DNA of 64,000 nucleotides from an uncultured Parabacteroides sp. (GCA_944325345.1 CALUZV010000005.1:62001-126000); one strand, 5' to 3'; positions 1-64,000 are shown, counted from the first letter of the stretch. A program made the numbers and translations. The notes: a model not told the origin generated them from the letters alone.

Positions 1-490
1 CATCGCCTTCTTGTGCAATGACACTTTCTCTTAATTCCCCCTTTAAATAGAAATGAAAAACAAACTTAGAGCTTAACACATCCAAACTCAGGAGTTCTGT
101 TTCTTTAAAAGCAAAGACTATCCCGACTTTCTGCTTGGCGGCATAAACTCGATTGATATCTTTCACAGAAACGATTTCCTCATACAATAATGAAGCATCC
201 GCTACTGAGCCTTTGAATTTCGCCCCGTTATCCAAATTCTCATCCACCAAACACCCAAGTTCCTGATCAGCTAACGACAACACAGAAACCGTTTCCATCA
301 GACTATTCACCACGCGCCCTTCTCCGACTAAGGGAACTTGCTTCTTAACTGTCCAATAGCCTGTAGTTGGATCTTGCTCCATCACAGGAGTTGGAGTTGC
401 AGTTTGCCCACTCATCTTGTTTCCGATTACCTGAAACAATACAAGCAAACCTATCAATGCGATTTTCATCAAATCCTTCATACTACTCAT
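1..490 (-). CDS. Exported protein, N-terminal part only (runs off the left edge)
   Basis: The frame is open from an ATG at 490 (a second in-frame ATG lies at 481) to the window edge, showing about 163 residues. The first ~25 residues form a hydrophobic export signal (core LIGLLVLFQVIG), followed by a short Thr/Pro linker (TATPTP). No lipobox cysteine is seen. I do not recognise the rest. The start lies 4 bases beyond the stop of the upstream fimbrial lipoprotein gene, so it is probably the last visible gene of the leftward pilus operon and may be a surface or tip component. That role is inferred from position only. Confidence 0.6.
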   Translation of the reverse strand, partial: MSSMKDLMKIALIGLLVLFQVIGNKMSGQTATPTPVMEQDPTTGYWTVKKQVPLVGEGRVVNSLMETVSVLSLADQELGCLVDENLDNGAKFKGSVADASLLYEEIVSVKDINRVYAAKQKVGIVFAFKETELLSLDVLSSKFVFHFYLKGELRESVIAQEGD

Positions 491-494
491 CTTT

Positions 495-2207
495 TTATCG
501 TTCTTCCCATAAAGATTCGACATTCAATACATCCATAGAAGATAAATCCGGCAACTCTATTGGCAAACTAAAATCACTTAGACTCGAACCAAACCCGGTT
601 ATAGTTGCATTATCTCCGCTCATTTTAACATTAATATCTTCTTTTAATACCCCAAGTTCTTCCGCTGACATTGCAGGCGAATCTCCTGCTGTCAGTATAT
701 CAAAAGGTAAGGCTTCCTCCATATTACAAGAAATAATGCCATCTTTCGTTTGAGTCCAACTAGATTTTAAATTCAACCGATAAACCGGATGATAGCTATA
801 TACCCGCTTTTCATTCTTTCCTTGCTGGTCGGCAGATAACGTAAACGGTATTTTCCATTCCGCACTCGCATCCCCATTTAATACAATCTCTGATACCCAA
901 TCCGCAGCAGAACTTGAAAAGCCAACCCAATTAAATCCTTTATAGGTTACTTCACTGCCTTCATCCAAAGATCCTTCTAAATCAATTGCTATACTTGGAG
1001 ACGAAGTATAATTTCTGTCTGCTGTCCATCGATTATTCAAATAATATCGGTCATTGACTACGGCACCTTCTTTATAACTGACTTTAGCTGTTTGATAAGT
1101 ACTAATGTCATATTTTTGCCAATCGCTTTTCAAAACGGCATTGTCGTTCAAATATCCAAACAAATAAGATAATACTTGATTCAAAAACTCGGAATCACCT
1201 GTTTCTTCATCTACCGCAAACATATACTGTAAGAAAACCTCTTTTCCAGTTCCCTCTATTTGCGTTTTTAAGGTACGCATAGCCTCAGCATATTTTTCCC
1301 ACTTTGCTTTCTCGGCCTTTTGCTCATCTGTTAATTCTGCACCATCAACGCCAACAATGTTACCAGCTAAATTATCATATATAGTCGCAACTTCATCTAA
1401 AAAGGAAGACACAGAAGTTACTACTTGCCTTGCCCAATAATCATAATTATCCGAAGCCATGCGGATAAGCAACGGATTCAAATATTCTTTAATGACTTCT
1501 GGCAAGTTTGACCCAGTACTTGGATTTTCTGGACTTCCCTCTATCCATTCCGGCAACCTCTCAAACCACCAATCCGTCCTCGTTACCACCCTCTTCAGCG
1601 TTATCGGGCAGTTATAGGGCGTATTCCGGTCTTGTCCTGTGCCGTTGATTTCTGCTTCCGCCAGATAGAACATATTCCCGTCGTTGAAGGCGAGATTGGC
1701 GGGGAGTTGGAGGTAGGCTGAGGAATAGGATGGGGCTGCGCTTCCGTTCGTTGGCAAGTCTGCTCCAACCAGCGGGCTATTCGTGCCATCCCACAATGAA
1801 GCAGCGGCATTTGCTACGAACACCGCGCGGTAGTTAGAGCCTACCAAGAGGGTGTCTTTCAGTGCCTCGCGTTGTTCCCATGTCATATTGTCGCGGGTCA
1901 GGGGCCAAGATTCTGGATTACCGGCATCATCTGTTTCATTTAGTCCCGGTATCTCCCTCCGCTTCTCCAAAACATAGTCATTTTCTTGCTGGATATAGAG
2001 CAAGTAGGTCAGCGAATTGATGCGCTCGCCTTTTGCGGCATTGTCCTTGATGGCGCGGGTCGTTACTTCGCCCGAATAATCGACAATAAACTGGCCGTCG
2101 GCAAGGGCAATGCCTGCTGCCTGCCCGTTGTCGAGGATTTCTTCTTCGCACGAGGTGGCGCCCAGCATCAGCGCCATCCCTACCATTATATTATATATCT
2201 GCTTCAT
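495..2207 (-). CDS. Fimbria-associated lipoprotein (Mfa/FimB-like accessory or tip subunit)
   Basis: About 570 residues. Start chosen at 2207 because MKQIYNIMVGMALMLGATSC is a clean lipoprotein signal with the lipobox GATS-C; an ATG at 2231 would add eight residues that do not belong to the signal. After the Cys comes a VTTRA segment, the Arg-gingipain-type processing environment common near the N-terminus of type V fimbrial proteins, then a LTYLLY beta-strand block. Family placement is by resemblance and position in the pilus operon, 33 bases after the 389-residue lipoprotein gene and 4 before the next gene. By eye, the DNA for about residues 1-215 is GC-rich and the rest AT-rich, with a fairly sharp change near 1570. 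This suggests a mosaic gene. Confidence 0.7.
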   Translation of the reverse strand: MKQIYNIMVGMALMLGATSCEEEILDNGQAAGIALADGQFIVDYSGEVTTRAIKDNAAKGERINSLTYLLYIQQENDYVLEKRREIPGLNETDDAGNPESWPLTRDNMTWEQREALKDTLLVGSNYRAVFVANAAASLWDGTNSPLVGADLPTNGSAAPSYSSAYLQLPANLAFNDGNMFYLAEAEINGTGQDRNTPYNCPITLKRVVTRTDWWFERLPEWIEGSPENPSTGSNLPEVIKEYLNPLLIRMASDNYDYWARQVVTSVSSFLDEVATIYDNLAGNIVGVDGAELTDEQKAEKAKWEKYAEAMRTLKTQIEGTGKEVFLQYMFAVDEETGDSEFLNQVLSYLFGYLNDNAVLKSDWQKYDISTYQTAKVSYKEGAVVNDRYYLNNRWTADRNYTSSPSIAIDLEGSLDEGSEVTYKGFNWVGFSSSAADWVSEIVLNGDASAEWKIPFTLSADQQGKNEKRVYSYHPVYRLNLKSSWTQTKDGIISCNMEEALPFDILTAGDSPAMSAEELGVLKEDINVKMSGDNATITGFGSSLSDFSLPIELPDLSSMDVLNVESLWEER

Positions 2208-2240
2208 GCTCATTACCTCATAATTCATCATTCATAATTC

Positions 2241-3410
2241 TCAATTCTCTCCGTCCCACGCATCGTCGTCCACATCGACTACCGCGTTATTGTCGAAGCC
2301 GGCATAGCGGACTTCAAACTGCTCGGTCGTCATGCCGTTGAACAGTACCGTCGTGCGGATGTTTTTGCGGATGAGGATGTTGCGGTCGTAAGTTTCACTA
2401 TTCCCATCACTGTCGTTTATATCTTGTATGACAGCTATAGTCTTCCCATTCCCTTCTATATCTTTAAAAGGAATAAGAGTATTCTCTTCAGCATCTGCAT
2501 ACGCCTGCACCGCCAAATAGTACAACCGTCTCTCGTCCGTTACCGCCGGTGTTTCTCCTTCGTCATCTCCCTCAGCTAAGGTTTCAGAATCAAAGCCCGG
2601 CTTTACATCCGGCAAGAGGGAGATATGGATTTCCTGCTCTTCCGACTGGCTGGTTACGTTCCAAATAAACGTATGCTCGCTTGGCACTGCGGCTATCAAC
2701 ACCGAATCCATCGCCATATCCCGCACATACATTTGGGTCGGCGTTTGGAGGGTTATCTTGAAATGATGCACTTCGCCATCGAATTGGTCTGCCGGTATCC
2801 CCATATTCAGCACCAGCTCACCCGTCTGCCGCGTCAGCGTTACGTTTTCGGTCAGGGGGGAATAGGCATCTGCCCAGCGGTCTATCACCTTGCGGTAGAT
2901 AGCGAGGTCTTCGCCTTGCGCGGCGTTGAGGTTGGATTGATGTTCCAAGACCGGCTCGTAGTCGATATAGCATTCCCCGAAATCGTGATTCGGCTCTTTA
3001 TCCGCTTCTGTCTCGGGACCAAACAATTCTCCTCCTACCGTCGGCGTGCAGACAAAGGCGAACTTATACCATTGCCCGTACAGGCCGGTTACCTGGTAGC
3101 TGCTACCGCCCAGGTCTATTGTCTCCACGACGTGCAAGTCCTCTTCGGGTTGATCGTAGGCAGGAATTTCACCGTATTGACCGGGCTCAGGATGAACTTC
3201 CTCCGGAAACCCCGAATGCTCCTGCGCCCTCTCCGCCACAAACAAGCGCACCTGTTGTCCTTCGCCAATCCCGTTACCGGCACGGGTCGAAAGCTGGAAC
3301 GTCATTGTCCCGCCTTCGCCCTCCGGCAACACGTCCGAATCATTCGTGCAGCCCGACAACATAACGGCCGCACTCACTATTAACTTAATAATTGATATTT
3401 TGCAACTCAT
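2241..3410 (-). CDS. FimB/Mfa2-family fimbrial lipoprotein
   Basis: 389 residues. The N-terminus has a hydrophobic stretch and lipobox (VMLSG-C), so it is expected to be an outer-membrane or surface lipoprotein. A STRAGN segment near residue 42 resembles the TRA/TRAG signature of Bacteroidales fimbrial subunits. The middle contains the typical pattern of a short GLYGQWYKFAFVC-like strand and a LNMGIPADQ block, consistent with an Mfa2/FimB-type double beta-sandwich. It sits in the pilus operon, with stop and start 37 bases from the DUF4906-like gene upstream. Its exact role (anchor, accessory or tip) cannot be told from sequence. The gap to the upstream gene holds an AACTCATAACTC-type repeat (3408-3446). 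Confidence 0.7.
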   Translation of the reverse strand: MSCKISIIKLIVSAAVMLSGCTNDSDVLPEGEGGTMTFQLSTRAGNGIGEGQQVRLFVAERAQEHSGFPEEVHPEPGQYGEIPAYDQPEEDLHVVETIDLGGSSYQVTGLYGQWYKFAFVCTPTVGGELFGPETEADKEPNHDFGECYIDYEPVLEHQSNLNAAQGEDLAIYRKVIDRWADAYSPLTENVTLTRQTGELVLNMGIPADQFDGEVHHFKITLQTPTQMYVRDMAMDSVLIAAVPSEHTFIWNVTSQSEEQEIHISLLPDVKPGFDSETLAEGDDEGETPAVTDERRLYYLAVQAYADAEENTLIPFKDIEGNGKTIAVIQDINDSDGNSETYDRNILIRKNIRTTVLFNGMTTEQFEVRYAGFDNNAVVDVDDDAWDGEN

Positions 3411-3446
3411 AACTCATAACTCGTAACTCATAACTCGTAACTCCCA
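3408..3446. repeat. AACTC-AT/GT pentamer repeat in an operon gap
   Basis: Four to five head-to-tail copies of a unit close to AACTCATAACTC lie between two fimbrial genes. Similar pentamer-based sequence recurs as inverted repeats at 47741-47805 and 51110-51177. Confidence 0.6.
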
Positions 3447-3447
3447 A

Positions 3448-5892
3448 CTATCTCGGCACCACAACTTCATTCCCGTCGCCCCATTCATTATCCACATCGA
3501 TGTCGCCATTCACCTCGCCCTCATGGTCGCCCTTCCAAGCATTGTGTCGGCGGGCACAGATGACGTTGTAGTAGCGCGAACGCTGTCCTATCTCCTTCTC
3601 GCCATTATACATATTGACAAAGTAGGAGAAACCGGACGTAATACCATACGCGTCTGACGCTGAAGGCGTGGACGAGTGGAAAGGTCCGCCGAATTCGTAA
3701 GGCAGATAGACCGACCGGGCATTCTCGTAGTCCATATAAAAATCATCCTCATTATTGAAATCGAACGGCCGCGTATGCCCATATATCGCTTGCAGCTCAT
3801 TGGCAGCAGGCAGATACCAGACGATTTCCTCCGCATCTATCTTCCCGTTTCCGTTGCGGTCGCGGTTCTTCCCGATGGCATAGCCGAGGGCGATGTCCGA
3901 GGGAATCCCGTCCGGATAATAAGCCTTGACATCCGACTCATCGTCCCACAACGCCATGTGGTACAACTCGCGTGTATTCTTCAATCCGTCCCATTGTCCT
4001 TTGGATATCAACTGGTCCAAGCCGAGACTCCAATACTTCTCGAAGCCCCACGCCATGTTCTTCTTCTCCATCACCTGCTCAATGTAAAACGTATCGAGCA
4101 CTTCCTTCAGCAGATTGTTCACATCTTGCCTGATATGGAGAATCACCATCTGCGCAGCGTATTGCTCCACATCGATATAGACAGGCTCTGCCGTCCCGCT
4201 CTCGATGACAATCTTCCCCTTGCGGGTCTTCACGCCCATGTTTACCCGGTCGCCACCTCCTAAATCAGGCTTAGTGGCATACCACGGGTTCTCTCGCGGA
4301 CTATTTATCTTCGGAATAAACTCGTCGGTATGCACATAGATATAGTTCAGTCCCCCGCCCCCGCTCAGGCTAAACTGCGCCACGTCGCTCTTGGGATTCG
4401 TATCCCCGGCCTTGCGAGGCTTATAGCTCGGCGAGGTCGATATTTCGAGCCACGGTGTCTTGTCCGGGTCCACTACGCGTGCCGTCCAGTTGGTCTGCGA
4501 GTAGAGCAAGGTCTGGAGGACGTTGAAGTGGGCGTCGAGGATGGCGTTGTCGTAGTAGATGGCGAGGTTGCCTTGCGCTTCGGAATAAACACGGGTATCG
4601 TATTTGTCTTCCGTATAAATCTTTATATCATAAATGTAATTATGGTTACGCTTCACATTGAAGTCAGCGTAATTGTCTTTACCTAAATATACATAGTAAC
4701 GCACCTTCGATGCCTCATATTTTCCTACCGCATTTACTCGTTGGTAAACGCCTTCTATCACTAAATAGGAAGCTCCGGGGAAACCAATGTGAGTATCAGT
4801 ATAGCCTTGGTTTGTCCTATCAAAATAATGCGCCAACATCCGCTTGTTTATCTGGCGATACATCATAAACAAGTCTTTGCCTTCGTAATGTTTATCATCT
4901 GTACCACCGGTAACGCCCCTCAAACTCGAAAGGTCGTTCCAAGTCGTAGTACCGTCATCAAGCGTCCAATCTCGCGAACCGGTCCAGTTTTCTCCACCTG
5001 TCCCATTATTATAATCATCATACACCGCCCCGCGTCTATTCTCAAACTGATAGAAGGTAGCGTAATTATATTCCTTTCTGCTATCATCGGTTTGCGGTTC
5101 GTAATCGATGCGATAACCGGCTTTTGCATCATCATCATTGAAATAACCGGCATCTGTATAATCATCTCCCGCATTTAATTCTTGTTCGTCCTCGGCTACT
5201 TGCTGCTCATAACCATGTCCCAACAAATAACTTCCCTTCGGGATATTATACATAAACATCCCCGTGATGGCAAACTCATCCGTCTCTTCATCCGGCATGA
5301 AATAAACTTTGAACTCCAATTTCGCCGCCAGCCGCGCCACTTCTATTGTATATATCTCTTGAAAATCACCACTTTCTTTAAGCGGAGCAGACCCCGACAT
5401 CACAAACCCGCTGCTCGCATTCGCCCCGTCTTCGGTCTCTATCGTCAGCACTATCGCTTGCAAGTCTTGCAAGGTTGTAGTCTTATCTTCATCCAAAAGT
5501 TCCGACTTTACTCCTTCTACTGATATTGGATTACCATCATCATCGTACTCTGTTTGCTCTTCCGGCAAATTGCAAAACGCATAAACCGTCGCGTCATCGC
5601 CCGACAAATACATCCGCACCGAGTTATCCCCCGTCAGCGACTCGAAATAAGCCCGCTTAAGAATGTTGTCGCTCGCATCCGTTACCACCAGCAGCACATT
5701 CTCAATCGCCTCTTCCGCCTCCGTCTCACCAGACCGCGTATAAATCTCCGCCGCGTTCTCTACGCCGAAGCGGAAGGTAACCATCCCTTCGGTCATGCCG
5801 CCCTCGCCCGAGAAACCTTCCTCGAAGTCGTCCTGGCAACCTGCCATGAGGCATACCATAAATAATATGTACAAGATTCCACGTACTTTCAT
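3448..5892 (-). CDS. DUF4906-like fimbrial tip lipoprotein with Lcl/FISUMP-like C-terminus
   Basis: About 814 residues. Start at 5892 gives a lipoprotein signal (MKVRGILYILFMVCLMAGC); an upstream ATG at 5937 would add a charged 15-residue lead and is rejected. The N-terminal third has the fimbrial pattern YTRSGE ... IENVLLVVTD ... YAFCNLP. The C-terminal ~150 residues contain a calcium-loop-like DRNGNGKIDAEE segment running into EIVWYLPAANEL and ending ICARRHNAW. This is the WxLPxxxEL ... CARR pattern of lectin-like Lcl/FISUMP domains that cap many Bacteroidales fimbrial tips. A role as a pilus tip adhesin is inferred. Upstream lies a palindromic 23-bp repeat array. Confidence 0.75.
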   Translation of the reverse strand: MKVRGILYILFMVCLMAGCQDDFEEGFSGEGGMTEGMVTFRFGVENAAEIYTRSGETEAEEAIENVLLVVTDASDNILKRAYFESLTGDNSVRMYLSGDDATVYAFCNLPEEQTEYDDDGNPISVEGVKSELLDEDKTTTLQDLQAIVLTIETEDGANASSGFVMSGSAPLKESGDFQEIYTIEVARLAAKLEFKVYFMPDEETDEFAITGMFMYNIPKGSYLLGHGYEQQVAEDEQELNAGDDYTDAGYFNDDDAKAGYRIDYEPQTDDSRKEYNYATFYQFENRRGAVYDDYNNGTGGENWTGSRDWTLDDGTTTWNDLSSLRGVTGGTDDKHYEGKDLFMMYRQINKRMLAHYFDRTNQGYTDTHIGFPGASYLVIEGVYQRVNAVGKYEASKVRYYVYLGKDNYADFNVKRNHNYIYDIKIYTEDKYDTRVYSEAQGNLAIYYDNAILDAHFNVLQTLLYSQTNWTARVVDPDKTPWLEISTSPSYKPRKAGDTNPKSDVAQFSLSGGGGLNYIYVHTDEFIPKINSPRENPWYATKPDLGGGDRVNMGVKTRKGKIVIESGTAEPVYIDVEQYAAQMVILHIRQDVNNLLKEVLDTFYIEQVMEKKNMAWGFEKYWSLGLDQLISKGQWDGLKNTRELYHMALWDDESDVKAYYPDGIPSDIALGYAIGKNRDRNGNGKIDAEEIVWYLPAANELQAIYGHTRPFDFNNEDDFYMDYENARSVYLPYEFGGPFHSSTPSASDAYGITSGFSYFVNMYNGEKEIGQRSRYYNVICARRHNAWKGDHEGEVNGDIDVDNEWGDGNEVVVPR

Positions 5893-5937
5893 ATCTCGTT
5901 TTCTTTTCTTTCCTATCTCAATTTCTTCTTCAGGCAC

Positions 5938-6121
5938 CCTGAATACCGGTATTCAAACACCCTGAATACTCCTATTCAGCCTCCCTGAATACTCCTATTC
6001 AGCCTCCCTGAATACCGGTATTCAGACACCCTGGATACCGGTATTCAGCACCCTTGGATACCGGTATCCAATGCCTTTGGATACCGCTACCCAACGCCTT
6101 TGGGTACCGAAAGTATATATT
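5938..6121. repeat. Palindromic 23-bp tandem array (eight units)
   Basis: Units begin at 5938, 5961, 5984, 6007, 6030, 6053, 6076 and 6099, an exact 23-bp period. The core is the 18-bp palindrome CTGAATACCGGTATTCAG with 5-bp linkers. Later units change both arms together (GGATACCGGTATCC), keeping the palindrome. It lies between two fimbrial genes of one operon. Confidence 0.9.
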
Positions 6122-6217
6122 TGTCTGCCGGAAAGTATATATTTATCCGGCGATAAGTAGCTATTCGTTCGGCCGCAAGTAGCTATCTGTTCCCGAGTAA
6201 GTACTATCTTAATACGG
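6109..6217. repeat. Second, more degenerate ~22-bp array abutting the first
   Basis: Five units starting near 6109, 6131, 6152, 6174 and 6195 share AAGTA-TATAT or AAGTA-GCTAT cores with a 21-22 bp period. It continues directly from the 23-bp array, so the gap 5893-6277 is almost entirely repeat. No promoter or gene is visible in it. Confidence 0.7.
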
Positions 6218-6277
6218 GGTGATAGTAAATGAACTCTTACCCTAAGTTAGGGGATAGGGCCGGAGGGCGATGGGGTA

Positions 6278-8635
6278 CTAATCTGTTTTTATCTGACATG
6301 CCCGACGAATATACTTAAGAACTGTTCGTTGAGCACCATATAAACCACCACCCGTGAAAGTACCATCTAAAAAGATATCCCAAGACGTAACACCATCACC
6401 AGCACTTCCTGTCCAATAAGCTTCTCCAGCTTTTATTCCATAATTACCTTCTACCGATCTTGCCAATTTCATGAAACTCTCCATTTCATCATAAGCGGGA
6501 AGAAACCATACATCATAAATATCATTTTCTACGTTGTACTCCTTTTTACCATTATTTATAGTAAAACGTTGCACAGCTGAATAATAGAAAGCAGCTCCTC
6601 CATAAAAAGCACTTCCATATAAATTAGGATAATCATCAGCATCACCTTTAGCTCTTTTATAATTAGCCAAACCACTGGTTAATGGGAAGAAAGTTCTTAC
6701 ACCATAAGATCCTTGATATCCCCAAATATATTGATATTCTGTTGTAACCTTTCCAGTTCGATAATCTCTTTCTGTTCCTAAATCAAATCGGCTAAATCCT
6801 AAATTTTCATTTAATATAGCTTCATATTGATGCACATGAATCGTATCTGAACGAATAGGACTCGTGCCACTTGCATCATACGTATCCAACTGTATGACCG
6901 CAGTACGAAAATTACCTGTAAGATTGTCCGTCATCACTACAGGAAATTGTTTCATCTCATTTTTATCATCATCAGATACTTCATAACTATTATCGTATAT
7001 TCCTCCACCTAAATTTAAATAAAGCATTGAATTTTCTGAAGGATTATCCAAATCATATATAGTCAATTTCCATTTAGATTTTAATACGGAAGGATTTATC
7101 CTTAACCATAAACGCGGTGCTCTCAATTCCTCGTGTATTGAGTAATCACCTGTAAATATCCCCACAGGCGTTACATCATCTATCCCAATGCAATCAAAAA
7201 TATAGCGTTGAGTTGTGTAAATACCATCATTACCCCAAAGTTCCATCGTACAAAATATCGGCACACTCGGAAACTCCACCGGAATCGTCTCCCCCGTCCA
7301 TTCCTTCGGCACCACCGTTATCTTCTGCCCCAGCAGGCTCATCGGCTCGTCGATATCGTCATCCTTATTGCCGATATGGTAGATGTAGTTCGGAAGGATG
7401 TCGTAGGAAGTAGTGTTTTGTGAATCTATCGTTGCGCCACTTTCGTCCGTCAATTGGCCATCCGGGTCATCACTGCGCACGGCGTTGAAGGTTTTCGCAA
7501 GCTTTTCATTTCCATTCTCATCCTTTCCCAATAATTCAACAGACAAGGTGGCTTTTCCTTCCACATGTTTAATTGGGATAAGGTAGGCACCAAGCAAGAC
7601 GGAGCCTTCTTTTATCCGGACATTCGTATCCTCAAATTGTCCCAGATTTCCTTCAAAAATCTCTTTTCCTTGCCCTTGTACTTCTCCTTGGTGCTTTTTT
7701 ATTATCTCTTCTGGTATCTTATATTCAGCTAATATGGTTTTCTCCTCAGTAAATATACCATTTGATGTCCCGAAATCTTTCGTCCGGTCATCCAAGCGGC
7801 AGAGATGTATCGCGTCGTTCGCTTTTGTATTCAGGCATAAGCGAATAGTGTTGATGTTATATGTTTCTCCAGCTTCCGTTATCGTCGTCGGTATATCATT
7901 CACATAGCACAGCACGCCAGCCACGCGCCGCTTCAGTTCTACCTCAGCTATATTAATATTATCCGGCTCGAACTCAAACTCGGTCCAGCCGGCGAAAAGT
8001 TCTCCTCCAAATTCTTTATTAGATAGTTTAGCATAGGCTTCTGCTAATGTACCGGAAAGCGTCAAACTACTTCCGTTTTGTAAACCATAGCACGTCTTCG
8101 ATGCCTCATCAAAGCCAATGCACAGCACGCGGTAAGTCCCGGCTGTCATAGCCCCACTCTCCGGCAAAACAAACTCGCGACCCTGGACTTTACCGTTGCC
8201 GTATTCGCCACCCCACTTGTTATTATATTCAGCTAACTCTTGTTCATATTTTTCCCTCTCTGCATCCGTCGGATTATCAGGGTCTGCAGGATTAAATTTC
8301 GGAGCATCTGGAGCTTTATACGGATTCCAAGCAACAAACTGCCCATCTTCCATACTCCCCAATTTTGTAGGATTTCCTTTAAGTTTATAATTGTTAAGGT
8401 CATTGGCATCGGTTCCTTCCAACTTATACAACACCGCCCACACTTCCTCCACATGATGATAGTCCCCGGTGCTTGTCAATTGGGTGCGTGTATCCAGCTC
8501 GCCGGTACTGAGGCGGATGACGATACCGCGCTCGGGCAGGCCGTCGATACCGCCTGACAGATTGTCATCGTCGGCACAGCGGGCGAAGAGCAAGGCCACG
8601 AGGAGGCCGCTGAGGATAGTGAGTAGGTGTTTCAT
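6278..8635 (-). CDS. Fimbrial tip or accessory lipoprotein with Lcl/FISUMP-like C-terminus
   Basis: About 785 residues. Start at 8635 gives MKHLLTILSGLLVALLFARC, a lipoprotein signal; the upstream in-frame ATG at 8740 would place 35 basic residues before it and read through a repeat array, so it is rejected. The N-terminal part shows fimbrial-type strands (GIVIRLSTGELDTRTQ, VEEVWAVLY). The C-terminus carries YDVWFLPAYDEMESF and ends IRRACQIKTD, the same WxLPxxxE ... RRAC pattern as the neighbouring tip protein. Residues from about 460 on are encoded by clearly AT-richer DNA (6278 to ~7250) than the N-terminal half, which suggests domain exchange. Adhesin function is inferred. Confidence 0.72.
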   Translation of the reverse strand: MKHLLTILSGLLVALLFARCADDDNLSGGIDGLPERGIVIRLSTGELDTRTQLTSTGDYHHVEEVWAVLYKLEGTDANDLNNYKLKGNPTKLGSMEDGQFVAWNPYKAPDAPKFNPADPDNPTDAEREKYEQELAEYNNKWGGEYGNGKVQGREFVLPESGAMTAGTYRVLCIGFDEASKTCYGLQNGSSLTLSGTLAEAYAKLSNKEFGGELFAGWTEFEFEPDNINIAEVELKRRVAGVLCYVNDIPTTITEAGETYNINTIRLCLNTKANDAIHLCRLDDRTKDFGTSNGIFTEEKTILAEYKIPEEIIKKHQGEVQGQGKEIFEGNLGQFEDTNVRIKEGSVLLGAYLIPIKHVEGKATLSVELLGKDENGNEKLAKTFNAVRSDDPDGQLTDESGATIDSQNTTSYDILPNYIYHIGNKDDDIDEPMSLLGQKITVVPKEWTGETIPVEFPSVPIFCTMELWGNDGIYTTQRYIFDCIGIDDVTPVGIFTGDYSIHEELRAPRLWLRINPSVLKSKWKLTIYDLDNPSENSMLYLNLGGGIYDNSYEVSDDDKNEMKQFPVVMTDNLTGNFRTAVIQLDTYDASGTSPIRSDTIHVHQYEAILNENLGFSRFDLGTERDYRTGKVTTEYQYIWGYQGSYGVRTFFPLTSGLANYKRAKGDADDYPNLYGSAFYGGAAFYYSAVQRFTINNGKKEYNVENDIYDVWFLPAYDEMESFMKLARSVEGNYGIKAGEAYWTGSAGDGVTSWDIFLDGTFTGGGLYGAQRTVLKYIRRACQIKTD

Positions 8636-8682
8636 GTCTGATTCCTTTCTGTTTTGATTGTTGTTGTTGCGGGGCCGTTTTC

Positions 8683-8770
8683 TCGTGTGTCCCCGACGAG
8701 GGCCTCGTGTGTCCCCAACGAGGGTGTCGTTTGTCCCCAACGAGGATGTCGTGTGTCCCCGACGAGAAAT
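8683..8770. repeat. 22-bp tandem array with CTCGT/ACGAG arms (four units)
   Basis: Units at 8683, 8705, 8727 and 8749 read TCGTGTGTCCCCGACGAG or a close variant plus a short linker. Each unit can fold with CTCGT/ACGAG arms. It occupies the gap between the fimbrillin gene and the downstream tip gene (8636-8865), where nothing else is seen. Confidence 0.85.
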
Positions 8771-8865
8771 CCGCCGCTTTCTGCTTCTTTTTGGCAGTAG
8801 GCGCCGGAGGGTGTGCAGTCCCTCCGGCTGGCCTACTGGTTTGATATGAAAAGGAGTTTGAATAA

Positions 8866-10428
8866 TTATTCGACTTCCATTCTGTGGATTAATTCCCAGT
8901 TGTCGTTTACACGGAGAATCAAGTTCATATTTCTAGACAAGTCTTCCGGAATATCCGTATCAGGATTATAACCATCCGTTCCCTTTTCACCTACTGAATA
9001 CAAGTGGTTACGAACCAAGCTATAAGAATTAGCTTTTTCCTCACCTGAAGTAAGACCTGTAGGTTCACCATCTATATGATCCAATGTTACCATGTGAGCA
9101 TTATTACCAACCGTACCAATCTGAGGATCGTCTGACCGCAAATTGATATTCCATGTTCTGAGAACTTTCAAGCTAGTACCAGCCCTCAATGTTTTCTGGT
9201 CAGCATCTAATTGATCTTCTTCAATTGTAAAGTCATAACCAATCAACTGCAACTGCAAAGTATTCACTCCACTCTCTTTCTCAAATGGAATAATGAAATT
9301 ACCCGCAAAGACAGAACCCGGCTTGAAACCAGCAATTTCTTGGTTGTTTTCTGCCGGAGAAACCCAGTTATCACCATTTCCCTCCGCAGCATCTGCTTCA
9401 CCTAAAATACCATCACCTGTTACATCACCATTCGGGAACCAATCTTTCAAATCAATTGTATAGATAGAATAAGCATCTTTAGTTCCAGTTGTAGGCGCAG
9501 CATCATCTCCTGCAGTAGCGAAATAAGCATCTTTTTCAATAGTACTGTCTTGCCAACCATTGATTACATACATAGCATCACTCTCTTCTGCAGAAGTAAA
9601 GTCAGAGTTAAAATGAGCAAACATAATGGTATTGCTACGATTAGAAGCAACCAAACGAAGCTGCATTGAATTTGTAATCTTCTTATACTCCGCTGCATTA
9701 GCTTCCGCATTAGTCTGACCTTCAGCCATTGTGCTAAGCAAATCTGATTGGCCACCAAGTTTGAATACAGGGATATTAGTAAAGTAACCCATCAAACCAC
9801 TAACCTGACGATGCAAAGTCAAAACATTTGCCTCTGGGTTTGTTGTTAAATCAAATTCCCCTCCATCAAGTTTTAACGAAGCGATTTCTCCGGCAAAAAT
9901 TTCTTCACCTAAAGCATCGTTTGCTACTGTTGCTTTGAATATATTCCAGTCTCCTGTTTCTTTTGCAACATATTCTGTCAAATATGCATTTTCATTATAA
10001 ATACTTTCTGCTGGAGTTGTATAACCAACTGCATATACCTTATAAGATACTCCATCGGTTAATTTGCTCAACTCATCAACAGAAAGTTTCCAAGTTTGCT
10101 GCCGTCCATGCCCATCTGTTGTGTATTCAGTGCTATTGAGCATCCATGAAGGGAATGTTTTAGCTAAAGCAACTATTCCAGCATTAACAAAGAATACTTT
10201 AACCTCATCGATATCCTGCTTCGCTTCTGAGCTGTACAACGGACGACCAGCACGAGTAGTCAGACCATCACCAGAATTTGCAACCTGCAAAATGATTTCT
10301 GTACCCGATGTTTCTTCCGTCGGAGTTGTCTGCTCTCCGCCTACAATCGGATCCTCATCATTGTTACAAGACGCGAATGTCAGCAACCCTGCTGCCAACA
10401 TTCCAGCATAATAAAACTTCTTTTTCAT
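8866..10428 (-). CDS. Major fimbrillin (FimA/Mfa1-like pilin lipoprotein)
   Basis: 520 residues beginning with a lipoprotein signal (MKKKFYYAGMLAAGLLTFASC). The LTTRAGRP segment around residue 58 is the expected protease maturation site of type V fimbrillins; strands such as VKVFFVN and YKVYAVGYT follow. The C-terminus is RVNDNWELIHRMEVE. In this pilus class fimbrillin is exported as a lipoprotein, cleaved at the outer surface and assembled by donor-strand exchange using C-terminal or N-terminal strands. It lies 45 bases downstream of the broken anchor gene. Its DNA is AT-richer than the flanking OmpA/DUF3575 genes. It is the only full-length fimbrillin in this operon and hence the probable shaft subunit. 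Confidence 0.8.
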   Translation of the reverse strand: MKKKFYYAGMLAAGLLTFASCNNDEDPIVGGEQTTPTEETSGTEIILQVANSGDGLTTRAGRPLYSSEAKQDIDEVKVFFVNAGIVALAKTFPSWMLNSTEYTTDGHGRQQTWKLSVDELSKLTDGVSYKVYAVGYTTPAESIYNENAYLTEYVAKETGDWNIFKATVANDALGEEIFAGEIASLKLDGGEFDLTTNPEANVLTLHRQVSGLMGYFTNIPVFKLGGQSDLLSTMAEGQTNAEANAAEYKKITNSMQLRLVASNRSNTIMFAHFNSDFTSAEESDAMYVINGWQDSTIEKDAYFATAGDDAAPTTGTKDAYSIYTIDLKDWFPNGDVTGDGILGEADAAEGNGDNWVSPAENNQEIAGFKPGSVFAGNFIIPFEKESGVNTLQLQLIGYDFTIEEDQLDADQKTLRAGTSLKVLRTWNINLRSDDPQIGTVGNNAHMVTLDHIDGEPTGLTSGEEKANSYSLVRNHLYSVGEKGTDGYNPDTDIPEDLSRNMNLILRVNDNWELIHRMEVE

Positions 10429-10473
10429 TGTAATTTAAACATTTAGTTAATAAAATAGTAATCTTATTCGTTT

Positions 10474-11510
10474 TCAATTAATCTCCATATTGTGTAAGCC
10501 CTCCCAATTATCGTTCACGAGGATATAAATCTTGAACTTACTGTTGCCCTCGGGGATATCGGGGTCGGGCGTCGGGATGTCCGGGTCGTCGGGGTCTGGT
10601 TCCGGTTCGGGTTCAGGCTCCGGTTCCGGCTCGGGGATGTCGCCCCCGCCGCGTTCGTAGATATAGCGGAGAATAGTCAGCTCGTTACGCCGCATGGAGA
10701 TGCGGATATCCTCGGGCGCAATCCAGCTATAAGTGTTCGCGGCACGGAGGAGCGAGCGATAGGCGCTATAATCGTAGAAGTTGATGCTGAGGTTCGAGTT
10801 GTCGATGTCCGTCGAAGGGCAGAGGAGCGTCTTCGTCAGGATTTCATTCGGCTCTTGCCAGAGCGTATCGGTGTGCACCAGCGCCTCCTTGCCGTAGGTG
10901 AAGCTGCCGGTAACGTAGGCAAAGACATCGGTGATGTCCTTGGTCGAGAAGTCGATATGGTCCGGCAGGTTCTCGGCGCGGACGATGAGCTTGCCCTTGA
11001 CGCGCTCCAGCTCGACAGTGTAGTCGTAGGTATGCTCGTCGTAGAGGAGCGTATCAGACTGGAGGTAGATGTCGTTGCCTCGGCATTGTAGAGGTGGAGG
11101 TCGGAGGCGGTAGGATTATCGCCCAGCGGCCTTTCGCTCTGCAGGTTGCCCCAGACCGTGATGATATACGAACCGAAAGGCAGGTCGTCGGGGAAAGAGA
11201 CCGAGATTGTGCGGTCGCCACTCGTAACCTGCTGGACGGTCTGCTCCTGCACCACAGCGCCGGTAGCGGCATCGTGCAAGATATAATATAAGGTAGAGAC
11301 GTAGCGGTTGAAAGGCAAGTCCTCGGCGAGACGCTCCTCGTAGCCCAGACGTTCTGCCCCGTCGATATTGAAATAGTTCTTGTCCTTCACGGCGATGTTC
11401 ACGTGCAGCGGGGGACAAAGCGCTATCTCGTCGCGGATGCAAGAGGCAAGGGCGAGGATGGCGGCGAGGGCCAAGGCCGCTCTATACATTATATTATATA
11501 TATACTTCAT
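10474..11510 (-). pseudogene. FimB/Mfa2-type fimbrial anchor lipoprotein, broken by a one-base frameshift
   Basis: The first part (from ATG 11510) encodes a lipoprotein signal (lipobox LASC at residues ~20-24) and a Mfa2/FimB core with CPPLHVNIAV, YYILHD and YIITVWGN. Near 11077-11078 the frame is lost: the coding strand reads GCC GAG GC AAC GAC, one base short. A neighbouring frame then continues seamlessly with NDIYLQSDTLLYDEH to the stop at 10474. Only one base added there restores a protein of about 345 residues. The restored C-terminus has a Pro-Glu linker (PEPEPEP) and ends VNDNWEGLHNMEIN, nearly the same ending as the adjacent fimbrillin. In this pilus class Mfa2/FimB anchors the shaft and limits its length. 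Could also be a sequencing error. Confidence 0.7.
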
Positions 11511-11515
11511 GTTCA

Positions 11516-13156
11516 TCATTTATAATTCATAATTTGCTTCAGTTCTCTGACTTCCGGCACATTGTCGTCCAATCCCGCGAGAATCTCCTTCGCCTTCTCC
11601 CTCTCCCCTACCTGGAGGGCAAGGATAGCGGCATTGAGGTCGGCAAACGGGAGGAGCAGGCGGTAAGCCTCGTCCGTCTCGCCCTGCGCGGCAAGAAGGA
11701 GACCGAGGTTGTAACGCGCCTCGGGGACAGACTGATGCTGCCGAAGGATGCGCACGGCGTCGGCATCCCGGCCGTCGGCGATGAGGGCAGCTGCCCGCGT
11801 ATTGGCTGCCGCGCTGTTGTCCGTCCCCTCGAGGGAGGCGGAGGCGGCAAGAGCCTCGGGCGTCTCACCCCGCTGGAGGTAATAGAGCGCCAAGTTGTTG
11901 GCAGCCACTACGGAACGGGGGTAGTATTTCAAGGTCGTGCGGTAAACACCGGCACGGTCGTCGTCATTCTCGGTGAGCGTCGCCACGCGGAGCAACTCTT
12001 CTTCGTTGAAGGCATCGGGACGGCGGCGGTAGAGGGCGAGCATCTCGGCGTCGGAGGTGAAACTCTTCACCGTATAAGCATAGCGGTACTCGACGACACG
12101 ATCCTTCTGCAAGTAATTGTCCTTTATGCGGTTCCAGCACGGGAGGCGGCGGATGTGGTATTCCTGCACATCGTCGTTCTCGTCGGCATATTTCTCAAGG
12201 ATAGCCTCCACGCGGTCGGCATCCTTGTCCCCGGCACGGCGCATAGCCTCCAAGACCGGCGTCCAACCCTCGGGGCGGGAACTTACCGTAATCTTGCGCT
12301 CGATGGCGGCGGGGATATCCAGCCGTTCGACCAGCCAACGCTTGGCGGAGAGGGCACGGTTGCGCGACAGTTCCGTGTTGAAAGCCAACGAACCGTCGGC
12401 GGAAGCGATACCTGTGATATCCAAGTTATTCAATATAGAAAGCGAGTCTTGCAAGACCGGGGCAAGGGTTTCGACCATGCCCTCCATCTCCTCGCGGTTG
12501 TTGCCCATCTCGGGATTGATGTCGAAGCGGTTGATGACGAACTGGAGGTTTGCCACGCCCTTGCCCTCGCGGACTTTCGGACGGACGACGAAATCCGATT
12601 CGAGGGCAACCAGCTTCGTCTCTTTCCTCAAGAGCGAGAGCGGATTGCGGATGCTGGCAAGGAGGAGCGTATCGACACCGGAGCATTCCCCGCACCCATC
12701 GTTGGAGACGACGGCACGCAAGGAGCCGGACTTCAGGCCCTCGGGGAATTGGATTTCAGCCCGGTAAGGCACACGGAAAGCCCGCGTGTGATCGACTTCC
12801 TTGGCGACAGCCGCGTAAGGATCGGAAAAGCCGTCGAGCACTTCGAGACGTTCCACTTTCTTTCGATAGACGGATTCATCAAGAACCACAGGGGCATACT
12901 CCTGAAGGACGGACGAATCCGCCGACAGCAGTTGCGGTGTGATAACAAGTCGCGAACGTTTGCTGAAGTAGTTAGCTGGGATACGGAAAGATGCATTAAC
13001 TTCAGCCCGCTCAGACACATCCGGTAGCAGTAGCAATCCCGAAGGCTCGACGGTGATTTGTCCTTTTTGCGAAGTTCCGCAAGCAGCAAGCAGGCAAGCC
13101 GAGGCTGCCATGCCCGCAATCCAAATGAATCTATGTTGTTTCCTCTTATTATCCAT
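11516..13156 (-). CDS. OmpA-like domain lipoprotein with TPR-like C-terminus (DUF3868 type), pilus locus
   Basis: 546 residues. It has a lipoprotein signal with lipobox LLAAC near residue 26. Residues ~1-200 resemble the DUF3868 region found upstream of Bacteroidales fimbrial genes. Residues ~205-300 look like an OmpA/MotB-type peptidoglycan-associated fold (FVINRFDINPEM ... LDITGIASADGS ... LSRNRALSAKRWL). The last ~170 residues are Ala-rich helical pairs (AANNLALYYLQRGETPEA) typical of TPR. The stop overlaps the region just before the start of the FimB-like gene, so the genes are coupled. A scaffolding role between cell wall and pilus is inferred. Confidence 0.75.
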   Translation of the reverse strand: MDNKRKQHRFIWIAGMAASACLLAACGTSQKGQITVEPSGLLLLPDVSERAEVNASFRIPANYFSKRSRLVITPQLLSADSSVLQEYAPVVLDESVYRKKVERLEVLDGFSDPYAAVAKEVDHTRAFRVPYRAEIQFPEGLKSGSLRAVVSNDGCGECSGVDTLLLASIRNPLSLLRKETKLVALESDFVVRPKVREGKGVANLQFVINRFDINPEMGNNREEMEGMVETLAPVLQDSLSILNNLDITGIASADGSLAFNTELSRNRALSAKRWLVERLDIPAAIERKITVSSRPEGWTPVLEAMRRAGDKDADRVEAILEKYADENDDVQEYHIRRLPCWNRIKDNYLQKDRVVEYRYAYTVKSFTSDAEMLALYRRRPDAFNEEELLRVATLTENDDDRAGVYRTTLKYYPRSVVAANNLALYYLQRGETPEALAASASLEGTDNSAAANTRAAALIADGRDADAVRILRQHQSVPEARYNLGLLLAAQGETDEAYRLLLPFADLNAAILALQVGEREKAKEILAGLDDNVPEVRELKQIMNYK

Positions 13157-13174
13157 GTTTACCTTCCTTATACC

Positions 13175-13711
13175 TTAAAATATATACACCAGCGAGATGG
13201 CAGCCTGCGTAGGGCCCACGTAGTTCTTGTGTTTGTTTTCGTGGCACTTCTCGCAGTAGATGCGGTCGCTCTCCTTATACCACAGGCGGGCATAGCCGAG
13301 ACCGACGGACGCCTCCAGGTTCCAGTGCGGCGAGAGAATCCAGTTATATCCGTAGGAGATGCCGCCGCCCGCCAGGTAACCGTCGTAGCGTTTGTCCTTG
13401 AAGCCGCCGAAGAACTGCGCACCGTGGAGATGGAGACCGAGGTAATGTCCCTCGAACTTCTCGCACAGCCAATAGCGAACCTCGGGCTGGGCGAGCCAGA
13501 AGTGCATCTTCTTGTCGTCGGCAAACGTCCAGGGGTTATAAGCTGCGAGCAGGTTGAGCGTTACCTTCTGGCTCAACGCGACCTCGACAGCAGCGTTCGG
13601 CGTGGTGAGCGCCCAATAGAGTGCGTTCGTTTTGACGGCCACGTCTTGTGCGTTTAAGGTGCGTACCGCCAGCGCGATAGCGAAGACCAACCAATAGATA
13701 TGCCTTTTCAT
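13175..13711 (-). CDS. DUF3575 outer-membrane beta-barrel-like protein, first gene of the pilus operon
   Basis: 178 residues from ATG 13711, chosen because a Sec signal (MKRHIYWLVFAIALAVRTLNAQ) starts there and the promoter -7 box lies 49 bases upstream; the longer frame to 13780 would run through the promoter. The mature protein has KTNALYWALTTPNAAVEVAL, LLAAYNPWTF, YWLCEKFEGHYLG and GGGISYGYNW. These are alternating strands with aromatic girdles, characteristic of DUF3575, a family that typically leads type V pilus loci. Expected location is the outer membrane. The stop lies 18 bases from the OmpA-like gene. Confidence 0.8.
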   Translation of the reverse strand: MKRHIYWLVFAIALAVRTLNAQDVAVKTNALYWALTTPNAAVEVALSQKVTLNLLAAYNPWTFADDKKMHFWLAQPEVRYWLCEKFEGHYLGLHLHGAQFFGGFKDKRYDGYLAGGGISYGYNWILSPHWNLEASVGLGYARLWYKESDRIYCEKCHENKHKNYVGPTQAAISLVYIF

Positions 13712-13759
13712 CTCTTGCTTTCCTATTACGATGTATAAATTTATTTCCGTTTTCGGGTG

Positions 13760-13767
13760 CAAAGGTA
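13760..13767 (-). promoter_or_regulatory. Bacteroidota promoter -7 box (TACCTTTG) for the pilus operon
   Basis: The minus strand reads TACCTTTG followed by CACCCG, matching TAnnTTTG. The start of the DUF3575 gene is 49 bases downstream. The palindromic 21-bp array lies about 100 bases upstream. Confidence 0.7.
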
Positions 13768-13870
13768 CGGCGGTGCACAAGTTCAGCTTTTACGATTTCT
13801 TATCAAAAACTTTCGATTTTTTGACACCCCCCTGAAGAAGTAAGTAAATAGGTGCCGAAGAAAAGTATAA

Positions 13871-13954
13871 ACGACAGTGTGGTTTGTAAAAACGACTGTG
13901 TTGTCTGTAAAAACGACACTGCCGTTTGTAGAGACGACAGTGTCGTTTACAGAA
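13871..13954. repeat. 21-bp palindromic tandem array upstream of the pilus promoter (four units)
   Basis: Units begin at 13871, 13892, 13913 and 13934. The core approximates the palindrome AACGACAGTGTCGTT with TTTGTAAA linkers. The gap 13712-14101 otherwise holds two divergent promoters and one inverted repeat. Confidence 0.85.
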
Positions 13955-13998
13955 TAAGTCCAATCCAAAGACAAAAAGCGAGACGGTAGATAAAAAAA

Positions 13999-14026
13999 CT
14001 TTTATAGAAAAAAACTTCTATAAAAG
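13999..14026. promoter_or_regulatory. Perfect 11-bp inverted repeat upstream of the ATPase promoter
   Basis: CTTTTATAGAA (13999-14009) and TTCTATAAAAG (14016-14026) are exact inverses around a 6-base A-rich spacer, 25 bases before the -7 box at 14051. It could be an operator or a terminator-like hairpin; the position favours an operator. Confidence 0.5.
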
Positions 14027-14050
14027 GAATCTTATCTTAGGGACATTGAT

Positions 14051-14058
14051 TACCTTTG
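14051..14058 (+). promoter_or_regulatory. Promoter -7 box (TACCTTTG) for the ATPase pair
   Basis: TACCTTTG matches TAnnTTTG; the first start codon (14102) is 43 bases downstream. Confidence 0.65.
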
Positions 14059-14101
14059 TATCAACAATTCATAAGGGAAATCCATAAACGACAAAAAGAT
14101 C

Positions 14102-14323
14102 ATGTGCATTTCAAATAAAATAGGCCCTCCCGTTGAAGGAGAAGACTTTTTCGGCAGAGAGAAGGAGATACGTCTTGCCAACAGGCTGTTAGACGGGAAG
14201 CATTCCCTATTGCTGTCGGCACCACGGCGTATCGGGAAATCCTCCTTGGCTAAAAAACTGATTGACGAGAAAAAGCAGCAAGGATGGAAAAGGGACTATT
14301 GGTTTGACACATTTATTCTATGA
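14102..14323 (+). CDS. N-terminal stub of an AAA/archaeal-type ATPase, translationally coupled to the next gene
   Basis: Only 73 residues. It has the characteristic start of a large Bacteroidales ATPase family (IGPPVEGEDFFGREKEI) and a P-loop-like SAPRRIGKSSLAKKL, but the sequence stops soon after the Walker A helix, with no Walker B or sensor regions. Its stop overlaps the next start in ATGA (14320-14323). The family is normally several hundred residues long, so this is a truncation. It either serves now as a leader for the second ATPase or is a recombination scar. Not expected to hydrolyse ATP on its own. Confidence 0.6.
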   Translation: MCISNKIGPPVEGEDFFGREKEIRLANRLLDGKHSLLLSAPRRIGKSSLAKKLIDEKKQQGWKRDYWFDTFIL

Positions 14324-15270
14324 ACATTCATAAAATAGATATTACGATTAACGACGGCTTGATTACCTCTTTCTTCGATTATCTGAAAAAAGAAGGGATA
14401 AACAAAACCGCACAACCGCACCTGATCGTAGGAGAAAGCGGAAGCGGTAAGACATTCCTGCTCAAAAGGTTATTTTCCGAAATCAAGAAAGAGCCAACCA
14501 TGCCGCTGACGCCTGTATTTATTGAAGGCAAAACGCTTTTTTCAACCGAAGATTTATGGAAACGCTGCGCCGCCATCATGCAAATCCAGACAGACACCCA
14601 GTCTTTCGAGGATTTATTATCATGGCAGAAAGCACATTCGCGCAGGATAGTGCTTATGGTCGATAATATCCAGTACTATTTCAATAGGACGGGGGACGAT
14701 GAGCATTTCAATTTAAGGGGGAAGCTAAACAAGGCCGGCGCGCCTATTGTCATGGCGACCTCCGATAAAGTATTGCCAGCATTCACAGACTATAAGGCGG
14801 CATTCTTCGACGGCTTCAAGATATCCTATATAAAATCTCTCACACCATCAGATATCCAGAAGGCCGCACCCACAGATACAGATATCATGCGCTTGGAAAA
14901 GCTGATGTCCTATTTGCCTAAAACACCACGTTCGTTGTATATTGCCCTTGGAATTCTTGAAAATTCCAACGACCCGGAAACAGATATTACACTCTTGGAG
15001 GACTATTTCTCACTCTATTGCCAGACGGAGTACGACGGCTGCGTTGTTCAAGTCCAAAAGATACTTGCAGCACTGGCCACGATGGAAAACGGAGGCACCT
15101 TGCAGGATATTCGTACAGCAACAGGACAAGGGAACGGAAAGCTGTCGCCCTATCTGAAATCAATGATAGACAAGAAACTCATCAACAAAGAAGCAAAGAC
15201 CCTGCGGGGAGGAAGATATACCATAGCCAATCCGCTGTTGAAACTATGGCTTCAAGACAGCAGACTTTAA
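14320..15270 (+). CDS. AAA/STAND-like ATPase with C-terminal winged helix
   Basis: 316 residues. Walker A is GESGSGKT (about residues 38-45); Walker B-like RRIVLMVDN is near residue 110. The last ~70 residues (ILAALATMENGGTLQDI ... GKLSPYLKSMIDKKLI ... ANPLLKLWL) look like the winged-helix end of STAND-like/DUF234-type ATPases. The first codons overlap the stop of the upstream stub, so translation is probably coupled. It is isolated from other genes by a promoter on one side and a hairpin terminator on the other. The substrate and role are unknown; such ATPases are often linked to stress or conflict responses, but nothing here proves that. Confidence 0.65.
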   Translation: MNIHKIDITINDGLITSFFDYLKKEGINKTAQPHLIVGESGSGKTFLLKRLFSEIKKEPTMPLTPVFIEGKTLFSTEDLWKRCAAIMQIQTDTQSFEDLLSWQKAHSRRIVLMVDNIQYYFNRTGDDEHFNLRGKLNKAGAPIVMATSDKVLPAFTDYKAAFFDGFKISYIKSLTPSDIQKAAPTDTDIMRLEKLMSYLPKTPRSLYIALGILENSNDPETDITLLEDYFSLYCQTEYDGCVVQVQKILAALATMENGGTLQDIRTATGQGNGKLSPYLKSMIDKKLINKEAKTLRGGRYTIANPLLKLWLQDSRL

Positions 15271-15310
15271 AGAAGAAACTTGTCCCCCTGTCAGGCGACA
15301 AGCTTCTTCT
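15271..15310. terminator. Bidirectional hairpin between convergent genes
   Basis: AGAAGAAACTTGTC (15271-15284) pairs with GACAAGCTTCTTCT (15297-15310), 13 of 14 positions, with A/T-rich ends. It lies directly after the ATPase stop and before the AraC gene stop at 15332. Confidence 0.65.
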
Positions 15311-15331
15311 CCAGGCCATAAGGAATAAAGA

Positions 15332-16183
15332 TTACCGATCCCTCCCCCGAATCTGTTTCGGCGACTTGCCAAACTTCCGTCGGCAAAAGGCGGTGAAATA
15401 AGAGGGGGAAGAGAAATTGTATTCGAGGGATATCTCGCTGAAGGTCTTATGCGATGTCTGGATTTCGTGCAAGATGTCGCCCGCACGCTGCTCCTCCATC
15501 CACTGCGCAGCCGACATGAAGAAGGCTTTCTTGAAATGGCGGTTGAAAGTAACCACGGACATATTGACCAGCGCAGCCAACTCCTGCAAGTCCTTCGCCT
15601 TACGGTAGTTCGACAAGACCAAGTCTTTAAACTCCATCTCGTTGCACAGGATAGGATAGAAAAAGCCAGCCAGCTCTTCCCGAGTGTAATACGCCTGCAA
15701 CAGGAGAAACAATTCCTCACGCTTGGACTGGTGGTAGCGAAGGCAATTCAAGCCGTCGTTCAGGCAATCGACCATAAGGAAAAGGAAATCGTTGAGGCGT
15801 TTCCGGACAGGCAAGATGGAATAATCATAGACAATGGAAGAGATATCGACCTTCGTGATAAGGTCTCCCAACGCATGACGGTCGCACAACCGCATATTGT
15901 TATCCACTATACAACGAAGGACCAAGGTGTTTTCCTGGGCATAGGCATTAATACGGGAACCCTTGGGAAGAAAAGCAAAATGACCGGCCGGCACAAGCAT
16001 TCCCTTGTAGATGCCGCAGTCAATCACCAACTCACCCTCTAACACAAAAACAATGACCGAGGAAGTCATATCCCTCGAGCGCAAAGAGTTTTTCTCTTTG
16101 GAACGGACGGAACGGAAAATCGCAGTCCCAGGCGATGCGTACCGAACGCACTTCTGATGATCTGAAGAATACAGTAAACTCAT
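15332..16183 (-). CDS. AraC-family transcriptional regulator
   Basis: 283 residues. An N-terminal cupin-like sensor (SVIVFVLEGELVIDCG ... VPAGHFAFLPKGSRI) is followed, from about residue 185, by two helix-turn-helix units: LQELAALVNMSVVTFNRHFKKAF and FSEISLEYNFSSPSYFTAFCRRKFGKSP. The second is the canonical AraC signature. It is the likely regulator of the fructan module just upstream on the same strand, though it may have its own transcript: 181 bases separate them and include a strong hairpin. Three copies of ATTATTT lie at 16194-16214 before the start codon. Confidence 0.85.
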   Translation of the reverse strand: MSLLYSSDHQKCVRYASPGTAIFRSVRSKEKNSLRSRDMTSSVIVFVLEGELVIDCGIYKGMLVPAGHFAFLPKGSRINAYAQENTLVLRCIVDNNMRLCDRHALGDLITKVDISSIVYDYSILPVRKRLNDFLFLMVDCLNDGLNCLRYHQSKREELFLLLQAYYTREELAGFFYPILCNEMEFKDLVLSNYRKAKDLQELAALVNMSVVTFNRHFKKAFFMSAAQWMEEQRAGDILHEIQTSHKTFSEISLEYNFSSPSYFTAFCRRKFGKSPKQIRGRDR

Positions 16184-16289
16184 AGTAGCGTCTATTATTT
16201 ATTATTTATTATTTGTTCTTTAAGTTTTGCAATCCAATGAACACACTGGAGTATGCTATTTCCGTATCCGTTTGCAAAAATAACAAAAT

Positions 16290-16345
16290 AGATAATCCGG
16301 AATAACAAAAAGAGCTGAAAATTCTTCTTTTATTCCGGATTATCT
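16290..16345 (-). terminator. 15-bp perfect inverted repeat after the MFS gene
   Basis: AGATAATCCGGAATA (16290-16304) and TATTCCGGATTATCT (16331-16345) are exact inverses, 19 bases beyond the MFS stop. It probably ends the fructan transcript. Confidence 0.6.
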
Positions 16346-16364
16346 TCCAAGAAAGGCAAAATCC

Positions 16365-17534
16365 CTACTTTTCCCGACGTACGACCGGTATCAAGCCCAA
16401 CAAATAGACGACACCAATGGCCATCACGACGACCGCACCGACCTGGGAAAGCATCCAGTCGCTCAGCACGCCCATCAGGAGCGGGAATATCGTTCCGCCG
16501 AAAAGTCCCATAATCATCAAACCGGAAACTTCGTTCTTCCGGTCCGGGCGGTGGAGCAAGGCACGCGAGAACATCATCGAAAAGACATTGGAGTTGCCCA
16601 TGCCCACCAACGCGATGCAAGCATACAGCGCCATCAACGAATCGAGGAAGAACATCCCGCCGACACCCAACGCCATCATCACGACACTGACCAGAAAGAC
16701 GTGCTTCATCGGATAACGGGCAAGGAAGAAAGCCCCGCTGAAGCAACCGATGGTACGGAAAAGGAAGTAAACACTTGTGGCAAAACCAGCCTCGGCCAAC
16801 GACATACCCAGACGCTCCATCAGCAACTTCGGCGCCGTCGTATTCAGACCGACATCGATACCCACATGACAGATAATGCCGATGAACGAAAGCAAGATAA
16901 CCCGGTCGCTCAGCAAAGCAAAGCAATCGGCGAAGGAAGAACTACGCTCGGCACTGTGATCCGGCTCCTTCACCTCCGTAACCGCCAGGATAACCAATGC
17001 CGCCACCCCGATAGCCAGGAAGATAAGGTAGAGGATACGCCAGTTTCCGAAGCTAACCGCCGCCCAACCTGCGATAATCGGCGCGAGGAAGGAAGCAATC
17101 GCCTTGACAAACTGCCCGAAGGTCAGCGAACTCGCCAAGCGGTCGCCCGAAACGATATTCGAAAGCAAGGGATTCAGAGACACCTGCATCAGTGTATTCC
17201 CAATCCCAAGAAGCGAGAAAGACACCAGCATGGACGCAAAACTATAATTCAGCAACGGCAGCAGCAATGCCAAAGCCGTTACGACCAAGCTGAGAAGCAC
17301 CGTCTTCTTCTGTCCGATACGGTTCATCAACATCCCCGTGGGGACGGAGAAGACCAAGAACCAGAAGAAAACCATCGAAGGGAAAAGATTCGCCATCGTG
17401 TCGGAGAGACCGAAGTCCGCCTTCACGTAGTTCGTCGCTATGCCCACCAAATCGACGAAGCCCATCGCAAAGAAAGCCAACATGATGGGGACTATCGCCA
17501 TGAGAAATTTCTTATCCATCTTAAACGTATTCAA
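16365..17534 (-). CDS. MFS monosaccharide permease (FucP-like), probable fructose importer
   Basis: 389 residues, almost all hydrophobic, with about 12 membrane segments. The N-terminus (MLAFFAMGFVDLVGIATNYVKADF) and GMLMNRIGQKKTVLLSL, a variant of the MFS loop 2-3 motif, fit the FucP-type sugar/proton symporters used by Bacteroidales for monosaccharides released in the periplasm. An in-frame ATG at 17519 is an alternative start. Together with the kinase 25 bases upstream and the GH32 enzyme beyond it, the transported sugar is most likely fructose, as in known levan/inulin loci. No SusC/SusD pair is present in the window. Confidence 0.78.
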   Translation of the reverse strand: MNTFKMDKKFLMAIVPIMLAFFAMGFVDLVGIATNYVKADFGLSDTMANLFPSMVFFWFLVFSVPTGMLMNRIGQKKTVLLSLVVTALALLLPLLNYSFASMLVSFSLLGIGNTLMQVSLNPLLSNIVSGDRLASSLTFGQFVKAIASFLAPIIAGWAAVSFGNWRILYLIFLAIGVAALVILAVTEVKEPDHSAERSSSFADCFALLSDRVILLSFIGIICHVGIDVGLNTTAPKLLMERLGMSLAEAGFATSVYFLFRTIGCFSGAFFLARYPMKHVFLVSVVMMALGVGGMFFLDSLMALYACIALVGMGNSNVFSMMFSRALLHRPDRKNEVSGLMIMGLFGGTIFPLLMGVLSDWMLSQVGAVVVMAIGVVYLLGLIPVVRREK

Positions 17535-17559
17535 ATTACTACGGTTATACCCTCAACAT

Positions 17560-18423
17560 TTATTCCTTGGGCCAAGCACCCGCCCGAGTGCAGACAAAAG
17601 CCGCCCTATCTACGGCACAGCGATGCGCCTCGGCCAACGATTTCCCTTGCAAGATAGAAGCGACGAAAGCTCCCGAGAAAGAATCACCGGCGCCGACGGT
17701 ATCGACGACCTCTACGTGCGGAGTCGGCAGGACAGACATCTCGCCCTCGGCAAAGATTTTGCTGTAACGGCTACCGGCGGTCAGGACAAGATACCGAAGG
17801 TTATAACGCTGCAAGATTTGTCGGCAACAAGCATCCTCATCGCCCGAGAGACCGAACATCGGCTTGAACATATCCAGTTCCTCATCATTGAGCTTGAAGA
17901 CATTCGCCTTTGCCAGCAACTGGTCAATCAATTCCTCGGAGAAATAATGCTGGCGGATGTTGATGTCGAAGAAACGCAGCGCATTGGGACGCGTGTTGTC
18001 GAGAAGAGCCATCAACGTATGGCGGGAATTCGGATTACGCATAGCCAACGTACCGAAGCAAACCGCATCCGCCCGACTGATAATCTCCTTCGAACGCACG
18101 GAGAGAGGGATATGATCCCAGGCCACCCCCTCGACGATACGGTAAGTAGGGATGCCGTCCTTCAGGTGGACTTCCACCGTACCCGTAGGATAATCGGCTA
18201 CCCGTTCGACACAATACCCGATACCATTCTGGTCCAATTCACCCAAGATTTCATCACCCAGCGGGTCGCAGCCGACCGCACTGATGGCATAACCCTCCGC
18301 CCCAAGTTGCGAGGCGTGGAAAACGAAGTTCACCGGAGCTCCGCCGGCACGTTTTCCGCCGGGAAGCATGTCCCACAGTAGTTCGCCGATGCCGACGACT
18401 ACCGGTCTTTTGTTTGTATCCAT
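17560..18423 (-). CDS. PfkB-family fructokinase
   Basis: 287 residues. The PfkB N-terminal signature is KRAGGAPVNFVFHASQLG (residues ~24-41). The C-terminal ATP/substrate signature is VDTVGAGDSFSGAF (about residues 236-249), with the catalytic Asp in GAGDS. Length is typical. It is expected to phosphorylate fructose at the cytoplasmic face after uptake. It lies between the GH32 fructanase and the MFS permease in one leftward operon, which fits fructose better than other PfkB substrates. Confidence 0.85.
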   Translation of the reverse strand: MDTNKRPVVVGIGELLWDMLPGGKRAGGAPVNFVFHASQLGAEGYAISAVGCDPLGDEILGELDQNGIGYCVERVADYPTGTVEVHLKDGIPTYRIVEGVAWDHIPLSVRSKEIISRADAVCFGTLAMRNPNSRHTLMALLDNTRPNALRFFDINIRQHYFSEELIDQLLAKANVFKLNDEELDMFKPMFGLSGDEDACCRQILQRYNLRYLVLTAGSRYSKIFAEGEMSVLPTPHVEVVDTVGAGDSFSGAFVASILQGKSLAEAHRCAVDRAAFVCTRAGAWPKE

Positions 18424-18460
18424 ATCTATCTATACATTATAATAATATACCTATAAGAAA

Positions 18461-20335
18461 TTAGAGGCGGTAAACATCGCACTGCGTTACCTCGCAGTTG
18501 CCGCCTTCAGCGAAGAATTCGAGGGTGTTATAGACCTCGGTCGGGAAAACCAAGTTGGTCATCGCTATTTTCCCACCATTCAAGAAGATTTCGACAGAAC
18601 ATTTATCGACAAAGACCCGCAAGTCATAAACCTTGTCGCCAGCAGGAAGCGGCGCCCAAGTCGCAAGGGCGAAATCATTCTGATAATTAATAGAGAGAGA
18701 CTTGCGACGGTCATGATTCTCTTTGCCATGAACAGCACTCTGGTTTCCGAAGTCCGTAATCCCACTTTCCGTGCGGTCCATCACCAAGCGGCGGTCGGAC
18801 ATATCAAGGTAAATCTTCACCTGCTCCCCTTTCGCATTCCGGAGCGAGAAACCCGCTTGGCGAGCCGATTCCGGACGGAGAGAGATATTCAACTCGTATG
18901 CACCGGCATTCTCAGCAAGCAACGAATCTATCCGAGGAGCCTCTGACGCTTGGAACTTTCCGAAAGAGACCTTGTCTTTGCGCAACGATTCGGTCTCGCG
19001 GATCGGAGAGGAAGCTAAGAATATATCACCCCCTTCGCTATACAGGCTGAGTTCGCGGGGAAGCGCGTTGGCACTGCGGAATTGCTGGGTAGGAATCTGG
19101 TTGGCGTATTGCCAGTTGGACATCCAAGGGAGCGCAATCGTACGGTCGCCGGTATTCGAGAAGCAGACGGTGGCGTAATGGTCTTTTCCCCAGTCCATCC
19201 ATTTCGTCTTTTCAGGCGGAGTATCACATGTAAAGCTCTTGCCGTCAAAATCCCCGACAAAATATTCCGTGCCCGAACCACCGAAGTAACAGCCGGGATT
19301 GACATTGACAATCAAGACCCATTTCTTCAGATTAGGTTTGCCGGCAACAGGCAGCTCGATGAAGTCCGGGCATTCAAACTGGTTAGGCTGCACACCGTAG
19401 CCTTCGCCGAAGCCACTCATATACGTCCACTCCTTCAGGTTCGGAGAAGAATAGAAACGCATCTCCTTATCGGCAGAAACCACCATCACCCACTTCTTGT
19501 CCGGCGCATACCAGAAGACCTTCGGGTCGCGAAAATCCCGCAAACCATCGAAAGGAACAAGAACGGGATTCTTCTCATACTTCGTAAACGTACGCCCATT
19601 ATCCGTACTGTAAGCCAAGCACTGGATTTGTCCGTTGCGGTCGCTGGCCGAAGTATAGAAAGCAACGATGGCATTCGTTCCGAAGCCGGCCGTATTCAAG
19701 CTATCGACCACGGCACTACCCGAGAAGATATGTCCCATCGTATCACGGGCAAGGGCAATAGGCTGAGGCTCCCAGTTCAGAAGGTCGCGGCTGACAGAAT
19801 GCCCCCAATGCATATTACCCCAGAGAGAGCCGTAAGGATTATGCTGATAATAAAGATGATATTCCCCGTCCTTATAGACCAGGCCGTTCGGGTCGTTCAT
19901 CCAGCCGTAAGCAGGTGTATGGTGATAGAGCGGACGGAAGGATTCGCGATTCGAGGCATCAAACGAATCGGACAACTGCAGTTCCTTCCAGCAAAGGCTG
20001 CCCGCAGGAACACCCCGCACTTGAATTGTCGCCTCACTTCCCTCCGGAAGACTAAAAGGAACAAAATAATCGACTTTAGAACGGGCAAGGCGGACATCCA
20101 TATCCACATCCGCCGGACTGCCGGTATCGAGCCGCACCTTTCCCTCTGCTGCCCCTTCTTCGATAGGCAACAGCAAATACTTCAGTGGCTTCTCGACCCG
20201 GATAGTAGCCAATGTATCTCCTGACAGTTGAATATCAAGGCCATGTCTCTCTCCTATAGAGCCACAAGCCGTCAGCAAACAGGCGGAAAGAAGACCCGCC
20301 GCACCGATAAGTGTAAAAGATTTTGTGTTTGTCAT
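18461..20335 (-). CDS. GH32 fructan hydrolase (levanase/inulinase/invertase), lipoprotein
   Basis: 624 residues from ATG 20335, which starts a lipoprotein signal (lipobox LLTAC); an ATG at 20377 precedes the promoter box and is rejected. Residues ~30-125 form an N-terminal beta domain of the kind seen in Bacteroidales GH32 enzymes. The catalytic five-blade domain then shows all three GH32 motifs: WMNDPNG (nucleophile Asp), FRDPKVFW (transition-state Asp) and ECPDF (acid/base Glu). A C-terminal beta-sandwich (KCSVEIFLNGG) follows. It cleaves beta-fructosidic bonds at the cell surface or periplasm. Whether it prefers levan or inulin cannot be told from sequence alone. Confidence 0.88.
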   Translation of the reverse strand: MTNTKSFTLIGAAGLLSACLLTACGSIGERHGLDIQLSGDTLATIRVEKPLKYLLLPIEEGAAEGKVRLDTGSPADVDMDVRLARSKVDYFVPFSLPEGSEATIQVRGVPAGSLCWKELQLSDSFDASNRESFRPLYHHTPAYGWMNDPNGLVYKDGEYHLYYQHNPYGSLWGNMHWGHSVSRDLLNWEPQPIALARDTMGHIFSGSAVVDSLNTAGFGTNAIVAFYTSASDRNGQIQCLAYSTDNGRTFTKYEKNPVLVPFDGLRDFRDPKVFWYAPDKKWVMVVSADKEMRFYSSPNLKEWTYMSGFGEGYGVQPNQFECPDFIELPVAGKPNLKKWVLIVNVNPGCYFGGSGTEYFVGDFDGKSFTCDTPPEKTKWMDWGKDHYATVCFSNTGDRTIALPWMSNWQYANQIPTQQFRSANALPRELSLYSEGGDIFLASSPIRETESLRKDKVSFGKFQASEAPRIDSLLAENAGAYELNISLRPESARQAGFSLRNAKGEQVKIYLDMSDRRLVMDRTESGITDFGNQSAVHGKENHDRRKSLSINYQNDFALATWAPLPAGDKVYDLRVFVDKCSVEIFLNGGKIAMTNLVFPTEVYNTLEFFAEGGNCEVTQCDVYRL

Positions 20336-20359
20336 AAGTATAAAAGATTTATTAGGGAA

Positions 20360-20367
20360 CAAAGATA
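20360..20367 (-). promoter_or_regulatory. Promoter -7 box (TATCTTTG) for the fructan operon
   Basis: The minus strand reads TATCTTTG, 24 bases before the GH32 start at 20335, with a T-rich element (TTTTCCC) about 17 bases further upstream. Confidence 0.65.
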
Positions 20368-20401
20368 GGAAACTCAAGGGAAAATATACCTAATCTAAAA
20401 T

Positions 20402-20433
20402 AAAAAAAGAGGACAACCCCTAAGGATTGCCCC
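20402..20433 (-). terminator. Rho-independent terminator of the rpsF-rpsR-rplI operon
   Basis: On the minus strand GGGCAATCC, a TTA loop and a GG-TTGTCC arm form a ~9-bp stem with G-U pairs, followed by a run of seven T. It lies 40 bases after the rplI stop. Confidence 0.7.
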
Positions 20434-20472
20434 CTTCACCTATGACATTTTGGAAATGAATGATAATAATGC

Positions 20473-20916
20473 TTATTCAGAAACGACTTCGAACGGAATT
20501 TCAACCGAAACTTCCTTGTGGAGCTTCAACGTAGCGGTATATTTACCCACTTCCTTGACAGCTTCCTTGATATAAATCACCTTGCGGTCGATTTCGAAGC
20601 CTTGCTTAGCCAACTCTTCAGCAATCTGGATGTTATTCACAGAACCGAAGATTGTACCCGTAGAACTTGTCTTGGCACCGATAGTCAGCGCTACATCCTT
20701 CAACTTGGCAGCCAATTCTTCAGCATCAGCCTTAATCTTAGCCAACTTGTGGGCACGCTGTTTCAGGTTTTCAGCCAACATCTTCTTTGCAGATTCAGAA
20801 GCGATAACAGCCTTACCTGTGGGGATTAGAAAGTTACGTCCGTAACCGTCTTTCACCGTTACGATATCGTCTTTGTAACCTAAGTTGATTACATCTTCTT
20901 TCAAAATAACTTGCAT
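20473..20916 (-). CDS. rplI: 50S ribosomal protein L9
   Basis: 147 residues, full length. The N-terminus [32 protein letters not shown] is the invariant L9 start, with the G-Y-GRN-L-P rRNA-binding segment. A long connecting helix (residues ~40-75) and the C-terminal domain follow. It is the last gene of the three-gene operon, 21 bases after rpsR, with a terminator behind it. Confidence 0.97.
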
Positions 20917-20937
20917 ATTCTGTCTCCTCTTAATTTA

Positions 20938-21207
20938 TTATTTCATCAAATCTGTTACGTAAGGCAGCAAAGCCAAGTGGCGAGCACGTTTTACAGCCTG
21001 AGCCACACGACGCTGGAACTTCAATGAAGTACCTGTGATACGACGCGGAAGGATTTTACCCTGCTCGTTCAAGAACTTCTTCAAGAATTCCGGGTCTTTG
21101 TAGTCGATATACTTGATACCGTTCTTTTTGAAACGGCAATATTTCTTCTTCTTTACGTCCACAGAAGGCGGAGTCAAATATCTGATTTCTGATTGTGTGA
21201 TAGCCAT
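20938..21207 (-). CDS. rpsR: 30S ribosomal protein S18
   Basis: 89 residues. Contains [36 protein letters not shown] and [19 protein letters not shown], the conserved S18 core. S18 binds the platform next to S6, which is encoded 2 bases upstream, so the two are co-translated. Confidence 0.97.
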
Positions 21208-21209
21208 GA

Positions 21210-21560
21210 TTAATTCTCCTTTGTTTCTTTAGATGCTTTCAAATTTCTTCTCTTAGCAGCATATTCTGCAGCATATTTGTCCTGACGGAAAGTCAAGAAA
21301 CGGATAACTCGCTCGTCGCGACGGAAGTTAACTTCCAAAGTTGCAATAACTGACGGGGCAGCCTTGAATTCAACCAACTGATAGAAACCTGTAGATTTCT
21401 TATCAATCGGATAAGCCAGCTTACGCAAGCCCCAGTTTTCTACATTCACAATTTCTGCACCTTGTTCCTTCAGCAGAGTTGTGAATTTCTCTACCGCTTC
21501 CTTCATCTGAGCGTCAGACAAAACGGGAGTTAAAATGAAAACGGTTTCGTAATTGTTCAT
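21210..21560 (-). CDS. rpsF: 30S ribosomal protein S6
   Basis: 116 residues. The N-terminus [16 protein letters not shown] and the RKLAYPI-K---G-Y segment are diagnostic of S6. It leads the operon and is preceded at 46 bases by a consensus -7 box. Confidence 0.97.
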
Positions 21561-21605
21561 AAACGCTGTTTTTGTATTTATTAGTAATTAATGATTTTTG
21601 CGGTG

Positions 21606-21613
21606 CAAAGGTA
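21606..21613 (-). promoter_or_regulatory. Promoter -7 box (TACCTTTG) for rpsF
   Basis: The minus strand reads TACCTTTGCACCGC, the common Bacteroidota form, 46 bases before the rpsF start. Confidence 0.75.
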
Positions 21614-21678
21614 GATATATTTTTTTATTCTGCAAGCGTTCCCCAGCAAAAATATTTCACATCCCGCTCCGCCTATAC

Positions 21679-21873
21679 CTATATAATAAGTAACTCGCTT
21701 GTTCCTTTCTCTGCCGGAAAAGGGTTCTCGCCAGCTGAAAAGTTGCCAAGAACGCCGGTTCTCAATAAGATACTTTTCCATCGCGCAAACATTCTATCAA
21801 CCTCTTCTTGTGTACATTCTCCACTTGCCTCCGATTCAGCAATGATACGTTCCAAATCTTCTTTTGTTTCCTT
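21679..21873 (-). pseudogene. Possible remnant of an antitoxin-like gene
   Basis: Between the rpsF promoter and the last gene of the accessory operon (gap 21614-21902) one minus-strand frame is open for 64 codons but has no start: a TGA (21874-21876) closes it upstream. The peptide KEDLERIIAESEASG and QEEVDRMFARWK resembles the C-terminal end of small type II antitoxins. It ends at TAG 21679-21681. This is weak evidence, and I see no intact toxin next to it. Confidence 0.3.
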
Positions 21874-21902
21874 TCATTCTATTCTTTGTTTATTCCGCAA
21901 AG

Positions 21903-22646
21903 TTATAAAATCTCCCGAATCATTTGCTTGTCCGTATCATAAATCCAATACAACCGGCCGTTCTCACGCCCATCACGTTTTGCCAATATCAAAACCTTAT
22001 TCCCAATCTTCGTAAAAGAAGGAATTCGATTATCAACCAAATAGACATCCATTTGCTCAGCATATTGATGCATAAGATCCTTATCTGGAGCAAGTTTAGC
22101 TTCGTCCTCGATTGACATATATTCTAATGATTTAGGATAAACGATCGAATAGTCATCTGTATATGATACCTTTTGCAGACTATTACTCTGACTGTCATAT
22201 AAATAAAACACACCCTTTCCTTCCATCACCCAAAGCACACGGTCGTCCAACTGCACCAATTCAGAATGATAAATCTTTTGATTGTGCTGAAACAAAAGGG
22301 AATCCGTTTCCTGTGTTATACTAATTATCTTAAAATTCAAAATAGAATCAAACTCATATTTTCGTGTATTGTCCACCTCAAGCAGCGGCACCACCAGTGC
22401 ATCTTTAAAATGGAACATCTCCCCATATACCGTATCAGTCGAAAGAGTTTTATAATCTTCTGCATCATAATCATCGCTAGAAGAATACGAGCTTAATCGA
22501 GCCCTCCATCCATCTTCCTTAACAGCCCCCTTTAATGCTAATTCAATCAATCCCCAAGTAAAAATAATCACCCAAATAAGCGCACATATCCCGACAATAA
22601 TATTAAAGGCACGCCTTGTAAATAAGTTCTTAAAGAAAGTATTCAT
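21903..22646 (-). CDS. Unknown single-pass membrane protein, end of the TerY-triad operon
   Basis: 247 residues. A membrane segment (FNIIVGICALIWVIIFTWGLIELAL, residues ~14-38) follows a short basic N-terminus. The rest is soluble, beta-rich and probably extracytoplasmic (SLLFQHNQKIYHSELVQLDDRVLWV ... KVLILAKRDGRENGRLYWIYD). I do not recognise a family. It is the last gene of the tightly spaced leftward accessory operon, 42 bases after the 63-residue gene. Base composition is AT-rich like the rest of that operon. Confidence 0.6.
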   Translation of the reverse strand: MNTFFKNLFTRRAFNIIVGICALIWVIIFTWGLIELALKGAVKEDGWRARLSSYSSSDDYDAEDYKTLSTDTVYGEMFHFKDALVVPLLEVDNTRKYEFDSILNFKIISITQETDSLLFQHNQKIYHSELVQLDDRVLWVMEGKGVFYLYDSQSNSLQKVSYTDDYSIVYPKSLEYMSIEDEAKLAPDKDLMHQYAEQMDVYLVDNRIPSFTKIGNKVLILAKRDGRENGRLYWIYDTDKQMIREIL

Positions 22647-22688
22647 CTTATTCTCACATTTTTATTTAACTCATTTTCCAATTTAATC

Positions 22689-22880
22689 TTACACATTATA
22701 CCAATTATACCAACTCCAATCCTCCTTCTTCTTTTCCTTTTTACTGTCCCCTTCCTCATAATCCTCATCCGTTATACAACCATGCTCTATATAACGGAAA
22801 GAATTTCCTTGAACCTCCTGCGACTTCTGCACTGAAAACTTCCGCCAACTATCTTTTAGTAACTTACAAATCTTCTTCAT
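22689..22880 (-). CDS. Small unknown charged protein
   Basis: 63 residues with a basic N-terminal half (KKICKLLKDSWRKFSV), an acidic/lysine run (DEDYEEGDSKKEKKKED) and an aromatic end (WSWYNWYNV). No signal peptide or membrane segment. The start lies 4 bases after the stop of the 290-residue gene, which supports it as a real gene in the operon. No function assigned. Confidence 0.5.
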   Translation of the reverse strand: MKKICKLLKDSWRKFSVQKSQEVQGNSFRYIEHGCITDEDYEEGDSKKEKKKEDWSWYNWYNV

Positions 22881-22884
22881 TTTC

Positions 22885-23757
22885 TCACTTCCTATTTATT
22901 GGATAAACCCTTACCAACTTCAATTTATGACCTAAACGTTTATATTCAAAAATAGAATCAGTTCTTTCAATCACCGTCTCCTTCTCCACATCAAACTTCG
23001 TCGTCAAATCCCGCACACAAGAAAAAGGCAAGTCATCCGCCGGCACCACCCGTTTGCCCTTCAACCGACAAATCCTCTGGGCATTCCCCTCCCGACTGAA
23101 ATCTCCTTCGCTCGCCAGCAACTCCTTCGTCCCGTCAAAATCGACATCCATAAACTGAAATGCCGCCCTATCCTGAATCGTGTATGGTTCTTTAGGCCAT
23201 TCATAATTAAAATAATGTACATCCCCGTCTGTCTCCTTCTCGTCTCCCGGCAAAACCCCGTTTCCCTTCGAGAATCCCCAATACGTATCCTTATATAAAT
23301 AATCCTTCCCCGTGCGGCAATCCCTAAAATTAGCTACCACCACATTTTGAACGCCCTCTTTGATATTTTCCCAATCCGTGCGCCAAACATAGCGCACCGT
23401 AACATCAAAATCCTCCGGCAACCGCATCCGATAATACAAATTATACTTTATCTTCGACGGCTTAACATCAATCGGAATCCGGTTCAACGCCTCTATCCAA
23501 ACCGAATCCTGGGCGGAGACATAAGGGATAATCGAATCCAAGGAACTATGCTCGCCGAAACTATAAATATATGTCTTAGGTTTCTCCCGAACTTCCGTCC
23601 TTTCTCCTATCTGATTATCACCGCCAAGCAATTTGCCCATAATTCTCATTGAATGAGAAAATGCGTTTTTGACGAAATACTTGACATCTAGACAGGAAAA
23701 GACGAAGATGCAGAAAGCCAAGAGAGTAAAGAGAATTAGAGATTTGAATCTGTTCAT
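22885..23757 (-). CDS. Unknown exported or membrane-anchored protein
   Basis: 290 residues. The N-terminal segment SLILFTLLAFCIFVFSC looks like a signal with a possible lipobox (FVFS-C), suggesting a lipoprotein or N-terminally anchored periplasmic protein. The remainder is a soluble domain with FMDVDFDGTKELLASEGDFS, a pattern seen in proteins that report on stored values (FG-GAP-like DxDFDG), but I cannot assign a family. It follows the LRR gene by 59 bases in the accessory operon. Confidence 0.6.
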   Translation of the reverse strand: MNRFKSLILFTLLAFCIFVFSCLDVKYFVKNAFSHSMRIMGKLLGGDNQIGERTEVREKPKTYIYSFGEHSSLDSIIPYVSAQDSVWIEALNRIPIDVKPSKIKYNLYYRMRLPEDFDVTVRYVWRTDWENIKEGVQNVVVANFRDCRTGKDYLYKDTYWGFSKGNGVLPGDEKETDGDVHYFNYEWPKEPYTIQDRAAFQFMDVDFDGTKELLASEGDFSREGNAQRICRLKGKRVVPADDLPFSCVRDLTTKFDVEKETVIERTDSIFEYKRLGHKLKLVRVYPINRK

Positions 23758-23816
23758 AAATAATAAAAGAACAACAAATATTTACAATGCAAATTATTTT
23801 ACCCAAAATTGCTTTT

Positions 23817-25202
23817 CTAATAAGCCTCTTCTCCAAAGGCATTATAACAAATATCTGTTGATGAAGGAATTGATATATGTTTCAATTTACAACATTGTGC
23901 AAAAGTTATCTCTTCAATTCTTTCTACTGAAGAAGGAATAGAGATGCTTATCAGGTTCTCACACCCCCCAAATGCTTCTTGGCCAATACTCATTACGGAT
24001 GGAGGAATTGTGATACTACTAAGACCTAAACAACCTACAAAAGTAGCCTCGCCAATAGACAACACAGATGAAGGTATAGTAATATCTGTTAGGCTTTCAC
24101 AAAATCCGAAAGCACAACTATCAACATCTTTTACTGACGGCGGAATCACGACATTCTTCAAATTAACACAATCTTCAAAAGCGCTTTCACCTATATGCAA
24201 CACAGAAGAAGGAATTGAAACACTTGTTAGATTCTCACAAGAGTAAAAAGTCCAATCATCTATACATGCAACCGAAGAAGGAATAAATACGCTTTCTAAA
24301 TTAGAACAAAAAGAAAAAGCGTCTCTGCCTATATGCATTACACATGAGGAAATTGAAATGTCCTCTAATTTCTTACAGCCACGAAAAGTATATTTGCCTA
24401 TATTTATTACAGACGATGGAATTGAAATGCGTGTCAAACTTTCACAATTCATAAAAACACTTTCGTTTAGACTTGTTACTGACGGAGGTATTACTATTCT
24501 TTTCAGATTTTCACAACCATAAAAGGCACCTCGGCCAATTATTCTTATAGAATCAGGAAGGACTATAGAACTTAATTTACTATTGGCAAAAGCAAAATCA
24601 CCAATAACAAGAGTTCCGTCTTTTATTATACACTTTTCTGCTGAATTGCCGTCATCCCATCTAACGAAGAAATATTGAGACGCATATCCGATATGTTCAA
24701 AAAGGTCATTAGAGATCTTGCTAAAATCATACTCCTTACATGATTTTATAGATTCTCTCAAAAACGAGCCTGTAGGAATCATTCCATCTATCATAATAAA
24801 TTCCCTTAGTACTTTTTCTCCAAACTCTCGAGAGTAAAAATTATTATCAGAGAATCTTGCAACCATTTGAGAAATTACATTTTCAAAATCCTTGGAAGCC
24901 CCATTAAACAATTCATAAATTTGCAGAGACAACTTATCATCTAATATTGCACGACTATATATACGCTTCATTCGTTTATCACATGGAGCAAGATCGCACA
25001 TCAAGTTATTCAATTTATGATAATCCTTATATAATTCCTTACCATAAACCAGAACCAAATATTGCAAAAAACTATTTAAGGAAAAATAACTTTGGGCTCT
25101 CTCCGGATTTAACACTCGAAAACCACAAAAAGGACAATAATCCAAATACTTCGTTGTGTCTTTAGGAGGAGTCCAAGTTCCCCCACAATTTTCGCATCTC
25201 AT
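23817..25202 (-). CDS. Zinc-ribbon plus BspA-type leucine-rich-repeat protein (putative receptor of the TerY-triad operon)
   Basis: 461 residues. Residues 1-30 form a zinc ribbon (CENCG ... CPFCG). Residues ~40-140 are a helical domain (FLQYLVLVYG ... RMKRIYSRAILDD ... IYELF) that is clearly homologous to the N-terminus of the Sel1 protein two genes upstream. From about residue 165 to the end are roughly a dozen 23-residue LRR_5/BspA repeats (IPSSV--IG--AF-GC-NL--I-IP). There is no signal peptide, so it is probably cytoplasmic. BspA repeats usually bind proteins. The shared N-terminus suggests docking to a common partner, perhaps the kinase/vWA/PP2C core; that is inference. Confidence 0.75.
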   Translation of the reverse strand: MRCENCGGTWTPPKDTTKYLDYCPFCGFRVLNPERAQSYFSLNSFLQYLVLVYGKELYKDYHKLNNLMCDLAPCDKRMKRIYSRAILDDKLSLQIYELFNGASKDFENVISQMVARFSDNNFYSREFGEKVLREFIMIDGMIPTGSFLRESIKSCKEYDFSKISNDLFEHIGYASQYFFVRWDDGNSAEKCIIKDGTLVIGDFAFANSKLSSIVLPDSIRIIGRGAFYGCENLKRIVIPPSVTSLNESVFMNCESLTRISIPSSVINIGKYTFRGCKKLEDISISSCVMHIGRDAFSFCSNLESVFIPSSVACIDDWTFYSCENLTSVSIPSSVLHIGESAFEDCVNLKNVVIPPSVKDVDSCAFGFCESLTDITIPSSVLSIGEATFVGCLGLSSITIPPSVMSIGQEAFGGCENLISISIPSSVERIEEITFAQCCKLKHISIPSSTDICYNAFGEEAY

Positions 25203-25203
25203 A

Positions 25204-25368
25204 CTATCTCTTTATTTTTAATAAATTCAAAAACATTGCCCCGATTTTTCTCTCTAGACCTTGCTTTGTTGTCGGAATTCCAGTTTCTCTTGCTATTTGT
25301 TGCTTCAATTTTGTTACACCAATGGCACGCTTCCAAGAAAAAGTTACGCCAGGAATTTTCAACTTCAT
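25204..25368 (-). CDS. Small basic protein (54 residues) between the Sel1 and LRR genes
   Basis: ATG at 25368 to TAG at 25204 gives a 54-residue frame beginning MKLKIPGVTFSWKRAIGV and containing ETGIPTTKQGLERKIG. It fills what would otherwise be a 179-base gap: it starts 13 bases after the Sel1 stop and ends one base before the LRR start. That spacing, plus the coherent basic composition, supports a genuine gene. I recall similar short S-KRA-GI / IPTT--G--RK-G proteins in Bacteroidota, but no function. No signal peptide or membrane segment. Confidence 0.6.
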   Translation of the reverse strand: MKLKIPGVTFSWKRAIGVTKLKQQIARETGIPTTKQGLERKIGAMFLNLLKIKR

Positions 25369-25381
25369 ATTTCTATATTAT

Positions 25382-26680
25382 TTATTCATTAATCCATTTC
25401 TTCAAATTGTCTTTTGCCCACTTATAGCCCTGAGATGCAGACTTTTTATACCACTCTACTGCTTCGACACAATTTTGCTCTATCCCAAGACCTAATTCAA
25501 GACAAACACCTAAATTATTTTGCGCTCTTGCATTTCCTTGCTCCGCTGACTTACGATACCAATTTACTGCTTCGGCATAGTCCTGAGGGACACCATAACC
25601 TTTTTCATAACAATAACCTAAATTGCACTGAGCGACCGAATTTCCTTGTTCCGCAGACTTGCAATACCATCTCACGGCTTCGGAATAATCCTGAGGTATA
25701 CCACGACCATATTCATAACAAAGGCCCAAATTATTTTGAGCAACAGCATTTCCTTGCTCTGCTGACTTACGGTACCATCTCGCGGCTTTGGCATAATCCT
25801 GCGTTACACCACGACCTTGTTCATAACAATAACCCAAATTACACTGGGCATACATATTACCCTGTTTCGCTGACTTACGGTACCACTGTGTCGCTTTGAC
25901 ATAATCTTGTGTTACACCACGGCCATATTCATAACAAAGGCCCAAATTATTTTGAGCAATAGCATTACCTTGCTCCACTGATTTGCGATACCATTTCACC
26001 GCTTCGGAATAATCCTGAGGGACTCCACGACCATACTCATAACAAAGGCCTAAATTACGCTGGGCATACATATTACCCTGTTCTGCTGACTTACGAAACC
26101 ACATTTGTGCCTTTTCGTAATTCAAAACAACGCCTTGCCCAGTATAATATCGATGCCCTAAATTATTTTGAGCATCTTTATCCCCTTCCTCAGCTTCTTC
26201 TACAAGCCATTCAACTTCTTTATCTCTTATATTCAGGGATAATCCTTTAACAAAACTGTCTACAATATCTTTACTAACTTCCTCATCACAAAAATTCGAT
26301 TCTGCGAAATAGCTAACCAACTTATCATAAAAACTTTCACGTTCCATCAATGGCTTCAAAGAAATCTCATATACCTTTTGAGGTAAAGAATCATCTGTAA
26401 TCGCCCGTATATAAGCTCGTTTCATTCGTTCTTCTCCCATATAGAAATCACGAATCAAACTTTTCAACTTCTCCTTATTCCCACTTTTATAAATATCCAC
26501 TCCATATACGGACACTGCATATTGAAGAAAGTCAAGGAATCTAGTATTGCTTTTCGCAATCTCTTCACAAAACATAGGTGCGCCACAAAATGCACATCGG
26601 GTTAAAATATAATCCGTCCATTCCAACCTCTCCTGCTTTTCTGGAGGTGTGTATTCTGCACCACATTTCTCGCATTTCAT
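25382..26680 (-). CDS. Zinc-ribbon plus Sel1-repeat protein (putative receptor/scaffold of the TerY-triad operon)
   Basis: 432 residues. It has an N-terminal zinc ribbon (CEKCG ... CAFCG, residues 3-36) and a helical domain (FLQYAVSVYG ... RMKRAYIRAITDD ... VYEIS) shared with the LRR protein. Residues ~170-425 hold seven Sel1-like repeats of 36 residues (AQNNLG-CYEYGRGV-QDY-EA--WYRKSAEQGN). Sel1/TPR arrays bind proteins or peptidoglycan fragments; without a signal peptide this one is probably cytoplasmic. Neighbouring repeats are nearly identical at DNA level, so repeat number may change by recombination. It lies 24 bases after the cyclase-fold gene. Confidence 0.78.
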   Translation of the reverse strand: MKCEKCGAEYTPPEKQERLEWTDYILTRCAFCGAPMFCEEIAKSNTRFLDFLQYAVSVYGVDIYKSGNKEKLKSLIRDFYMGEERMKRAYIRAITDDSLPQKVYEISLKPLMERESFYDKLVSYFAESNFCDEEVSKDIVDSFVKGLSLNIRDKEVEWLVEEAEEGDKDAQNNLGHRYYTGQGVVLNYEKAQMWFRKSAEQGNMYAQRNLGLCYEYGRGVPQDYSEAVKWYRKSVEQGNAIAQNNLGLCYEYGRGVTQDYVKATQWYRKSAKQGNMYAQCNLGYCYEQGRGVTQDYAKAARWYRKSAEQGNAVAQNNLGLCYEYGRGIPQDYSEAVRWYCKSAEQGNSVAQCNLGYCYEKGYGVPQDYAEAVNWYRKSAEQGNARAQNNLGVCLELGLGIEQNCVEAVEWYKKSASQGYKWAKDNLKKWINE

Positions 26681-26704
26681 AACAATATCCTATACAAGTA
26701 CTTT

Positions 26705-27451
26705 TTATTTACCTATCTTATATATCTTCCGCCACAATTCAAGTGTATTATCATATTTACGTTTTATACTATCAGATAATCTGTCAAATGCAATCTTCTG
26801 ATGGAATACAAAAGAATTCTTCAAACATTCTTTCATATTCTCAAATGATCCTTCATTCATAACAGGTTTTATCTTTATTATCAACTCTGAGTTCAAATCA
26901 ACATCCGGCTTATGTGGAATATCCGCAATTTGGTAGAATAGTTCATCTGCCATCTCTAAATTTTCTACAGATACAACATCTTTAATAGAATTATCTATCA
27001 CACATCCTACAAATTCTAAAGACTCCGCACCAATATATGCAGAAACCAAACCTTTTCCCAATAGCAAATAGCTATAATAACTATTATTTACTTCACCAGA
27101 TTTATAAAATAGTTCTCCATAGGTCATACAGCCACGTACAGGAATTGATGTATGTAATGTACTCAAAAGGAAATCTTGACAAATCTTCGCCATATCCACA
27201 AAGTCTTCTTTAGTATTCGATTTACTCCAAAATATAACACTATCAGATATATGAAGACATCGAATATTTGCTCTCCGAATATCATATACAAAACACCGAT
27301 CTTCTCTTTGTCTCACTTTGCCTTCACTTATAGACTTTTGAGACATTAGCGTAAATTGATTAAGCACAGATAGAAGTTCTTCTCCTGAAAAATTCTCCAC
27401 AATCTGCTTAAACCCTAGTATATCAAAATAGGCGACAAAAACTGATTGCAT
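26705..27451 (-). CDS. Class III nucleotidyl-cyclase-fold protein (FDILGFK type)
   Basis: 248 residues. The start AYFDILGFKQIVENF places a metal-binding Asp at residue 10. The second expected metal Asp is in HISDSVIFWSK (residue 70). This is the arrangement of class III adenylate/guanylate cyclase catalytic domains, and both metal ligands are kept, so activity is possible. A PVRGCMTYGELF block and GKGLVSAYIGAESL helix fit the later cyclase core. The product is not predictable from sequence. It lies between the PP2C and Sel1 genes with gaps of 18 and 24 bases, so a second-messenger step linked to phospho-signalling is plausible but unproven. Confidence 0.65.
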   Translation of the reverse strand: MQSVFVAYFDILGFKQIVENFSGEELLSVLNQFTLMSQKSISEGKVRQREDRCFVYDIRRANIRCLHISDSVIFWSKSNTKEDFVDMAKICQDFLLSTLHTSIPVRGCMTYGELFYKSGEVNNSYYSYLLLGKGLVSAYIGAESLEFVGCVIDNSIKDVVSVENLEMADELFYQIADIPHKPDVDLNSELIIKIKPVMNEGSFENMKECLKNSFVFHQKIAFDRLSDSIKRKYDNTLELWRKIYKIGK

Positions 27452-27469
27452 ATCTAAATTTCTTAATTA

Positions 27470-28324
27470 CTATTTCCATATAATCCCACTCACCGAAATA
27501 TCATCCCCGCTTCCCCGTTCCGACATCACCGGCAAAAATTCATCAACTTCTTTACGAGCCTCTTTATAGGGTTTATCTCGAAATGTCTGTATCACTTCCC
27601 GATAGAATCCATACAAATCTTTATCATTCGCAAAGCAGTCATCTACTCCATCGCTACCAACAAATATTGCAGTCGGAAAATTCTCAGTATGAAAACAATG
27701 CCGAAAATTGTCAAGTGGACGTTCATCACAAAGGGAAGTCGTTACATTCAAGAAACATTTGTCATCCCAAGGGATAGGTTGGTCGAAATGGCCATCTGCA
27801 TATTGAGCTACACATTTCCCGTCGCCTATGTGCAACCCAAACCAGAAATGCCCGGGATAAACTACGACAGCTATCAAAGTCGCTCCGTATGCTTTCACAA
27901 AAAACTTATCCGGTTCTTTCTCATAACGACATCGAGCTTTTTCAGACATCATGTTCTTTTCTTCTTCCGTAAAAGGATGTTGCCGGTAATCACTTTCGAC
28001 TTTCTTACGCCAACGATATACAATACTCGTTTCCAATTGACGCAAACTTTCATCAGAAAGCTTATCTTCTCCTTTCTTTAGTGTATGCATAAAATGCTCA
28101 ATCGACGTCTTGGCTTTCTTAACGGCATACTTAGCACCTCGGTCGCTTCTGAAATAATCATCGCTTCCATGTCCATCACTCACAAGAGCAATCGCATAAA
28201 AGTCTCCTGGTTTACAACGAGAAAAAGCATAATCTTGGCAAACCTTCCCAATTCTTTTATGCGAAGCTCCTTGATGACAGGAATGAAACGCAAACAACTG
28301 CTGTTCTTGACTAATTGAATTCAT
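27470..28324 (-). CDS. PP2C-type Ser/Thr phosphatase of a TerY-P triad
   Basis: 284 residues from ATG 28324 (an ATG at 28342 would add six residues). PP2C motifs appear in order: VCQDYAF, SDGHGS, GATL, IGDGK, GSDGVDD and GDDISV, with the metal-binding Asp residues retained, so the enzyme is probably active. The start overlaps the vWA gene stop by 14 bases, implying coupled translation. In TerY-P triads a vWA protein, a PP2C phosphatase and a Ser/Thr kinase form a conserved trio linked to stress or conflict responses. This one presumably reverses the kinase encoded two genes upstream. Confidence 0.82.
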   Translation of the reverse strand: MNSISQEQQLFAFHSCHQGASHKRIGKVCQDYAFSRCKPGDFYAIALVSDGHGSDDYFRSDRGAKYAVKKAKTSIEHFMHTLKKGEDKLSDESLRQLETSIVYRWRKKVESDYRQHPFTEEEKNMMSEKARCRYEKEPDKFFVKAYGATLIAVVVYPGHFWFGLHIGDGKCVAQYADGHFDQPIPWDDKCFLNVTTSLCDERPLDNFRHCFHTENFPTAIFVGSDGVDDCFANDKDLYGFYREVIQTFRDKPYKEARKEVDEFLPVMSERGSGDDISVSGIIWK

Positions 28325-29021
28325 CCAAATCCGTATCTTCAATATTCTGAGTATCTACATAATCTTTCACTTGACCTATTACTTTATCTTGCTTGCTGGC
28401 ATCTTCCACTCCGCTACTTTTACTATTGACTTGAGAGGAAGTTACACTCACGAATTTGATAATAGCCTTCAAAGCCGAACGATTATGAACCTCGATGACA
28501 GCTTCACTGTTCCCTGTAAATTCTGTCAAGACATTTTTGTCCGCATCATTTCCAATAGCAATAGCTATTTTGATTGCGTGCTTAAACCAATTGTTCTTTT
28601 TTATCTTTTCAAGGTCTTCTCTATAATTGTCCGTTGGACCACCATCGGAAAGCAGAATGATTACCGGAGCAAACGAACCCGCGGCCTCTTGCAAGAATTG
28701 AGACTTGGACAATTTCTCATTTAACTTCTCCAGAGCATAACCAAAACTTGTCAATCCGCCTACTTGCAAATCATTCCAACGGAAATCAGCTGAGTCTATC
28801 GGCTGGGGATAGAGCCAGCGGGCATCCGTATCGAATTGCAAGACGGCAACTTTGATTGCTGCATCCGGATTACTATCCGATAAATCTTGCAAATCCGGAA
28901 CTGTTTCCCGAATGGCATCATTTACCGAACCTATCTTATCACCAGACATACTGCCGGAGGTATCGACCATAAAGAACAACACCATTGTTCTTCTGGCAAT
29001 TTTTATTCTTTCTGTATTCAT
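28311..29021 (-). CDS. TerY-like von Willebrand factor A domain protein
   Basis: 236 residues. An intact MIDAS is visible: DTSGSMS at residues 20-26, Thr91 in GGLTSFG and Asp126 in LLSDGGPTD. The domain fills residues ~12-195 and is followed by a Ser/Asp-rich acidic tail (NTEDTDLDEFN-like). No signal peptide: cytoplasmic. TerY-type vWA proteins act as metal-dependent protein-interaction modules and occur with a kinase and a PP2C phosphatase, as here (12 bases after the kinase, overlapping the PP2C start). Confidence 0.82.
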   Translation of the reverse strand: MNTERIKIARRTMVLFFMVDTSGSMSGDKIGSVNDAIRETVPDLQDLSDSNPDAAIKVAVLQFDTDARWLYPQPIDSADFRWNDLQVGGLTSFGYALEKLNEKLSKSQFLQEAAGSFAPVIILLSDGGPTDNYREDLEKIKKNNWFKHAIKIAIAIGNDADKNVLTEFTGNSEAVIEVHNRSALKAIIKFVSVTSSQVNSKSSGVEDASKQDKVIGQVKDYVDTQNIEDTDLDEFN

Positions 29022-29033
29022 GGCTACATATAT

Positions 29034-30323
29034 TTATAAAATTGTTGCTTCTGTTCCATTTCCAAATGAAATTTTATTTCCTAACAACAAGGGAGCCGAC
29101 TCACCCGGAGCAATAGGACGAGTTTTTCCACTTTTCGTAGTAAGCATCCAAGTATCCTGCGTTTGATTCTTTAAACCAAACAAGCCTGGAGTTTTCTTAC
29201 TTTCCACAACAACTGTGGTACAAGTATTTAACAATTGCTTATTCTGATTCGTAATATACTGATATACCTTTTTATCTTTACAAACAGCTACTTTATATTT
29301 TCCTGATTGGATAATCGGAGGACGTTGAAGCCGCTGCTTGCAATCTTCACAAATAGAAGTAGGATTCTCCATATCCGCAAAGATTTCTCCTCCACAAACA
29401 GGACAGGTAATCAATTCATGCCGCATCCGAAGTAATATCTTTTCCAACCACTCCTTCTCGGTAATACGATAACTCGCGTCCATCAATGCTTTCTGACCAA
29501 ACTGAGAAATAAATATATCCTGTACGTATTGGGGAAATTGAGGCCAAAGTTTTATCACATTGACATGAATACCCGCAACGGGACGATTACTTGCATCTTC
29601 CGGGTCATAGATAAAAATAGGATGCGAACCATAAAACTTCTTTTCATGCTTTTCTGTCAAACAAGCACAACTGGCAAGTGCTTCGCCTTCCAAAGGATGA
29701 TTGTTGAAAAATAAAAGGAAAAGGATAACAGCCAGCGAGAAACGGTCGGACTGTGCGTCCGGCAACTTCTCCCCTCGCACGATTTCGGGAGCCATATACC
29801 GACATTTCCCCAATATCCCCATATTCTTGCCAAATGGGGCCACATTATCATTATCACATATCAAGACATCGCCATTCGCAGGATTAATAAAGAAGTTTCC
29901 ATCGTTCAAATCCTGATAGCTATATCCAGCATTATGCAATTTCCGGAATCCTATACAAATCTTAATGGCAGCTTCTATCATCACTTCCACTGAAGCAAAT
30001 CGAGCTTTAGCCAATAAGAAATCCCCGAATTCTCGGTATGCAGGATTTCTCAATTCCATTAAATATCCAAAACAGCCCTCAGCGTCTTTCTCCGTAAGAA
30101 ATAAGGGCCAAAGGAACAATGGAGCCGGAGCCCCTTTATCAATATTATCTTTCAAGTTATCATAAAACTCCGGTTTACCGGGCTTATGATACCACTTCAA
30201 AGCATACTCCTTATCACTATAACGTACTTTATAAACAGTACCTTGACCACCACTACCTAATTCTTCAAGAATGGTAGCTTCACCGCCGGTGGCTATTTTG
30301 ATGGTGTCGTTGGGTTTAAACAT
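29034..30323 (-). CDS. Ser/Thr protein kinase with zinc ribbon (TerY-P triad kinase)
   Basis: 429 residues. It has a glycine loop GSGGQGTVY (23-31), Lys43 in ALKWYH, a catalytic loop YQDLNDGNF (Asp138, Asn143; Tyr-Gln replaces His-Arg), a metal-binding DND in place of DFG (157-159) and MAPE (177-180). After the kinase domain come a zinc ribbon (CPVC at 307-310, CEDC at 325-328) and a C-terminal beta-rich domain. The ends resemble each other: KIATGGEATIL near residue 10 and SFGNGTEATIL at the extreme C-terminus. It is probably active and cytoplasmic. It is the first gene of the tightly packed part of the operon, 164 bases after the GIY-YIG gene. Confidence 0.82.
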   Translation of the reverse strand: MFKPNDTIKIATGGEATILEELGSGGQGTVYKVRYSDKEYALKWYHKPGKPEFYDNLKDNIDKGAPAPLFLWPLFLTEKDAEGCFGYLMELRNPAYREFGDFLLAKARFASVEVMIEAAIKICIGFRKLHNAGYSYQDLNDGNFFINPANGDVLICDNDNVAPFGKNMGILGKCRYMAPEIVRGEKLPDAQSDRFSLAVILFLLFFNNHPLEGEALASCACLTEKHEKKFYGSHPIFIYDPEDASNRPVAGIHVNVIKLWPQFPQYVQDIFISQFGQKALMDASYRITEKEWLEKILLRMRHELITCPVCGGEIFADMENPTSICEDCKQRLQRPPIIQSGKYKVAVCKDKKVYQYITNQNKQLLNTCTTVVVESKKTPGLFGLKNQTQDTWMLTTKSGKTRPIAPGESAPLLLGNKISFGNGTEATIL

Positions 30324-30487
30324 GACATAGAAATTATTTTTGTTCTACATAAGCAATAGTTCTATCTGAAATAGGATCCACAAAATCTTCATCCGTACAA
30401 AAAACAACAGTATGTAATTACATTCAATTTATAATTCAACTGATACACTTATTGTACTAGAATCTCATTTTACTTATGCTGAAAATT

Positions 30488-31090
30488 TTAAAATTGATAA
30501 TCCGGTTCGTCCAAATATAAAACAGTCTTATACTTATATTTATACTTTTTACAGACAGAAATTATTGCCTCTCGTATTTTTAGATAATTACAACGCAATA
30601 ATTCCGATGCACATTGAAGTTTTCCATCATGATCATACTCTAAAGTATCTGAGTACTGAGATAGAGAAGATTTAACCGCATCTTCAATTCGTCCTGCATT
30701 TTGACTTTGTATTGCAAAAAGGATTTTCCAATCATTTAGACTTGCATAGTAAGTACGATTTAAAGATTCAGCTCTAGTTGCAATGGCTGAGGTAAAACCT
30801 ACTTTACTTATTCTTCCACTCAAACTTGCCGCTACATAAACAAAGCCTGCTTCACTTGAGCGTCGAGAAAATCTCAGATAAGCAGTATTACACTGAGGAC
30901 AATGCCCTGAACGAGTTCTAAGAGTATGTCCATTTTTACAAGGAGGAGTATTATAAGCAATTAATTTGTTCTGTTGTTTCATAATAGGATAATACTCTGA
31001 CTGAGTCATACCTTGTGCATTAAAAAGATCTTGCTCTGAGAGTCCTTGAGATTCTAAAAAACGTTTTTGTTCAACCGTTAAACCTTTCAT
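30488..31090 (-). CDS. GIY-YIG nuclease-fold protein (T5orf172/Mug113-like) with zinc finger
   Basis: 200 residues from ATG 31090; the frame extends to 31141 but that would run into the terminator of the upstream RNA. Residues ~1-45 are helical, residues ~50-68 a zinc finger (CKNGH ... GHCPQC), and residues ~82-150 the GIY-YIG-like core: GFVYVAAS, ISKVGFTS, an Arg-containing helix (TRAESLNRTYY) and NAGRIEDAVKSSL supplying the acidic residue. The family includes nucleases and DNA-binding relatives. It is same-strand and upstream of the TerY triad and may be its first gene. Whether it cuts nucleic acid is not known. Confidence 0.68.
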   Translation of the reverse strand: MKGLTVEQKRFLESQGLSEQDLFNAQGMTQSEYYPIMKQQNKLIAYNTPPCKNGHTLRTRSGHCPQCNTAYLRFSRRSSEAGFVYVAASLSGRISKVGFTSAIATRAESLNRTYYASLNDWKILFAIQSQNAGRIEDAVKSSLSQYSDTLEYDHDGKLQCASELLRCNYLKIREAIISVCKKYKYKYKTVLYLDEPDYQF

Positions 31091-31139
31091 AATAATAAAT
31101 ACTTGCCTCTCCCTCGTCCCCCTCCAGAAGATTAACAAC

Positions 31140-31461
31140 AAAAAAGCGTGGGAACTGTACCTGTCGCTCGTCCCACGCTAAGAGGCCTTCGCATTGCCCA
31201 TCCAGTCGAAACGAGCAACGCCGAAAGCCCCACGCCGATGTATGTATATAATACGCCCTCTGTGCCTTGCTGCCGGGCGGCAACAAGACACTTCTTTTTG
31301 GGCTGTATATAGTACACCCCGAGAGCATTCACCGCTGCTTTGTTTGAACTGGATTAGAAAGTTGCGAAGTTTCTTAGCGTCAAACCAAAGCGTTAAGTAA
31401 ACGCTTCCAATATGTCTGTTTCCTTTGCCCTCCACACCCAATCGGCGTGTCGCTCAGGAAA
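31140..31461 (-). ncRNA. Candidate ~320-nt structured RNA (independent ncRNA or attenuator leader)
   Basis: A -7 box at 31467-31474 and a strong terminator at 31145-31179 delimit about 320 nt on the minus strand with no credible protein. Hairpins on that strand include CTGTTTCCT/AGGAAACAG near the 5' end, AGCGTT/AACGCT, and a 13-bp stem at 31262-31291 (GTGTCTTGTTGCC pairing with GGCAGCAAGGCAC). That stem needs two U-G pairs which would be A-C mismatches on the other strand, so the RNA is read leftward. The GIY-YIG start follows 50 bases after the terminator, so it could instead control that operon by attenuation. I do not recognise the RNA family. Confidence 0.6.
31145..31179 (-). terminator. 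Intrinsic terminator of the candidate RNA
   Basis: AGCGTGGGA (31145-31153) and TCCCACGCT (31171-31179) form a perfect 9-bp stem, followed on the minus strand by five T. Confidence 0.8.
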
Positions 31462-31466
31462 CAGTA

Positions 31467-31474
31467 CAAAGGTA
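31467..31474 (-). promoter_or_regulatory. Promoter -7 box (TACCTTTG) of the candidate RNA
   Basis: The minus strand reads TACCTTTGTACTG, predicting transcription from about 31461 leftward. Confidence 0.7.
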
Positions 31475-31621
31475 GGAACTTTTTAGATTATTCTACTTCT
31501 GCTGTGTAGATTTTTTGGAAAAACAAGGGAATAATGTATGATATAGGGAGTAGGGAGTATGAAATGTACAAAATCCTTGAAGAAAAATCGGATAAAAGTT
31601 GCAAAGAGAGGGTAACAAGAT

Positions 31622-31629
31622 TACCTTTG
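31622..31629 (+). promoter_or_regulatory. Promoter -7 box (TACCTTTG) for the Panacea-domain gene
   Basis: TACCTTTG lies 18 bases before ATG 31648, with TTGC near 31599 as -33 element at suitable distance. This favours the short start over the longer frame from 31534. Confidence 0.7.
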
Positions 31630-31647
31630 CAGGACAAATCTTTAAAT

Positions 31648-32292
31648 ATGTGCAAATTTTCAGAATCCAACAGACAAAAGCTTGGAAATGCTATTGTATA
31701 TATTGCTCGACACACTTCCAATCTGAGCAAAACTAAGCTATTGAAACTATTATACCTTATGGAAGAACGTATGGCATTGAAATATCATGTCCCGTTTATC
31801 GGCCTGCCGTTTGAGGTATGGCAAGCTGGTCCTGTGGCGAAAGATGTGTTCATTGACCTTTCGGATGGTCCTTTCCTGCTGAAAGACTTTGTGAAGACGA
31901 ATTTCCATGATGGTGGTATTTTTGTAGAGGCAATAACTGAATTTGATGACAGTGAATTTTCTGAGTGCGAGATTGCCATGATGAATGAAGTTCTGGCTAA
32001 ATACGGTAATATGACGGCTTCGGAACTAGTAGCAGAAACACATAAGGAAGGTACGCCTTGGTATCGGACTGCCGCACGTGCTGGATTGTTAGAAGCGTTC
32101 AAGAAGCGTGAATGCAACAACTCGAACGAACAGATAGATTTTGCCGAATCCATGTCAGCTTGTGCTGCGGAAGACTACCGTGAAAGCCTTGCTATACGAC
32201 AGACTGCCAACTTGTTAAATGCAGAAGCACATGTAACCCAAACCTCACCACCGCCCATAGCGAATTGTCGCAAATCTATCCTTCTTGCTTAA
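31648..32292 (+). CDS. Panacea-domain (SocA/DUF4065-like) protein, possible orphan antitoxin
   Basis: 214 residues from ATG 31648. The domain (residues ~8-150) has the usual pattern: IVYIARHTSNLSKTKLLKLLYLME, GLPFEVWQAGPVAKDVF, and a closing MTASELVAETHKEGTPWY. Panacea proteins are universal antitoxin scaffolds usually paired with a toxin. Here neither neighbour looks like one: the RNA lies behind and the downstream gene converges. The last 16 codons overlap the convergent gene at 32245, and the C-terminal ~50 residues look non-native (SPPPIANCRKS), so the 3' end may have been altered by rearrangement. Confidence 0.65.
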   Translation: MCKFSESNRQKLGNAIVYIARHTSNLSKTKLLKLLYLMEERMALKYHVPFIGLPFEVWQAGPVAKDVFIDLSDGPFLLKDFVKTNFHDGGIFVEAITEFDDSEFSECEIAMMNEVLAKYGNMTASELVAETHKEGTPWYRTAARAGLLEAFKKRECNNSNEQIDFAESMSACAAEDYRESLAIRQTANLLNAEAHVTQTSPPPIANCRKSILLA

Positions 32293-32736
32293 CTGGATAT
32301 AAAGGAATCGGTCATCATCCTCACTTTCACCCGGAGGTGCAGGATATCCATTACCCCACATGCGACCAAATCCATATTTTTCTCCATCTTTAGACCAATA
32401 GGTATTTTCGGAAGAACTGAGGCTATCCAATATATGATAAAACTCATCCGATGGCATTTCATCAAACATGATGTCCCTATGATCCGTATAATCGCCATTA
32501 AAAGAAGTCCGCCCCTCATAATAATAAATAGATGAAAATTCTGGGAATGGCACTCCTGTTATCCGAGAGATGTAATCGTTGTCTGTAATTTTATAACGAC
32601 GCATCCAAATATCTGAACCGAAGAAAACTCCGATACCTGCAATGAGAAATAAGAGTAAAGCACCCCCTCCAATATAAACAAGCAGGACTAAAAAGAATTC
32701 CCAAACAAGCTTTATAATCGTATAAAACGCCTTCAT
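32245..32736 (-). CDS. Unknown small membrane protein
   Basis: 163 residues from ATG 32736, chosen because the hydrophobic segment follows immediately (IIKLVWEFFLVLLVYIGGGALLLFLIAGIGVFF) and the upstream gene ends at 32765; ATGs at 32787 and 32907 overlap that gene. After the membrane hairpin comes a soluble domain of about 115 residues (YKITDNDYISRITG ... FYHILDSLSSSENTYW ... FGRMWGNGYPAPP). Not recognised. It is the third gene of an operon with the two genes upstream. Confidence 0.55.
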   Translation of the reverse strand: MKAFYTIIKLVWEFFLVLLVYIGGGALLLFLIAGIGVFFGSDIWMRRYKITDNDYISRITGVPFPEFSSIYYYEGRTSFNGDYTDHRDIMFDEMPSDEFYHILDSLSSSENTYWSKDGEKYGFGRMWGNGYPAPPGESEDDDRFLYIQLSKKDRFATIRYGRW

Positions 32737-32764
32737 CTCTTCACTAAAAATTCCTACGAAATAA

Positions 32765-34903
32765 TTACTTATAATCAACCCACTCATCGCAATGCCCTCG
32801 TATAAATTTTGCAACTTGGGTATCGGGATATCTCGTTGCTGCAGTTTTAAACAAATTCCAGTCATAATAAGCTTGGGCTGCCCTTTCGGAATCCGTATAT
32901 AGTCCAAATGCCATTCTTTTTATATTTTCAGCCCTTTGGATTATATGCTCATGCATATTTTTCTGATAGCTACTATAAAAGGGGAAACTGTACCAGTAAC
33001 CTTGATAGTAAGAGGTCAAAGCCCAGCATTCTCCAATAGAATTTTGCAAACCACGCACATACATCAACAAATAATCTGCTTTATCATTTGGATTCTTCTC
33101 TTTCTCTATTTTCTTTTCCAAGGAACACATAGCCTGTGCAAATCTCAGTTTATAGCGTTTGCGCAATACTGTTTTTTCTCTAAACTTGCCAAACGGATTA
33201 TATTTCATTTCCGAATAGGTATTCCGACTTTCCTCAAAAGAATCAGAAACCAAACGAAGATAATCTATGGCTTCCTCATATTGCATAGAGGCAATTAACT
33301 GCGTACCAATTATCTCATACAAATATTGCAAATCAGAATAGCTTCGTTCATTCAGGAAGTGATCTAACTTACACATAGGACGCTTCATCCGATAGACCAA
33401 TCGCTTCACATATTTAACACCCATAGAATCTAAGTTTACAAAGAAGTCATTTTGATAGTCATACCTGTTATACTCATCTTTACGCATACGATAATCTTGT
33501 ATATCGATGCAATCATCATCAGAATGCCAAGAGCGCGACACTCCGACGAGATGAAAGATTCGATTATCGGCATAGTTCAAGAATTGTAAAGCGCGCGTTT
33601 TATATCCAGAAGAAATACATAAAGGAACAACCTGAGCGATAACAATTTTTCTCATCATATCATTCCAATAATATTGGCTATATCTACATACATGATTATA
33701 AAAACCCACTGAAGAGATTTGGCTTCTCGTGTCTGTATCCAAATTGGAAACAATCTTTTCGTCCAGCCATACCAATTCATTAAAGATATAATTCTCAAAT
33801 TGAGGGTTATATTTAGAGGTTCGTTTCGTCGTAAGATAAATGAGAAATACCCGAATCGCATCTTTTAACTCCGGATTCATCTTACATCTTCCAGCTTTTT
33901 GTATATACTCCCAAGATTTCGGTAAATCCTCCAACTTATCGAATGTGAAAGAAGCTGCATAATACCATGCAGCCAAATTCTTAACACGCTTCTCTTGAAT
34001 TACGTTTAACACAAAACTATTCAATTCACTAAAATCTTTACTATATCCATATTCCTCTTTATGTATAAAATATTGCAAGAAGGATAGAAGCTTTTGACTA
34101 TTAGGATTTTTTTGATATAAATGCAAAAACAAATCCCAGGCATCGTACTTCAAGCCTTCTTTCTTCAAGCAAAGCTGATATGAACTCATATCGCCTATTT
34201 CGAGGAACATTTCTTTGGCAGTTTCAATCCTACCAGTATGATAATAGGCACCAGCCACATAGCCTTTTGCCATATTCAATATGACATCATTCTTGAAAAC
34301 ATGACTTCTCTCTAACCACAAATTCACACATTGTTCGTATTGTTGTTTCGCAATGTAAGTCCGCATCATCTGAAGCGTATAACGATCCAACAAACGCTTT
34401 TGCTTGTAAGTCTTGGCGTCTTCTATAATGTTATCCAATCCGACATTTACCTCATCTTCTTCCGAATAATAATACCAGGCACTATTTTGTATTTGACGAA
34501 TCGATTCACTTCGCTTAGCAAGCAACAAAAAGGAAGCAATTTCTAAATCCTTATGCTTAACTATCCATTTAGCAAACCTATTTTTGATGGAGTCGTCATT
34601 GCCTATCTTCGCTTTGTCATATAATTGTTGCAACTGCCTATAACTCCATAAATAAACGACACGCTGTATATCAGGAATCGGAATTTTCCATGAAGTTAGC
34701 TTGGCCCAGCTTCTACAATTTTCAATTTGCTGCTCTTCCCTATCCAAATATACAATTTGAGGATTATCTCCTTTCATATTATTTCCACAGACACGAAACG
34801 TAAAATATTCATCGATGGAATTCGTACGTTCAAAAGGTCCACAAGCGAATAAACGAGGACAGAACGTTAGGCTAAGAAACAATATCCATAAAATCCGTTG
34901 CAT
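32765..34903 (-). CDS. Unknown exported helical-repeat protein (CGPF-type N-terminus)
   Basis: 712 residues. It has a Sec signal (MQRILWILFLSLTFCPRLFA) directly followed by CGPFERTNSIDEYFTFRVC, an ACGPF mature start I associate with a group of uncharacterised Bacteroidota proteins. The rest is alpha-helical with TPR-like pairs (YIAKQQYEQCVNLWLER, AGAYYHTGRIETAKEMF, GTQLIASMQYEEAIDYLRLV). It is probably periplasmic or a lipoprotein-like surface protein; the Cys right after the signal could be lipidated. It starts 3 bases after the stop of the 355-residue gene, so the two are co-translated. Function unknown. Confidence 0.6.
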   Translation of the reverse strand: MQRILWILFLSLTFCPRLFACGPFERTNSIDEYFTFRVCGNNMKGDNPQIVYLDREEQQIENCRSWAKLTSWKIPIPDIQRVVYLWSYRQLQQLYDKAKIGNDDSIKNRFAKWIVKHKDLEIASFLLLAKRSESIRQIQNSAWYYYSEEDEVNVGLDNIIEDAKTYKQKRLLDRYTLQMMRTYIAKQQYEQCVNLWLERSHVFKNDVILNMAKGYVAGAYYHTGRIETAKEMFLEIGDMSSYQLCLKKEGLKYDAWDLFLHLYQKNPNSQKLLSFLQYFIHKEEYGYSKDFSELNSFVLNVIQEKRVKNLAAWYYAASFTFDKLEDLPKSWEYIQKAGRCKMNPELKDAIRVFLIYLTTKRTSKYNPQFENYIFNELVWLDEKIVSNLDTDTRSQISSVGFYNHVCRYSQYYWNDMMRKIVIAQVVPLCISSGYKTRALQFLNYADNRIFHLVGVSRSWHSDDDCIDIQDYRMRKDEYNRYDYQNDFFVNLDSMGVKYVKRLVYRMKRPMCKLDHFLNERSYSDLQYLYEIIGTQLIASMQYEEAIDYLRLVSDSFEESRNTYSEMKYNPFGKFREKTVLRKRYKLRFAQAMCSLEKKIEKEKNPNDKADYLLMYVRGLQNSIGECWALTSYYQGYWYSFPFYSSYQKNMHEHIIQRAENIKRMAFGLYTDSERAAQAYYDWNLFKTAATRYPDTQVAKFIRGHCDEWVDYK

Positions 34904-34906
34904 CTT

Positions 34907-35974
34907 TCAATCGTTTTTGTAAATTAAATCTATTTCCTTTCTTGTATATTTTGAGAGATTCTTTGCATCTAAATGGTAAATGACAGTATGATAAGCGTGT
35001 TGCCTGATTTTAGACTGCACAAGTTTTTTCACTTTTAATATTTCTTCTATTGGGGATGACTCTATACGAATAATATCACCCTTCCAAAGTCTAACATTTT
35101 CTACAAGATAAGGCTCAACAATCTCATACCGATTATCTTCCAACTTTTTACAATAAGTAGCATCCTTAAAATCCGTAGTCCGAAGAATAGATTGAAATTC
35201 ATTCCTACGAAGCAAAATACTCCATGCGTAAGTTGGAAAAGCATAATCAAAAGGAAGCGGATATTCAACTTCGGAACGCAAATACGGCACTACATCTTTA
35301 TAAGATATAATGGAGTTCTTTGTATCCGGATGATAGATAGAACCTGTATTGTATAGCATTAAAACACCTTTATCCACAGGTGGAGCTTCTTTTTCCAGTT
35401 GATGCAAACGGATTGTAGCGCTAAGCTTTATTCCTTCTTCTGCCGCATAATCCCGCAATTCTTCGCAGAAACTAAAGAATAAAGGTTGCGTCTCCCTTGT
35501 CCAATCACAATCGACTTGAATTTCTTTTATCTTCCCCAATTTATTCTGCTTCACCATGGCGCGTATCCTATTATAAAGTAATGAGGCAAAACTCGAATCT
35601 TTCTTGATAGCTTCCGTAGTAATATAGACCGTAGGTATTACTTCCACACCTGCCGGGATGGTATCTAAAAAACGTGTCGTAGCAATAGGGATAGACTTTA
35701 AGATTCCATCTTTATCTTCTCCATAATCAACATCAAACATTCGCACATACATCTTGCCAATATGATGTACACGAAGGAATTGTCTTTCATATTCAGTTAA
35801 TTGAAAAGTGGTTTTCCAATAATAAATGGCATTATTCTCCGGCAAGTCATTATCAGAATAAATCGACAACTTCGAATTATCATCCAATACCTTTAGAATG
35901 ACTCCCATTACTATACCTACAACGAGAAAAAGGCCAACTCCCTTCAGGATTTTCTTTCTATTTTCTACTCGCAT
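34907..35974 (-). CDS. Unknown membrane-anchored protein, possible TIM-barrel (glycosidase-like) fold
   Basis: 355 residues. One N-terminal membrane segment (GVGLFLVVGIVMGVILKVL) follows a basic start. The mature part has alternating strand/helix blocks: AIYYWKTTFQLTEYERQFLRVHHIGKMYVRMFDVDYG, VEVIPTVYITTEAI, GKIKEIQVDCDWT and EGIKLSATIRLHQ. These read like successive beta/alpha units of a barrel with acidic residues at strand ends (FDVDYG, VDCDWT). Relatedness to GH18/GH-like barrels is a guess. It is paired with the CGPF protein downstream. Confidence 0.5.
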   Translation of the reverse strand: MRVENRKKILKGVGLFLVVGIVMGVILKVLDDNSKLSIYSDNDLPENNAIYYWKTTFQLTEYERQFLRVHHIGKMYVRMFDVDYGEDKDGILKSIPIATTRFLDTIPAGVEVIPTVYITTEAIKKDSSFASLLYNRIRAMVKQNKLGKIKEIQVDCDWTRETQPLFFSFCEELRDYAAEEGIKLSATIRLHQLEKEAPPVDKGVLMLYNTGSIYHPDTKNSIISYKDVVPYLRSEVEYPLPFDYAFPTYAWSILLRRNEFQSILRTTDFKDATYCKKLEDNRYEIVEPYLVENVRLWKGDIIRIESSPIEEILKVKKLVQSKIRQHAYHTVIYHLDAKNLSKYTRKEIDLIYKND

Positions 35975-36085
35975 ATCCTCTTTGCTTCAATTTTTGAGCA
36001 AAGCTACACAAGATAAGGACATACGAAAGAATGATAACAATAGCGTTGTATGAAATAGGCTCTGGATTGTACGAAATCCCCCCTC

Positions 36086-36916
36086 TCAATGAAATCCTCT
36101 AAAGACAAGATAGTTGATATTTGGCAAAACCTTATCTGTATATATTCCTAATTCATGAACAATCCCGTCCTCGCCTCGCCACCAACCATACGAAGAACCG
36201 CCGACCAAATAGAGTGCATTGGTAAATCCCATATCGGCCAGGGCTTCTGAAAAATCGTATAAGGATTCTCGGTTCTTACTTTCTACGATATAAAAATCAT
36301 TGCTTTGCTGTGCCAGTGCTCGGCGTATCGCCTTACCTTTCAAACGGTTTTCTTGGATTTCTCCATCCATTACCAAAGGATATTGCCGAAAGAAATCCCC
36401 TCCGTGAGTAATACAATAGTCTTTTATCTCATCATTTATGGTATTTCCCAACGAGATTTTCCCATCCAGAATGGCACAATATCCTGTTTTCCTCTTTCCT
36501 CTGGACAACTGTTTTCCCTTCAAAACAAAATCACCTAAAATCTGGCCATTATCTTTGCGGATATCGGCTGCCCACACTACGAAATATACAGTTGAATCTG
36601 ATTGGCTGGGCATTTGCAACGACATCTCTGCCCTCATATTCTGTAAGGAATAAATGGAGAGAACAACATCATTAATGGAGTCTAACCGAAACTCCACACG
36701 TGCCTGCTTATCCATCTTCAGGGTATCATCTTGAAGAATGACGGGATTAACCATTTCGATATGCTCCGGTTCACCTTCTTCCCTACTAAAAAGCCAAAAG
36801 AAAAGCGACCCGATAATTAACAGAGACACAACGGCTATTATCCCCCATCGCACAAAACCATGTTTAGGCTTCGATGTTCCTAATACTTGTATTTCATCTT
36901 CTTCATTCCGTCTCAT
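36086..36916 (-). CDS. Membrane-anchored phosphodiester glycosidase-like (NAGPA/DUF2233) protein
   Basis: 276 residues. A cytoplasmic basic N-terminus precedes one membrane segment (WGIIAVVSLLIIGSLFFWLF, residues ~24-43), then an external domain. The second half matches the NAGPA pattern: CAILDGKISLGNT, ITHGGDFFRQYPLVMDGEIQ, AIRRALAQQSNDFYIVESKNRESLYDFSEALADMGFTNALYLVGGSSYGWW. This family includes the lysosomal uncovering enzyme and bacterial cell-surface proteins. Here the usual N-G-G-F is HGGDFF. Its start overlaps the LytTR gene stop in ATGA, so the regulator and this protein are coupled. Confidence 0.62.
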   Translation of the reverse strand: MRRNEEDEIQVLGTSKPKHGFVRWGIIAVVSLLIIGSLFFWLFSREEGEPEHIEMVNPVILQDDTLKMDKQARVEFRLDSINDVVLSIYSLQNMRAEMSLQMPSQSDSTVYFVVWAADIRKDNGQILGDFVLKGKQLSRGKRKTGYCAILDGKISLGNTINDEIKDYCITHGGDFFRQYPLVMDGEIQENRLKGKAIRRALAQQSNDFYIVESKNRESLYDFSEALADMGFTNALYLVGGSSYGWWRGEDGIVHELGIYTDKVLPNINYLVFRGFH

Positions 36917-37284
36917 ACTCTCTCGATTTCTTTTTCCAATAAACTTTTTAATTGCTTTAATGCTTCTCTGGAAGCCGAGAGCACAAAGGTATGTTCTATT
37001 TTCATATCAGACAAAACCAATGATTGTTTCCCGAGATTGATTTTATAAATATATTCCCGGTTGATTATAAGACTCTTTCCTATACGAATAAACAAGGATG
37101 CTTCCGTCTTCATCTGCTTCTCGATGATTTGCTGGAAATGAGATAGATTAAACGAAAACAGATGTTCGGATTTATCATGAAGCACCATCATCGAATAGTT
37201 CCCATCCGACGATATATAAACAATCCGTTCAGGATAAACCCGAACCAATTCGTTGGTTGTACTAATGATGATAGGCGACTTCAT
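36913..37284 (-). CDS. LytTR-domain DNA-binding regulator
   Basis: 123 residues from ATG 37284. The whole protein is a LytTR domain: VRVYPERIVYISSDGNYSMMVL, LFSFNLSHFQQIIEKQ, LFIRIGKSLIINREYIYKI and LSASREALKQLKSLLEKE. It has no receiver domain, so it is a stand-alone regulator or one acting with a separate partner. A TATTTTTG -7 box at 37300-37307 lies just before it. It overlaps the downstream membrane-protein gene by four bases and may control it. Confidence 0.78.
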   Translation of the reverse strand: MKSPIIISTTNELVRVYPERIVYISSDGNYSMMVLHDKSEHLFSFNLSHFQQIIEKQMKTEASLFIRIGKSLIINREYIYKINLGKQSLVLSDMKIEHTFVLSASREALKQLKSLLEKEIERV

Positions 37285-37364
37285 ATCATTTGTTTCCTGC
37301 AAAAATACAAACTATACCCCAATACTTTCACAAAATTCCGCCTTTTATCCATCATAAACAAAAA

Positions 37365-37388
37365 CAGGAGCGCCCTCCGGCACTCCTG
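37365..37388 (-). terminator. Intrinsic terminator of the HU-like gene
   Basis: On the minus strand CAGGAG-GCC, loop, GGGC-CTCCTG is followed by TTTTTG, 48 bases beyond the HU-like gene stop. Confidence 0.7.
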
Positions 37389-37436
37389 CTCTCTCCTCTT
37401 CTTCCCCTGCCTTAGGGAAGTCCCCGAAGGGATGGT

Positions 37437-37895
37437 TCACTGCACCACCGGCCCATCTTGCTCTTCGTCGTCCCCGCCGCTCGTGTCGTCTTCTTCCGAC
37501 GGCAAGGGCGTTATCTTCTCAAACTTCAAGTCTTCAGTCAGTTGCTTTAGTTTCGCCCCGGGCGTGAAGATGATTTTGCCGTTCTTGAACAGCGAGGTGG
37601 TGAACTCCTCGGCAGTGGCTGCTCCCGAACTGCCGGCATTCATGCGGAAATTCCCGAAATCACCGACTTGTACGACATTCCCTTCCGCGAGGTTCTGCGA
37701 CAAGACGTGCAACAGGCCGTCGATGACCAACTGGACGTCGCCCTTCGATGCCGTGCTGCGGTCGGCTATCGTCTCACACAGGCGGTCGAAACTAACCGTC
37801 TGACGTACACGCACCTGCCCGTAATAGAGCGTGGCGCCTTCCTCTGCGTCCTTGTGCTTGTCCGGACGCTGGACGATGTGATAACTCAATGACAT
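37437..37895 (-). CDS. HU/IHF-family DNA-binding protein with acidic C-terminal tail
   Basis: 152 residues. The N-terminal extension (MSLSYHIVQRPDKHKDAEEGATLYYGQVRV) typifies the Bacteroidales HU-related family that accompanies DUF4248 and DUF3987 genes. The HU core follows (LCETIADRSTASKGDVQLVIDGLLHVLSQNLAEGNVVQVGDFGNFRMN). The tail is acidic (EEDDTSGGDDEEQ) and ends DGPVVQ, identical to the ending of the DUF4469 protein at 55993. It is divergent from the DUF4248 gene, with a TATCTTTG box upstream. It presumably binds DNA or coats nucleic acid; the specific role is unknown. Confidence 0.8.
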   Translation of the reverse strand: MSLSYHIVQRPDKHKDAEEGATLYYGQVRVRQTVSFDRLCETIADRSTASKGDVQLVIDGLLHVLSQNLAEGNVVQVGDFGNFRMNAGSSGAATAEEFTTSLFKNGKIIFTPGAKLKQLTEDLKFEKITPLPSEEDDTSGGDDEEQDGPVVQ

Positions 37896-37957
37896 ATCAA
37901 TTTCAAATTAAAAATTATGAATTACGATTTACAGGCAGCTCTATCTGCTTGCTGATA

Positions 37958-37965
37958 CAAAGATA
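37958..37965 (-). promoter_or_regulatory. Promoter -7 box (TATCTTTG) for the HU-like gene
   Basis: The minus strand reads TATCTTTG, 62 bases before the start at 37895. The rest of the divergent gap (37896-38108) is AT-rich with nothing else recognisable. Confidence 0.65.
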
Positions 37966-38108
37966 GGGGAATGGCATTCCTCTTTTTCGCTTAGATGCAG
38001 ATACTTCCCCTAAGTATTTTCTATATACCTATACGGCAAAATACCGACAAAAATCCTTTGATAAATGGATACTTTTTTATACCTTAGAAGCATATAAATG
38101 AAAGCCTT

Positions 38109-38333
38109 ATGGAAACGAACAATTTCAAAATACGTGCTTATGGCTGGCAAGAGCTGGCCATACTTTACGCCCCAGACCTTACGCCTGAATCAGCGGCCAA
38201 ACGTCTATCAACTTGGGTTAAGCTCAACGAAGAGCTCACACGTGCTTTACAACAAGCAGGCTGGCGACGCGGACAACGGGTACTCACGCCGCTTCAGGTG
38301 CAACGCATCGCAGAGTACCTTGGGGAACCGTAA
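38109..38333 (+). CDS. DUF4248-family small protein
   Basis: 74 residues. The whole sequence fits DUF4248: FKIRAYGWQELAILYAP, LTPESAAKRLSTWV and LTPLQVQRIAEYLGEP. The first part reads like a helix-turn-helix. In Bacteroidales this gene recurs between an HU-like gene and a VirE_N/DUF3987 gene, exactly as here. Function unknown; a DNA-binding or regulatory partner of the cassette is plausible. Confidence 0.85.
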   Translation: METNNFKIRAYGWQELAILYAPDLTPESAAKRLSTWVKLNEELTRALQQAGWRRGQRVLTPLQVQRIAEYLGEP

Positions 38334-38481
38334 CAAGTACTTACCTATATAAAAATAGACAGGTATATCTTTCCGAATACATAGCTACACAATCTTGTTA
38401 AAATAAATAAAAATACGACGCAATATTTGGAGATAAAAAAACAAACTACTAATCTTGCATCGTCTCTCATAGAGATATTTA

Positions 38482-38641
38482 CTTAATGATGCTGCTGCTA
38501 AAGGTAAGAGACCTCCTGTTGGTAATGATAAAGTTAGAGGTCGTTTTAATAATGTTTCAAATAGTAGTGCTGATAATCCTCCTCGAACCGGCAGTGGCTT
38601 TTTACTAATCATCACGTGATAAGTCGAGGAGCACGTGATAA
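38482..38641 (+). other. Intergenic segment with coding-like fragment and paired CACGTGATAA repeats
   Basis: Within the 341-base gap 38334-38674, one plus-strand frame (38482-38619, no start codon) reads NDAAAKGKRPPVGNDKVRGR and on to a stop with U-ending codons. A second frame (38486-38608) gives a 40-residue hydrophobic peptide, and the minus strand is also open. CACGTGATAA occurs twice (38613-38622 and 38632-38641), 19 bases apart, each around a CACGTG palindrome; it may be an operator of the DUF3987 gene. The origin of the fragment is unexplained. Confidence 0.4.
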
Positions 38642-38674
38642 TAATTTTACAAACCTTTTTTAAATTCTTTTTTT

Positions 38675-40978
38675 ATGAAAGAAAAAATTTCAATGCCAAG
38701 TCTTCGCACCGTGCAAGTGTCATGGTTCGAAGACAAAAGAATCAGCACTCCATCAGGAAGGCTGGTCTTAGATCAGGTTGCGGACATCATCCGCAATCCG
38801 AGGTGTACGTTTCTGGGTGGAAAAGTGTTGCAACTCACCACTACAGCGCGCAAGATGCTGGACAGAGGCGACAAGCAGGCGTATGACCACTGGAAAGGCA
38901 AAATGCCAGCCTTTACGCCTGCCGGTCTCTTTCGCGAAAGACGTGCTATCAGCTGCTGTATAGCAGAAACAGGCGCAGCCTTGATAGACTTCGACTACCT
39001 TCCGGAAGATGTGTGCCAAGAGGTCTTGAAGAAGGCGAAAACGCTTTCGTATGTTCTTTTTGCTTGGCGCTCTTTGTCTGGCACAGGTGTCCATCTTTTA
39101 ATCGTACTGCCATATAGCGGTACGTTTAAGGAAAACATCGAACCGGCGCAGCGGCAAGTCATCAAAGACATGGCTATCCCTGGGTTGGAACTGGACAAGG
39201 CATGTAAAGACGTATCCCGTCTCTGCTACTTCAACTACGACCCTGAACTCTTTGTAAACTGGGACGCAGAACCGATGGCGCTCAGCGAAGAGGTAAAGGC
39301 TTCGGTGCAGACCCCCCGTAGGAAAGATGTACCGAGAAGGGGTGTCGTGAATAAGCCTGACATCCGCCTCTTTATGGCAGACCTGGAGCGTTACTTCAAT
39401 GCGAGGATGGCAGGACTGGTAAAAGGCAGTACGGCTACGCCTACCGTTGGTTTGGCAGGTATATGCAACTCGCGCGGTTACGACGAAGCTGAAGCCGTGG
39501 TAGCCTGCTGGAAGCAGTTTGGAAGCCGTATCGGGCAGACGGAGAAAGACTTCCGCAAAGACTTTTCTTTTGTGTACCGTAAATATGCAGACAAGTTTGC
39601 ATCAAAAAAAGATGAAGCCCCCTCCGAGGGGGCTGCTTTGGCTGCTTTGGCTGCTATAGATGTTTTGGAAAAAGACATCGAGCTGCCGGTACTCCCGAAG
39701 GAAGTGTATGAGCTTCTGCCTACCTTCTTTACCGATGTACTGAACTTGGAGAAACGGGAAGTGCATGAAGCGGATGCCGTCGTGCTCGGATCGTTGCCAC
39801 TTTTGGGTGCTGCGCTTAGCAACACAGAAGTTTATGAAGGCAAGTGGGTTTACCCCGCACTCTATGTAACAGTGGTAGGCAAACCAGCTTCGGGAAAGGG
39901 TGCCGTATCGTCTATCCAGTTCCTTTCGGCTTTATGGGAAAATCATCTGCAGCAGTACTACGAAGGTAACGATACGCAACCAGCACACCGCGTAGGTGGA
40001 GACATCACGCTGGCCAAGTTCGTAGAACAGCTGCGCGACAACGGTGCGTATCCTTTGCTGCAACACGATAGCGAGATGAACGCGATGGCAAAGGCTAACA
40101 AAAACCGCGATACGGGTGGTTACGACCCTATCCTAAACAAAGCATATGAAGGCGAAGATGTGTTGCGCAGCACAAAGACGGCAGGCAACATCGTCGTGAA
40201 AGCGCCCAAGCTCCAGTTGAGCATGACCGGAACGAAAGGCCAGTTCTTTAACGCTTTCGAGACGAACGAGAACGGGCTGACATCACGTCTCTTAGGCTAT
40301 GTGATGCCGGAGAAGGTTAAGTATAAAAAACTCGTTTACATCGAAAGCGAAGATGCGCTGAAAGAGCGGGAGAAGGTCGAACTCCAAGAGCGTTACGAAC
40401 GGCTGGCTGCCTCGCAAGCAAACCACAACACACCCATGCGTTGGGTACTGAGCGAAAAGCATACCGATAAGTTGAACTCGCTTATCAAGAAACAGCTGGA
40501 AGATAGTTCGGATACGCCCTACGAGGAGAGCACCATCATCCGTATGCGGGCGAAGGTGATACGCATCGCGGCTATCCTGTCGGCGGTACGCATCTCTGAA
40601 ACGGGTGGAGATGCTGAGCTCAACCCTTTCTCTACGGGGTATCTCACGATAGACGACAAGAGCTTCCGGGCAGCCTGCTTGATAGCAACCACTTCGTTTG
40701 AACATCTCTGCGCGATGCAAAGCATGTTGAGTGAAGCGACCGGGCGGAAACCGATGCACCTGCGCAAAGACTGGCGCGACCAGTTCATCGAACAGCTGCC
40801 CGATGTGTTCAAGTACAGCGAAGGGCTCCAGCTCTGCCTGGAGTATGGCAAGCGAAAGGACTCTTGGAAGAAGGCGTTGCACTACTGGCAAGCTAACGGT
40901 TTGCTTGAGAAGCGCGAAGACGGCAAGTGGGTCAAACTGAAACCTGCTCCCGAAGCTAACACATCTAAGCAGCCTTAG
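38675..40978 (+). CDS. VirE_N (BT4734-like) plus DUF3987 protein, primase/helicase-like
   Basis: 767 residues. Residues ~1-230 match the BT4734/VirE N-terminal domain (IRNPRCTFLGG, ISCCIAETGAALIDFDYLPEDV, WRSLSGTGVHLLIVLPY), which resembles a primase-type fold. Residues ~335-750 are DUF3987, with Walker A TVVGKPASGKGAVSS, QHDSEMNAMAKANK and EGEDVLRSTK segments typical of this ATPase. The usual length is 750-800, so it is intact. It forms a recurrent cassette with HU-like and DUF4248 proteins. Replication of a mobile element or DNA processing has been suggested for such domains, but the biological role in Bacteroidales chromosomes is not established. An alternative ATG lies six codons in. Confidence 0.82.
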   Translation: MKEKISMPSLRTVQVSWFEDKRISTPSGRLVLDQVADIIRNPRCTFLGGKVLQLTTTARKMLDRGDKQAYDHWKGKMPAFTPAGLFRERRAISCCIAETGAALIDFDYLPEDVCQEVLKKAKTLSYVLFAWRSLSGTGVHLLIVLPYSGTFKENIEPAQRQVIKDMAIPGLELDKACKDVSRLCYFNYDPELFVNWDAEPMALSEEVKASVQTPRRKDVPRRGVVNKPDIRLFMADLERYFNARMAGLVKGSTATPTVGLAGICNSRGYDEAEAVVACWKQFGSRIGQTEKDFRKDFSFVYRKYADKFASKKDEAPSEGAALAALAAIDVLEKDIELPVLPKEVYELLPTFFTDVLNLEKREVHEADAVVLGSLPLLGAALSNTEVYEGKWVYPALYVTVVGKPASGKGAVSSIQFLSALWENHLQQYYEGNDTQPAHRVGGDITLAKFVEQLRDNGAYPLLQHDSEMNAMAKANKNRDTGGYDPILNKAYEGEDVLRSTKTAGNIVVKAPKLQLSMTGTKGQFFNAFETNENGLTSRLLGYVMPEKVKYKKLVYIESEDALKEREKVELQERYERLAASQANHNTPMRWVLSEKHTDKLNSLIKKQLEDSSDTPYEESTIIRMRAKVIRIAAILSAVRISETGGDAELNPFSTGYLTIDDKSFRAACLIATTSFEHLCAMQSMLSEATGRKPMHLRKDWRDQFIEQLPDVFKYSEGLQLCLEYGKRKDSWKKALHYWQANGLLEKREDGKWVKLKPAPEANTSKQP

Positions 40979-41017
40979 CAGCCCAGCAGCCTAAAGCGGG
41001 TTTGCTAAGCACAAAAA

Positions 41018-41064
41018 AGTTCCCCTGTAGAAGGTGAGTACATCATCTCTCTACGGGGGAACTA
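41018..41064. terminator. Terminator between the DUF3987 and LysR genes
   Basis: AGTTCCCCTGTAGA and TCTCTACGGGGGAACT form a stem of about 14 bp with one G-U position, preceded by a six-A run. It lies between convergent genes and may serve both. Confidence 0.7.
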
Positions 41065-41085
41065 CATTTATTTCAAAAACAGCTC

Positions 41086-41970
41086 TTACCACCCTCCTTG
41101 CATACTCCCCATAAACCTCTCCTCCAACTCCCCATACCTCCCTTGTTTCATCACGAAAGAAAAGGTGCGTTTCGCCTCGAAGCCTTCGATTTCAAGGACT
41201 TTCAACTGCTGGGCTTTCAGTTCCCTATCGACGGCACGGATGGAGACAAAACCCAGGGCATCAGAGGATTCAAGGAAACGTTTGATGCCTTCCGTCGTGC
41301 CCAGCTGCATGAGTATCCGGAGGTCGGAAAGTTTGATGCCGCAGTGTTTCAGCGCCTCTTCCAGCACGTCGAGTGTCCCGGAACCGTTTTCGCGCAAGAC
41401 AACGGGTATGCGCCGCAACTCAGCCGGTGTAATCTCGTCCTTCAAGGCCAAATCGCTATCCGCACGGACGACGGCAACCAGCTCATCATCCATAAAATGC
41501 ACGTAGCGAAGGTCTGTCTGCCGCGCATTCCCCTCCACCAGCCCGAGCGAGATACGTTCGTCCCGCAAGGCCTGTTCTATCTCGGCACTGTTGCCATTCA
41601 AGAGCGACAGTTTGATGTCGGGATATTTGCGGATAAAAGCCGAAAGCAGCGGGGGAAGGACATACTGTGCGATGGTCGTGCTGGCACCCAAGGCGATTTC
41701 GCCAGAAGTATAGCCGGCAAAACGGTTCATATTCTCCTCGATGCGGAGGTAGGCATCTTGTATCAGCCCGACGTGTTGGAAAAGCCATCGACCCGCATCG
41801 GTGAGACGTATCCGCCGGTCGCTCCGTTCAAACAAAGCTACCTTATATTGCATCTCCAACTCGCGGATGTTCTTGCTGACGGCAGGCTGACTGATGAACA
41901 GTTCGCGAGCCGCCTTCGTAAAACTCAGGTTCTTCGCCACAGCGTAAAAAACTTTCAACCGGAAATCCAT
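41086..41970 (-). CDS. LysR-family transcriptional regulator (YeiE/CysB-like)
   Basis: 294 residues. The N-terminal winged helix-turn-helix is textbook LysR (LKVFYAVAKNLSFTKAARELFISQPAVSKNIRELE). The effector domain begins near residue 90 (GEIALGASTTIAQYVLPPLLSAF). Sequence style matches regulators next to YeiH-type exporters; the window's YeiH gene lies 8 kb away at 50132, so direct regulation is only a possibility. A palindrome-rich gap and tRNA-Cys lie upstream. Confidence 0.85.
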   Translation of the reverse strand: MDFRLKVFYAVAKNLSFTKAARELFISQPAVSKNIRELEMQYKVALFERSDRRIRLTDAGRWLFQHVGLIQDAYLRIEENMNRFAGYTSGEIALGASTTIAQYVLPPLLSAFIRKYPDIKLSLLNGNSAEIEQALRDERISLGLVEGNARQTDLRYVHFMDDELVAVVRADSDLALKDEITPAELRRIPVVLRENGSGTLDVLEEALKHCGIKLSDLRILMQLGTTEGIKRFLESSDALGFVSIRAVDRELKAQQLKVLEIEGFEAKRTFSFVMKQGRYGELEERFMGSMQGGW

Positions 41971-42156
41971 ACTTACAAAGATTTACAACTATTTATAGGA
42001 TGCCGACAAAGTAAACTCTTTTTCCCCGAAAAGCCAACCCCAAACCGCCAAAAGAATATTTTTTCAAAAAAGTACAGGGTTTGCTTGCACAGAAAAAAAA
42101 TAATCCCTTACTTTGCACTCGCAAAACGGAAGCAAAGACTTCCATAGCGGGGAAAT

Positions 42157-42228
42157 GGTTCCTTGGATGAGTGGCTTAGTCAGCGGTCTGCAAAACCGCG
42201 TACGGCGGTTCGAATCCGCCAGGAACCT
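42157..42228 (+). tRNA. tRNA-Cys (GCA)
   Basis: The acceptor arms GGTTCCT (42157-42163) and AGGAACC (42221-42227) pair perfectly. The anticodon stem GCGGT/ACCGC closes a 7-base loop CTGCAAA with anticodon GCA; the T arm is GGCGG-TTCGAAT-CCGCC. The discriminator is U73, as expected for tRNA-Cys. CCA is not encoded. A TTACTTTG sequence at 42109-42116 is a likely promoter. Confidence 0.95.
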
Positions 42229-42235
42229 CGGATGG

Positions 42236-42279
42236 AATCGGGTGATTACTGATAAACGAGTAGTTACCCGATTTTTTAT
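42236..42279 (+). terminator. Terminator after tRNA-Cys
   Basis: AATCGGGT (42236-42243) pairs with ACCCGATT (42265-42272), followed by a T run. Confidence 0.75.
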
Positions 42280-42287
42280 TCCTCCCA

Positions 42288-43325
42288 TCACTCCTCCTTC
42301 CTCATCTCCCCATCCACCACCAAGGGCAAATGGTCGCTAAACCCTCCTTCGTAGCGATAGCCATGATAGGTACGAAAGGGGCGTTTGCCTTGCCATGTCC
42401 GGTCGTCTTTCAGGAGGTAGGAGGGCGAGAAGATACGGGCGCTTTCCGGCACGATGTGGAAAGGCGCATCGGCATCCAGCAGCGAGCCATTGACGATGAT
42501 ATGGTCCAACTGGCTCCAGTTTCCCTGGTACTTATGACTTCCCTTTGCGTCGTAAAATAGGTTATAATATATTCGCGGACAGATAGTATCTATCGAGCAA
42601 CGGGTAGGTACTTGTCGCGCCATAAGTACCTCCCTAAGGCTCCGGTCGAAGGGTGTATCGTTGAAATCGCCCATGATGAGGATTTGCGGACGACGACGGC
42701 AACGCTGAAGCGAATCGGCCCGCTGGCGTACCAACCGGGCAGCATTGATGCGCGACTGCTCGGTTTCCTTTTCGCCCGAATAGCGCGAAGGGAGGTGGCA
42801 AACGAAGACATCGAGCGTATCGCCGGTCTGGATTTGCCCGCTGACGTACAAGATGGGGCGCGTCGGCCGTTGGTATCGGATGACGGGCACGCGGATTTCT
42901 TCTTTCGACAGGAAACGGAACAGGTCGCGCCGGTAAAGCAGGGCGACATTGATGCCACGCACATCGTCTCCCTGCGTAATAACATACTGATAGAACAAGT
43001 TATGCAACGGTGTCCGGCGGAGCAGATGCACCATCACCGAATCATTCTCCACCTCGCACAAGCCTACCAAGGCCGGCGGATTCCATTCCCCGACGGCAAG
43101 AATCGTCTGCGCCGTGCGCTGCAACTTCCGGTAGTAGCGTCCCGGTGTCCACGCCCGGATACCAGAGGGCAGGAAGTCATCATCCAGCTTCTCCGGATTG
43201 TCTTGGGTATCAAAGAAGTTTTCGACATTATAACTCATTACGCGAAAGGCTTCTTGCGCCCGGCATTCGCCAGCAACAAGAAGCCCTATAAACATAAAAT
43301 GAATAAAAAGAATCTTCATAGTCAA
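42288..43325 (-). CDS. Exported endonuclease/exonuclease/phosphatase-family protein
   Basis: 345 residues with a Sec signal (IHFMFIGLLVAGECRAQ). Catalytic motifs of the DNase I-like fold are present: VMSYNVENFFDT (metal-binding Asn), GLCEVEND (Glu), LIMGDFNDTPFD (Asp and Asn) and a closing GGFSDHLPLVV (Asp-His). The family hydrolyses phosphodiesters; substrates of these secreted Bacteroidales members include nucleic acids or lipids, so the target is uncertain. An ATG two codons in is an equally good start. It follows the beta-helix lipoprotein gene by 41 bases. Confidence 0.85.
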   Translation of the reverse strand: MTMKILFIHFMFIGLLVAGECRAQEAFRVMSYNVENFFDTQDNPEKLDDDFLPSGIRAWTPGRYYRKLQRTAQTILAVGEWNPPALVGLCEVENDSVMVHLLRRTPLHNLFYQYVITQGDDVRGINVALLYRRDLFRFLSKEEIRVPVIRYQRPTRPILYVSGQIQTGDTLDVFVCHLPSRYSGEKETEQSRINAARLVRQRADSLQRCRRRPQILIMGDFNDTPFDRSLREVLMARQVPTRCSIDTICPRIYYNLFYDAKGSHKYQGNWSQLDHIIVNGSLLDADAPFHIVPESARIFSPSYLLKDDRTWQGKRPFRTYHGYRYEGGFSDHLPLVVDGEMRKEE

Positions 43326-43366
43326 GTCTTGTTTTAAGAATATGATCGCTCAATTCAAACATTTGG

Positions 43367-44869
43367 CTATTCTTCTGCCGCCTCCTCGTCTTCGGGTTCC
43401 GGCACATATTCGTAGGCTCCGATGGTCGGCCCGAACTCACTCTCGAGGCGGTTCACGCCGTAGCGGTCTATCGGATAAGTCGCCGTAACCGAAGCATCGG
43501 CTGCTCCCACCCCGGCGGATTCCTCCGTCGCCAGGCGGAAATCGTAGCGGTACTTGTTGCTCTCCCCGCCGGTCAGTTTATACTCCGGCCGCGTCTCGTC
43601 GTTCACGAACAAGACGGATTGGAAATGTTCATCTTCCGTCCCGTTCGTCGTGATGACGCAATGGTTGAAGAGGTATTCGAAGGCAGCCCCGTCCTTGATC
43701 GAACGGCCAATCTCGCCGTTCAATTCTTCCGTCCCCGCGCCGTAGCTGCCGTCGATGATGCAGTTATCAAAGCGGGCATCGAGGGGTTGGATTGTCTCCT
43801 GCCCATCTTTGCTATAATTGTTGGCGAGGCTGAGGCAAACCGACGTGCGCTGCACCAGCGTGATGAAATTAGCCAGCGTGCAATGCGTAAAATCATAATC
43901 CCCGGAGACGAGGCCGACTACGCTCCCGCCCGCATTGCTAATCTCGGTGTTATAGGCCACCACCTTGCTGTTCGTCGCACAGAACGCGTTCTCGCTCACG
44001 TTGGTTATCTGCGAATTACTCAATGTCAGTTTCAATTGCTCAGGATTCGACGGCTCGGCTATCACGCCCTGCGTCCCGTTGCGGATGATGGTATGACTGA
44101 TGATATTCCCGAAGCTACCGTCTTTCAGGTAGATGCCACCCCACTGTCCCGGCGTGCGGTCGTAGGGCAGGACGTCGTCGAGGATGAAATCCAAGCGGTC
44201 GCCCCGGAATGTGATGGGTTCTTCGATAGTCCCGCACGAGTTGAGCGTCCCATTGACGATTAAATTCGCCTTGTCGTGCATATAGAAGGTCGCGCCCTTC
44301 TCGACGCGCATCGTCGCGCCCTCGGCGACCACGATACTGTCGTAAACCAGATGCGGCTTGTCGGCCGTGAAGAGCGTGTCGCTCAAAACCGTCAATCCAC
44401 CTTTATATAAATGTACATCCTGCCCGTAAGCCTCCAAGAGGACCGACTGGCGGATGCCGTTCGTTACGAAAACCACCGAATCCTTCACCAGCAGCGGCTG
44501 GTTCTCGCCATTGGGGTTTACCGTAACTTCGACGAAGACAAACATGCTGTCTTTCGCCAATATCCCGATGTTGTTGAAATAATCTCCCTTGCGGCCATCG
44601 ACGTTGATGCGGAAACCCGTCGAGCCGGCGCTCGCCAACATGATAGTCTCCATGTTCAGCGGTTCGTCGTTGTTATTATATATAAGGAATTGCTTCGTGG
44701 CCGAGCCGACGGTGGTAAATACCGTGTCGAAGGCCAGCGTATCGGTCGAGAAGGCCAGGCGAAGGCTCGGATTGGTGGAATAGCTCTCTTCCAAACCGTC
44801 GCAAGCCGGGAACAGGAGTGTCCCTAAAAACATCAAAGCCAAAATGATAGGTACTATAATCCGTTTCAT
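43367..44869 (-). CDS. Right-handed beta-helix surface lipoprotein
   Basis: 500 residues. The lipoprotein signal ends at LLFPAC (Cys23). Residues ~35-170 form an N-terminal domain (LAFSTDTLAFDTVFTTVGSATKQFLIYNNNDEPL) related to the Ig-like/ASH-type domains of Bacteroidota lipoproteins. From ~190 on come parallel beta-helix rungs (ATMRVEKGATFYMHDKANLIVNGTL ... ISHTIIRNGTQGV ... NSQITNVSENAFCATNSKVVAYNTEI). It may bind or process polysaccharide, but no catalytic residues can be pointed out. It is transcribed from a TATTTTTG box at 44921, with the nuclease-like gene downstream in the same operon. Confidence 0.75.
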   Translation of the reverse strand: MKRIIVPIILALMFLGTLLFPACDGLEESYSTNPSLRLAFSTDTLAFDTVFTTVGSATKQFLIYNNNDEPLNMETIMLASAGSTGFRINVDGRKGDYFNNIGILAKDSMFVFVEVTVNPNGENQPLLVKDSVVFVTNGIRQSVLLEAYGQDVHLYKGGLTVLSDTLFTADKPHLVYDSIVVAEGATMRVEKGATFYMHDKANLIVNGTLNSCGTIEEPITFRGDRLDFILDDVLPYDRTPGQWGGIYLKDGSFGNIISHTIIRNGTQGVIAEPSNPEQLKLTLSNSQITNVSENAFCATNSKVVAYNTEISNAGGSVVGLVSGDYDFTHCTLANFITLVQRTSVCLSLANNYSKDGQETIQPLDARFDNCIIDGSYGAGTEELNGEIGRSIKDGAAFEYLFNHCVITTNGTEDEHFQSVLFVNDETRPEYKLTGGESNKYRYDFRLATEESAGVGAADASVTATYPIDRYGVNRLESEFGPTIGAYEYVPEPEDEEAAEE

Positions 44870-44920
44870 ATCCTTTCTTTTTTACGACATCAGCCGTCTC
44901 TCGTTTTTGTTTTGTTAGCG

Positions 44921-44928
44921 CAAAAATA
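44921..44928 (-). promoter_or_regulatory. Promoter -7 box (TATTTTTG) for the beta-helix lipoprotein
   Basis: The minus strand reads TATTTTTGCGC, 52 bases before the start at 44869. Confidence 0.6.
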
Positions 44929-45067
44929 CATAAAATAAACGGTTCAACCGTAAAAAAACGAGAAAAATTCTTCTGTCGCGTCTATTTTCTAAACGGACGG
45001 CCTGGCAAATTATTTTACAGAGGCGGGGGAATTTCCTTCTCGCCCCCTCCTCGATAGTCTGCAGATT

Positions 45068-45275
45068 GAAATGATGCTTGCGCTCCCAGCGCAAACGCCA
45101 TTTCAACTGAAATGCTCCTCGCGCTCCCAGCGCAAATGCCATTTCAACTGAAATAGTCCTCGCGCTCCCAGCGCAAATGCCATTTCAACTGAAATAGTCC
45201 TCGCGCTCCCGTCGCAAGCGTCATTTCAACTGAAATGGTCTTTGATACGGCGTTGCAAAGACCATTTCAAGCTGC
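45068..45275. repeat. 41-bp tandem array with nested palindromes (five units)
   Basis: Units begin at 45068, 45109, 45150, 45191 and 45232. Each has outer arms GAAATG/CATTTC and an inner GCGCTCCCAGCGC hairpin, so each unit folds on itself. The last unit changes its inner part (CTTTGATACGG...GCAAAG) yet keeps pairing. It fills most of the gap between pepD and the beta-helix gene (44870-45283). Confidence 0.9.
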
Positions 45276-45283
45276 AGGGTATA

Positions 45284-46741
45284 TTATTTCTCCGGAATAT
45301 GCTTCAGCAACTCCAGGAGATGCGTCCACCAGCGGGCAACCGTAGGTATTTCAATCCGTTCGTTGGGCGAATGCACGTCGCGGAGCGTCGGACCGAACGA
45401 AATCATGTCCAGATGCGGATATTTCTCGAGGAAGAGGCCGCATTCCAAGCCGGCGTGGATGGCTTTGATTTCCGGTTCCTTTGCAAAGAGCTGTTTGTAA
45501 GTTTCTTCGGCTACCTTCAAGATAGCAGAATCGGGGTTCGGCGCCCAACCGGGATAGCCGTCGCCATGCGCAACCTCGGCTCCGGCGAGCAGGAAGGTCG
45601 ATGCCACCTGGTTGGCAGCCGCATCCTTGCACGACTCGATAGAGCTGCGCTGGCTGGTGCCGACGAGAATCGTGTTGCCGGGCTTCATCTTGACAGAGGC
45701 CAGGTTGGTAGAGGTTTCAACCAATCCCTCGATGTCGTGGCTCATGCCGAGGACACCGTGCGGGCAAGCGTGGAGGGCATAAATCAGTCGTTCGGCCGTC
45801 GTGCCATCAATCACCGTGTCCGGACGGTCTGTCGATTCCATGGAGAGGCAAACCGACTTATCGACATGTTTCAACTCATTTTCAATGTCAGCCGCGAAAT
45901 GGTTCAGGAGGATACGCACCGGCTCGCGGTCGTCGGGACGGATGCCGATGACGGCGTGCGCTTCGCGGGCGATGGCATTGCGCAGGTTTCCGCCGTCGAT
46001 AGAGGCCAGGACGAAAGGATGCTCCTTCTTTAATATATAAAGGAAGCGGACGAGAATCTTGTTCGCGTTGCCCAGGCCCTTGTGGATTTCGCCGCCCGAG
46101 TGTCCGCCGTTCAGCCCTTTGACGTCGATGCGGAAATACTGCAAATCAGCGGGAGCAGGTTCCGGCGTGTAGTGGAACGTCGCCTGCGTGTCCTTGCCGC
46201 CGGCGCAACCGATGAAGATTTGACCCTCGTCCTCGCTATCGAGGTTCAAGAGGATACTGCCCGTCATAAAGCCCTCTTGGAGAGCCTTGGCTCCAGTCAG
46301 ACCCGTCTCCTCATCGACCGTAAAGAGACATTCGATGGGGCCATGCTCGATATCGTCCGAAGCAAGGACGGCCAGCTCGGCAGCGATGCCGATGCCGTTG
46401 TCGGCACCCAGGGTCGTACCGTTGGCGCGGAGCCAATCACCCTCGACGATGGTTTCGATGGGGTCGTTGTCGAAGTCATGCTGGGTAGCGTTGTTTTTCT
46501 CGCAGACCATGTCCATGTGCGACTGGAGGACGACCGTTTGGCGCGACTCCATGCCCGGGGTGGCGGGTTTCGAGATTAAAATATTCCCGGCTTCATCCTT
46601 CTTGTAAGCCAGGTTGTGCTGCTTGGCGAAAGATTCCAAGTAAGCGATGATTTTGCCCTCCTTTTTGGAAGGACGGGGGACTTGGGTAACCTCGTGGAAA
46701 TGTTTCCACACAATTTCCGGTTTTAAATCTGTAACTTTCAT
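45284..46741 (-). CDS. pepD: Aminoacyl-histidine dipeptidase (peptidase D, M20 family)
   Basis: 485 residues from ATG 46741 (the frame extends to 46777, but the usual PepD start is MKVTDLKPEIVWKHF). Metal ligands of the M20 fold are visible: LQSHMDMVCEKN, GTTLGADNGIGIA (bridging Asp), FTVDEETGLTGA (catalytic Glu pair), LDSEDEGQIFIGCAGG and GGHSGGEIHKG. A C-terminal HAGLECGLF supplies the last metal ligand region. It cleaves Xaa-His dipeptides such as carnosine in the cytoplasm. Length and motifs are complete. Confidence 0.93.
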   Translation of the reverse strand: MKVTDLKPEIVWKHFHEVTQVPRPSKKEGKIIAYLESFAKQHNLAYKKDEAGNILISKPATPGMESRQTVVLQSHMDMVCEKNNATQHDFDNDPIETIVEGDWLRANGTTLGADNGIGIAAELAVLASDDIEHGPIECLFTVDEETGLTGAKALQEGFMTGSILLNLDSEDEGQIFIGCAGGKDTQATFHYTPEPAPADLQYFRIDVKGLNGGHSGGEIHKGLGNANKILVRFLYILKKEHPFVLASIDGGNLRNAIAREAHAVIGIRPDDREPVRILLNHFAADIENELKHVDKSVCLSMESTDRPDTVIDGTTAERLIYALHACPHGVLGMSHDIEGLVETSTNLASVKMKPGNTILVGTSQRSSIESCKDAAANQVASTFLLAGAEVAHGDGYPGWAPNPDSAILKVAEETYKQLFAKEPEIKAIHAGLECGLFLEKYPHLDMISFGPTLRDVHSPNERIEIPTVARWWTHLLELLKHIPEK

Positions 46742-46861
46742 ATCCTTATATGGTGTTAAAATATAATTATTAAACAATAGATAAACCTACCTATCGGCAA
46801 GAGCGTAGTGAAAAAAGTAGAATTATCCGGGGAAAAGCTACTTTGTAATCAGTTAAACTCT

Positions 46862-46869
46862 TATATTTG
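46862..46869 (+). promoter_or_regulatory. Promoter -7 box (TATATTTG) for the small membrane protein/OmpH operon
   Basis: TATATTTGCG lies 23 bases before ATG 46892, with TTTG at 46842-46845 upstream. Confidence 0.6.
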
Positions 46870-46891
46870 CGTCCACAAATATAGAGGAAAA

Positions 46892-47104
46892 ATGATAAAA
46901 ACATTATTGATAACAGTACTAATAATTCTTGTATGCGTCGCTTTGCTCTCTGTCAAAGTGATATTCAAGAAGAACGGAAGGTTCCCCAATACCCATATCG
47001 AGGGGAACAAGGCGTTGGCCAAGAAAGGTATCTATTGCGCAAAGACCGAAGACCGGATACAACAACGCCGCCGCAACTTGGAAGACCGGCTGAAAGAATT
47101 GTAA
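46892..47104 (+). CDS. Small membrane protein conserved beside OmpH in Bacteroidales
   Basis: 70 residues from ATG 46892, supported by the promoter box; the longer frame from 46808 would cross it. One membrane segment (LLITVLIILVCVALLSVKVIF) is followed by FKKNGRFPNTHIEGNKALAKKGIYCAKTEDR, a motif I associate with a short conserved Bacteroidales family of unknown role. It lies 27 bases before the OmpH gene and is probably co-transcribed. Confidence 0.7.
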   Translation: MIKTLLITVLIILVCVALLSVKVIFKKNGRFPNTHIEGNKALAKKGIYCAKTEDRIQQRRRNLEDRLKEL

Positions 47105-47131
47105 GACAAAACAAAGAAATAATAGATATAT

Positions 47132-47737
47132 ATGAAGAACATTAACTACATTATCAATGGCGTACTTGCTGTCGCCGTTGTGATTCTGTTTGTGATGCAG
47201 TTCTCCGATAAAAAGGAAACGAGAAACGTGAGGCCGGTCGCCTCGGGAGAAAACCTGACGGGAACGCTGCCGGTGGCATACGTCAATGTCGATTCCTTGT
47301 TGGAAAACTACAACTACGCTAAGGATTTGAATGAAATCATCCTGAAGAAATCCGAGAATTCCCGTGCCAGTGTGAACCAGAAAGCGACCAGCTTGCGCTC
47401 GGAGATGCAAGAGTTCCAGCGTAAGATTGAGAACAATGCCTTCCTGACGCGCGAACGTGCCGAGCAAGAGCAGCAGCGCCTCCTCCAGAAGCAGCAGGAA
47501 TTGCAGGAACTGGATGCCCGCCTCTCGCAAGAGTTGATGAACGAGCAGCAGAAGCTGAACGAACAGCTCCGCGATACGGTGGTTGCCCAGTTGAAGGTAT
47601 TCAATAAGGATAAAGGCTACCAAATCATTTATAGCAATACGCTTGGCGACAATATCCTTTTGGCAAACGATATTTATGATATTACGGCCGAAGTGCTCGA
47701 CTATTTGAATAAGAATTATTCGACGCCGGCACAATGA
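47132..47737 (+). CDS. OmpH/Skp-family periplasmic chaperone
   Basis: 201 residues. An N-terminal signal anchor (INGVLAVAVVILFVMQF) is followed by PVAYVNVDSLLENYNYAKDLNEIILKK, a long coiled coil (residues ~75-150, rich in QEL/QQRL heptads), and a closing IIYSNTLGDNILLANDIYDIT, the Skp/OmpH signature where the body domain re-forms. Skp proteins hold outer-membrane proteins in the periplasm during export. The length is typical. Confidence 0.85.
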   Translation: MKNINYIINGVLAVAVVILFVMQFSDKKETRNVRPVASGENLTGTLPVAYVNVDSLLENYNYAKDLNEIILKKSENSRASVNQKATSLRSEMQEFQRKIENNAFLTRERAEQEQQRLLQKQQELQELDARLSQELMNEQQKLNEQLRDTVVAQLKVFNKDKGYQIIYSNTLGDNILLANDIYDITAEVLDYLNKNYSTPAQ

Positions 47738-47740
47738 GAG

Positions 47741-47805
47741 TTGTGAGTTCCGAGTTAAAAGCATCAACAACTCATAACTCGGAACTCCTAACTCATAACT
47801 TTTCC
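47741..47805. terminator. Inverted repeat (GAGTTCCGAGTT / AACTCGGAACTC) after ompH
   Basis: A perfect 12-bp stem lies just past the ompH stop, flanked by further ACTCATAACT repeats and a short T run at the end. It is made from the same pentamers as 3408-3446 and 51110-51177. Confidence 0.6.
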
Positions 47806-47891
47806 CTCCTCCCCCCATTTAGGTATTCCCCTCCTCTTTTTCTCCCTAAAAATCCCTACATATAGCGATTGTACACGCCGTTTCTTTCCTC

Positions 47892-47899
47892 TACCTTTG
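47892..47899 (+). promoter_or_regulatory. Promoter -7 box (TACCTTTG) for eno
   Basis: TACCTTTGC lies 26 bases before ATG 47926, with TTG about 20 bases further upstream. Confidence 0.75.
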
Positions 47900-47919
47900 C
47901 AATGTCATTTAAAACTTAA

Positions 47920-49206
<1,287 letters not shown>

Positions 49207-49242
49207 ACGTACTCACTATTGAAAAGACAATTATAATCGCTA

Positions 49243-49749
49243 TTACGTGAGGGAAGGCTTATCCGCGAGGACGAGCCTTTCTTGCTTTATCCTCTCCAGC
49301 AGTCCCGCGCACGCATCCTCAAGCAAGTCGAGCACAAGTTCGAAGCCCGAGGCGCCTCCGTAATACGGGTCGGGCACATAGTCGTACAGCTTGTTGCGCG
49401 AATATTCCATCATGGCGTGCACCTTCTCGCTCGTCGCCACGTCGGGTGCCATCTGCCGCAGTTGCTCCACGTTACGCACGTCCATGCCAATAATCAAGTC
49501 GAAGCGCTCGAAGTCGGCATAGCGCACAGGTCGCGAGATGGAATCCAGCCGGTAGCCCCGCCGCGCCGCGTGGGCACGCATCCGCGCATCCGCCTGCTCT
49601 CCTTCGTGATAGGCTATCAGGCCGGCGGAATCGACCTCTACCTCACGCTCCAGCCCCGCGTCGGCCACCAGCTTCTTCATCACTGCCTCTGCCGAAGGCG
49701 AACGGCATATATTCCCCAAACAAACAAACAAAACCTTGTATTTCTCCAT
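49243..49749 (-). CDS. Low-molecular-weight protein tyrosine phosphatase
   Basis: 168 residues. The active-site loop VCLGNICRSPSAE (Cys10, Arg16) sits at the N-terminus and the acid DPYYGGASGF near residue 126. Residues in between (VDSAGLIAYHEGEQAD, RYADFERFDLIIGMD) match the family. It hydrolyses phosphotyrosine. It is monocistronic with its own TACCTTTG box at 49778. Confidence 0.92.
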   Translation of the reverse strand: MEKYKVLFVCLGNICRSPSAEAVMKKLVADAGLEREVEVDSAGLIAYHEGEQADARMRAHAARRGYRLDSISRPVRYADFERFDLIIGMDVRNVEQLRQMAPDVATSEKVHAMMEYSRNKLYDYVPDPYYGGASGFELVLDLLEDACAGLLERIKQERLVLADKPSLT

Positions 49750-49777
49750 CTTATTTATACCTGAAAATTAACCGCCG

Positions 49778-49785
49778 CAAAGGTA
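49778..49785 (-). promoter_or_regulatory. Promoter -7 box (TACCTTTG) for the tyrosine phosphatase gene
   Basis: The minus strand reads TACCTTTGCGGC, 29 bases before the start at 49749. Confidence 0.7.
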
Positions 49786-49835
49786 CAAAAGAATAGCGAG
49801 AAGGTAAAACGCAGTGAAGTCCTCGCAACAGCCAT

Positions 49836-50019
49836 CGTTAACTATACTCTTCACGATTCATTAAAGGTATAGTTAATGAACCATTAAAGGTATAGTTAAT
49901 GATGCATTAAGAGTATAGTTCATAAACAACGAAAGGTATAGTTCATCGACGACGAAAGGTATAGTTCATCGACAACGAACTATACCTTTAATAGACGACG
50001 AAAAGTATAGTTCGTCGCG
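49836..50019. repeat. 23-bp tandem array with two inverted cores (eight units)
   Basis: Units begin at 49836, 49859, 49882, 49905, 49928, 49951, 49974 and 49997. Six carry AAAGGTATAGTT (or a one-base variant) and two (49836, 49974) carry the reverse complement. Flanking bases of each unit (CATTAA/TTAATG, then CGA/TCG) change together to keep symmetry. It lies between divergent promoters of the phosphatase and YeiH genes. Confidence 0.88.
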
Positions 50020-50107
50020 ACCCACCTTACCACCATGCAATCCCCCACGATAACCTGAGGTTATCCCCCATCCGATTTTTTCATAAAAAACTCTCCGCGA
50101 AAGCGCG

Positions 50108-50115
50108 TACCTTTG
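50108..50115 (+). promoter_or_regulatory. Promoter -7 box (TACCTTTG) for the YeiH gene
   Basis: TACCTTTGCGC lies 17 bases before ATG 50132. Confidence 0.7.
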
Positions 50116-50131
50116 CGCCCGGAAACAGAGA

Positions 50132-51103
50132 ATGAACGAAAAACAAAAGAATAAGAAGATGATGCAAAAAGTAGAACAAGTTTTGAGAGAGAACAACCGA
50201 GTGATTTTCGTGGTGCTGCTGGCGGCGTGCCTGCTGCCGGTGGTGTCGCCTGCGGTGGCCCTGTTTGCGGGGCTGACCTTCGCGCTGCTGGCGGGGCAAC
50301 CCTTCCCGCGCTTTGCGAAGAAGACGTCCAAGTATCTGTTGCAGTTCTCGGTAGTAGGGTTGGGTTTTGGCATGAACCTCCACGAATCGTTGCAGACGGG
50401 GCGAGACGGGATGCTGTTCACGATTGTCTCCGTCTTTAGCGTGCTCTTCCTCGGGATGTATCTGGGAAAGAGGCTGATGATGGACCGAAAGACCTCGTAT
50501 CTCATCTCCGCAGGGACGGCGATATGCGGGGGGAGCGCGATAGCCGCCGTCGCGCCGGTGGTGAAGGCCAACGACAGCGAGATGTCGATGTCGCTCGGCA
50601 CCATCTTTATCCTCAACGCAATCGCCCTCTTCATCTTCCCTCCGATTGGGCATTTGCTGGGAATGACGCAAGAACAATTCGGGATGTGGGCCGCTATCGC
50701 GATACACGACACCAGCTCCGTCGTGGGGGCAGGGGCAGCCTACGGAGCGACGGCCTTGGAGGTAGCGACGATGGTGAAGCTGACGCGCGCCTTGTGGATT
50801 ATCCCCGTAACGGTACTGACTATGTTTCTTTTCCGGCAAAAAGGGGCGAAGGTGAGCATACCGTGGTTTATCCTCTTCTTTGTGCTGGCGATGGTGGCTA
50901 ATACGTTCTTGCCGATTCCGGAGGTCGCCTCGAGCAGCCTCGTCTGGTTGGCCAAGAAAGGGCTGACGCTGACGCTCTTCCTGATTGGAGCGGGACTGTC
51001 GCGCGAGGTGTTCCGGCAGGTTGGTGTGCGCCCGATGGTGCAAGGGGTGGTGCTGTGGTTCTTTATTGGGGTGATGAGCCTGGGGGTTATTTTACTCTTT
51101 TAG
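50132..51103 (+). CDS. YeiH-family inner-membrane protein (putative sulfate/sulfonate exporter)
   Basis: 323 residues with about ten hydrophobic segments. Family signatures: PAVALFAGLTFALLAG, LLQFSVVGLGFGMNL, ISAGTAICGGSAIAAVAPVVKA, AIALFIFPPIGHLLGM, AAIAIHDTSSVVGAGAAYG and VKLTRALWIIPVT. In enterobacteria the YeiE LysR protein controls the YeiH homologue. A LysR gene of that type lies 8 kb upstream here, unlinked. Transport substrate unproven. Confidence 0.85.
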   Translation: MNEKQKNKKMMQKVEQVLRENNRVIFVVLLAACLLPVVSPAVALFAGLTFALLAGQPFPRFAKKTSKYLLQFSVVGLGFGMNLHESLQTGRDGMLFTIVSVFSVLFLGMYLGKRLMMDRKTSYLISAGTAICGGSAIAAVAPVVKANDSEMSMSLGTIFILNAIALFIFPPIGHLLGMTQEQFGMWAAIAIHDTSSVVGAGAAYGATALEVATMVKLTRALWIIPVTVLTMFLFRQKGAKVSIPWFILFFVLAMVANTFLPIPEVASSSLVWLAKKGLTLTLFLIGAGLSREVFRQVGVRPMVQGVVLWFFIGVMSLGVILLF

Positions 51104-51109
51104 TGATGA

Positions 51110-51177
51110 GTTATAAGTGATGAGCTCCGAGTTGATTGTACAGGGCAACAACTCGGAGCTCATCACTTATAACTCGG
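51110..51177. terminator. 27-bp perfect inverted repeat between yeiH and lepA
   Basis: The arm at 51110-51136 (GAGTTATAAGTGATGAGCTC and onward) is the exact inverse of 51151-51177, with a 14-base loop. It sits between convergent stops, so it probably terminates both transcripts. There is no T tract. Confidence 0.7.
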
Positions 51178-51186
51178 CACTCAGGC

Positions 51187-52974
51187 TTAGTCCAGCTTGA
51201 GGACAGCCAGGAACGCCTTCTGCGGAACCTCGACCGTACCAATCTGCTTCATGCGCTTCTTTCCCTCCTTCTGCTTCTCGAGGAGCTTGCGCTTTCGGGA
51301 GATATCACCGCCGTAGCACTTCGCGGTAACGTCCTTGCGGACGGCCTTGACGGTCTCCCGGGCGATAATCTTCGAACCGATAGCCGCTTGGATGGCGATG
51401 TCGAACTGCTGGCGCGGGATGAGTTCCTTCAGCTTCTCGCACATGCGGCGGCCGAAGGGGACACTGTTGTCGATATGCGTCAGCGTCGAGAGGGCATCGA
51501 CCGGCTCGCCGTTCAGCAAGATGTCCAGCTTTACGAGGCGGCTCGGACGGAAATCGTGCAGATGGTAGTCGAAGGAGGCATACCCCTTGGAGATGCTCTT
51601 TAGCTTGTCGTAGAAGTCGATGACGATTTCGCCTAAGGGCAGGTCGTAGAACAACTCTACGCGGTCGCCCGAGATGTAGCTTTGTTTTACCAAGATACCT
51701 CTCTTCCCCAGGCAAAGCGTCATAATCGGACCGATATACGCCGTCCGGGTGATGACCGAGGCCCGGATATACGGCTCCTCGATGTGGTCGATCAGCGTCG
51801 GGTCGGGCAGGCCGCCCGGATTGTGTACCTCCGTGCAGTTGCCTTTCTTGTCATAAACCTTGTAGGATACGTTGGGCACGGTCGTGATGACGTTCATATT
51901 GAACTCCCTATCCAAGCGTTCCTGAACAATCTCCATGTGCAGCAGTCCGAGGAAGCCGCAACGGAAACCGAAGCCCAGCGCCGCCGAGCTCTCCGGCTGG
52001 AACGTGAGCGAAGCATCGTTGAGCTGCAACTTCTCCAGCGAGCTACGCAGATTCTCGAAGTCCTCCGTCTCTATCGGGTAAACGCCCGCGAAGACCATCG
52101 GCTTCACTTCCTCGAAACCGGCGATGCCCTGCGCCGCAGGATTATTGACGTGCGTGATGGTGTCGCCGACGCGCACTTCCTTCGAGGTCTTGATGCCCGA
52201 GATGATATACCCCACGTCGCCGGTACGCACCTCATCGCGCGGCGACATTTCGAGCTTCAAGACGCCCACCTCGTCGGCATCGTATTCTTTCCCGGTGGCG
52301 ATAAACTTCACGCGGTCGCCCTTGCGGATGACCCCGTTCTCGACTTTGAAATAAGCGATGATTCCCCGGAAAGAGTTGAACACCGAGTCGAAGATAAGGC
52401 ACTGGAGCGGCGCCTCAGGGTCGCCCGACGGTGCAGGCACCTTCTCGACGATGGCGTTCAGGATGTCATAAACCCCTTCGCCCGTCTTCCCGCTCGCCCG
52501 GAGGATGTCCTTGCGGTCGCAGCCCAGCAGCTCGACAATCTGGTCTTCCACCTCGTCGGGCATGGCGCTCGGCAAATCAATCTTATTCAGCACCGGGATA
52601 ATCTCCAAGTCGTTGTCGATAGCCATATAGAGATTCGATATGGTCTGAGCCTGAATGCCCTGCGCCGCATCGACGATGAGCAGCGCGCCCTCGCAGGCGG
52701 CAATCGAGCGCGACACCTCGTACGAGAAATCCACGTGCCCCGGCGTATCGATCAAATTCAGCGTGTATTCTTCCCCTTTATACGTATATTGCATCTGGAT
52801 AGCGTGGCTCTTGATGGTGATGCCCCGTTCGCGTTCCAAATCCATATCGTCCAACACTTGGTCCTGCATATCGCGGCCCTCGACCGTCTTCGTGTATTCC
52901 AAAAGGCGGTCGGCCAGCGTACTCTTGCCGTGGTCGATATGGGCAATGATACAAAAGTTTCGGATATTCTTCAT
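51187..52974 (-). CDS. lepA: Elongation factor 4 (LepA)
   Basis: 595 residues, full length. GTPase motifs: [15 protein letters not shown] (G1), RERGITIKS (G2), [13 protein letters not shown] (G3), NKIDLPSA (G4). The LepA-specific C-terminal domain is present ([68 protein letters not shown]). It acts on stalled ribosomes and back-translocation. A TACATTTG box at 53064 may be its promoter. Confidence 0.97.
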
Positions 52975-53063
52975 ATATAAATATTGTTTCTTAAATGCTT
53001 AGTCTCTTCTCACGGCGCAGTCTTGGCCTCTTTAAAGCACTCACTGCTTTGCTTTTTAGTGTG

Positions 53064-53071
53064 CAAATGTA
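53064..53071 (-). promoter_or_regulatory. Promoter -7 box (TACATTTG) for lepA
   Basis: The minus strand reads TACATTTGCAC, 90 bases before the lepA start. A direct 42-bp array lies upstream of it. Confidence 0.55.
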
Positions 53072-53168
53072 CGCACATTTCCCCACTCCTCGACTATTTT
53101 GGCTAATAATTTTTCGCTGGATACCGGCGTTCCCGAACCCGGCTTCCTCTCCTTCCTCTACCCTATAG

Positions 53169-53354
53169 CCGCTCTATAACAGCGAAGCGGAGAAGCACGG
53201 ATTTTCCTTGCCGCACTATAACGGCAGGCTGGAGAAGCACGGATTTCGTCCGCCGCACTATAACGGCGAGCCGGAGAAGCACGGATTCAGCTTGCTGCGC
53301 TATAACGGCAGGCCGGAGAAGCGCGGATTTGGGTCGCTGTTATAGTGCAGCAAG
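53169..53354. repeat. 42-bp tandem array with covarying hairpin arms (four units plus partial)
   Basis: Units begin at 53169, 53211, 53253 and 53295, with a partial from 53337. Each has a GCCG...CGGC-type hairpin around ACTATAA and a constant GGAGAAGCACGGATT block. Arms change in pairs (TGCCG/CGGCA versus CGCCG/CGGCG). It lies between the lepA promoter and the toxin gene; the rest of 52975-53381 shows nothing else. Confidence 0.88.
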
Positions 53355-53381
53355 GCTATTATCAGGGTTTTACCACAGGCT

Positions 53382-53729
53382 CTACAACAAGCCGCATTCT
53401 TTCAACAAGGCTTCGATTTCAGCTTCTGTGATGCTGGCGCGGTCGGCTTTGTCGTAGATGTAGAGGAATGTTATTTCGCTTACCTCGACATCTACCATTA
53501 CCGTAAATGTGATAACCCTCGCACCTCCGCTTTTTCCTTTCCCTTTAGAAGTAATGCGCATACGAATCTTGCGCACACCGCCACCCAAGTCAGTACCTAC
53601 GGTAGTGGAATTAGCAAGAATTTCTTCTCGCAAACTCTTCACATCTTGCTCCAATGATGGATAGCGTTTGTACAGCCGTTTGAACTCTCTCTTGAAAGCT
53701 GCGGCAACTTTAGTCTTATATTGCATCAC
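53382..53729 (-). CDS. RelE/ParE-family toxin
   Basis: 115 residues (a second ATG follows immediately). A basic N-terminal helix (KTKVAAAFKREFKRLYKRYPSLEQDV), strand VRKIRMRITSKGKGKSGGARVITFTVMV and the closing ITFLYIYDKADRASITEAEI are a RelE-superfamily layout. These toxins cut mRNA at the ribosome or poison gyrase; which applies is unknown. It overlaps the antitoxin gene end by 14 bases, the normal order with antitoxin first. Confidence 0.75.
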   Translation of the reverse strand: MMQYKTKVAAAFKREFKRLYKRYPSLEQDVKSLREEILANSTTVGTDLGGGVRKIRMRITSKGKGKSGGARVITFTVMVDVEVSEITFLYIYDKADRASITEAEIEALLKECGLL

Positions 53730-53958
53730 TTTCCAATTCCTTTATAAAGTCGTCAAACGATTGTGTCCTCCCCGCCTTCAAATCTTCCAGCCCCGACCGT
53801 ATCCCAGCCAACAGCTCTTCTTTGCTGATATACTCGGCTTCAGCTTCCTCTTTCGCACGGATATTCTCCTGCAATTTGCTTGCCAGCCACTTCTGGTTGT
53901 TGATAGACAACGACTGGATTGTCGCCCACAAACTGTCTAATGATATCGTTGCTTTCAT
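53716..53958 (-). CDS. Antitoxin partner of the RelE-like toxin
   Basis: 80 residues from ATG 53958, supported by the TATCTTTG box at 53991; the frame to 54021 would cross that box. Residues ~1-30 (ISLDSLWATIQSLSINNQKWLASKL) form helices seen in Bacteroidales antitoxins; the C-terminal half (ISKEELLAGIRSGLEDLKAGR-QSFDDFIKEL) resembles the toxin-wrapping tail of RelB/Phd-like antitoxins. It should neutralise the toxin and autoregulate the operon. Confidence 0.72.
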   Translation of the reverse strand: MKATISLDSLWATIQSLSINNQKWLASKLQENIRAKEEAEAEYISKEELLAGIRSGLEDLKAGRTQSFDDFIKELESDAI

Positions 53959-53990
53959 ATCCTTATTCTTTTTATATGGTTTCACCTCCG

Positions 53991-53998
53991 CAAAGATA
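53991..53998 (-). promoter_or_regulatory. Promoter -7 box (TATCTTTG) for the toxin-antitoxin operon
   Basis: The minus strand reads TATCTTTGCGG, 33 bases before the antitoxin start. Confidence 0.65.
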
Positions 53999-54058
53999 AC
54001 AAGAAAAGGAGAGAACGCCAACGCCTTCCCTCCTTTCCCCGTCTTCTCCGGCTTCGGA

Positions 54059-55603
54059 TTACTTCTTCTTCAACACCGGCTGTCCGTCCGTCCCGAGCGC
54101 CCACTCGTAGTCGTTGTCGCTGAGGGCGGCGTTCATGCCGTCGATGGCGGACTGCCACGATTCGTCGTCATTTACCTTCGTAGCTTCTGTCGTTGCGCCT
54201 GAAGTTTGAGTATCTACCCCCATCTCAGCATTTCCGCCCCAGTAGCAGGCAGAGATGACGCCGCCGTTTGGCACAGCGGACAGCTTGCTGTTGTTCCTCA
54301 CAATGCCGTAACTGCTGGACGCAGACAAAGTTCCGTTGAACCAGCAGGCGGTGATAGTACCTATGTTATCATACACTATCCCAGCAACATAATCAGATGC
54401 TGTAAGCGTTCCCGTTACGGAGCAGGCGGTGATAGTACCAAGGTTATTAGTCGCTATTCCGCAACTCTTATCGGTACCGGTATAGTCCACATTCTCCAGC
54501 TGCAGGTTCTTCACCGTTCCATTCTCCCCTATACCAGAGAATAGTGATGCAAATCCTTCTCCTTCCATGTTGATGCTCAGCCCCGTGATGCGGTGTCCCT
54601 GCCCGTCGAAGGTGCCCCGATAGTAGCCTTTTATCGTTTTCCAGTCCACGCCTGTGAGGTCGATATCCCTGTCAAGCTTGACGTTGATGTCGTAATCGCC
54701 TTCACTGATAAGGTCTGCCACAGCCTTCAGGCCGGCACCGGTATAGATTGTGTAGTTGCCTTGGCCGTCATCAATATAGTTCGTCACAGTTTCGACCCTT
54801 TCACCATCTTTCCATTCAGAGATGGTGCAGGATGTCAATACCAGATTCTTCTGCTCGGAAACCGTTACGGTGTAGGCATAACGATAGTTAGCCTCTAACG
54901 TGATGTCTTTCGCAAGGCCGTAGGAATAGGTTTCACCATCCAGCACCACTTGGATGAAAGGCACGTTTGCGCTTATGGTCTGCGGACGAAGGAGAGCCTC
55001 GAAGGTATTCTCATCCGAGTTGCAAGGAGTGATGGTAGCCGGATTTCCTCCTTCCGTGGTCAGGCCAACGAGACTCACTGTGGCATCTTTCAGTGATGTT
55101 ATATTATTGCCCACCTGAAGATAGACTGTTACCCGTGCCGTGCGGTGGCTGAATACCAGCGTAGGGTTGTCGCCGAAGTTCACGGTCTGGTTCTCAGCCG
55201 AGATAAAGTCGTTGTCGGCAAAGTTCTCCTTTGAGCTTTGGTCTGCATCCACCACCACGTCAGGCATCGTTTTGCCGTAGGGCCACCATGCCGAGACAGT
55301 CATAGTCTTTGCCTCCCAATAGAAAGGGTCGGCGTCATTGCTCAGCGTGGCTTTAGTAGGGTCTGTGGTAGCGTCCACAAAGTATTCCTTCACCTCGTCG
55401 CCCACTTGCACGGCCACAGAATTTACGCCATCCCAATTACCATCCACGGTAGCGCGGGTATCAAGAGTAGCCGTCTGCAAGCCGGTAGCGTTAATCACTA
55501 AGGGATACTTGCCCTCGGGCAGCGTCCCGTCTGTCAATTCATCTTGCGTGCAGGCGGCGAGTCCTATTGCCGCCATGGCACATAATAATGCAGTGTACTT
55601 CAT
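54059..55603 (-). CDS. Fimbrillin-family lipoprotein with GLUG-like repeats
   Basis: 514 residues. The lipoprotein signal ends IGLAAC (Cys18). Residues ~30-270 are a fimbrillin-like (Mfa_like_1) region: LDTRATVDGNWDGVNSVAVQVG, AWWPYG, LVFSHRTARVTVYL and the closing YTVTVSEQ---LTSC-ISEWKDG. After a linker (TIYTGAGLKAVADLI) come GLUG-type repeats (IDLTGVDWKTIKGYYRGTFDGQGHRITGLSI ... LFSGIGENGTVKNLQLENV ... GIATNNLGTITACSVTG), often found in adhesins. It is a likely surface adhesin or minor pilin. A 389-base gap with a palindromic array separates it from the DUF4469 gene upstream. Confidence 0.8.
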   Translation of the reverse strand: MKYTALLCAMAAIGLAACTQDELTDGTLPEGKYPLVINATGLQTATLDTRATVDGNWDGVNSVAVQVGDEVKEYFVDATTDPTKATLSNDADPFYWEAKTMTVSAWWPYGKTMPDVVVDADQSSKENFADNDFISAENQTVNFGDNPTLVFSHRTARVTVYLQVGNNITSLKDATVSLVGLTTEGGNPATITPCNSDENTFEALLRPQTISANVPFIQVVLDGETYSYGLAKDITLEANYRYAYTVTVSEQKNLVLTSCTISEWKDGERVETVTNYIDDGQGNYTIYTGAGLKAVADLISEGDYDINVKLDRDIDLTGVDWKTIKGYYRGTFDGQGHRITGLSINMEGEGFASLFSGIGENGTVKNLQLENVDYTGTDKSCGIATNNLGTITACSVTGTLTASDYVAGIVYDNIGTITACWFNGTLSASSSYGIVRNNSKLSAVPNGGVISACYWGGNAEMGVDTQTSGATTEATKVNDDESWQSAIDGMNAALSDNDYEWALGTDGQPVLKKK

Positions 55604-55708
55604 ATCTCATAAATATTATATTGAATATGCTATTTATGAGCGGATCTTGAAAAGAGAAATGAGTATCTGGTAAACTCATGGTGAAAGCATTACTTCCCGC
55701 TTCAGCTA

Positions 55709-55733
55709 AAAGGGGGTCGAATCCGACCCCTTT
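55709..55733. terminator. GC-rich hairpin GGGGTCG-CGACCCC
   Basis: A 7-bp perfect stem with a 4-base loop, flanked by AAA and TTT, lies in the gap before the GLUG fimbrillin. It is a candidate terminator of the DUF4469 transcript on the minus strand. Confidence 0.5.
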
Positions 55734-55854
55734 CATGTTTCCCTTACCCCAATCTCTCAAAGACCGCTCTTCTTTCTTCGTACCACCGGCTGCCGCGACG
55801 CTGCCCGACGGGTTTCCCGCCGCCTTTTCGCGCTCTCGGGATGGCTGATTTTTT

Positions 55855-55992
55855 GCATCAACGGTTGATGAGCCTCGTCATCAACACCTGATGTGCTTCC
55901 TCATCAACGGTTGATGAGCCTCGTCATCGACACCTGATGAGCCTCGTCATCGACAGTTGATGCCGAGGCTCATCAGCAGTTGATGCAACTTT
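55855..55992. repeat. 23-bp palindromic tandem array (six units)
   Basis: Units begin at 55855, 55878, 55901, 55924, 55947 and 55970; the core approximates ATCAACGGTTGAT. It abuts the DUF4469 gene stop at 55993 exactly, and occupies most of the gap to the GLUG fimbrillin. Confidence 0.9.
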
Positions 55993-56796
55993 TTATTGGA
56001 CGACGGGACCATCTTCCACATCGTCATCTTCCTTGTCGCCCACATAAAGAGGTATCCGGTATTCAAGGATACGGACGGACTTCAAGAGGGTTGTATTCTG
56101 ACTGAAATACGTCTCGATGCGCAGGATATATTCGCCATCGGTCAGCGTGGAGGGCGCGTTGAACATCAAGCGGCTGGGGTCGTTGATGCCGACCGCCGTC
56201 GCGGGGACGGTAGCCACCTCGGCCTGCGTCTCGGCGTTGAGGAAGGCGATTTTGCCGATGCTGTCGCCCGTCGCGTTGAGGCAGCGGATTTTCTTGCCCT
56301 TGACTTCCACCATGCCGCCCGGGGTGATTTTGCCGTCGCTCTGCTTAGTCGTTACGTCGTAAACAAACTCGATGTTGGCGCCGCCCTGGTCCTGCATGTG
56401 GCCGGAATAGACGGGGGTTACCTCCTCCATCGCATCGCGGAGTGCCTTGCTGGGCGATACGTTTGCCACACATTGATTTACACCCTGCGTAAAGAGGGTG
56501 GTGTTTTGGAATAAACCCGTGATGCCGGGTACGTAGAGGGCAGTCTCGGTCGAGACGATATAGCCCTGTTTGAGCAGCCACTTGACTTTCTCGCTGAAGA
56601 GCTTCTGGACGGTCTCGATGGTCTCGAGGCGGAAGTCGGTACGCTCGTCGCAGATAAGTTGGGCTACTCCGTGTGTGTCGATTGTGGCGCGGACATTCAC
56701 CACGGCCGTGTAATCGTCTGGGACATCCTTCGTCATCGTGTTCTCGCGAAGGTCGTATTCCCACTGGTTGATTTTAGCTGATGTTGTGTTTGCCAT
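55993..56796 (-). CDS. HU-related DUF4469 protein
   Basis: 267 residues. Residues ~1-125 are an HU/IHF-like DNA-binding region (INQWEYDLRENTMTKDVPDDYTAVV, ETVQKLFSEKVKWLLKQGYIVSTE). Residues ~150-250 form an Ig-like DUF4469 domain (KITPGGMVEVKGKKIRCLN, RLMFNAPSTLTDGEYILRIETYF). The C-terminus is acidic and ends DGPVVQ, the same hexapeptide as the HU-like protein at 37437. There is no signal peptide, so it is cytoplasmic although it sits 32 bases behind a surface lipoprotein gene. Its part in that operon is unknown. Confidence 0.75.
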   Translation of the reverse strand: MANTTSAKINQWEYDLRENTMTKDVPDDYTAVVNVRATIDTHGVAQLICDERTDFRLETIETVQKLFSEKVKWLLKQGYIVSTETALYVPGITGLFQNTTLFTQGVNQCVANVSPSKALRDAMEEVTPVYSGHMQDQGGANIEFVYDVTTKQSDGKITPGGMVEVKGKKIRCLNATGDSIGKIAFLNAETQAEVATVPATAVGINDPSRLMFNAPSTLTDGEYILRIETYFSQNTTLLKSVRILEYRIPLYVGDKEDDDVEDGPVVQ

Positions 56797-56828
56797 AACA
56801 TGAATGAATTTATAAGTTAATAATGAAG

Positions 56829-57906
56829 TTACATGATTACAGAGACATCCCCGCCATCGACTTCAGTCCAGTCCTCGATGGTGCCGCCCGGCTCCACCGC
56901 CACATCCGGGTCATCTTCGGGGAACCACGGGTCGGGGTCAGGCTCCGGTTCCGGCTCAGGGTCGGGCTTCGGCTTCTTCGTGTCAATCTCCGCTTGGAGG
57001 GAGACCGGCTCGAGGTGGGCGAAGTCCGCCAGGAAGTCCGTCAGGTCGGAGGTATAGGTCAGCTTGCGCCCGTCGGCAAGGGCGATGCGCACGCTCAGGT
57101 GTTGCTGCTTATCTGCGTCAAAACCGAGGACGCGGAACAAGAGGCGGATACCCTTATCGCCGGGCAGCGCCTCGAAGGAGTACAGGGCGACCGTCGCCAC
57201 CCCTTCCGCCTCGCGGAGGACTGAACTATCCCCCGAAAGCTGGACGGAGGGAAGGACACCGCTGAGGGTTGCCGTCGCCCCCTCGACCTCCGCCTTCTCG
57301 CTGAAGTTCAAGGTAAATACAAGGGGAACAACCAAGCGGTGCATCCGGAGGGCAAAGTCCACCGTATCGCCCGCAGCCACGCAGACTGTGGTATCGGCAG
57401 CAAACAAGTAATCGGGGGAAACCAACAGGCCTCCGGCGGTGGTATCGACCGAGGCCACGCCGTCGGACAGGGTGATGCCCTGCGGCTGGTTGTAAGCGAA
57501 GAGCGGATAATCATCCGTCGAGAGTGAATCGGGATAGAGATAGGGAGCCGAGGCCGAGGCTTCAAAGGTCTTCCCGCCTATACCTATATTATATAAGGTA
57601 GGGATAGTCGTTTCTGCAAGGGCTTCCGACCAGTCCGCTGCGATGCGGAGGTAGCCGGCAGTAGGTTCGGGGACGGGTTCCGGTTCCGGCTCATCCACGG
57701 GAGGCACATCCGGGAGCACCGGCTCGTCATCCCCACAAGCCACCAAACCCGCCACGGCGAGCAAAAAGAAGCCCGCGAGGGAGATGGCGCGGCAGGCGCG
57801 CTGAAAAGTATCTTTTAGAAGGTTATAGTGAGTGAGTGAGTGAGTGAGTGAGTGAGTGAGTGAGTGAATGTAACATATTTACCCTCACTTCCAAATTATC
57901 GCTCAT
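56829..57906 (-). CDS. FimB/DUF5119-like fimbrial lipoprotein, phase-OFF by a tetranucleotide tract
   Basis: The protein body (311 residues to the stop at 56829) begins mid-signal-peptide: the in-frame sequence upstream reads RACRAISLAGFFLLAVAGLVAC, a complete lipoprotein signal with no ATG. Further upstream the only starts are ATG 57906 and in-frame ATG 57876, which lead into ten TCAC units and then reach TAA at 57823. From ATG 57876 to the codon at 57764 is 112 bases; losing one 4-base unit makes 108 and joins the frames. So nine (or twelve) units would express the lipoprotein and ten do not. The body has Mfa2/DUF5119-type strands, Pro-Glu linkers, and ends IEDWTEVDGGDVSVIM. Confidence 0.72.
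57827..57866 (-). repeat. (TCAC)10 tetranucleotide tract inside a reading frame
   Basis: Exactly ten AGTG units on the plus strand, i.e. TCAC on the coding strand. It encodes a Ser-Leu-Thr-His period and lies just downstream of two in-frame start codons. Such tracts change length by slipped-strand mispairing. Confidence 0.95.
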
Positions 57907-57962
57907 ATTTTGTGAATATTTAACCATATCAGGCTACAGATGTATAAATATTATGAATGGGA

Positions 57963-57970
57963 CAAAAGTA
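57963..57970 (-). promoter_or_regulatory. Promoter -7 box (TACTTTTG) with -33 TTTG for the phase-variable lipoprotein
   Basis: The minus strand reads TTTG, 20 bases, then TACTTTTG, which matches both elements and spacing of the Bacteroidota promoter. Transcription would begin about 50 bases before ATG 57906. Confidence 0.7.
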
Positions 57971-58038
57971 AGTAATCTGATTCAATGCACCAAAGCATTC
58001 CCCAACTTTTTTCTATCCAGATAGTTAATCTTAGGTTT

Positions 58039-58103
58039 TGTACATCAACATCCGCACTCGCGTATATCAACATCCGCGTTCCCGTCGCTGTTGATGTACG
58101 GAA
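58039..58103. repeat. Short 22-bp repeat with one inverted copy
   Basis: GTACATCAACATCCGC (58040) and GTATATCAACATCCGC (58062) are followed by an inverted copy ending TGTTGATGTAC (58091-58101). It lies between the GH36 stop and the lipoprotein promoter. The remainder of 57907-58120 shows only that promoter. Confidence 0.7.
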
Positions 58104-58120
58104 ACGCGGATGAACAGCTA

Positions 58121-60313
58121 TCAGTCTATGGCATCAAGACGCAGACAGCGGCTGGCATATTCCGTGCGTAGCGGAAGGTTCAAGCCGTTGTCCATCAGGA
58201 AGCGGCCGGTGAAGACCTTGCCCTCGACGGCGAGCGGACGCTTGTCGGCGATGTTCAGCTCCGTAACGCGGTAATGCTTCTCCGGGTCGAGGCCGTCCAT
58301 ACGCAGGACAGGGATTGTCTGATTGACAAAGTGTTCCAGCTTATATGCAAAGAATACCGCCTGCCGCTTGTCCGGGGCGACATACATCAGCGAGGCGACG
58401 CCTTTCCGGTCGTAGGGGGAGACAAGACGATACAAATCACCCTGCTGGACGACGGGGCGGATTTCCTTATATGCAGCGATAGCCTTGCGGGCGAAGTCTT
58501 TCTCGTCATCCGTCATGTTCTTCGGCTGGATTTCCATGCCGAGGCGGCCGGTCATGGCCACATCGAAGCGGAACTTCAGCGGGATGATGCGGCCGGTCTG
58601 GTGATTGGGCGCCGCGCTGACGTGCGAAGCCATCGCCACGGCGGGGAAGAAATACGACGTGCCCCATTGCATATAGATGCGCTGCAACGCGTCGGTGTTG
58701 TCGCTCACCCAGAACTCGTCGAAGTAGGGCAGCACGCCGTAGTTGGCACGACCGCCGCCGCTGGCACAGGCCTGGATGACAAGGTCGGGATATTTCGCGC
58801 GGATGCGTTCGCAAGCCTTGGCGAAACCGCGGTGGAAATCGACGAGGAGATGCGACTTCTTGTCGGCAGTCAGGTAGGAAGAGCCGAAGTCGATGATGTT
58901 CATGTTGGCATCCCACTTGATATAGGCCAAGTCGGGGTTAGCCGTCATCAAATCATCCACGACCTTGAAGACGAAGTCCTGCACCTCGGGGTTCGAGAGG
59001 TCGAGCACCAGCTGGGTACCGCCCCGGCCCGGATGCGGGGTGCGCTTGGGCGAGCAGACAATCCAGTCGGGGTGTTTTTCGTAGAGTTCGCTCTGCGTGT
59101 TGGTCATCTCCGGTTCAATCCAGATGCCGAACTTGATGCCACGCTCGGTAGCGGCCTTGACTAAGCCCTGGACGTCGTTCGGGAGCTTGGTCTTGTCGGT
59201 AACCCAGTCGCCCAGAGCGGCGTTGTCCTTGTTACGCTTATACTTGCCGCCAAACCAACCGTCGTCCATCACGAACAGCTCGCCACCCATCGAGGCGATG
59301 TCGTCCATCATCTGGTGCATCTCGTTCTCCTTGATGTCGAGATAGACACCCTCCCAGCTGTTGAGCAAGATGTCGCGCGTTGCCGTTCCGTGGGCAAGAT
59401 GCGTCTCGCGTCCCCACTTGTGGAGATTGCGGCTGACGCCACCCAAACCGCTGTCGGAATAGGTAAGGGCAAGCTCGGGAGTTACGAAGGTCTCCTCCGG
59501 CTCAAGAATATACTGGCTGTAGTCCCAATCGATGCCGGCGATGAAGCGATGGATCTTGTTGTAGTCCGTATCGAAGCTCAGGCGGAAGTTACCACCCCAG
59601 CAAAGCGCGGCACCGATGACGCGGCCCGTCTGCTCCGTCGGCTTGCCATCGAGGGAAATCATCACTTCTGCATGACTCGTGTGCGAGTTACGCACGCCAT
59701 CATGGTTCTTCACCACCAGCATACCCGGACGGAGCGGCTCGGTAACGACACCGCCTTCAGCGCCCCAACTGCCGTGGAGATGGGAAACCCAGACATCGCC
59801 CTGATGGATAGGAAGGAAACCGGAGGCATAGCGGAAGAGGGTTACGGGCTTCTTCTCGCCATTGGCAATCTCGCTCCAGGTTTCGATGACATCCAGATTC
59901 TTGTACGCTTTGTAGAATACTTTCACGGTGAAAGGATAGACGCGGTCTTGGAGGGTGATGGTCGTCGTCCGCGCATCCTGCTGCTCATCGGCAAAGACGT
60001 TCTTGACTACCAGGTCGAGCGACATATCGCCATCGGCGTGCTGCACCAAGAGCGCCGTCTCGTTCTCACCCAAGGAGCCGAAGGCGGGATAAGCCTGCTC
60101 ATCGAAGGCCAGACCGGAACTGTAGATATTCTCCACTTCATCACTGCCTATCTTCTCTCCGTAATAGGCTATCTTCAGTGCTTCGTTCTCCGGGGCGGAG
60201 AGGAGAAGCGACGTGTTGGGCGTGGAAATCAGGATATCCTTCTCCCAGCCGAACATCGGGGATGCGGCCAGCAGGCACGCTCCCGCAAGGAATAATTTTT
60301 TAAGTGCTAACAT
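58121..60313 (-). CDS. GH36 alpha-galactosidase, exported
   Basis: 730 residues from ATG 60313, which begins a Sec signal (MLALKKLFLAGACLLAASPMFG); a longer frame to 60403 adds a non-signal lead and is rejected. GH36 features: an N-terminal beta-sandwich (~25-300), then the barrel with ELFVMDDGWFG, KFGIWIEPEM, the nucleophile in YIKWDANMNI, CASGGGRANYG, and the acid/base Asp in FWVSDNTDALQRI. A C-terminal beta domain follows. It removes terminal alpha-galactose from raffinose-type oligosaccharides or galactomannan in the periplasm. No neighbouring transport genes are visible. Confidence 0.92.
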   Translation of the reverse strand: MLALKKLFLAGACLLAASPMFGWEKDILISTPNTSLLLSAPENEALKIAYYGEKIGSDEVENIYSSGLAFDEQAYPAFGSLGENETALLVQHADGDMSLDLVVKNVFADEQQDARTTTITLQDRVYPFTVKVFYKAYKNLDVIETWSEIANGEKKPVTLFRYASGFLPIHQGDVWVSHLHGSWGAEGGVVTEPLRPGMLVVKNHDGVRNSHTSHAEVMISLDGKPTEQTGRVIGAALCWGGNFRLSFDTDYNKIHRFIAGIDWDYSQYILEPEETFVTPELALTYSDSGLGGVSRNLHKWGRETHLAHGTATRDILLNSWEGVYLDIKENEMHQMMDDIASMGGELFVMDDGWFGGKYKRNKDNAALGDWVTDKTKLPNDVQGLVKAATERGIKFGIWIEPEMTNTQSELYEKHPDWIVCSPKRTPHPGRGGTQLVLDLSNPEVQDFVFKVVDDLMTANPDLAYIKWDANMNIIDFGSSYLTADKKSHLLVDFHRGFAKACERIRAKYPDLVIQACASGGGRANYGVLPYFDEFWVSDNTDALQRIYMQWGTSYFFPAVAMASHVSAAPNHQTGRIIPLKFRFDVAMTGRLGMEIQPKNMTDDEKDFARKAIAAYKEIRPVVQQGDLYRLVSPYDRKGVASLMYVAPDKRQAVFFAYKLEHFVNQTIPVLRMDGLDPEKHYRVTELNIADKRPLAVEGKVFTGRFLMDNGLNLPLRTEYASRCLRLDAID

Positions 60314-60475
60314 AATACAATCTGTTTTTAATGGTATATTTTTAAAATGTATGTCTGATAAAAAAGAACGACGCCTACGGGGCGAAACTTCACAGCCTCG
60401 CATTCCTTTGGCGCCGTTTGATAACCATAAATTTAATGTTAAACCAATCTTATAACTATGGTCGAAGATATAATC

Positions 60476-61996
60476 TTATTGATGTTCCTTCCGGAGCAAG
60501 TCGTTCACGGTCTTGACCGGATTGAAGGTAGAGATCGGAACCTCGACGAAGACGGTGTTCCAATCGCTCATCGCACCGTTCCACAAGCCCGGCAATTCCA
60601 ATGCCTTCAGCTCGCGACCGTCCTTGCTCTTGTGCGAGATGAAGCCGGTGTTCTTATCCACATAGTCCGGCAAGTTATACTTCTCACCCTTGTGATTCTT
60701 CACGGCGCAAACCAAATCCACCGGATTGAAGTGCGTGCCTTTCTCGAAGAGGGCTTTCTTCTGCGGGTCGTTCATGTCGATTTGCGAGCTTTCGAGGACT
60801 TGCAGGGAAATCGTGCCGTCCGGATTGACAGCCAGGAACGGACCGCCACCCGGTTCGCCGACGTTCTTCACCATACCGCAGACACGCAGCGGGCGAAGCA
60901 GTTTGCTCTTGATATAAAGGATGAGGTCGGCATCTTCCAGCGTCTTGATATCCGGCTTGCGGATGCAGAGTTCGTCTTGCAGGAAGTGAATCATTTCTTC
61001 TACTTGGGCGTGGCTGTACTTGCCTGTCTCGATGAGATTCAGATAACCGAATATCTTCTCCTGGAGTGAAACGAGCACACCGGCCAGAACTTTCTTCCAG
61101 ATAACCGTCGAGCATTTGAAGCTGTCCGGCACCACATTATCGATATTCTTCACGAATACAACATCGGCATCCACATCGTTGAGGTTCTCAATCAGTGCAC
61201 CGTGTCCACCCGGACGGAATAGGAGGTTGCCGTCTTTCGTGCGGAAGGGCGTATTGTCCATCGCAGCGGCAATCGTGTCGGTACTCGGCTTCTGGATACT
61301 GAACGAGATGTCATACTTCACGGAGAAGCGGTCTTCGTAGGCCGGTACTTTCGCTGCTACCAATTGCTCGAACAACGCCTTGTGCTCCGGAGAGACGGTG
61401 AAATGGATATTCACTTCGCCGGCATTGTTCTTGGCATACATCGCACCCTCGGCCAGATGTTCTTCCATCGCCGTGCGCGGCCCGTCGGGATATTTGTGGA
61501 AGAGGAGCAAGCCTTTGGGCAGCGAACCGTAATTCAGGCCCTTGCTCTCCAGCAAATTGGAAACGACAGCCTTGTAGGCGCCGGCAGCAACAAGGGCGGC
61601 GATGCCTTTGCCTTCGTTCTCTTCACATTTTGCATTGAGGGCGGGATAGAAAGCGAACTTCTCGATTTCGTCGAAGAACTTCTTCTCGAATGCCGTCGTC
61701 GGCTCGTTGTATTCAGCCGAGAGGAATTCATACAAGTTCTTGAACATACGGCTTGCCGCACCCGAGGCGGGAACGAATTTCACAATCTTTTTGTTTTTTG
61801 CCAGATAAGCATCCCACGCTTCCATGTACGAAGCCTGTTCATCCTGCGCGATGACTTTGATGCCTTTTTCCACTGAGGCTGATGCCTCTATCTCGAGATA
61901 AGGGAATCCTTTCTCGAAGCATGCCAACTGCTCTTTGATTTGTGCTTCACTGATGCCTTTGGCTGCTAACAATTCCAAATCTTTTGCGTTTAACAT
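60476..61996 (-). CDS. DUF4301 family protein
   Basis: 506 residues from ATG 61996, 27 bases after a TACATTTG box; the frame extends to 62044 but would run over the box. Recognisable blocks: KFVPASGAASRMFKNLYEFL (an NTP-binding-like Gly/Ser loop as in nucleotidyltransferases), PKGLLLFHKYPDGPRTAMEEHL, FRPGGHGALIENLN, VKNIDNVVPD and RVCGMVKNVGEPGGGPF. These resemble UTP-sugar pyrophosphorylase motifs, so a sugar-nucleotide transferase activity is plausible but not established for this family. Confidence 0.85.
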   Translation of the reverse strand: MLNAKDLELLAAKGISEAQIKEQLACFEKGFPYLEIEASASVEKGIKVIAQDEQASYMEAWDAYLAKNKKIVKFVPASGAASRMFKNLYEFLSAEYNEPTTAFEKKFFDEIEKFAFYPALNAKCEENEGKGIAALVAAGAYKAVVSNLLESKGLNYGSLPKGLLLFHKYPDGPRTAMEEHLAEGAMYAKNNAGEVNIHFTVSPEHKALFEQLVAAKVPAYEDRFSVKYDISFSIQKPSTDTIAAAMDNTPFRTKDGNLLFRPGGHGALIENLNDVDADVVFVKNIDNVVPDSFKCSTVIWKKVLAGVLVSLQEKIFGYLNLIETGKYSHAQVEEMIHFLQDELCIRKPDIKTLEDADLILYIKSKLLRPLRVCGMVKNVGEPGGGPFLAVNPDGTISLQVLESSQIDMNDPQKKALFEKGTHFNPVDLVCAVKNHKGEKYNLPDYVDKNTGFISHKSKDGRELKALELPGLWNGAMSDWNTVFVEVPISTFNPVKTVNDLLRKEHQ

Positions 61997-62022
61997 AGTA
62001 TTCCGTTTATAAATGAATACGC

Positions 62023-62030
62023 AAATGTAG
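62023..62030 (-). promoter_or_regulatory. Promoter -7 box (TACATTTG) for the DUF4301 gene
   Basis: The minus strand reads TACATTTGCG, 27 bases before ATG 61996. Confidence 0.65.
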
Positions 62031-62111
62031 AAAAATAGTTGCAAGAATAGTACAACTATCGCGAGAAAAAGATACTTTTACGGCAAGTTTAACGGAAAAT
62101 ATAGGATTATC

Positions 62112-64000
62112 ATGGCTAAAGAACCGTTTTTTACCCCTGAAGAGAAGCACGAGTTCTTCTCGAAATACAAGTTGCTGGTGCGTACGCTCGAGCCTTTCCT
62201 CGAAAAAGACGACATCGCAAAGATGAAAACGCTCATGAAGCAAATCATCGCCCAGGAATGCTACGGACGAGACAAAAACGGCATCAACGGCTTGCTCCGC
62301 AACATCGACACCGCCCTCATCGCCGCCGTCGAAATCGGACTCCGCCGCCCGTCGGTCATCGCCCTCCTGCTCTATCGCCCGGTCTATAAACAGGTCGTCC
62401 CGATTGAGAAAGTCCAGGAGCTTTTCGGCGAGGAAATCACGCTCATGATCCGCCGCCTCCTGAAGACGTCCGACCTCTACGCCCGCAACACGGCGGTCAA
62501 TTCGGAGAACTTCCACCATCTGCTCTTCTCCTTTGCCGAGGATGTCCGCGTCATCCTCCTGATGATTGCCGACCGCCTCTGCCTCATGCGCCTCGGCAAG
62601 AAGTTGCAGGAGGAAGACCGTGTCCGCCTCGCCACCGAAGCGGCTTACCTCTACGCGCCCCTCGCCCATCGCCTGGGTCTCTACGCCATCAAGAGCGAGC
62701 TGGAGGATTTGTCGCTCAAATATACCGACCGCAAGCAGTTCGACTTCATCAAGCAGAAGCTGAACGAGACGAAGCGTTCGCGCGACGCCTACATCGCCCA
62801 GTTCATCGCCCCGATCAAGCAGAAGCTGGAAGAGGCGGGCTTCAAGTTCGAAATCAAGGGCCGCACCAAGTCTATACATTCTATAAATAATAAGCTCAAG
62901 AAGCAAAAGATCGAGTTCGAGAACATCTACGACCTCTTCGCCATCCGCGTCGTCCTTGATACGCCGCTCGAACGCGAACGCTCCGAGTGCTGGCAGGTCT
63001 ATTCCATCATCACGGATATGTACCAGCCGAACCCAAAGCGCCTCAAGGACTGGATTTCCATCCCGAAGTCGAACGGCTACGAGAGCCTCCACATCACCGT
63101 CATGGGTCCGCAGAACAAATGGGTCGAAGTCCAAATCCGCACCAAGCGCATGGACGAGATTGCCGAGCGCGGCCTCGCCGCCCACTGGCGTTACAAGGGC
63201 ATCAAGGCGGAGAGCGGGCTGGACGAATTCATGAATACCGTCCGCGCCGCCCTCGAAAACAAGTCGGCCTCACCGCTCGACCTCATGCAGGACTTCAAGA
63301 TGGACCTCTACAAGGACGAAATCTACGTCTTCACCCCGACGGGCGAGCTTATCAAGCTGGCCAAGGGCGCGACGGTCCTCGACTTCGCCTTCTCCATCCA
63401 CTCGCAGCTCGGCAGCCGCTGTGTCTCCGCCCGCGTGAACGGCCGCAACGTACCTATTAAATATGTATTGCATAATGGCGACTCGGTCGAGATTGTTACC
63501 TCGCCCACGCAGTCGCCCAAGCAGGACTGGCTCAGCTTCGTCGTTACCTCCAAGGCGCGCGTCCGCATCAAGCAGGCCCTGCGCGAGGAAGCTGCCAAGA
63601 CGGCCGACTATGCCAAGGAGATGCTCCAGCGCCGCTTCAAGAACCGCAAGATCGAGATGGACGAACCGACCCTCATGCGCTACATCAAGCGTAAGGGCTA
63701 CAAGACGGTTACCGACTTCTACCTCGACCTCGGCGAGGAGCGCCTCGACGCCAACGCCGTCATCGACGAATACATCGACCTCGTCCGCCGCGAATCCGAG
63801 ACGACCGAGCCTGCCATCCGCAGCGCCGAGGAATTCAGCACCACCACGCAGGCCGAGGAAATCGCCACCGCCAAAGACGTCTTGGTCATCGACAAGAACC
63901 TGACGGGCGTGGAATACTCCCTCGCCAAATGCTGCAACCCGATTTACGGCGACGAAGTCTTCGGCTTCGTCTCGACACGCGGCATCAAGATACACCGCAT
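62112..64000 (+). CDS. RelA/SpoT-family (p)ppGpp synthetase, hydrolase domain degenerate (C-terminus beyond the window)
   Basis: The frame opens at ATG 62112 (MAKEPFFTPEEKHEFFSKYK) and stays open for about 629 codons to the window end. The N-terminal HD region keeps DVRVILLMIADRLCLMR, but the HDxxED metal motif is replaced by LLLYRPVYK, so ppGpp hydrolysis is unlikely. The synthetase domain is intact: FEIKGRTKSIHSI, IYDLFAIRVVLD, a KRLKDWIS-PK-NGYESLH stretch with the RxKD form, and VEVQIRTKRMDEIAERGLAAHW. A TGS domain follows (IYVFTPTGELIKLAKGATVLDFAFSIHSQLG). The last visible residues (LAKCCNPIYGDEVFGFV) belong to the helical/zinc region. It responds to starvation at the ribosome. Confidence 0.92.
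   Translation, partial: MAKEPFFTPEEKHEFFSKYKLLVRTLEPFLEKDDIAKMKTLMKQIIAQECYGRDKNGINGLLRNIDTALIAAVEIGLRRPSVIALLLYRPVYKQVVPIEKVQELFGEEITLMIRRLLKTSDLYARNTAVNSENFHHLLFSFAEDVRVILLMIADRLCLMRLGKKLQEEDRVRLATEAAYLYAPLAHRLGLYAIKSELEDLSLKYTDRKQFDFIKQKLNETKRSRDAYIAQFIAPIKQKLEEAGFKFEIKGRTKSIHSINNKLKKQKIEFENIYDLFAIRVVLDTPLERERSECWQVYSIITDMYQPNPKRLKDWISIPKSNGYESLHITVMGPQNKWVEVQIRTKRMDEIAERGLAAHWRYKGIKAESGLDEFMNTVRAALENKSASPLDLMQDFKMDLYKDEIYVFTPTGELIKLAKGATVLDFAFSIHSQLGSRCVSARVNGRNVPIKYVLHNGDSVEIVTSPTQSPKQDWLSFVVTSKARVRIKQALREEAAKTADYAKEMLQRRFKNRKIEMDEPTLMRYIKRKGYKTVTDFYLDLGEERLDANAVIDEYIDLVRRESETTEPAIRSAEEFSTTTQAEEIATAKDVLVIDKNLTGVEYSLAKCCNPIYGDEVFGFVSTRGIKIHR

Follow-up and report, generated by a model that had tools for sequence, protein, structure and literature searches.

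A TerY-P triad operon in an uncultured Parabacteroides whose Sel1 and leucine-rich repeat proteins share an adaptor domain

Which proteins the kinase and phosphatase of a TerY-P triad act on is the question raised by a locus found in a 64,000-nucleotide stretch of DNA from an uncultured Parabacteroides sp. (GCA_944325345.1 CALUZV010000005.1:62001-126000; the whole stretch is referred to as the window). Such triads have reportedly been treated by Anantharaman et al. 2012 and Gao et al. 2020. They consist of a TerY-like vWA protein, a PP2C phosphatase and a Ser/Thr kinase with a zinc ribbon (PMC11090510, PMC7699616). They have been hypothesised to be metal-sensing phosphorylation switches (PMC11090510), and a TerY-P system has been reported to be active against T7-like phages (PMC7699616).

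Gene layout and the triad core

Eleven open reading frames, all leftward, are present at positions 21903-31090 of the window, in agreement with the initial annotation, which had also correctly described the region as AT-richer than its surroundings (GC 0.36-0.40 versus 0.48-0.58 further out on either side, past about 20 kb and 39 kb). Its proposal that all eleven genes form one receptor operon held for a smaller set. The defensible unit is seven genes, an operon at 23817-30323 in which the cyclase-like gene is an optional insert, while no relatives at other triad loci were found for the remaining genes, namely a GIY-YIG gene upstream and three genes downstream. Within this unit the kinase and vWA genes are 12 nt apart, the vWA and PP2C genes overlap by 32 nt (14 nt with a better PP2C start at 28324), and the spacings that follow are 18 nt from PP2C to the cyclase-like gene, 24 nt from there to the Sel1 gene, 13 nt from Sel1 to the gene for a 54-aa protein (s54) and 1 nt from s54 to the leucine-rich repeat (LRR) gene. 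The GIY-YIG gene is separated from the kinase by 164 nt, and a 290-aa gene follows the LRR gene after 59 nt. The number of sigma-70-like sites was at chance level and no Bacteroidales-type promoter (TTTG-N17-23-TANNTTTG) was found inside the operon; with no promoter signal there, the transcription units were drawn from gene spacing.

The kinase (29034..30323, minus strand; Pfam Pkinase 1.3e-15) has a C-terminal zinc ribbon and is present as a single copy in the genome. Its residues K43, D138, N143 and D157, together with the zinc-ribbon cysteines C307/C310/C325/C328, are invariant in 10 loci, as are the residues of the intact MIDAS (D20, S22, S24, T91 and D126) in the TerY-like vWA protein (28311..29021, minus strand; Pfam VWA 6.8e-12) and the metal-binding Asp residues D37, D56, D174, D231 and D281 of the PP2C phosphatase (27470..28324, minus strand; Pfam PP2C_2 5.1e-32). 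Of two candidate PP2C starts, an ATG at 28324 and a TTG at 28342, the ATG is the likelier, since the vWA/PP2C overlap is 14 nt in relatives (L023 and L025, described below). The three genes are adjacent and in the same order in 9 other loci. Judged from their sequences, kinase, vWA protein and PP2C are an intact TerY-P triad which fits the published description (PMC11090510), and the Pfam domains and invariant residues bear out the earlier naming of this trio. In PADLOC the kinase matched PD-T4-6 and MAD6 through its kinase domain alone, and these matches were rejected. Beyond such generic kinase matches no defence gene was recognised in the window operon by PADLOC, and viral-contig searches gave no matches to the kinase or the vWA protein.

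While the adjacency of the three genes and their kept active-site residues are those of the known triad, the window operon differs from it in adding repeat proteins with a zinc ribbon and adaptor, along with a basic protein of 54 aa, and in having neither McrBC/CoCoNuT genes nor other ter genes. Type II/III-A CoCoNuTs likewise contain a TerY-P module, there attached to a defence system (PMC11090510); no Pfam matches to CnuB/McrB GTPase, CnuC or the helicase-nuclease CnuH/CnuE were obtained among the operon genes and the scanned upstream neighbours. Kinase-ZnR, PP2C and vWA genes are also carried by GAP1-N2 GTPase systems, which have been described as actinobacteria-restricted (PMC7159879). The kinase/phosphatase/vWA combination is there an add-on in conflict systems, whereas no GTPase or GAP1 component was found at this locus.

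An adaptor domain and the exchange of its payloads

The Sel1 protein (25382..26680, minus strand; Pfam Sel1 4.6e-90) contains seven 36-aa Sel1 repeats and the BspA-type LRR protein (23817..25202, minus strand; Pfam LRR_5 3.8e-93) contains 23-aa leucine-rich repeats. Both had been so labelled in the initial annotation, and Pfam confirmed these labels along with that of the GIY-YIG protein (T5orf172). In front of the repeats, the two proteins have a common N-terminal module made up of a CxxC...CxxC zinc ribbon followed by a domain of about 110 aa, referred to here as the adaptor (26231..26572 in the Sel1 protein, profile A2 2.2e-48; 24780..25112 in the LRR protein, profile A2 3.2e-47; both minus strand). 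No recognised catalytic domain was found in either of these proteins.

The adaptor is without a Pfam model. It was modelled by AlphaFold2 with good confidence as all-helical (pLDDT 85.6, pTM 0.77), and on comparison with the PDB no fold stood out (Foldseek best E 2.2); with VIA the best Z was 6.3 over 68 residues, which is in the chance range for helical models. A PDB sequence match to Cas9d (8w2s, 7.8e-5) was rejected, its single-domain E-values being just 0.11-0.6 and its summed score arising from a stretch present twice in that chain. Within its own genome the adaptor profile matches two proteins only, both in this operon, and 0 matches were obtained in the other 383 order-sample genomes and the 344 phylum-sample genomes. 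The profile matched client proteins only and was not detected in kinase, vWA protein or PP2C, so docking of like with like is not indicated.

When order-level genomes and genome contigs were searched, triads were found in Parabacteroides An277 (L023, kinase 80% identical), Parabacteroides RGIG4678 (L024, 71%) and a Prevotellaceae MAG (L025, 60%), together with five triad-type loci that are further removed (kinase 45-49% identical); a plasmid search added a Prevotella plasmid (kinase 47%) and a Methylomonas plasmid (38%). In a Ruminococcus relative the kinase had no vWA or PP2C gene beside it. The adaptor is present in all three close relatives (kinase 60-80%), where it occupies the slot after PP2C, and its occurrence with this kinase clade is defined by these three loci besides the window. 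Its payload differs among them: zinc ribbon and LRR in L023, Sel1 and PrimPol in the first adaptor protein of L024, an N-terminal RES domain with the adaptor at the C-terminus in the second (the RES match is under the Pfam cut-off, 19.8 vs 23.2 bits), and PIN with ankyrin in L025. For the adaptor of the L023 LRR protein, identity is higher with the window Sel1 adaptor (50%) than with the window LRR adaptor (46%), so adaptor similarity does not track payload. Since the same adaptor bears catalytic payloads in relatives, the term receptor is one reading only of the window proteins.

Gene order is also parallel, with Sel1-s54-LRR in the window corresponding to Sel1/PrimPol-s54-RES in L024. The s54 gene (25204..25368, minus strand) lies between the two adaptor genes and encodes a basic protein with a pI of 11.6; its relatives beside the adaptor genes in L023 and L024 are 75-77% identical, and one near the L016 triad is 58% identical. 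The family, which is small and has no Pfam or PHROG match, is also found away from TerY-P, on a viral contig of 158 kb and in a further Bacteroidia genome (members L042 near 7926-8141, L041, and L033 near 9717-9866). Four viral contigs carry s54 relatives, and phage and plasmid searches with s54 gave no match. In a pre-set test of the earlier grouping of all these genes with the triad, co-occurrence was found for LRR, Sel1 and s54 (LRR with s54 in An277, Sel1 with s54 in RGIG4678, Sel1 in Methylomonas) but not for the cyclase-like, GIY-YIG, 63-aa and two exported proteins.

At L015 the triad is flanked on both sides by BspA-type LRR proteins which have TPR-like starts and no adaptor, and we read this as a separate coupling of LRR proteins to TerY-P. 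At L025:3289-8292, behind the triad and the adaptor-PIN-ankyrin gene, come radical-SAM-like, HAD/kinase-like, phosphoribosyltransferase-like and NYN genes (names other than NYN were read from the sequence), a set that recalls the nucleoside-like metabolite branch put forward for Ter systems.

With respect to known adaptors, EADs and GAAD are domains of NTP-dependent conflict systems (PMC7159879, PMC8195603). As with EADs, the adaptor is a small, helical, non-catalytic terminal domain found on diverse effector or repeat proteins and in several copies per locus. An EAD, however, has one copy on a core component, and no such copy was found for the window adaptor; GAAD, an adaptor on the effector side only, is the nearer analogue. 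The triad itself is known, and no account of the adaptor, or of TerY-P with Sel1/LRR clients, was found in the literature searched, which did not include Anantharaman et al. 2012.

Two further adaptor types were observed beside more distant triads. On the Methylomonas plasmid five adaptor proteins come after the triad. Their adaptors are 83-95% identical at the protein level and 89-98% at the DNA level, and the payloads are Sel1, Tim44, Clp_N, ClpX zinc finger and, in the remaining protein, a segment without assignment. A Methylomonas-type adaptor consensus used as a probe matched that Methylomonas plasmid only. The proteins which follow the triads of L013, L014 and the Prevotella plasmid share another adaptor-like N-terminal domain, called helical from its sequence pattern, and fusions of this domain include a DUF4011 helicase and an FGE domain; its profile found a third Prevotella-plasmid protein (annotated FtsK), outside the training set, with an E of 3e-14. 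Comparison of the window and Methylomonas adaptors by hhalign gave an E of 0.006 over 90 columns, a score reached in 1 of 150 column shuffles, and no signal was obtained between the window and Prevotella-type adaptors. These comparisons are only suggestive of a single superfamily comprising the window, Methylomonas and Prevotella types. The broader idea that TerY-P generally uses a dedicated helical-adaptor superfamily, which plugs interchangeable clients into one kinase/phosphatase switch, is tentative, and we place it a little below even odds. The three types would then be divergent branches, the adaptor would mark TerY-P clients as EADs mark NTPase-conflict clients, and those clients would include recognition repeats as well as PIN, RES, primase-like and helicase proteins.

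A proposed phosphorylation switch and its defence context

For the operon at 23817-30323 we favour a TerY-P phosphorylation switch which controls adaptor-docked clients, probably in anti-phage defence, and consider the chances of this reading to be about balanced. It starts from what is observed: the gene content, the intact active-site residues, the common adaptor, the exchange of its payloads, the co-occurrence of these genes in operons and their conserved order. The docking, the direction of signalling, the defence role and the role of the repeats are proposed as follows. The vWA protein would organise a complex whose phosphorylation state is governed by the zinc-ribbon kinase and PP2C, and clients would dock on the triad through the common helical adaptor, which in the window has the zinc ribbon in front of it. 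Payloads would be swapped on this adaptor between loci (LRR and Sel1 in the window; LRR, RES, PIN-ankyrin and Sel1-PrimPol in close relatives). PP2C may hold the switch off in healthy cells, with infection tipping the balance between kinase and PP2C. The 54-aa basic protein would act as a conserved partner and the cyclase-like protein as an optional add-on. As neither client in the window has a recognised catalytic domain, a recognition or scaffold role for them, with kinase activity as the output, appears likeliest. Counting against the overall reading are the small number of close loci, the only suggestive link between the window adaptor and the other adaptor types, its non-detection in the core proteins, the finding of no defence gene in the operon beyond generic kinase matches, and the Ruminococcus kinase with neither vWA nor PP2C gene beside it.

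Defence genes are found in related loci. The adaptor-type protein of L014 is a recognised defence helicase (DUF4011; PADLOC PDC-S37 and Hhe), L016 has ZorA/ZorB-like genes and a caspase-like gene, and in L023 AbiGi is directly upstream of the kinase. These genes argue against a stress or metal regulator, in which the triad would sense metal or envelope stress, the repeat proteins would be chaperone-like or surface-contact scaffolds and there would be no phage role; so do the sporadic distribution, the AT-rich and variable site, and the lack of ter genes besides the triad in the operon. We regard this alternative as unlikely, even though TerY-P triads have been hypothesised to sense metal (PMC11090510), a Conchiformibius plasmid has triad-type genes among terC/terD genes, and the Clp_N, ClpX zinc finger and Tim44 payloads of Methylomonas resemble protein quality control.

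With respect to the arrangement of L016, the triad, a second vWA gene, the ZorA/ZorB-like motor genes, the caspase-like gene and a relative of the 54-aa protein all lie within 12 kb (L016:3646-15408).

Accessory genes, the insertion site and implications

The product of the gene at 26705..27451 (minus strand) had been described as a cyclase-fold protein with two metal-binding Asp residues. The residues stood: D10 and D70 are kept, and are invariant in six homologues. The fold label is without profile support, as no match to a cyclase or PycC profile was obtained for the six homologues in Pfam, PADLOC or PDB sequences. The structural model, with a pLDDT of 34, is too poor for a judgement on the fold, though the order of its secondary structure fits a class III cyclase. 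Two conserved Asp residues and a motif order like FDxxGF...SD are shared with Pycsar and class III nucleotide cyclases, from which the window protein differs in having neither a profile match nor a recognised partner effector. Plasmid and viral-contig searches with the protein gave no match, and the gene is absent from every other triad locus. The closest relative (L018) is directly before DruF/DruL/DruE-type genes of Druantia (L018:624-4743), which suggests that the family, for which there is no Pfam model, is defence-associated though not a regular TerY-P partner. We describe the protein as cyclase-like only, with its catalysis unproven, and regard a second-messenger branch as optional and unproven.

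These observations bear on a second-messenger form of defence, in which the triad would direct the cyclase-like protein to make a nucleotide signal that activates the membrane-anchored or nuclease neighbours. The invariant D10/D70 pair, the fit of the low-confidence model to a class III cyclase and the adjoining Druantia genes of the closest relative speak for such a system, but with the gene in no other triad locus, six homologues without a profile match, a pLDDT of 34 and no recognised nucleotide-sensing effector found in the operon, we consider it rather improbable.

Membership in the operon is doubtful for the T5orf172 protein of the GIY-YIG clan (30488..31090, minus strand; Pfam T5orf172 1.9e-6), as it is for the predicted 247-aa membrane-anchored, 63-aa and 290-aa exported proteins at 21903..23757 (minus strand). 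The three downstream genes had no family match, and a plasmid search with the 290-aa protein gave none. Several of the flanking genes are found in the window alone.

The locus adjoins the genes for ribosomal proteins S6 (rpsF), S18 and L9, and other genes lie on the rpsF side in congeners with readable upstream sequence, so that the site looks like a variable insertion site. A loose island, in which the triad and repeat genes are mere neighbours in a horizontally acquired AT-rich insertion beside rpsF and have no common function, would fit this variability, the sporadic genes and the flanking genes unique to the window, yet it is very improbable given the kinase-vWA-PP2C-adaptor protein order repeated in independent genomes, the overlapping or nearly abutting genes and the confinement of the adaptor to this operon within the genome.

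Further genes lie on the upstream side of the operon. A gene with a Panacea/SocA-like antitoxin domain (31534-32292, plus strand) is divergent from it, and a second AT-rich leftward cluster (32245-36916, minus strand) encodes unknown proteins of 220, 712 and 355 aa together with one of 276 aa that is borderline for the NAGPA model; the cluster has a Bacteroidales-type promoter match at 36984-37015. Where the AT-rich region ends, a gene at 38675-40978 (plus strand) encodes DUF3987 and a BT4734-like N-terminal domain, the latter also present in the Sel1 client protein of L024.

If the operon is a phosphorylation switch with adaptor-docked clients, an adaptor which marks operon-encoded clients would provide a testable answer to the question of which proteins the kinase and PP2C act on. 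TerY-P triads recur across bacteria, and the adaptor may bear on their targets and outputs. The exchange of payloads may also serve as a sequence handle for further defence effectors, a useful one because the proteins which carry the adaptor have Pfam repeat labels only, or none.
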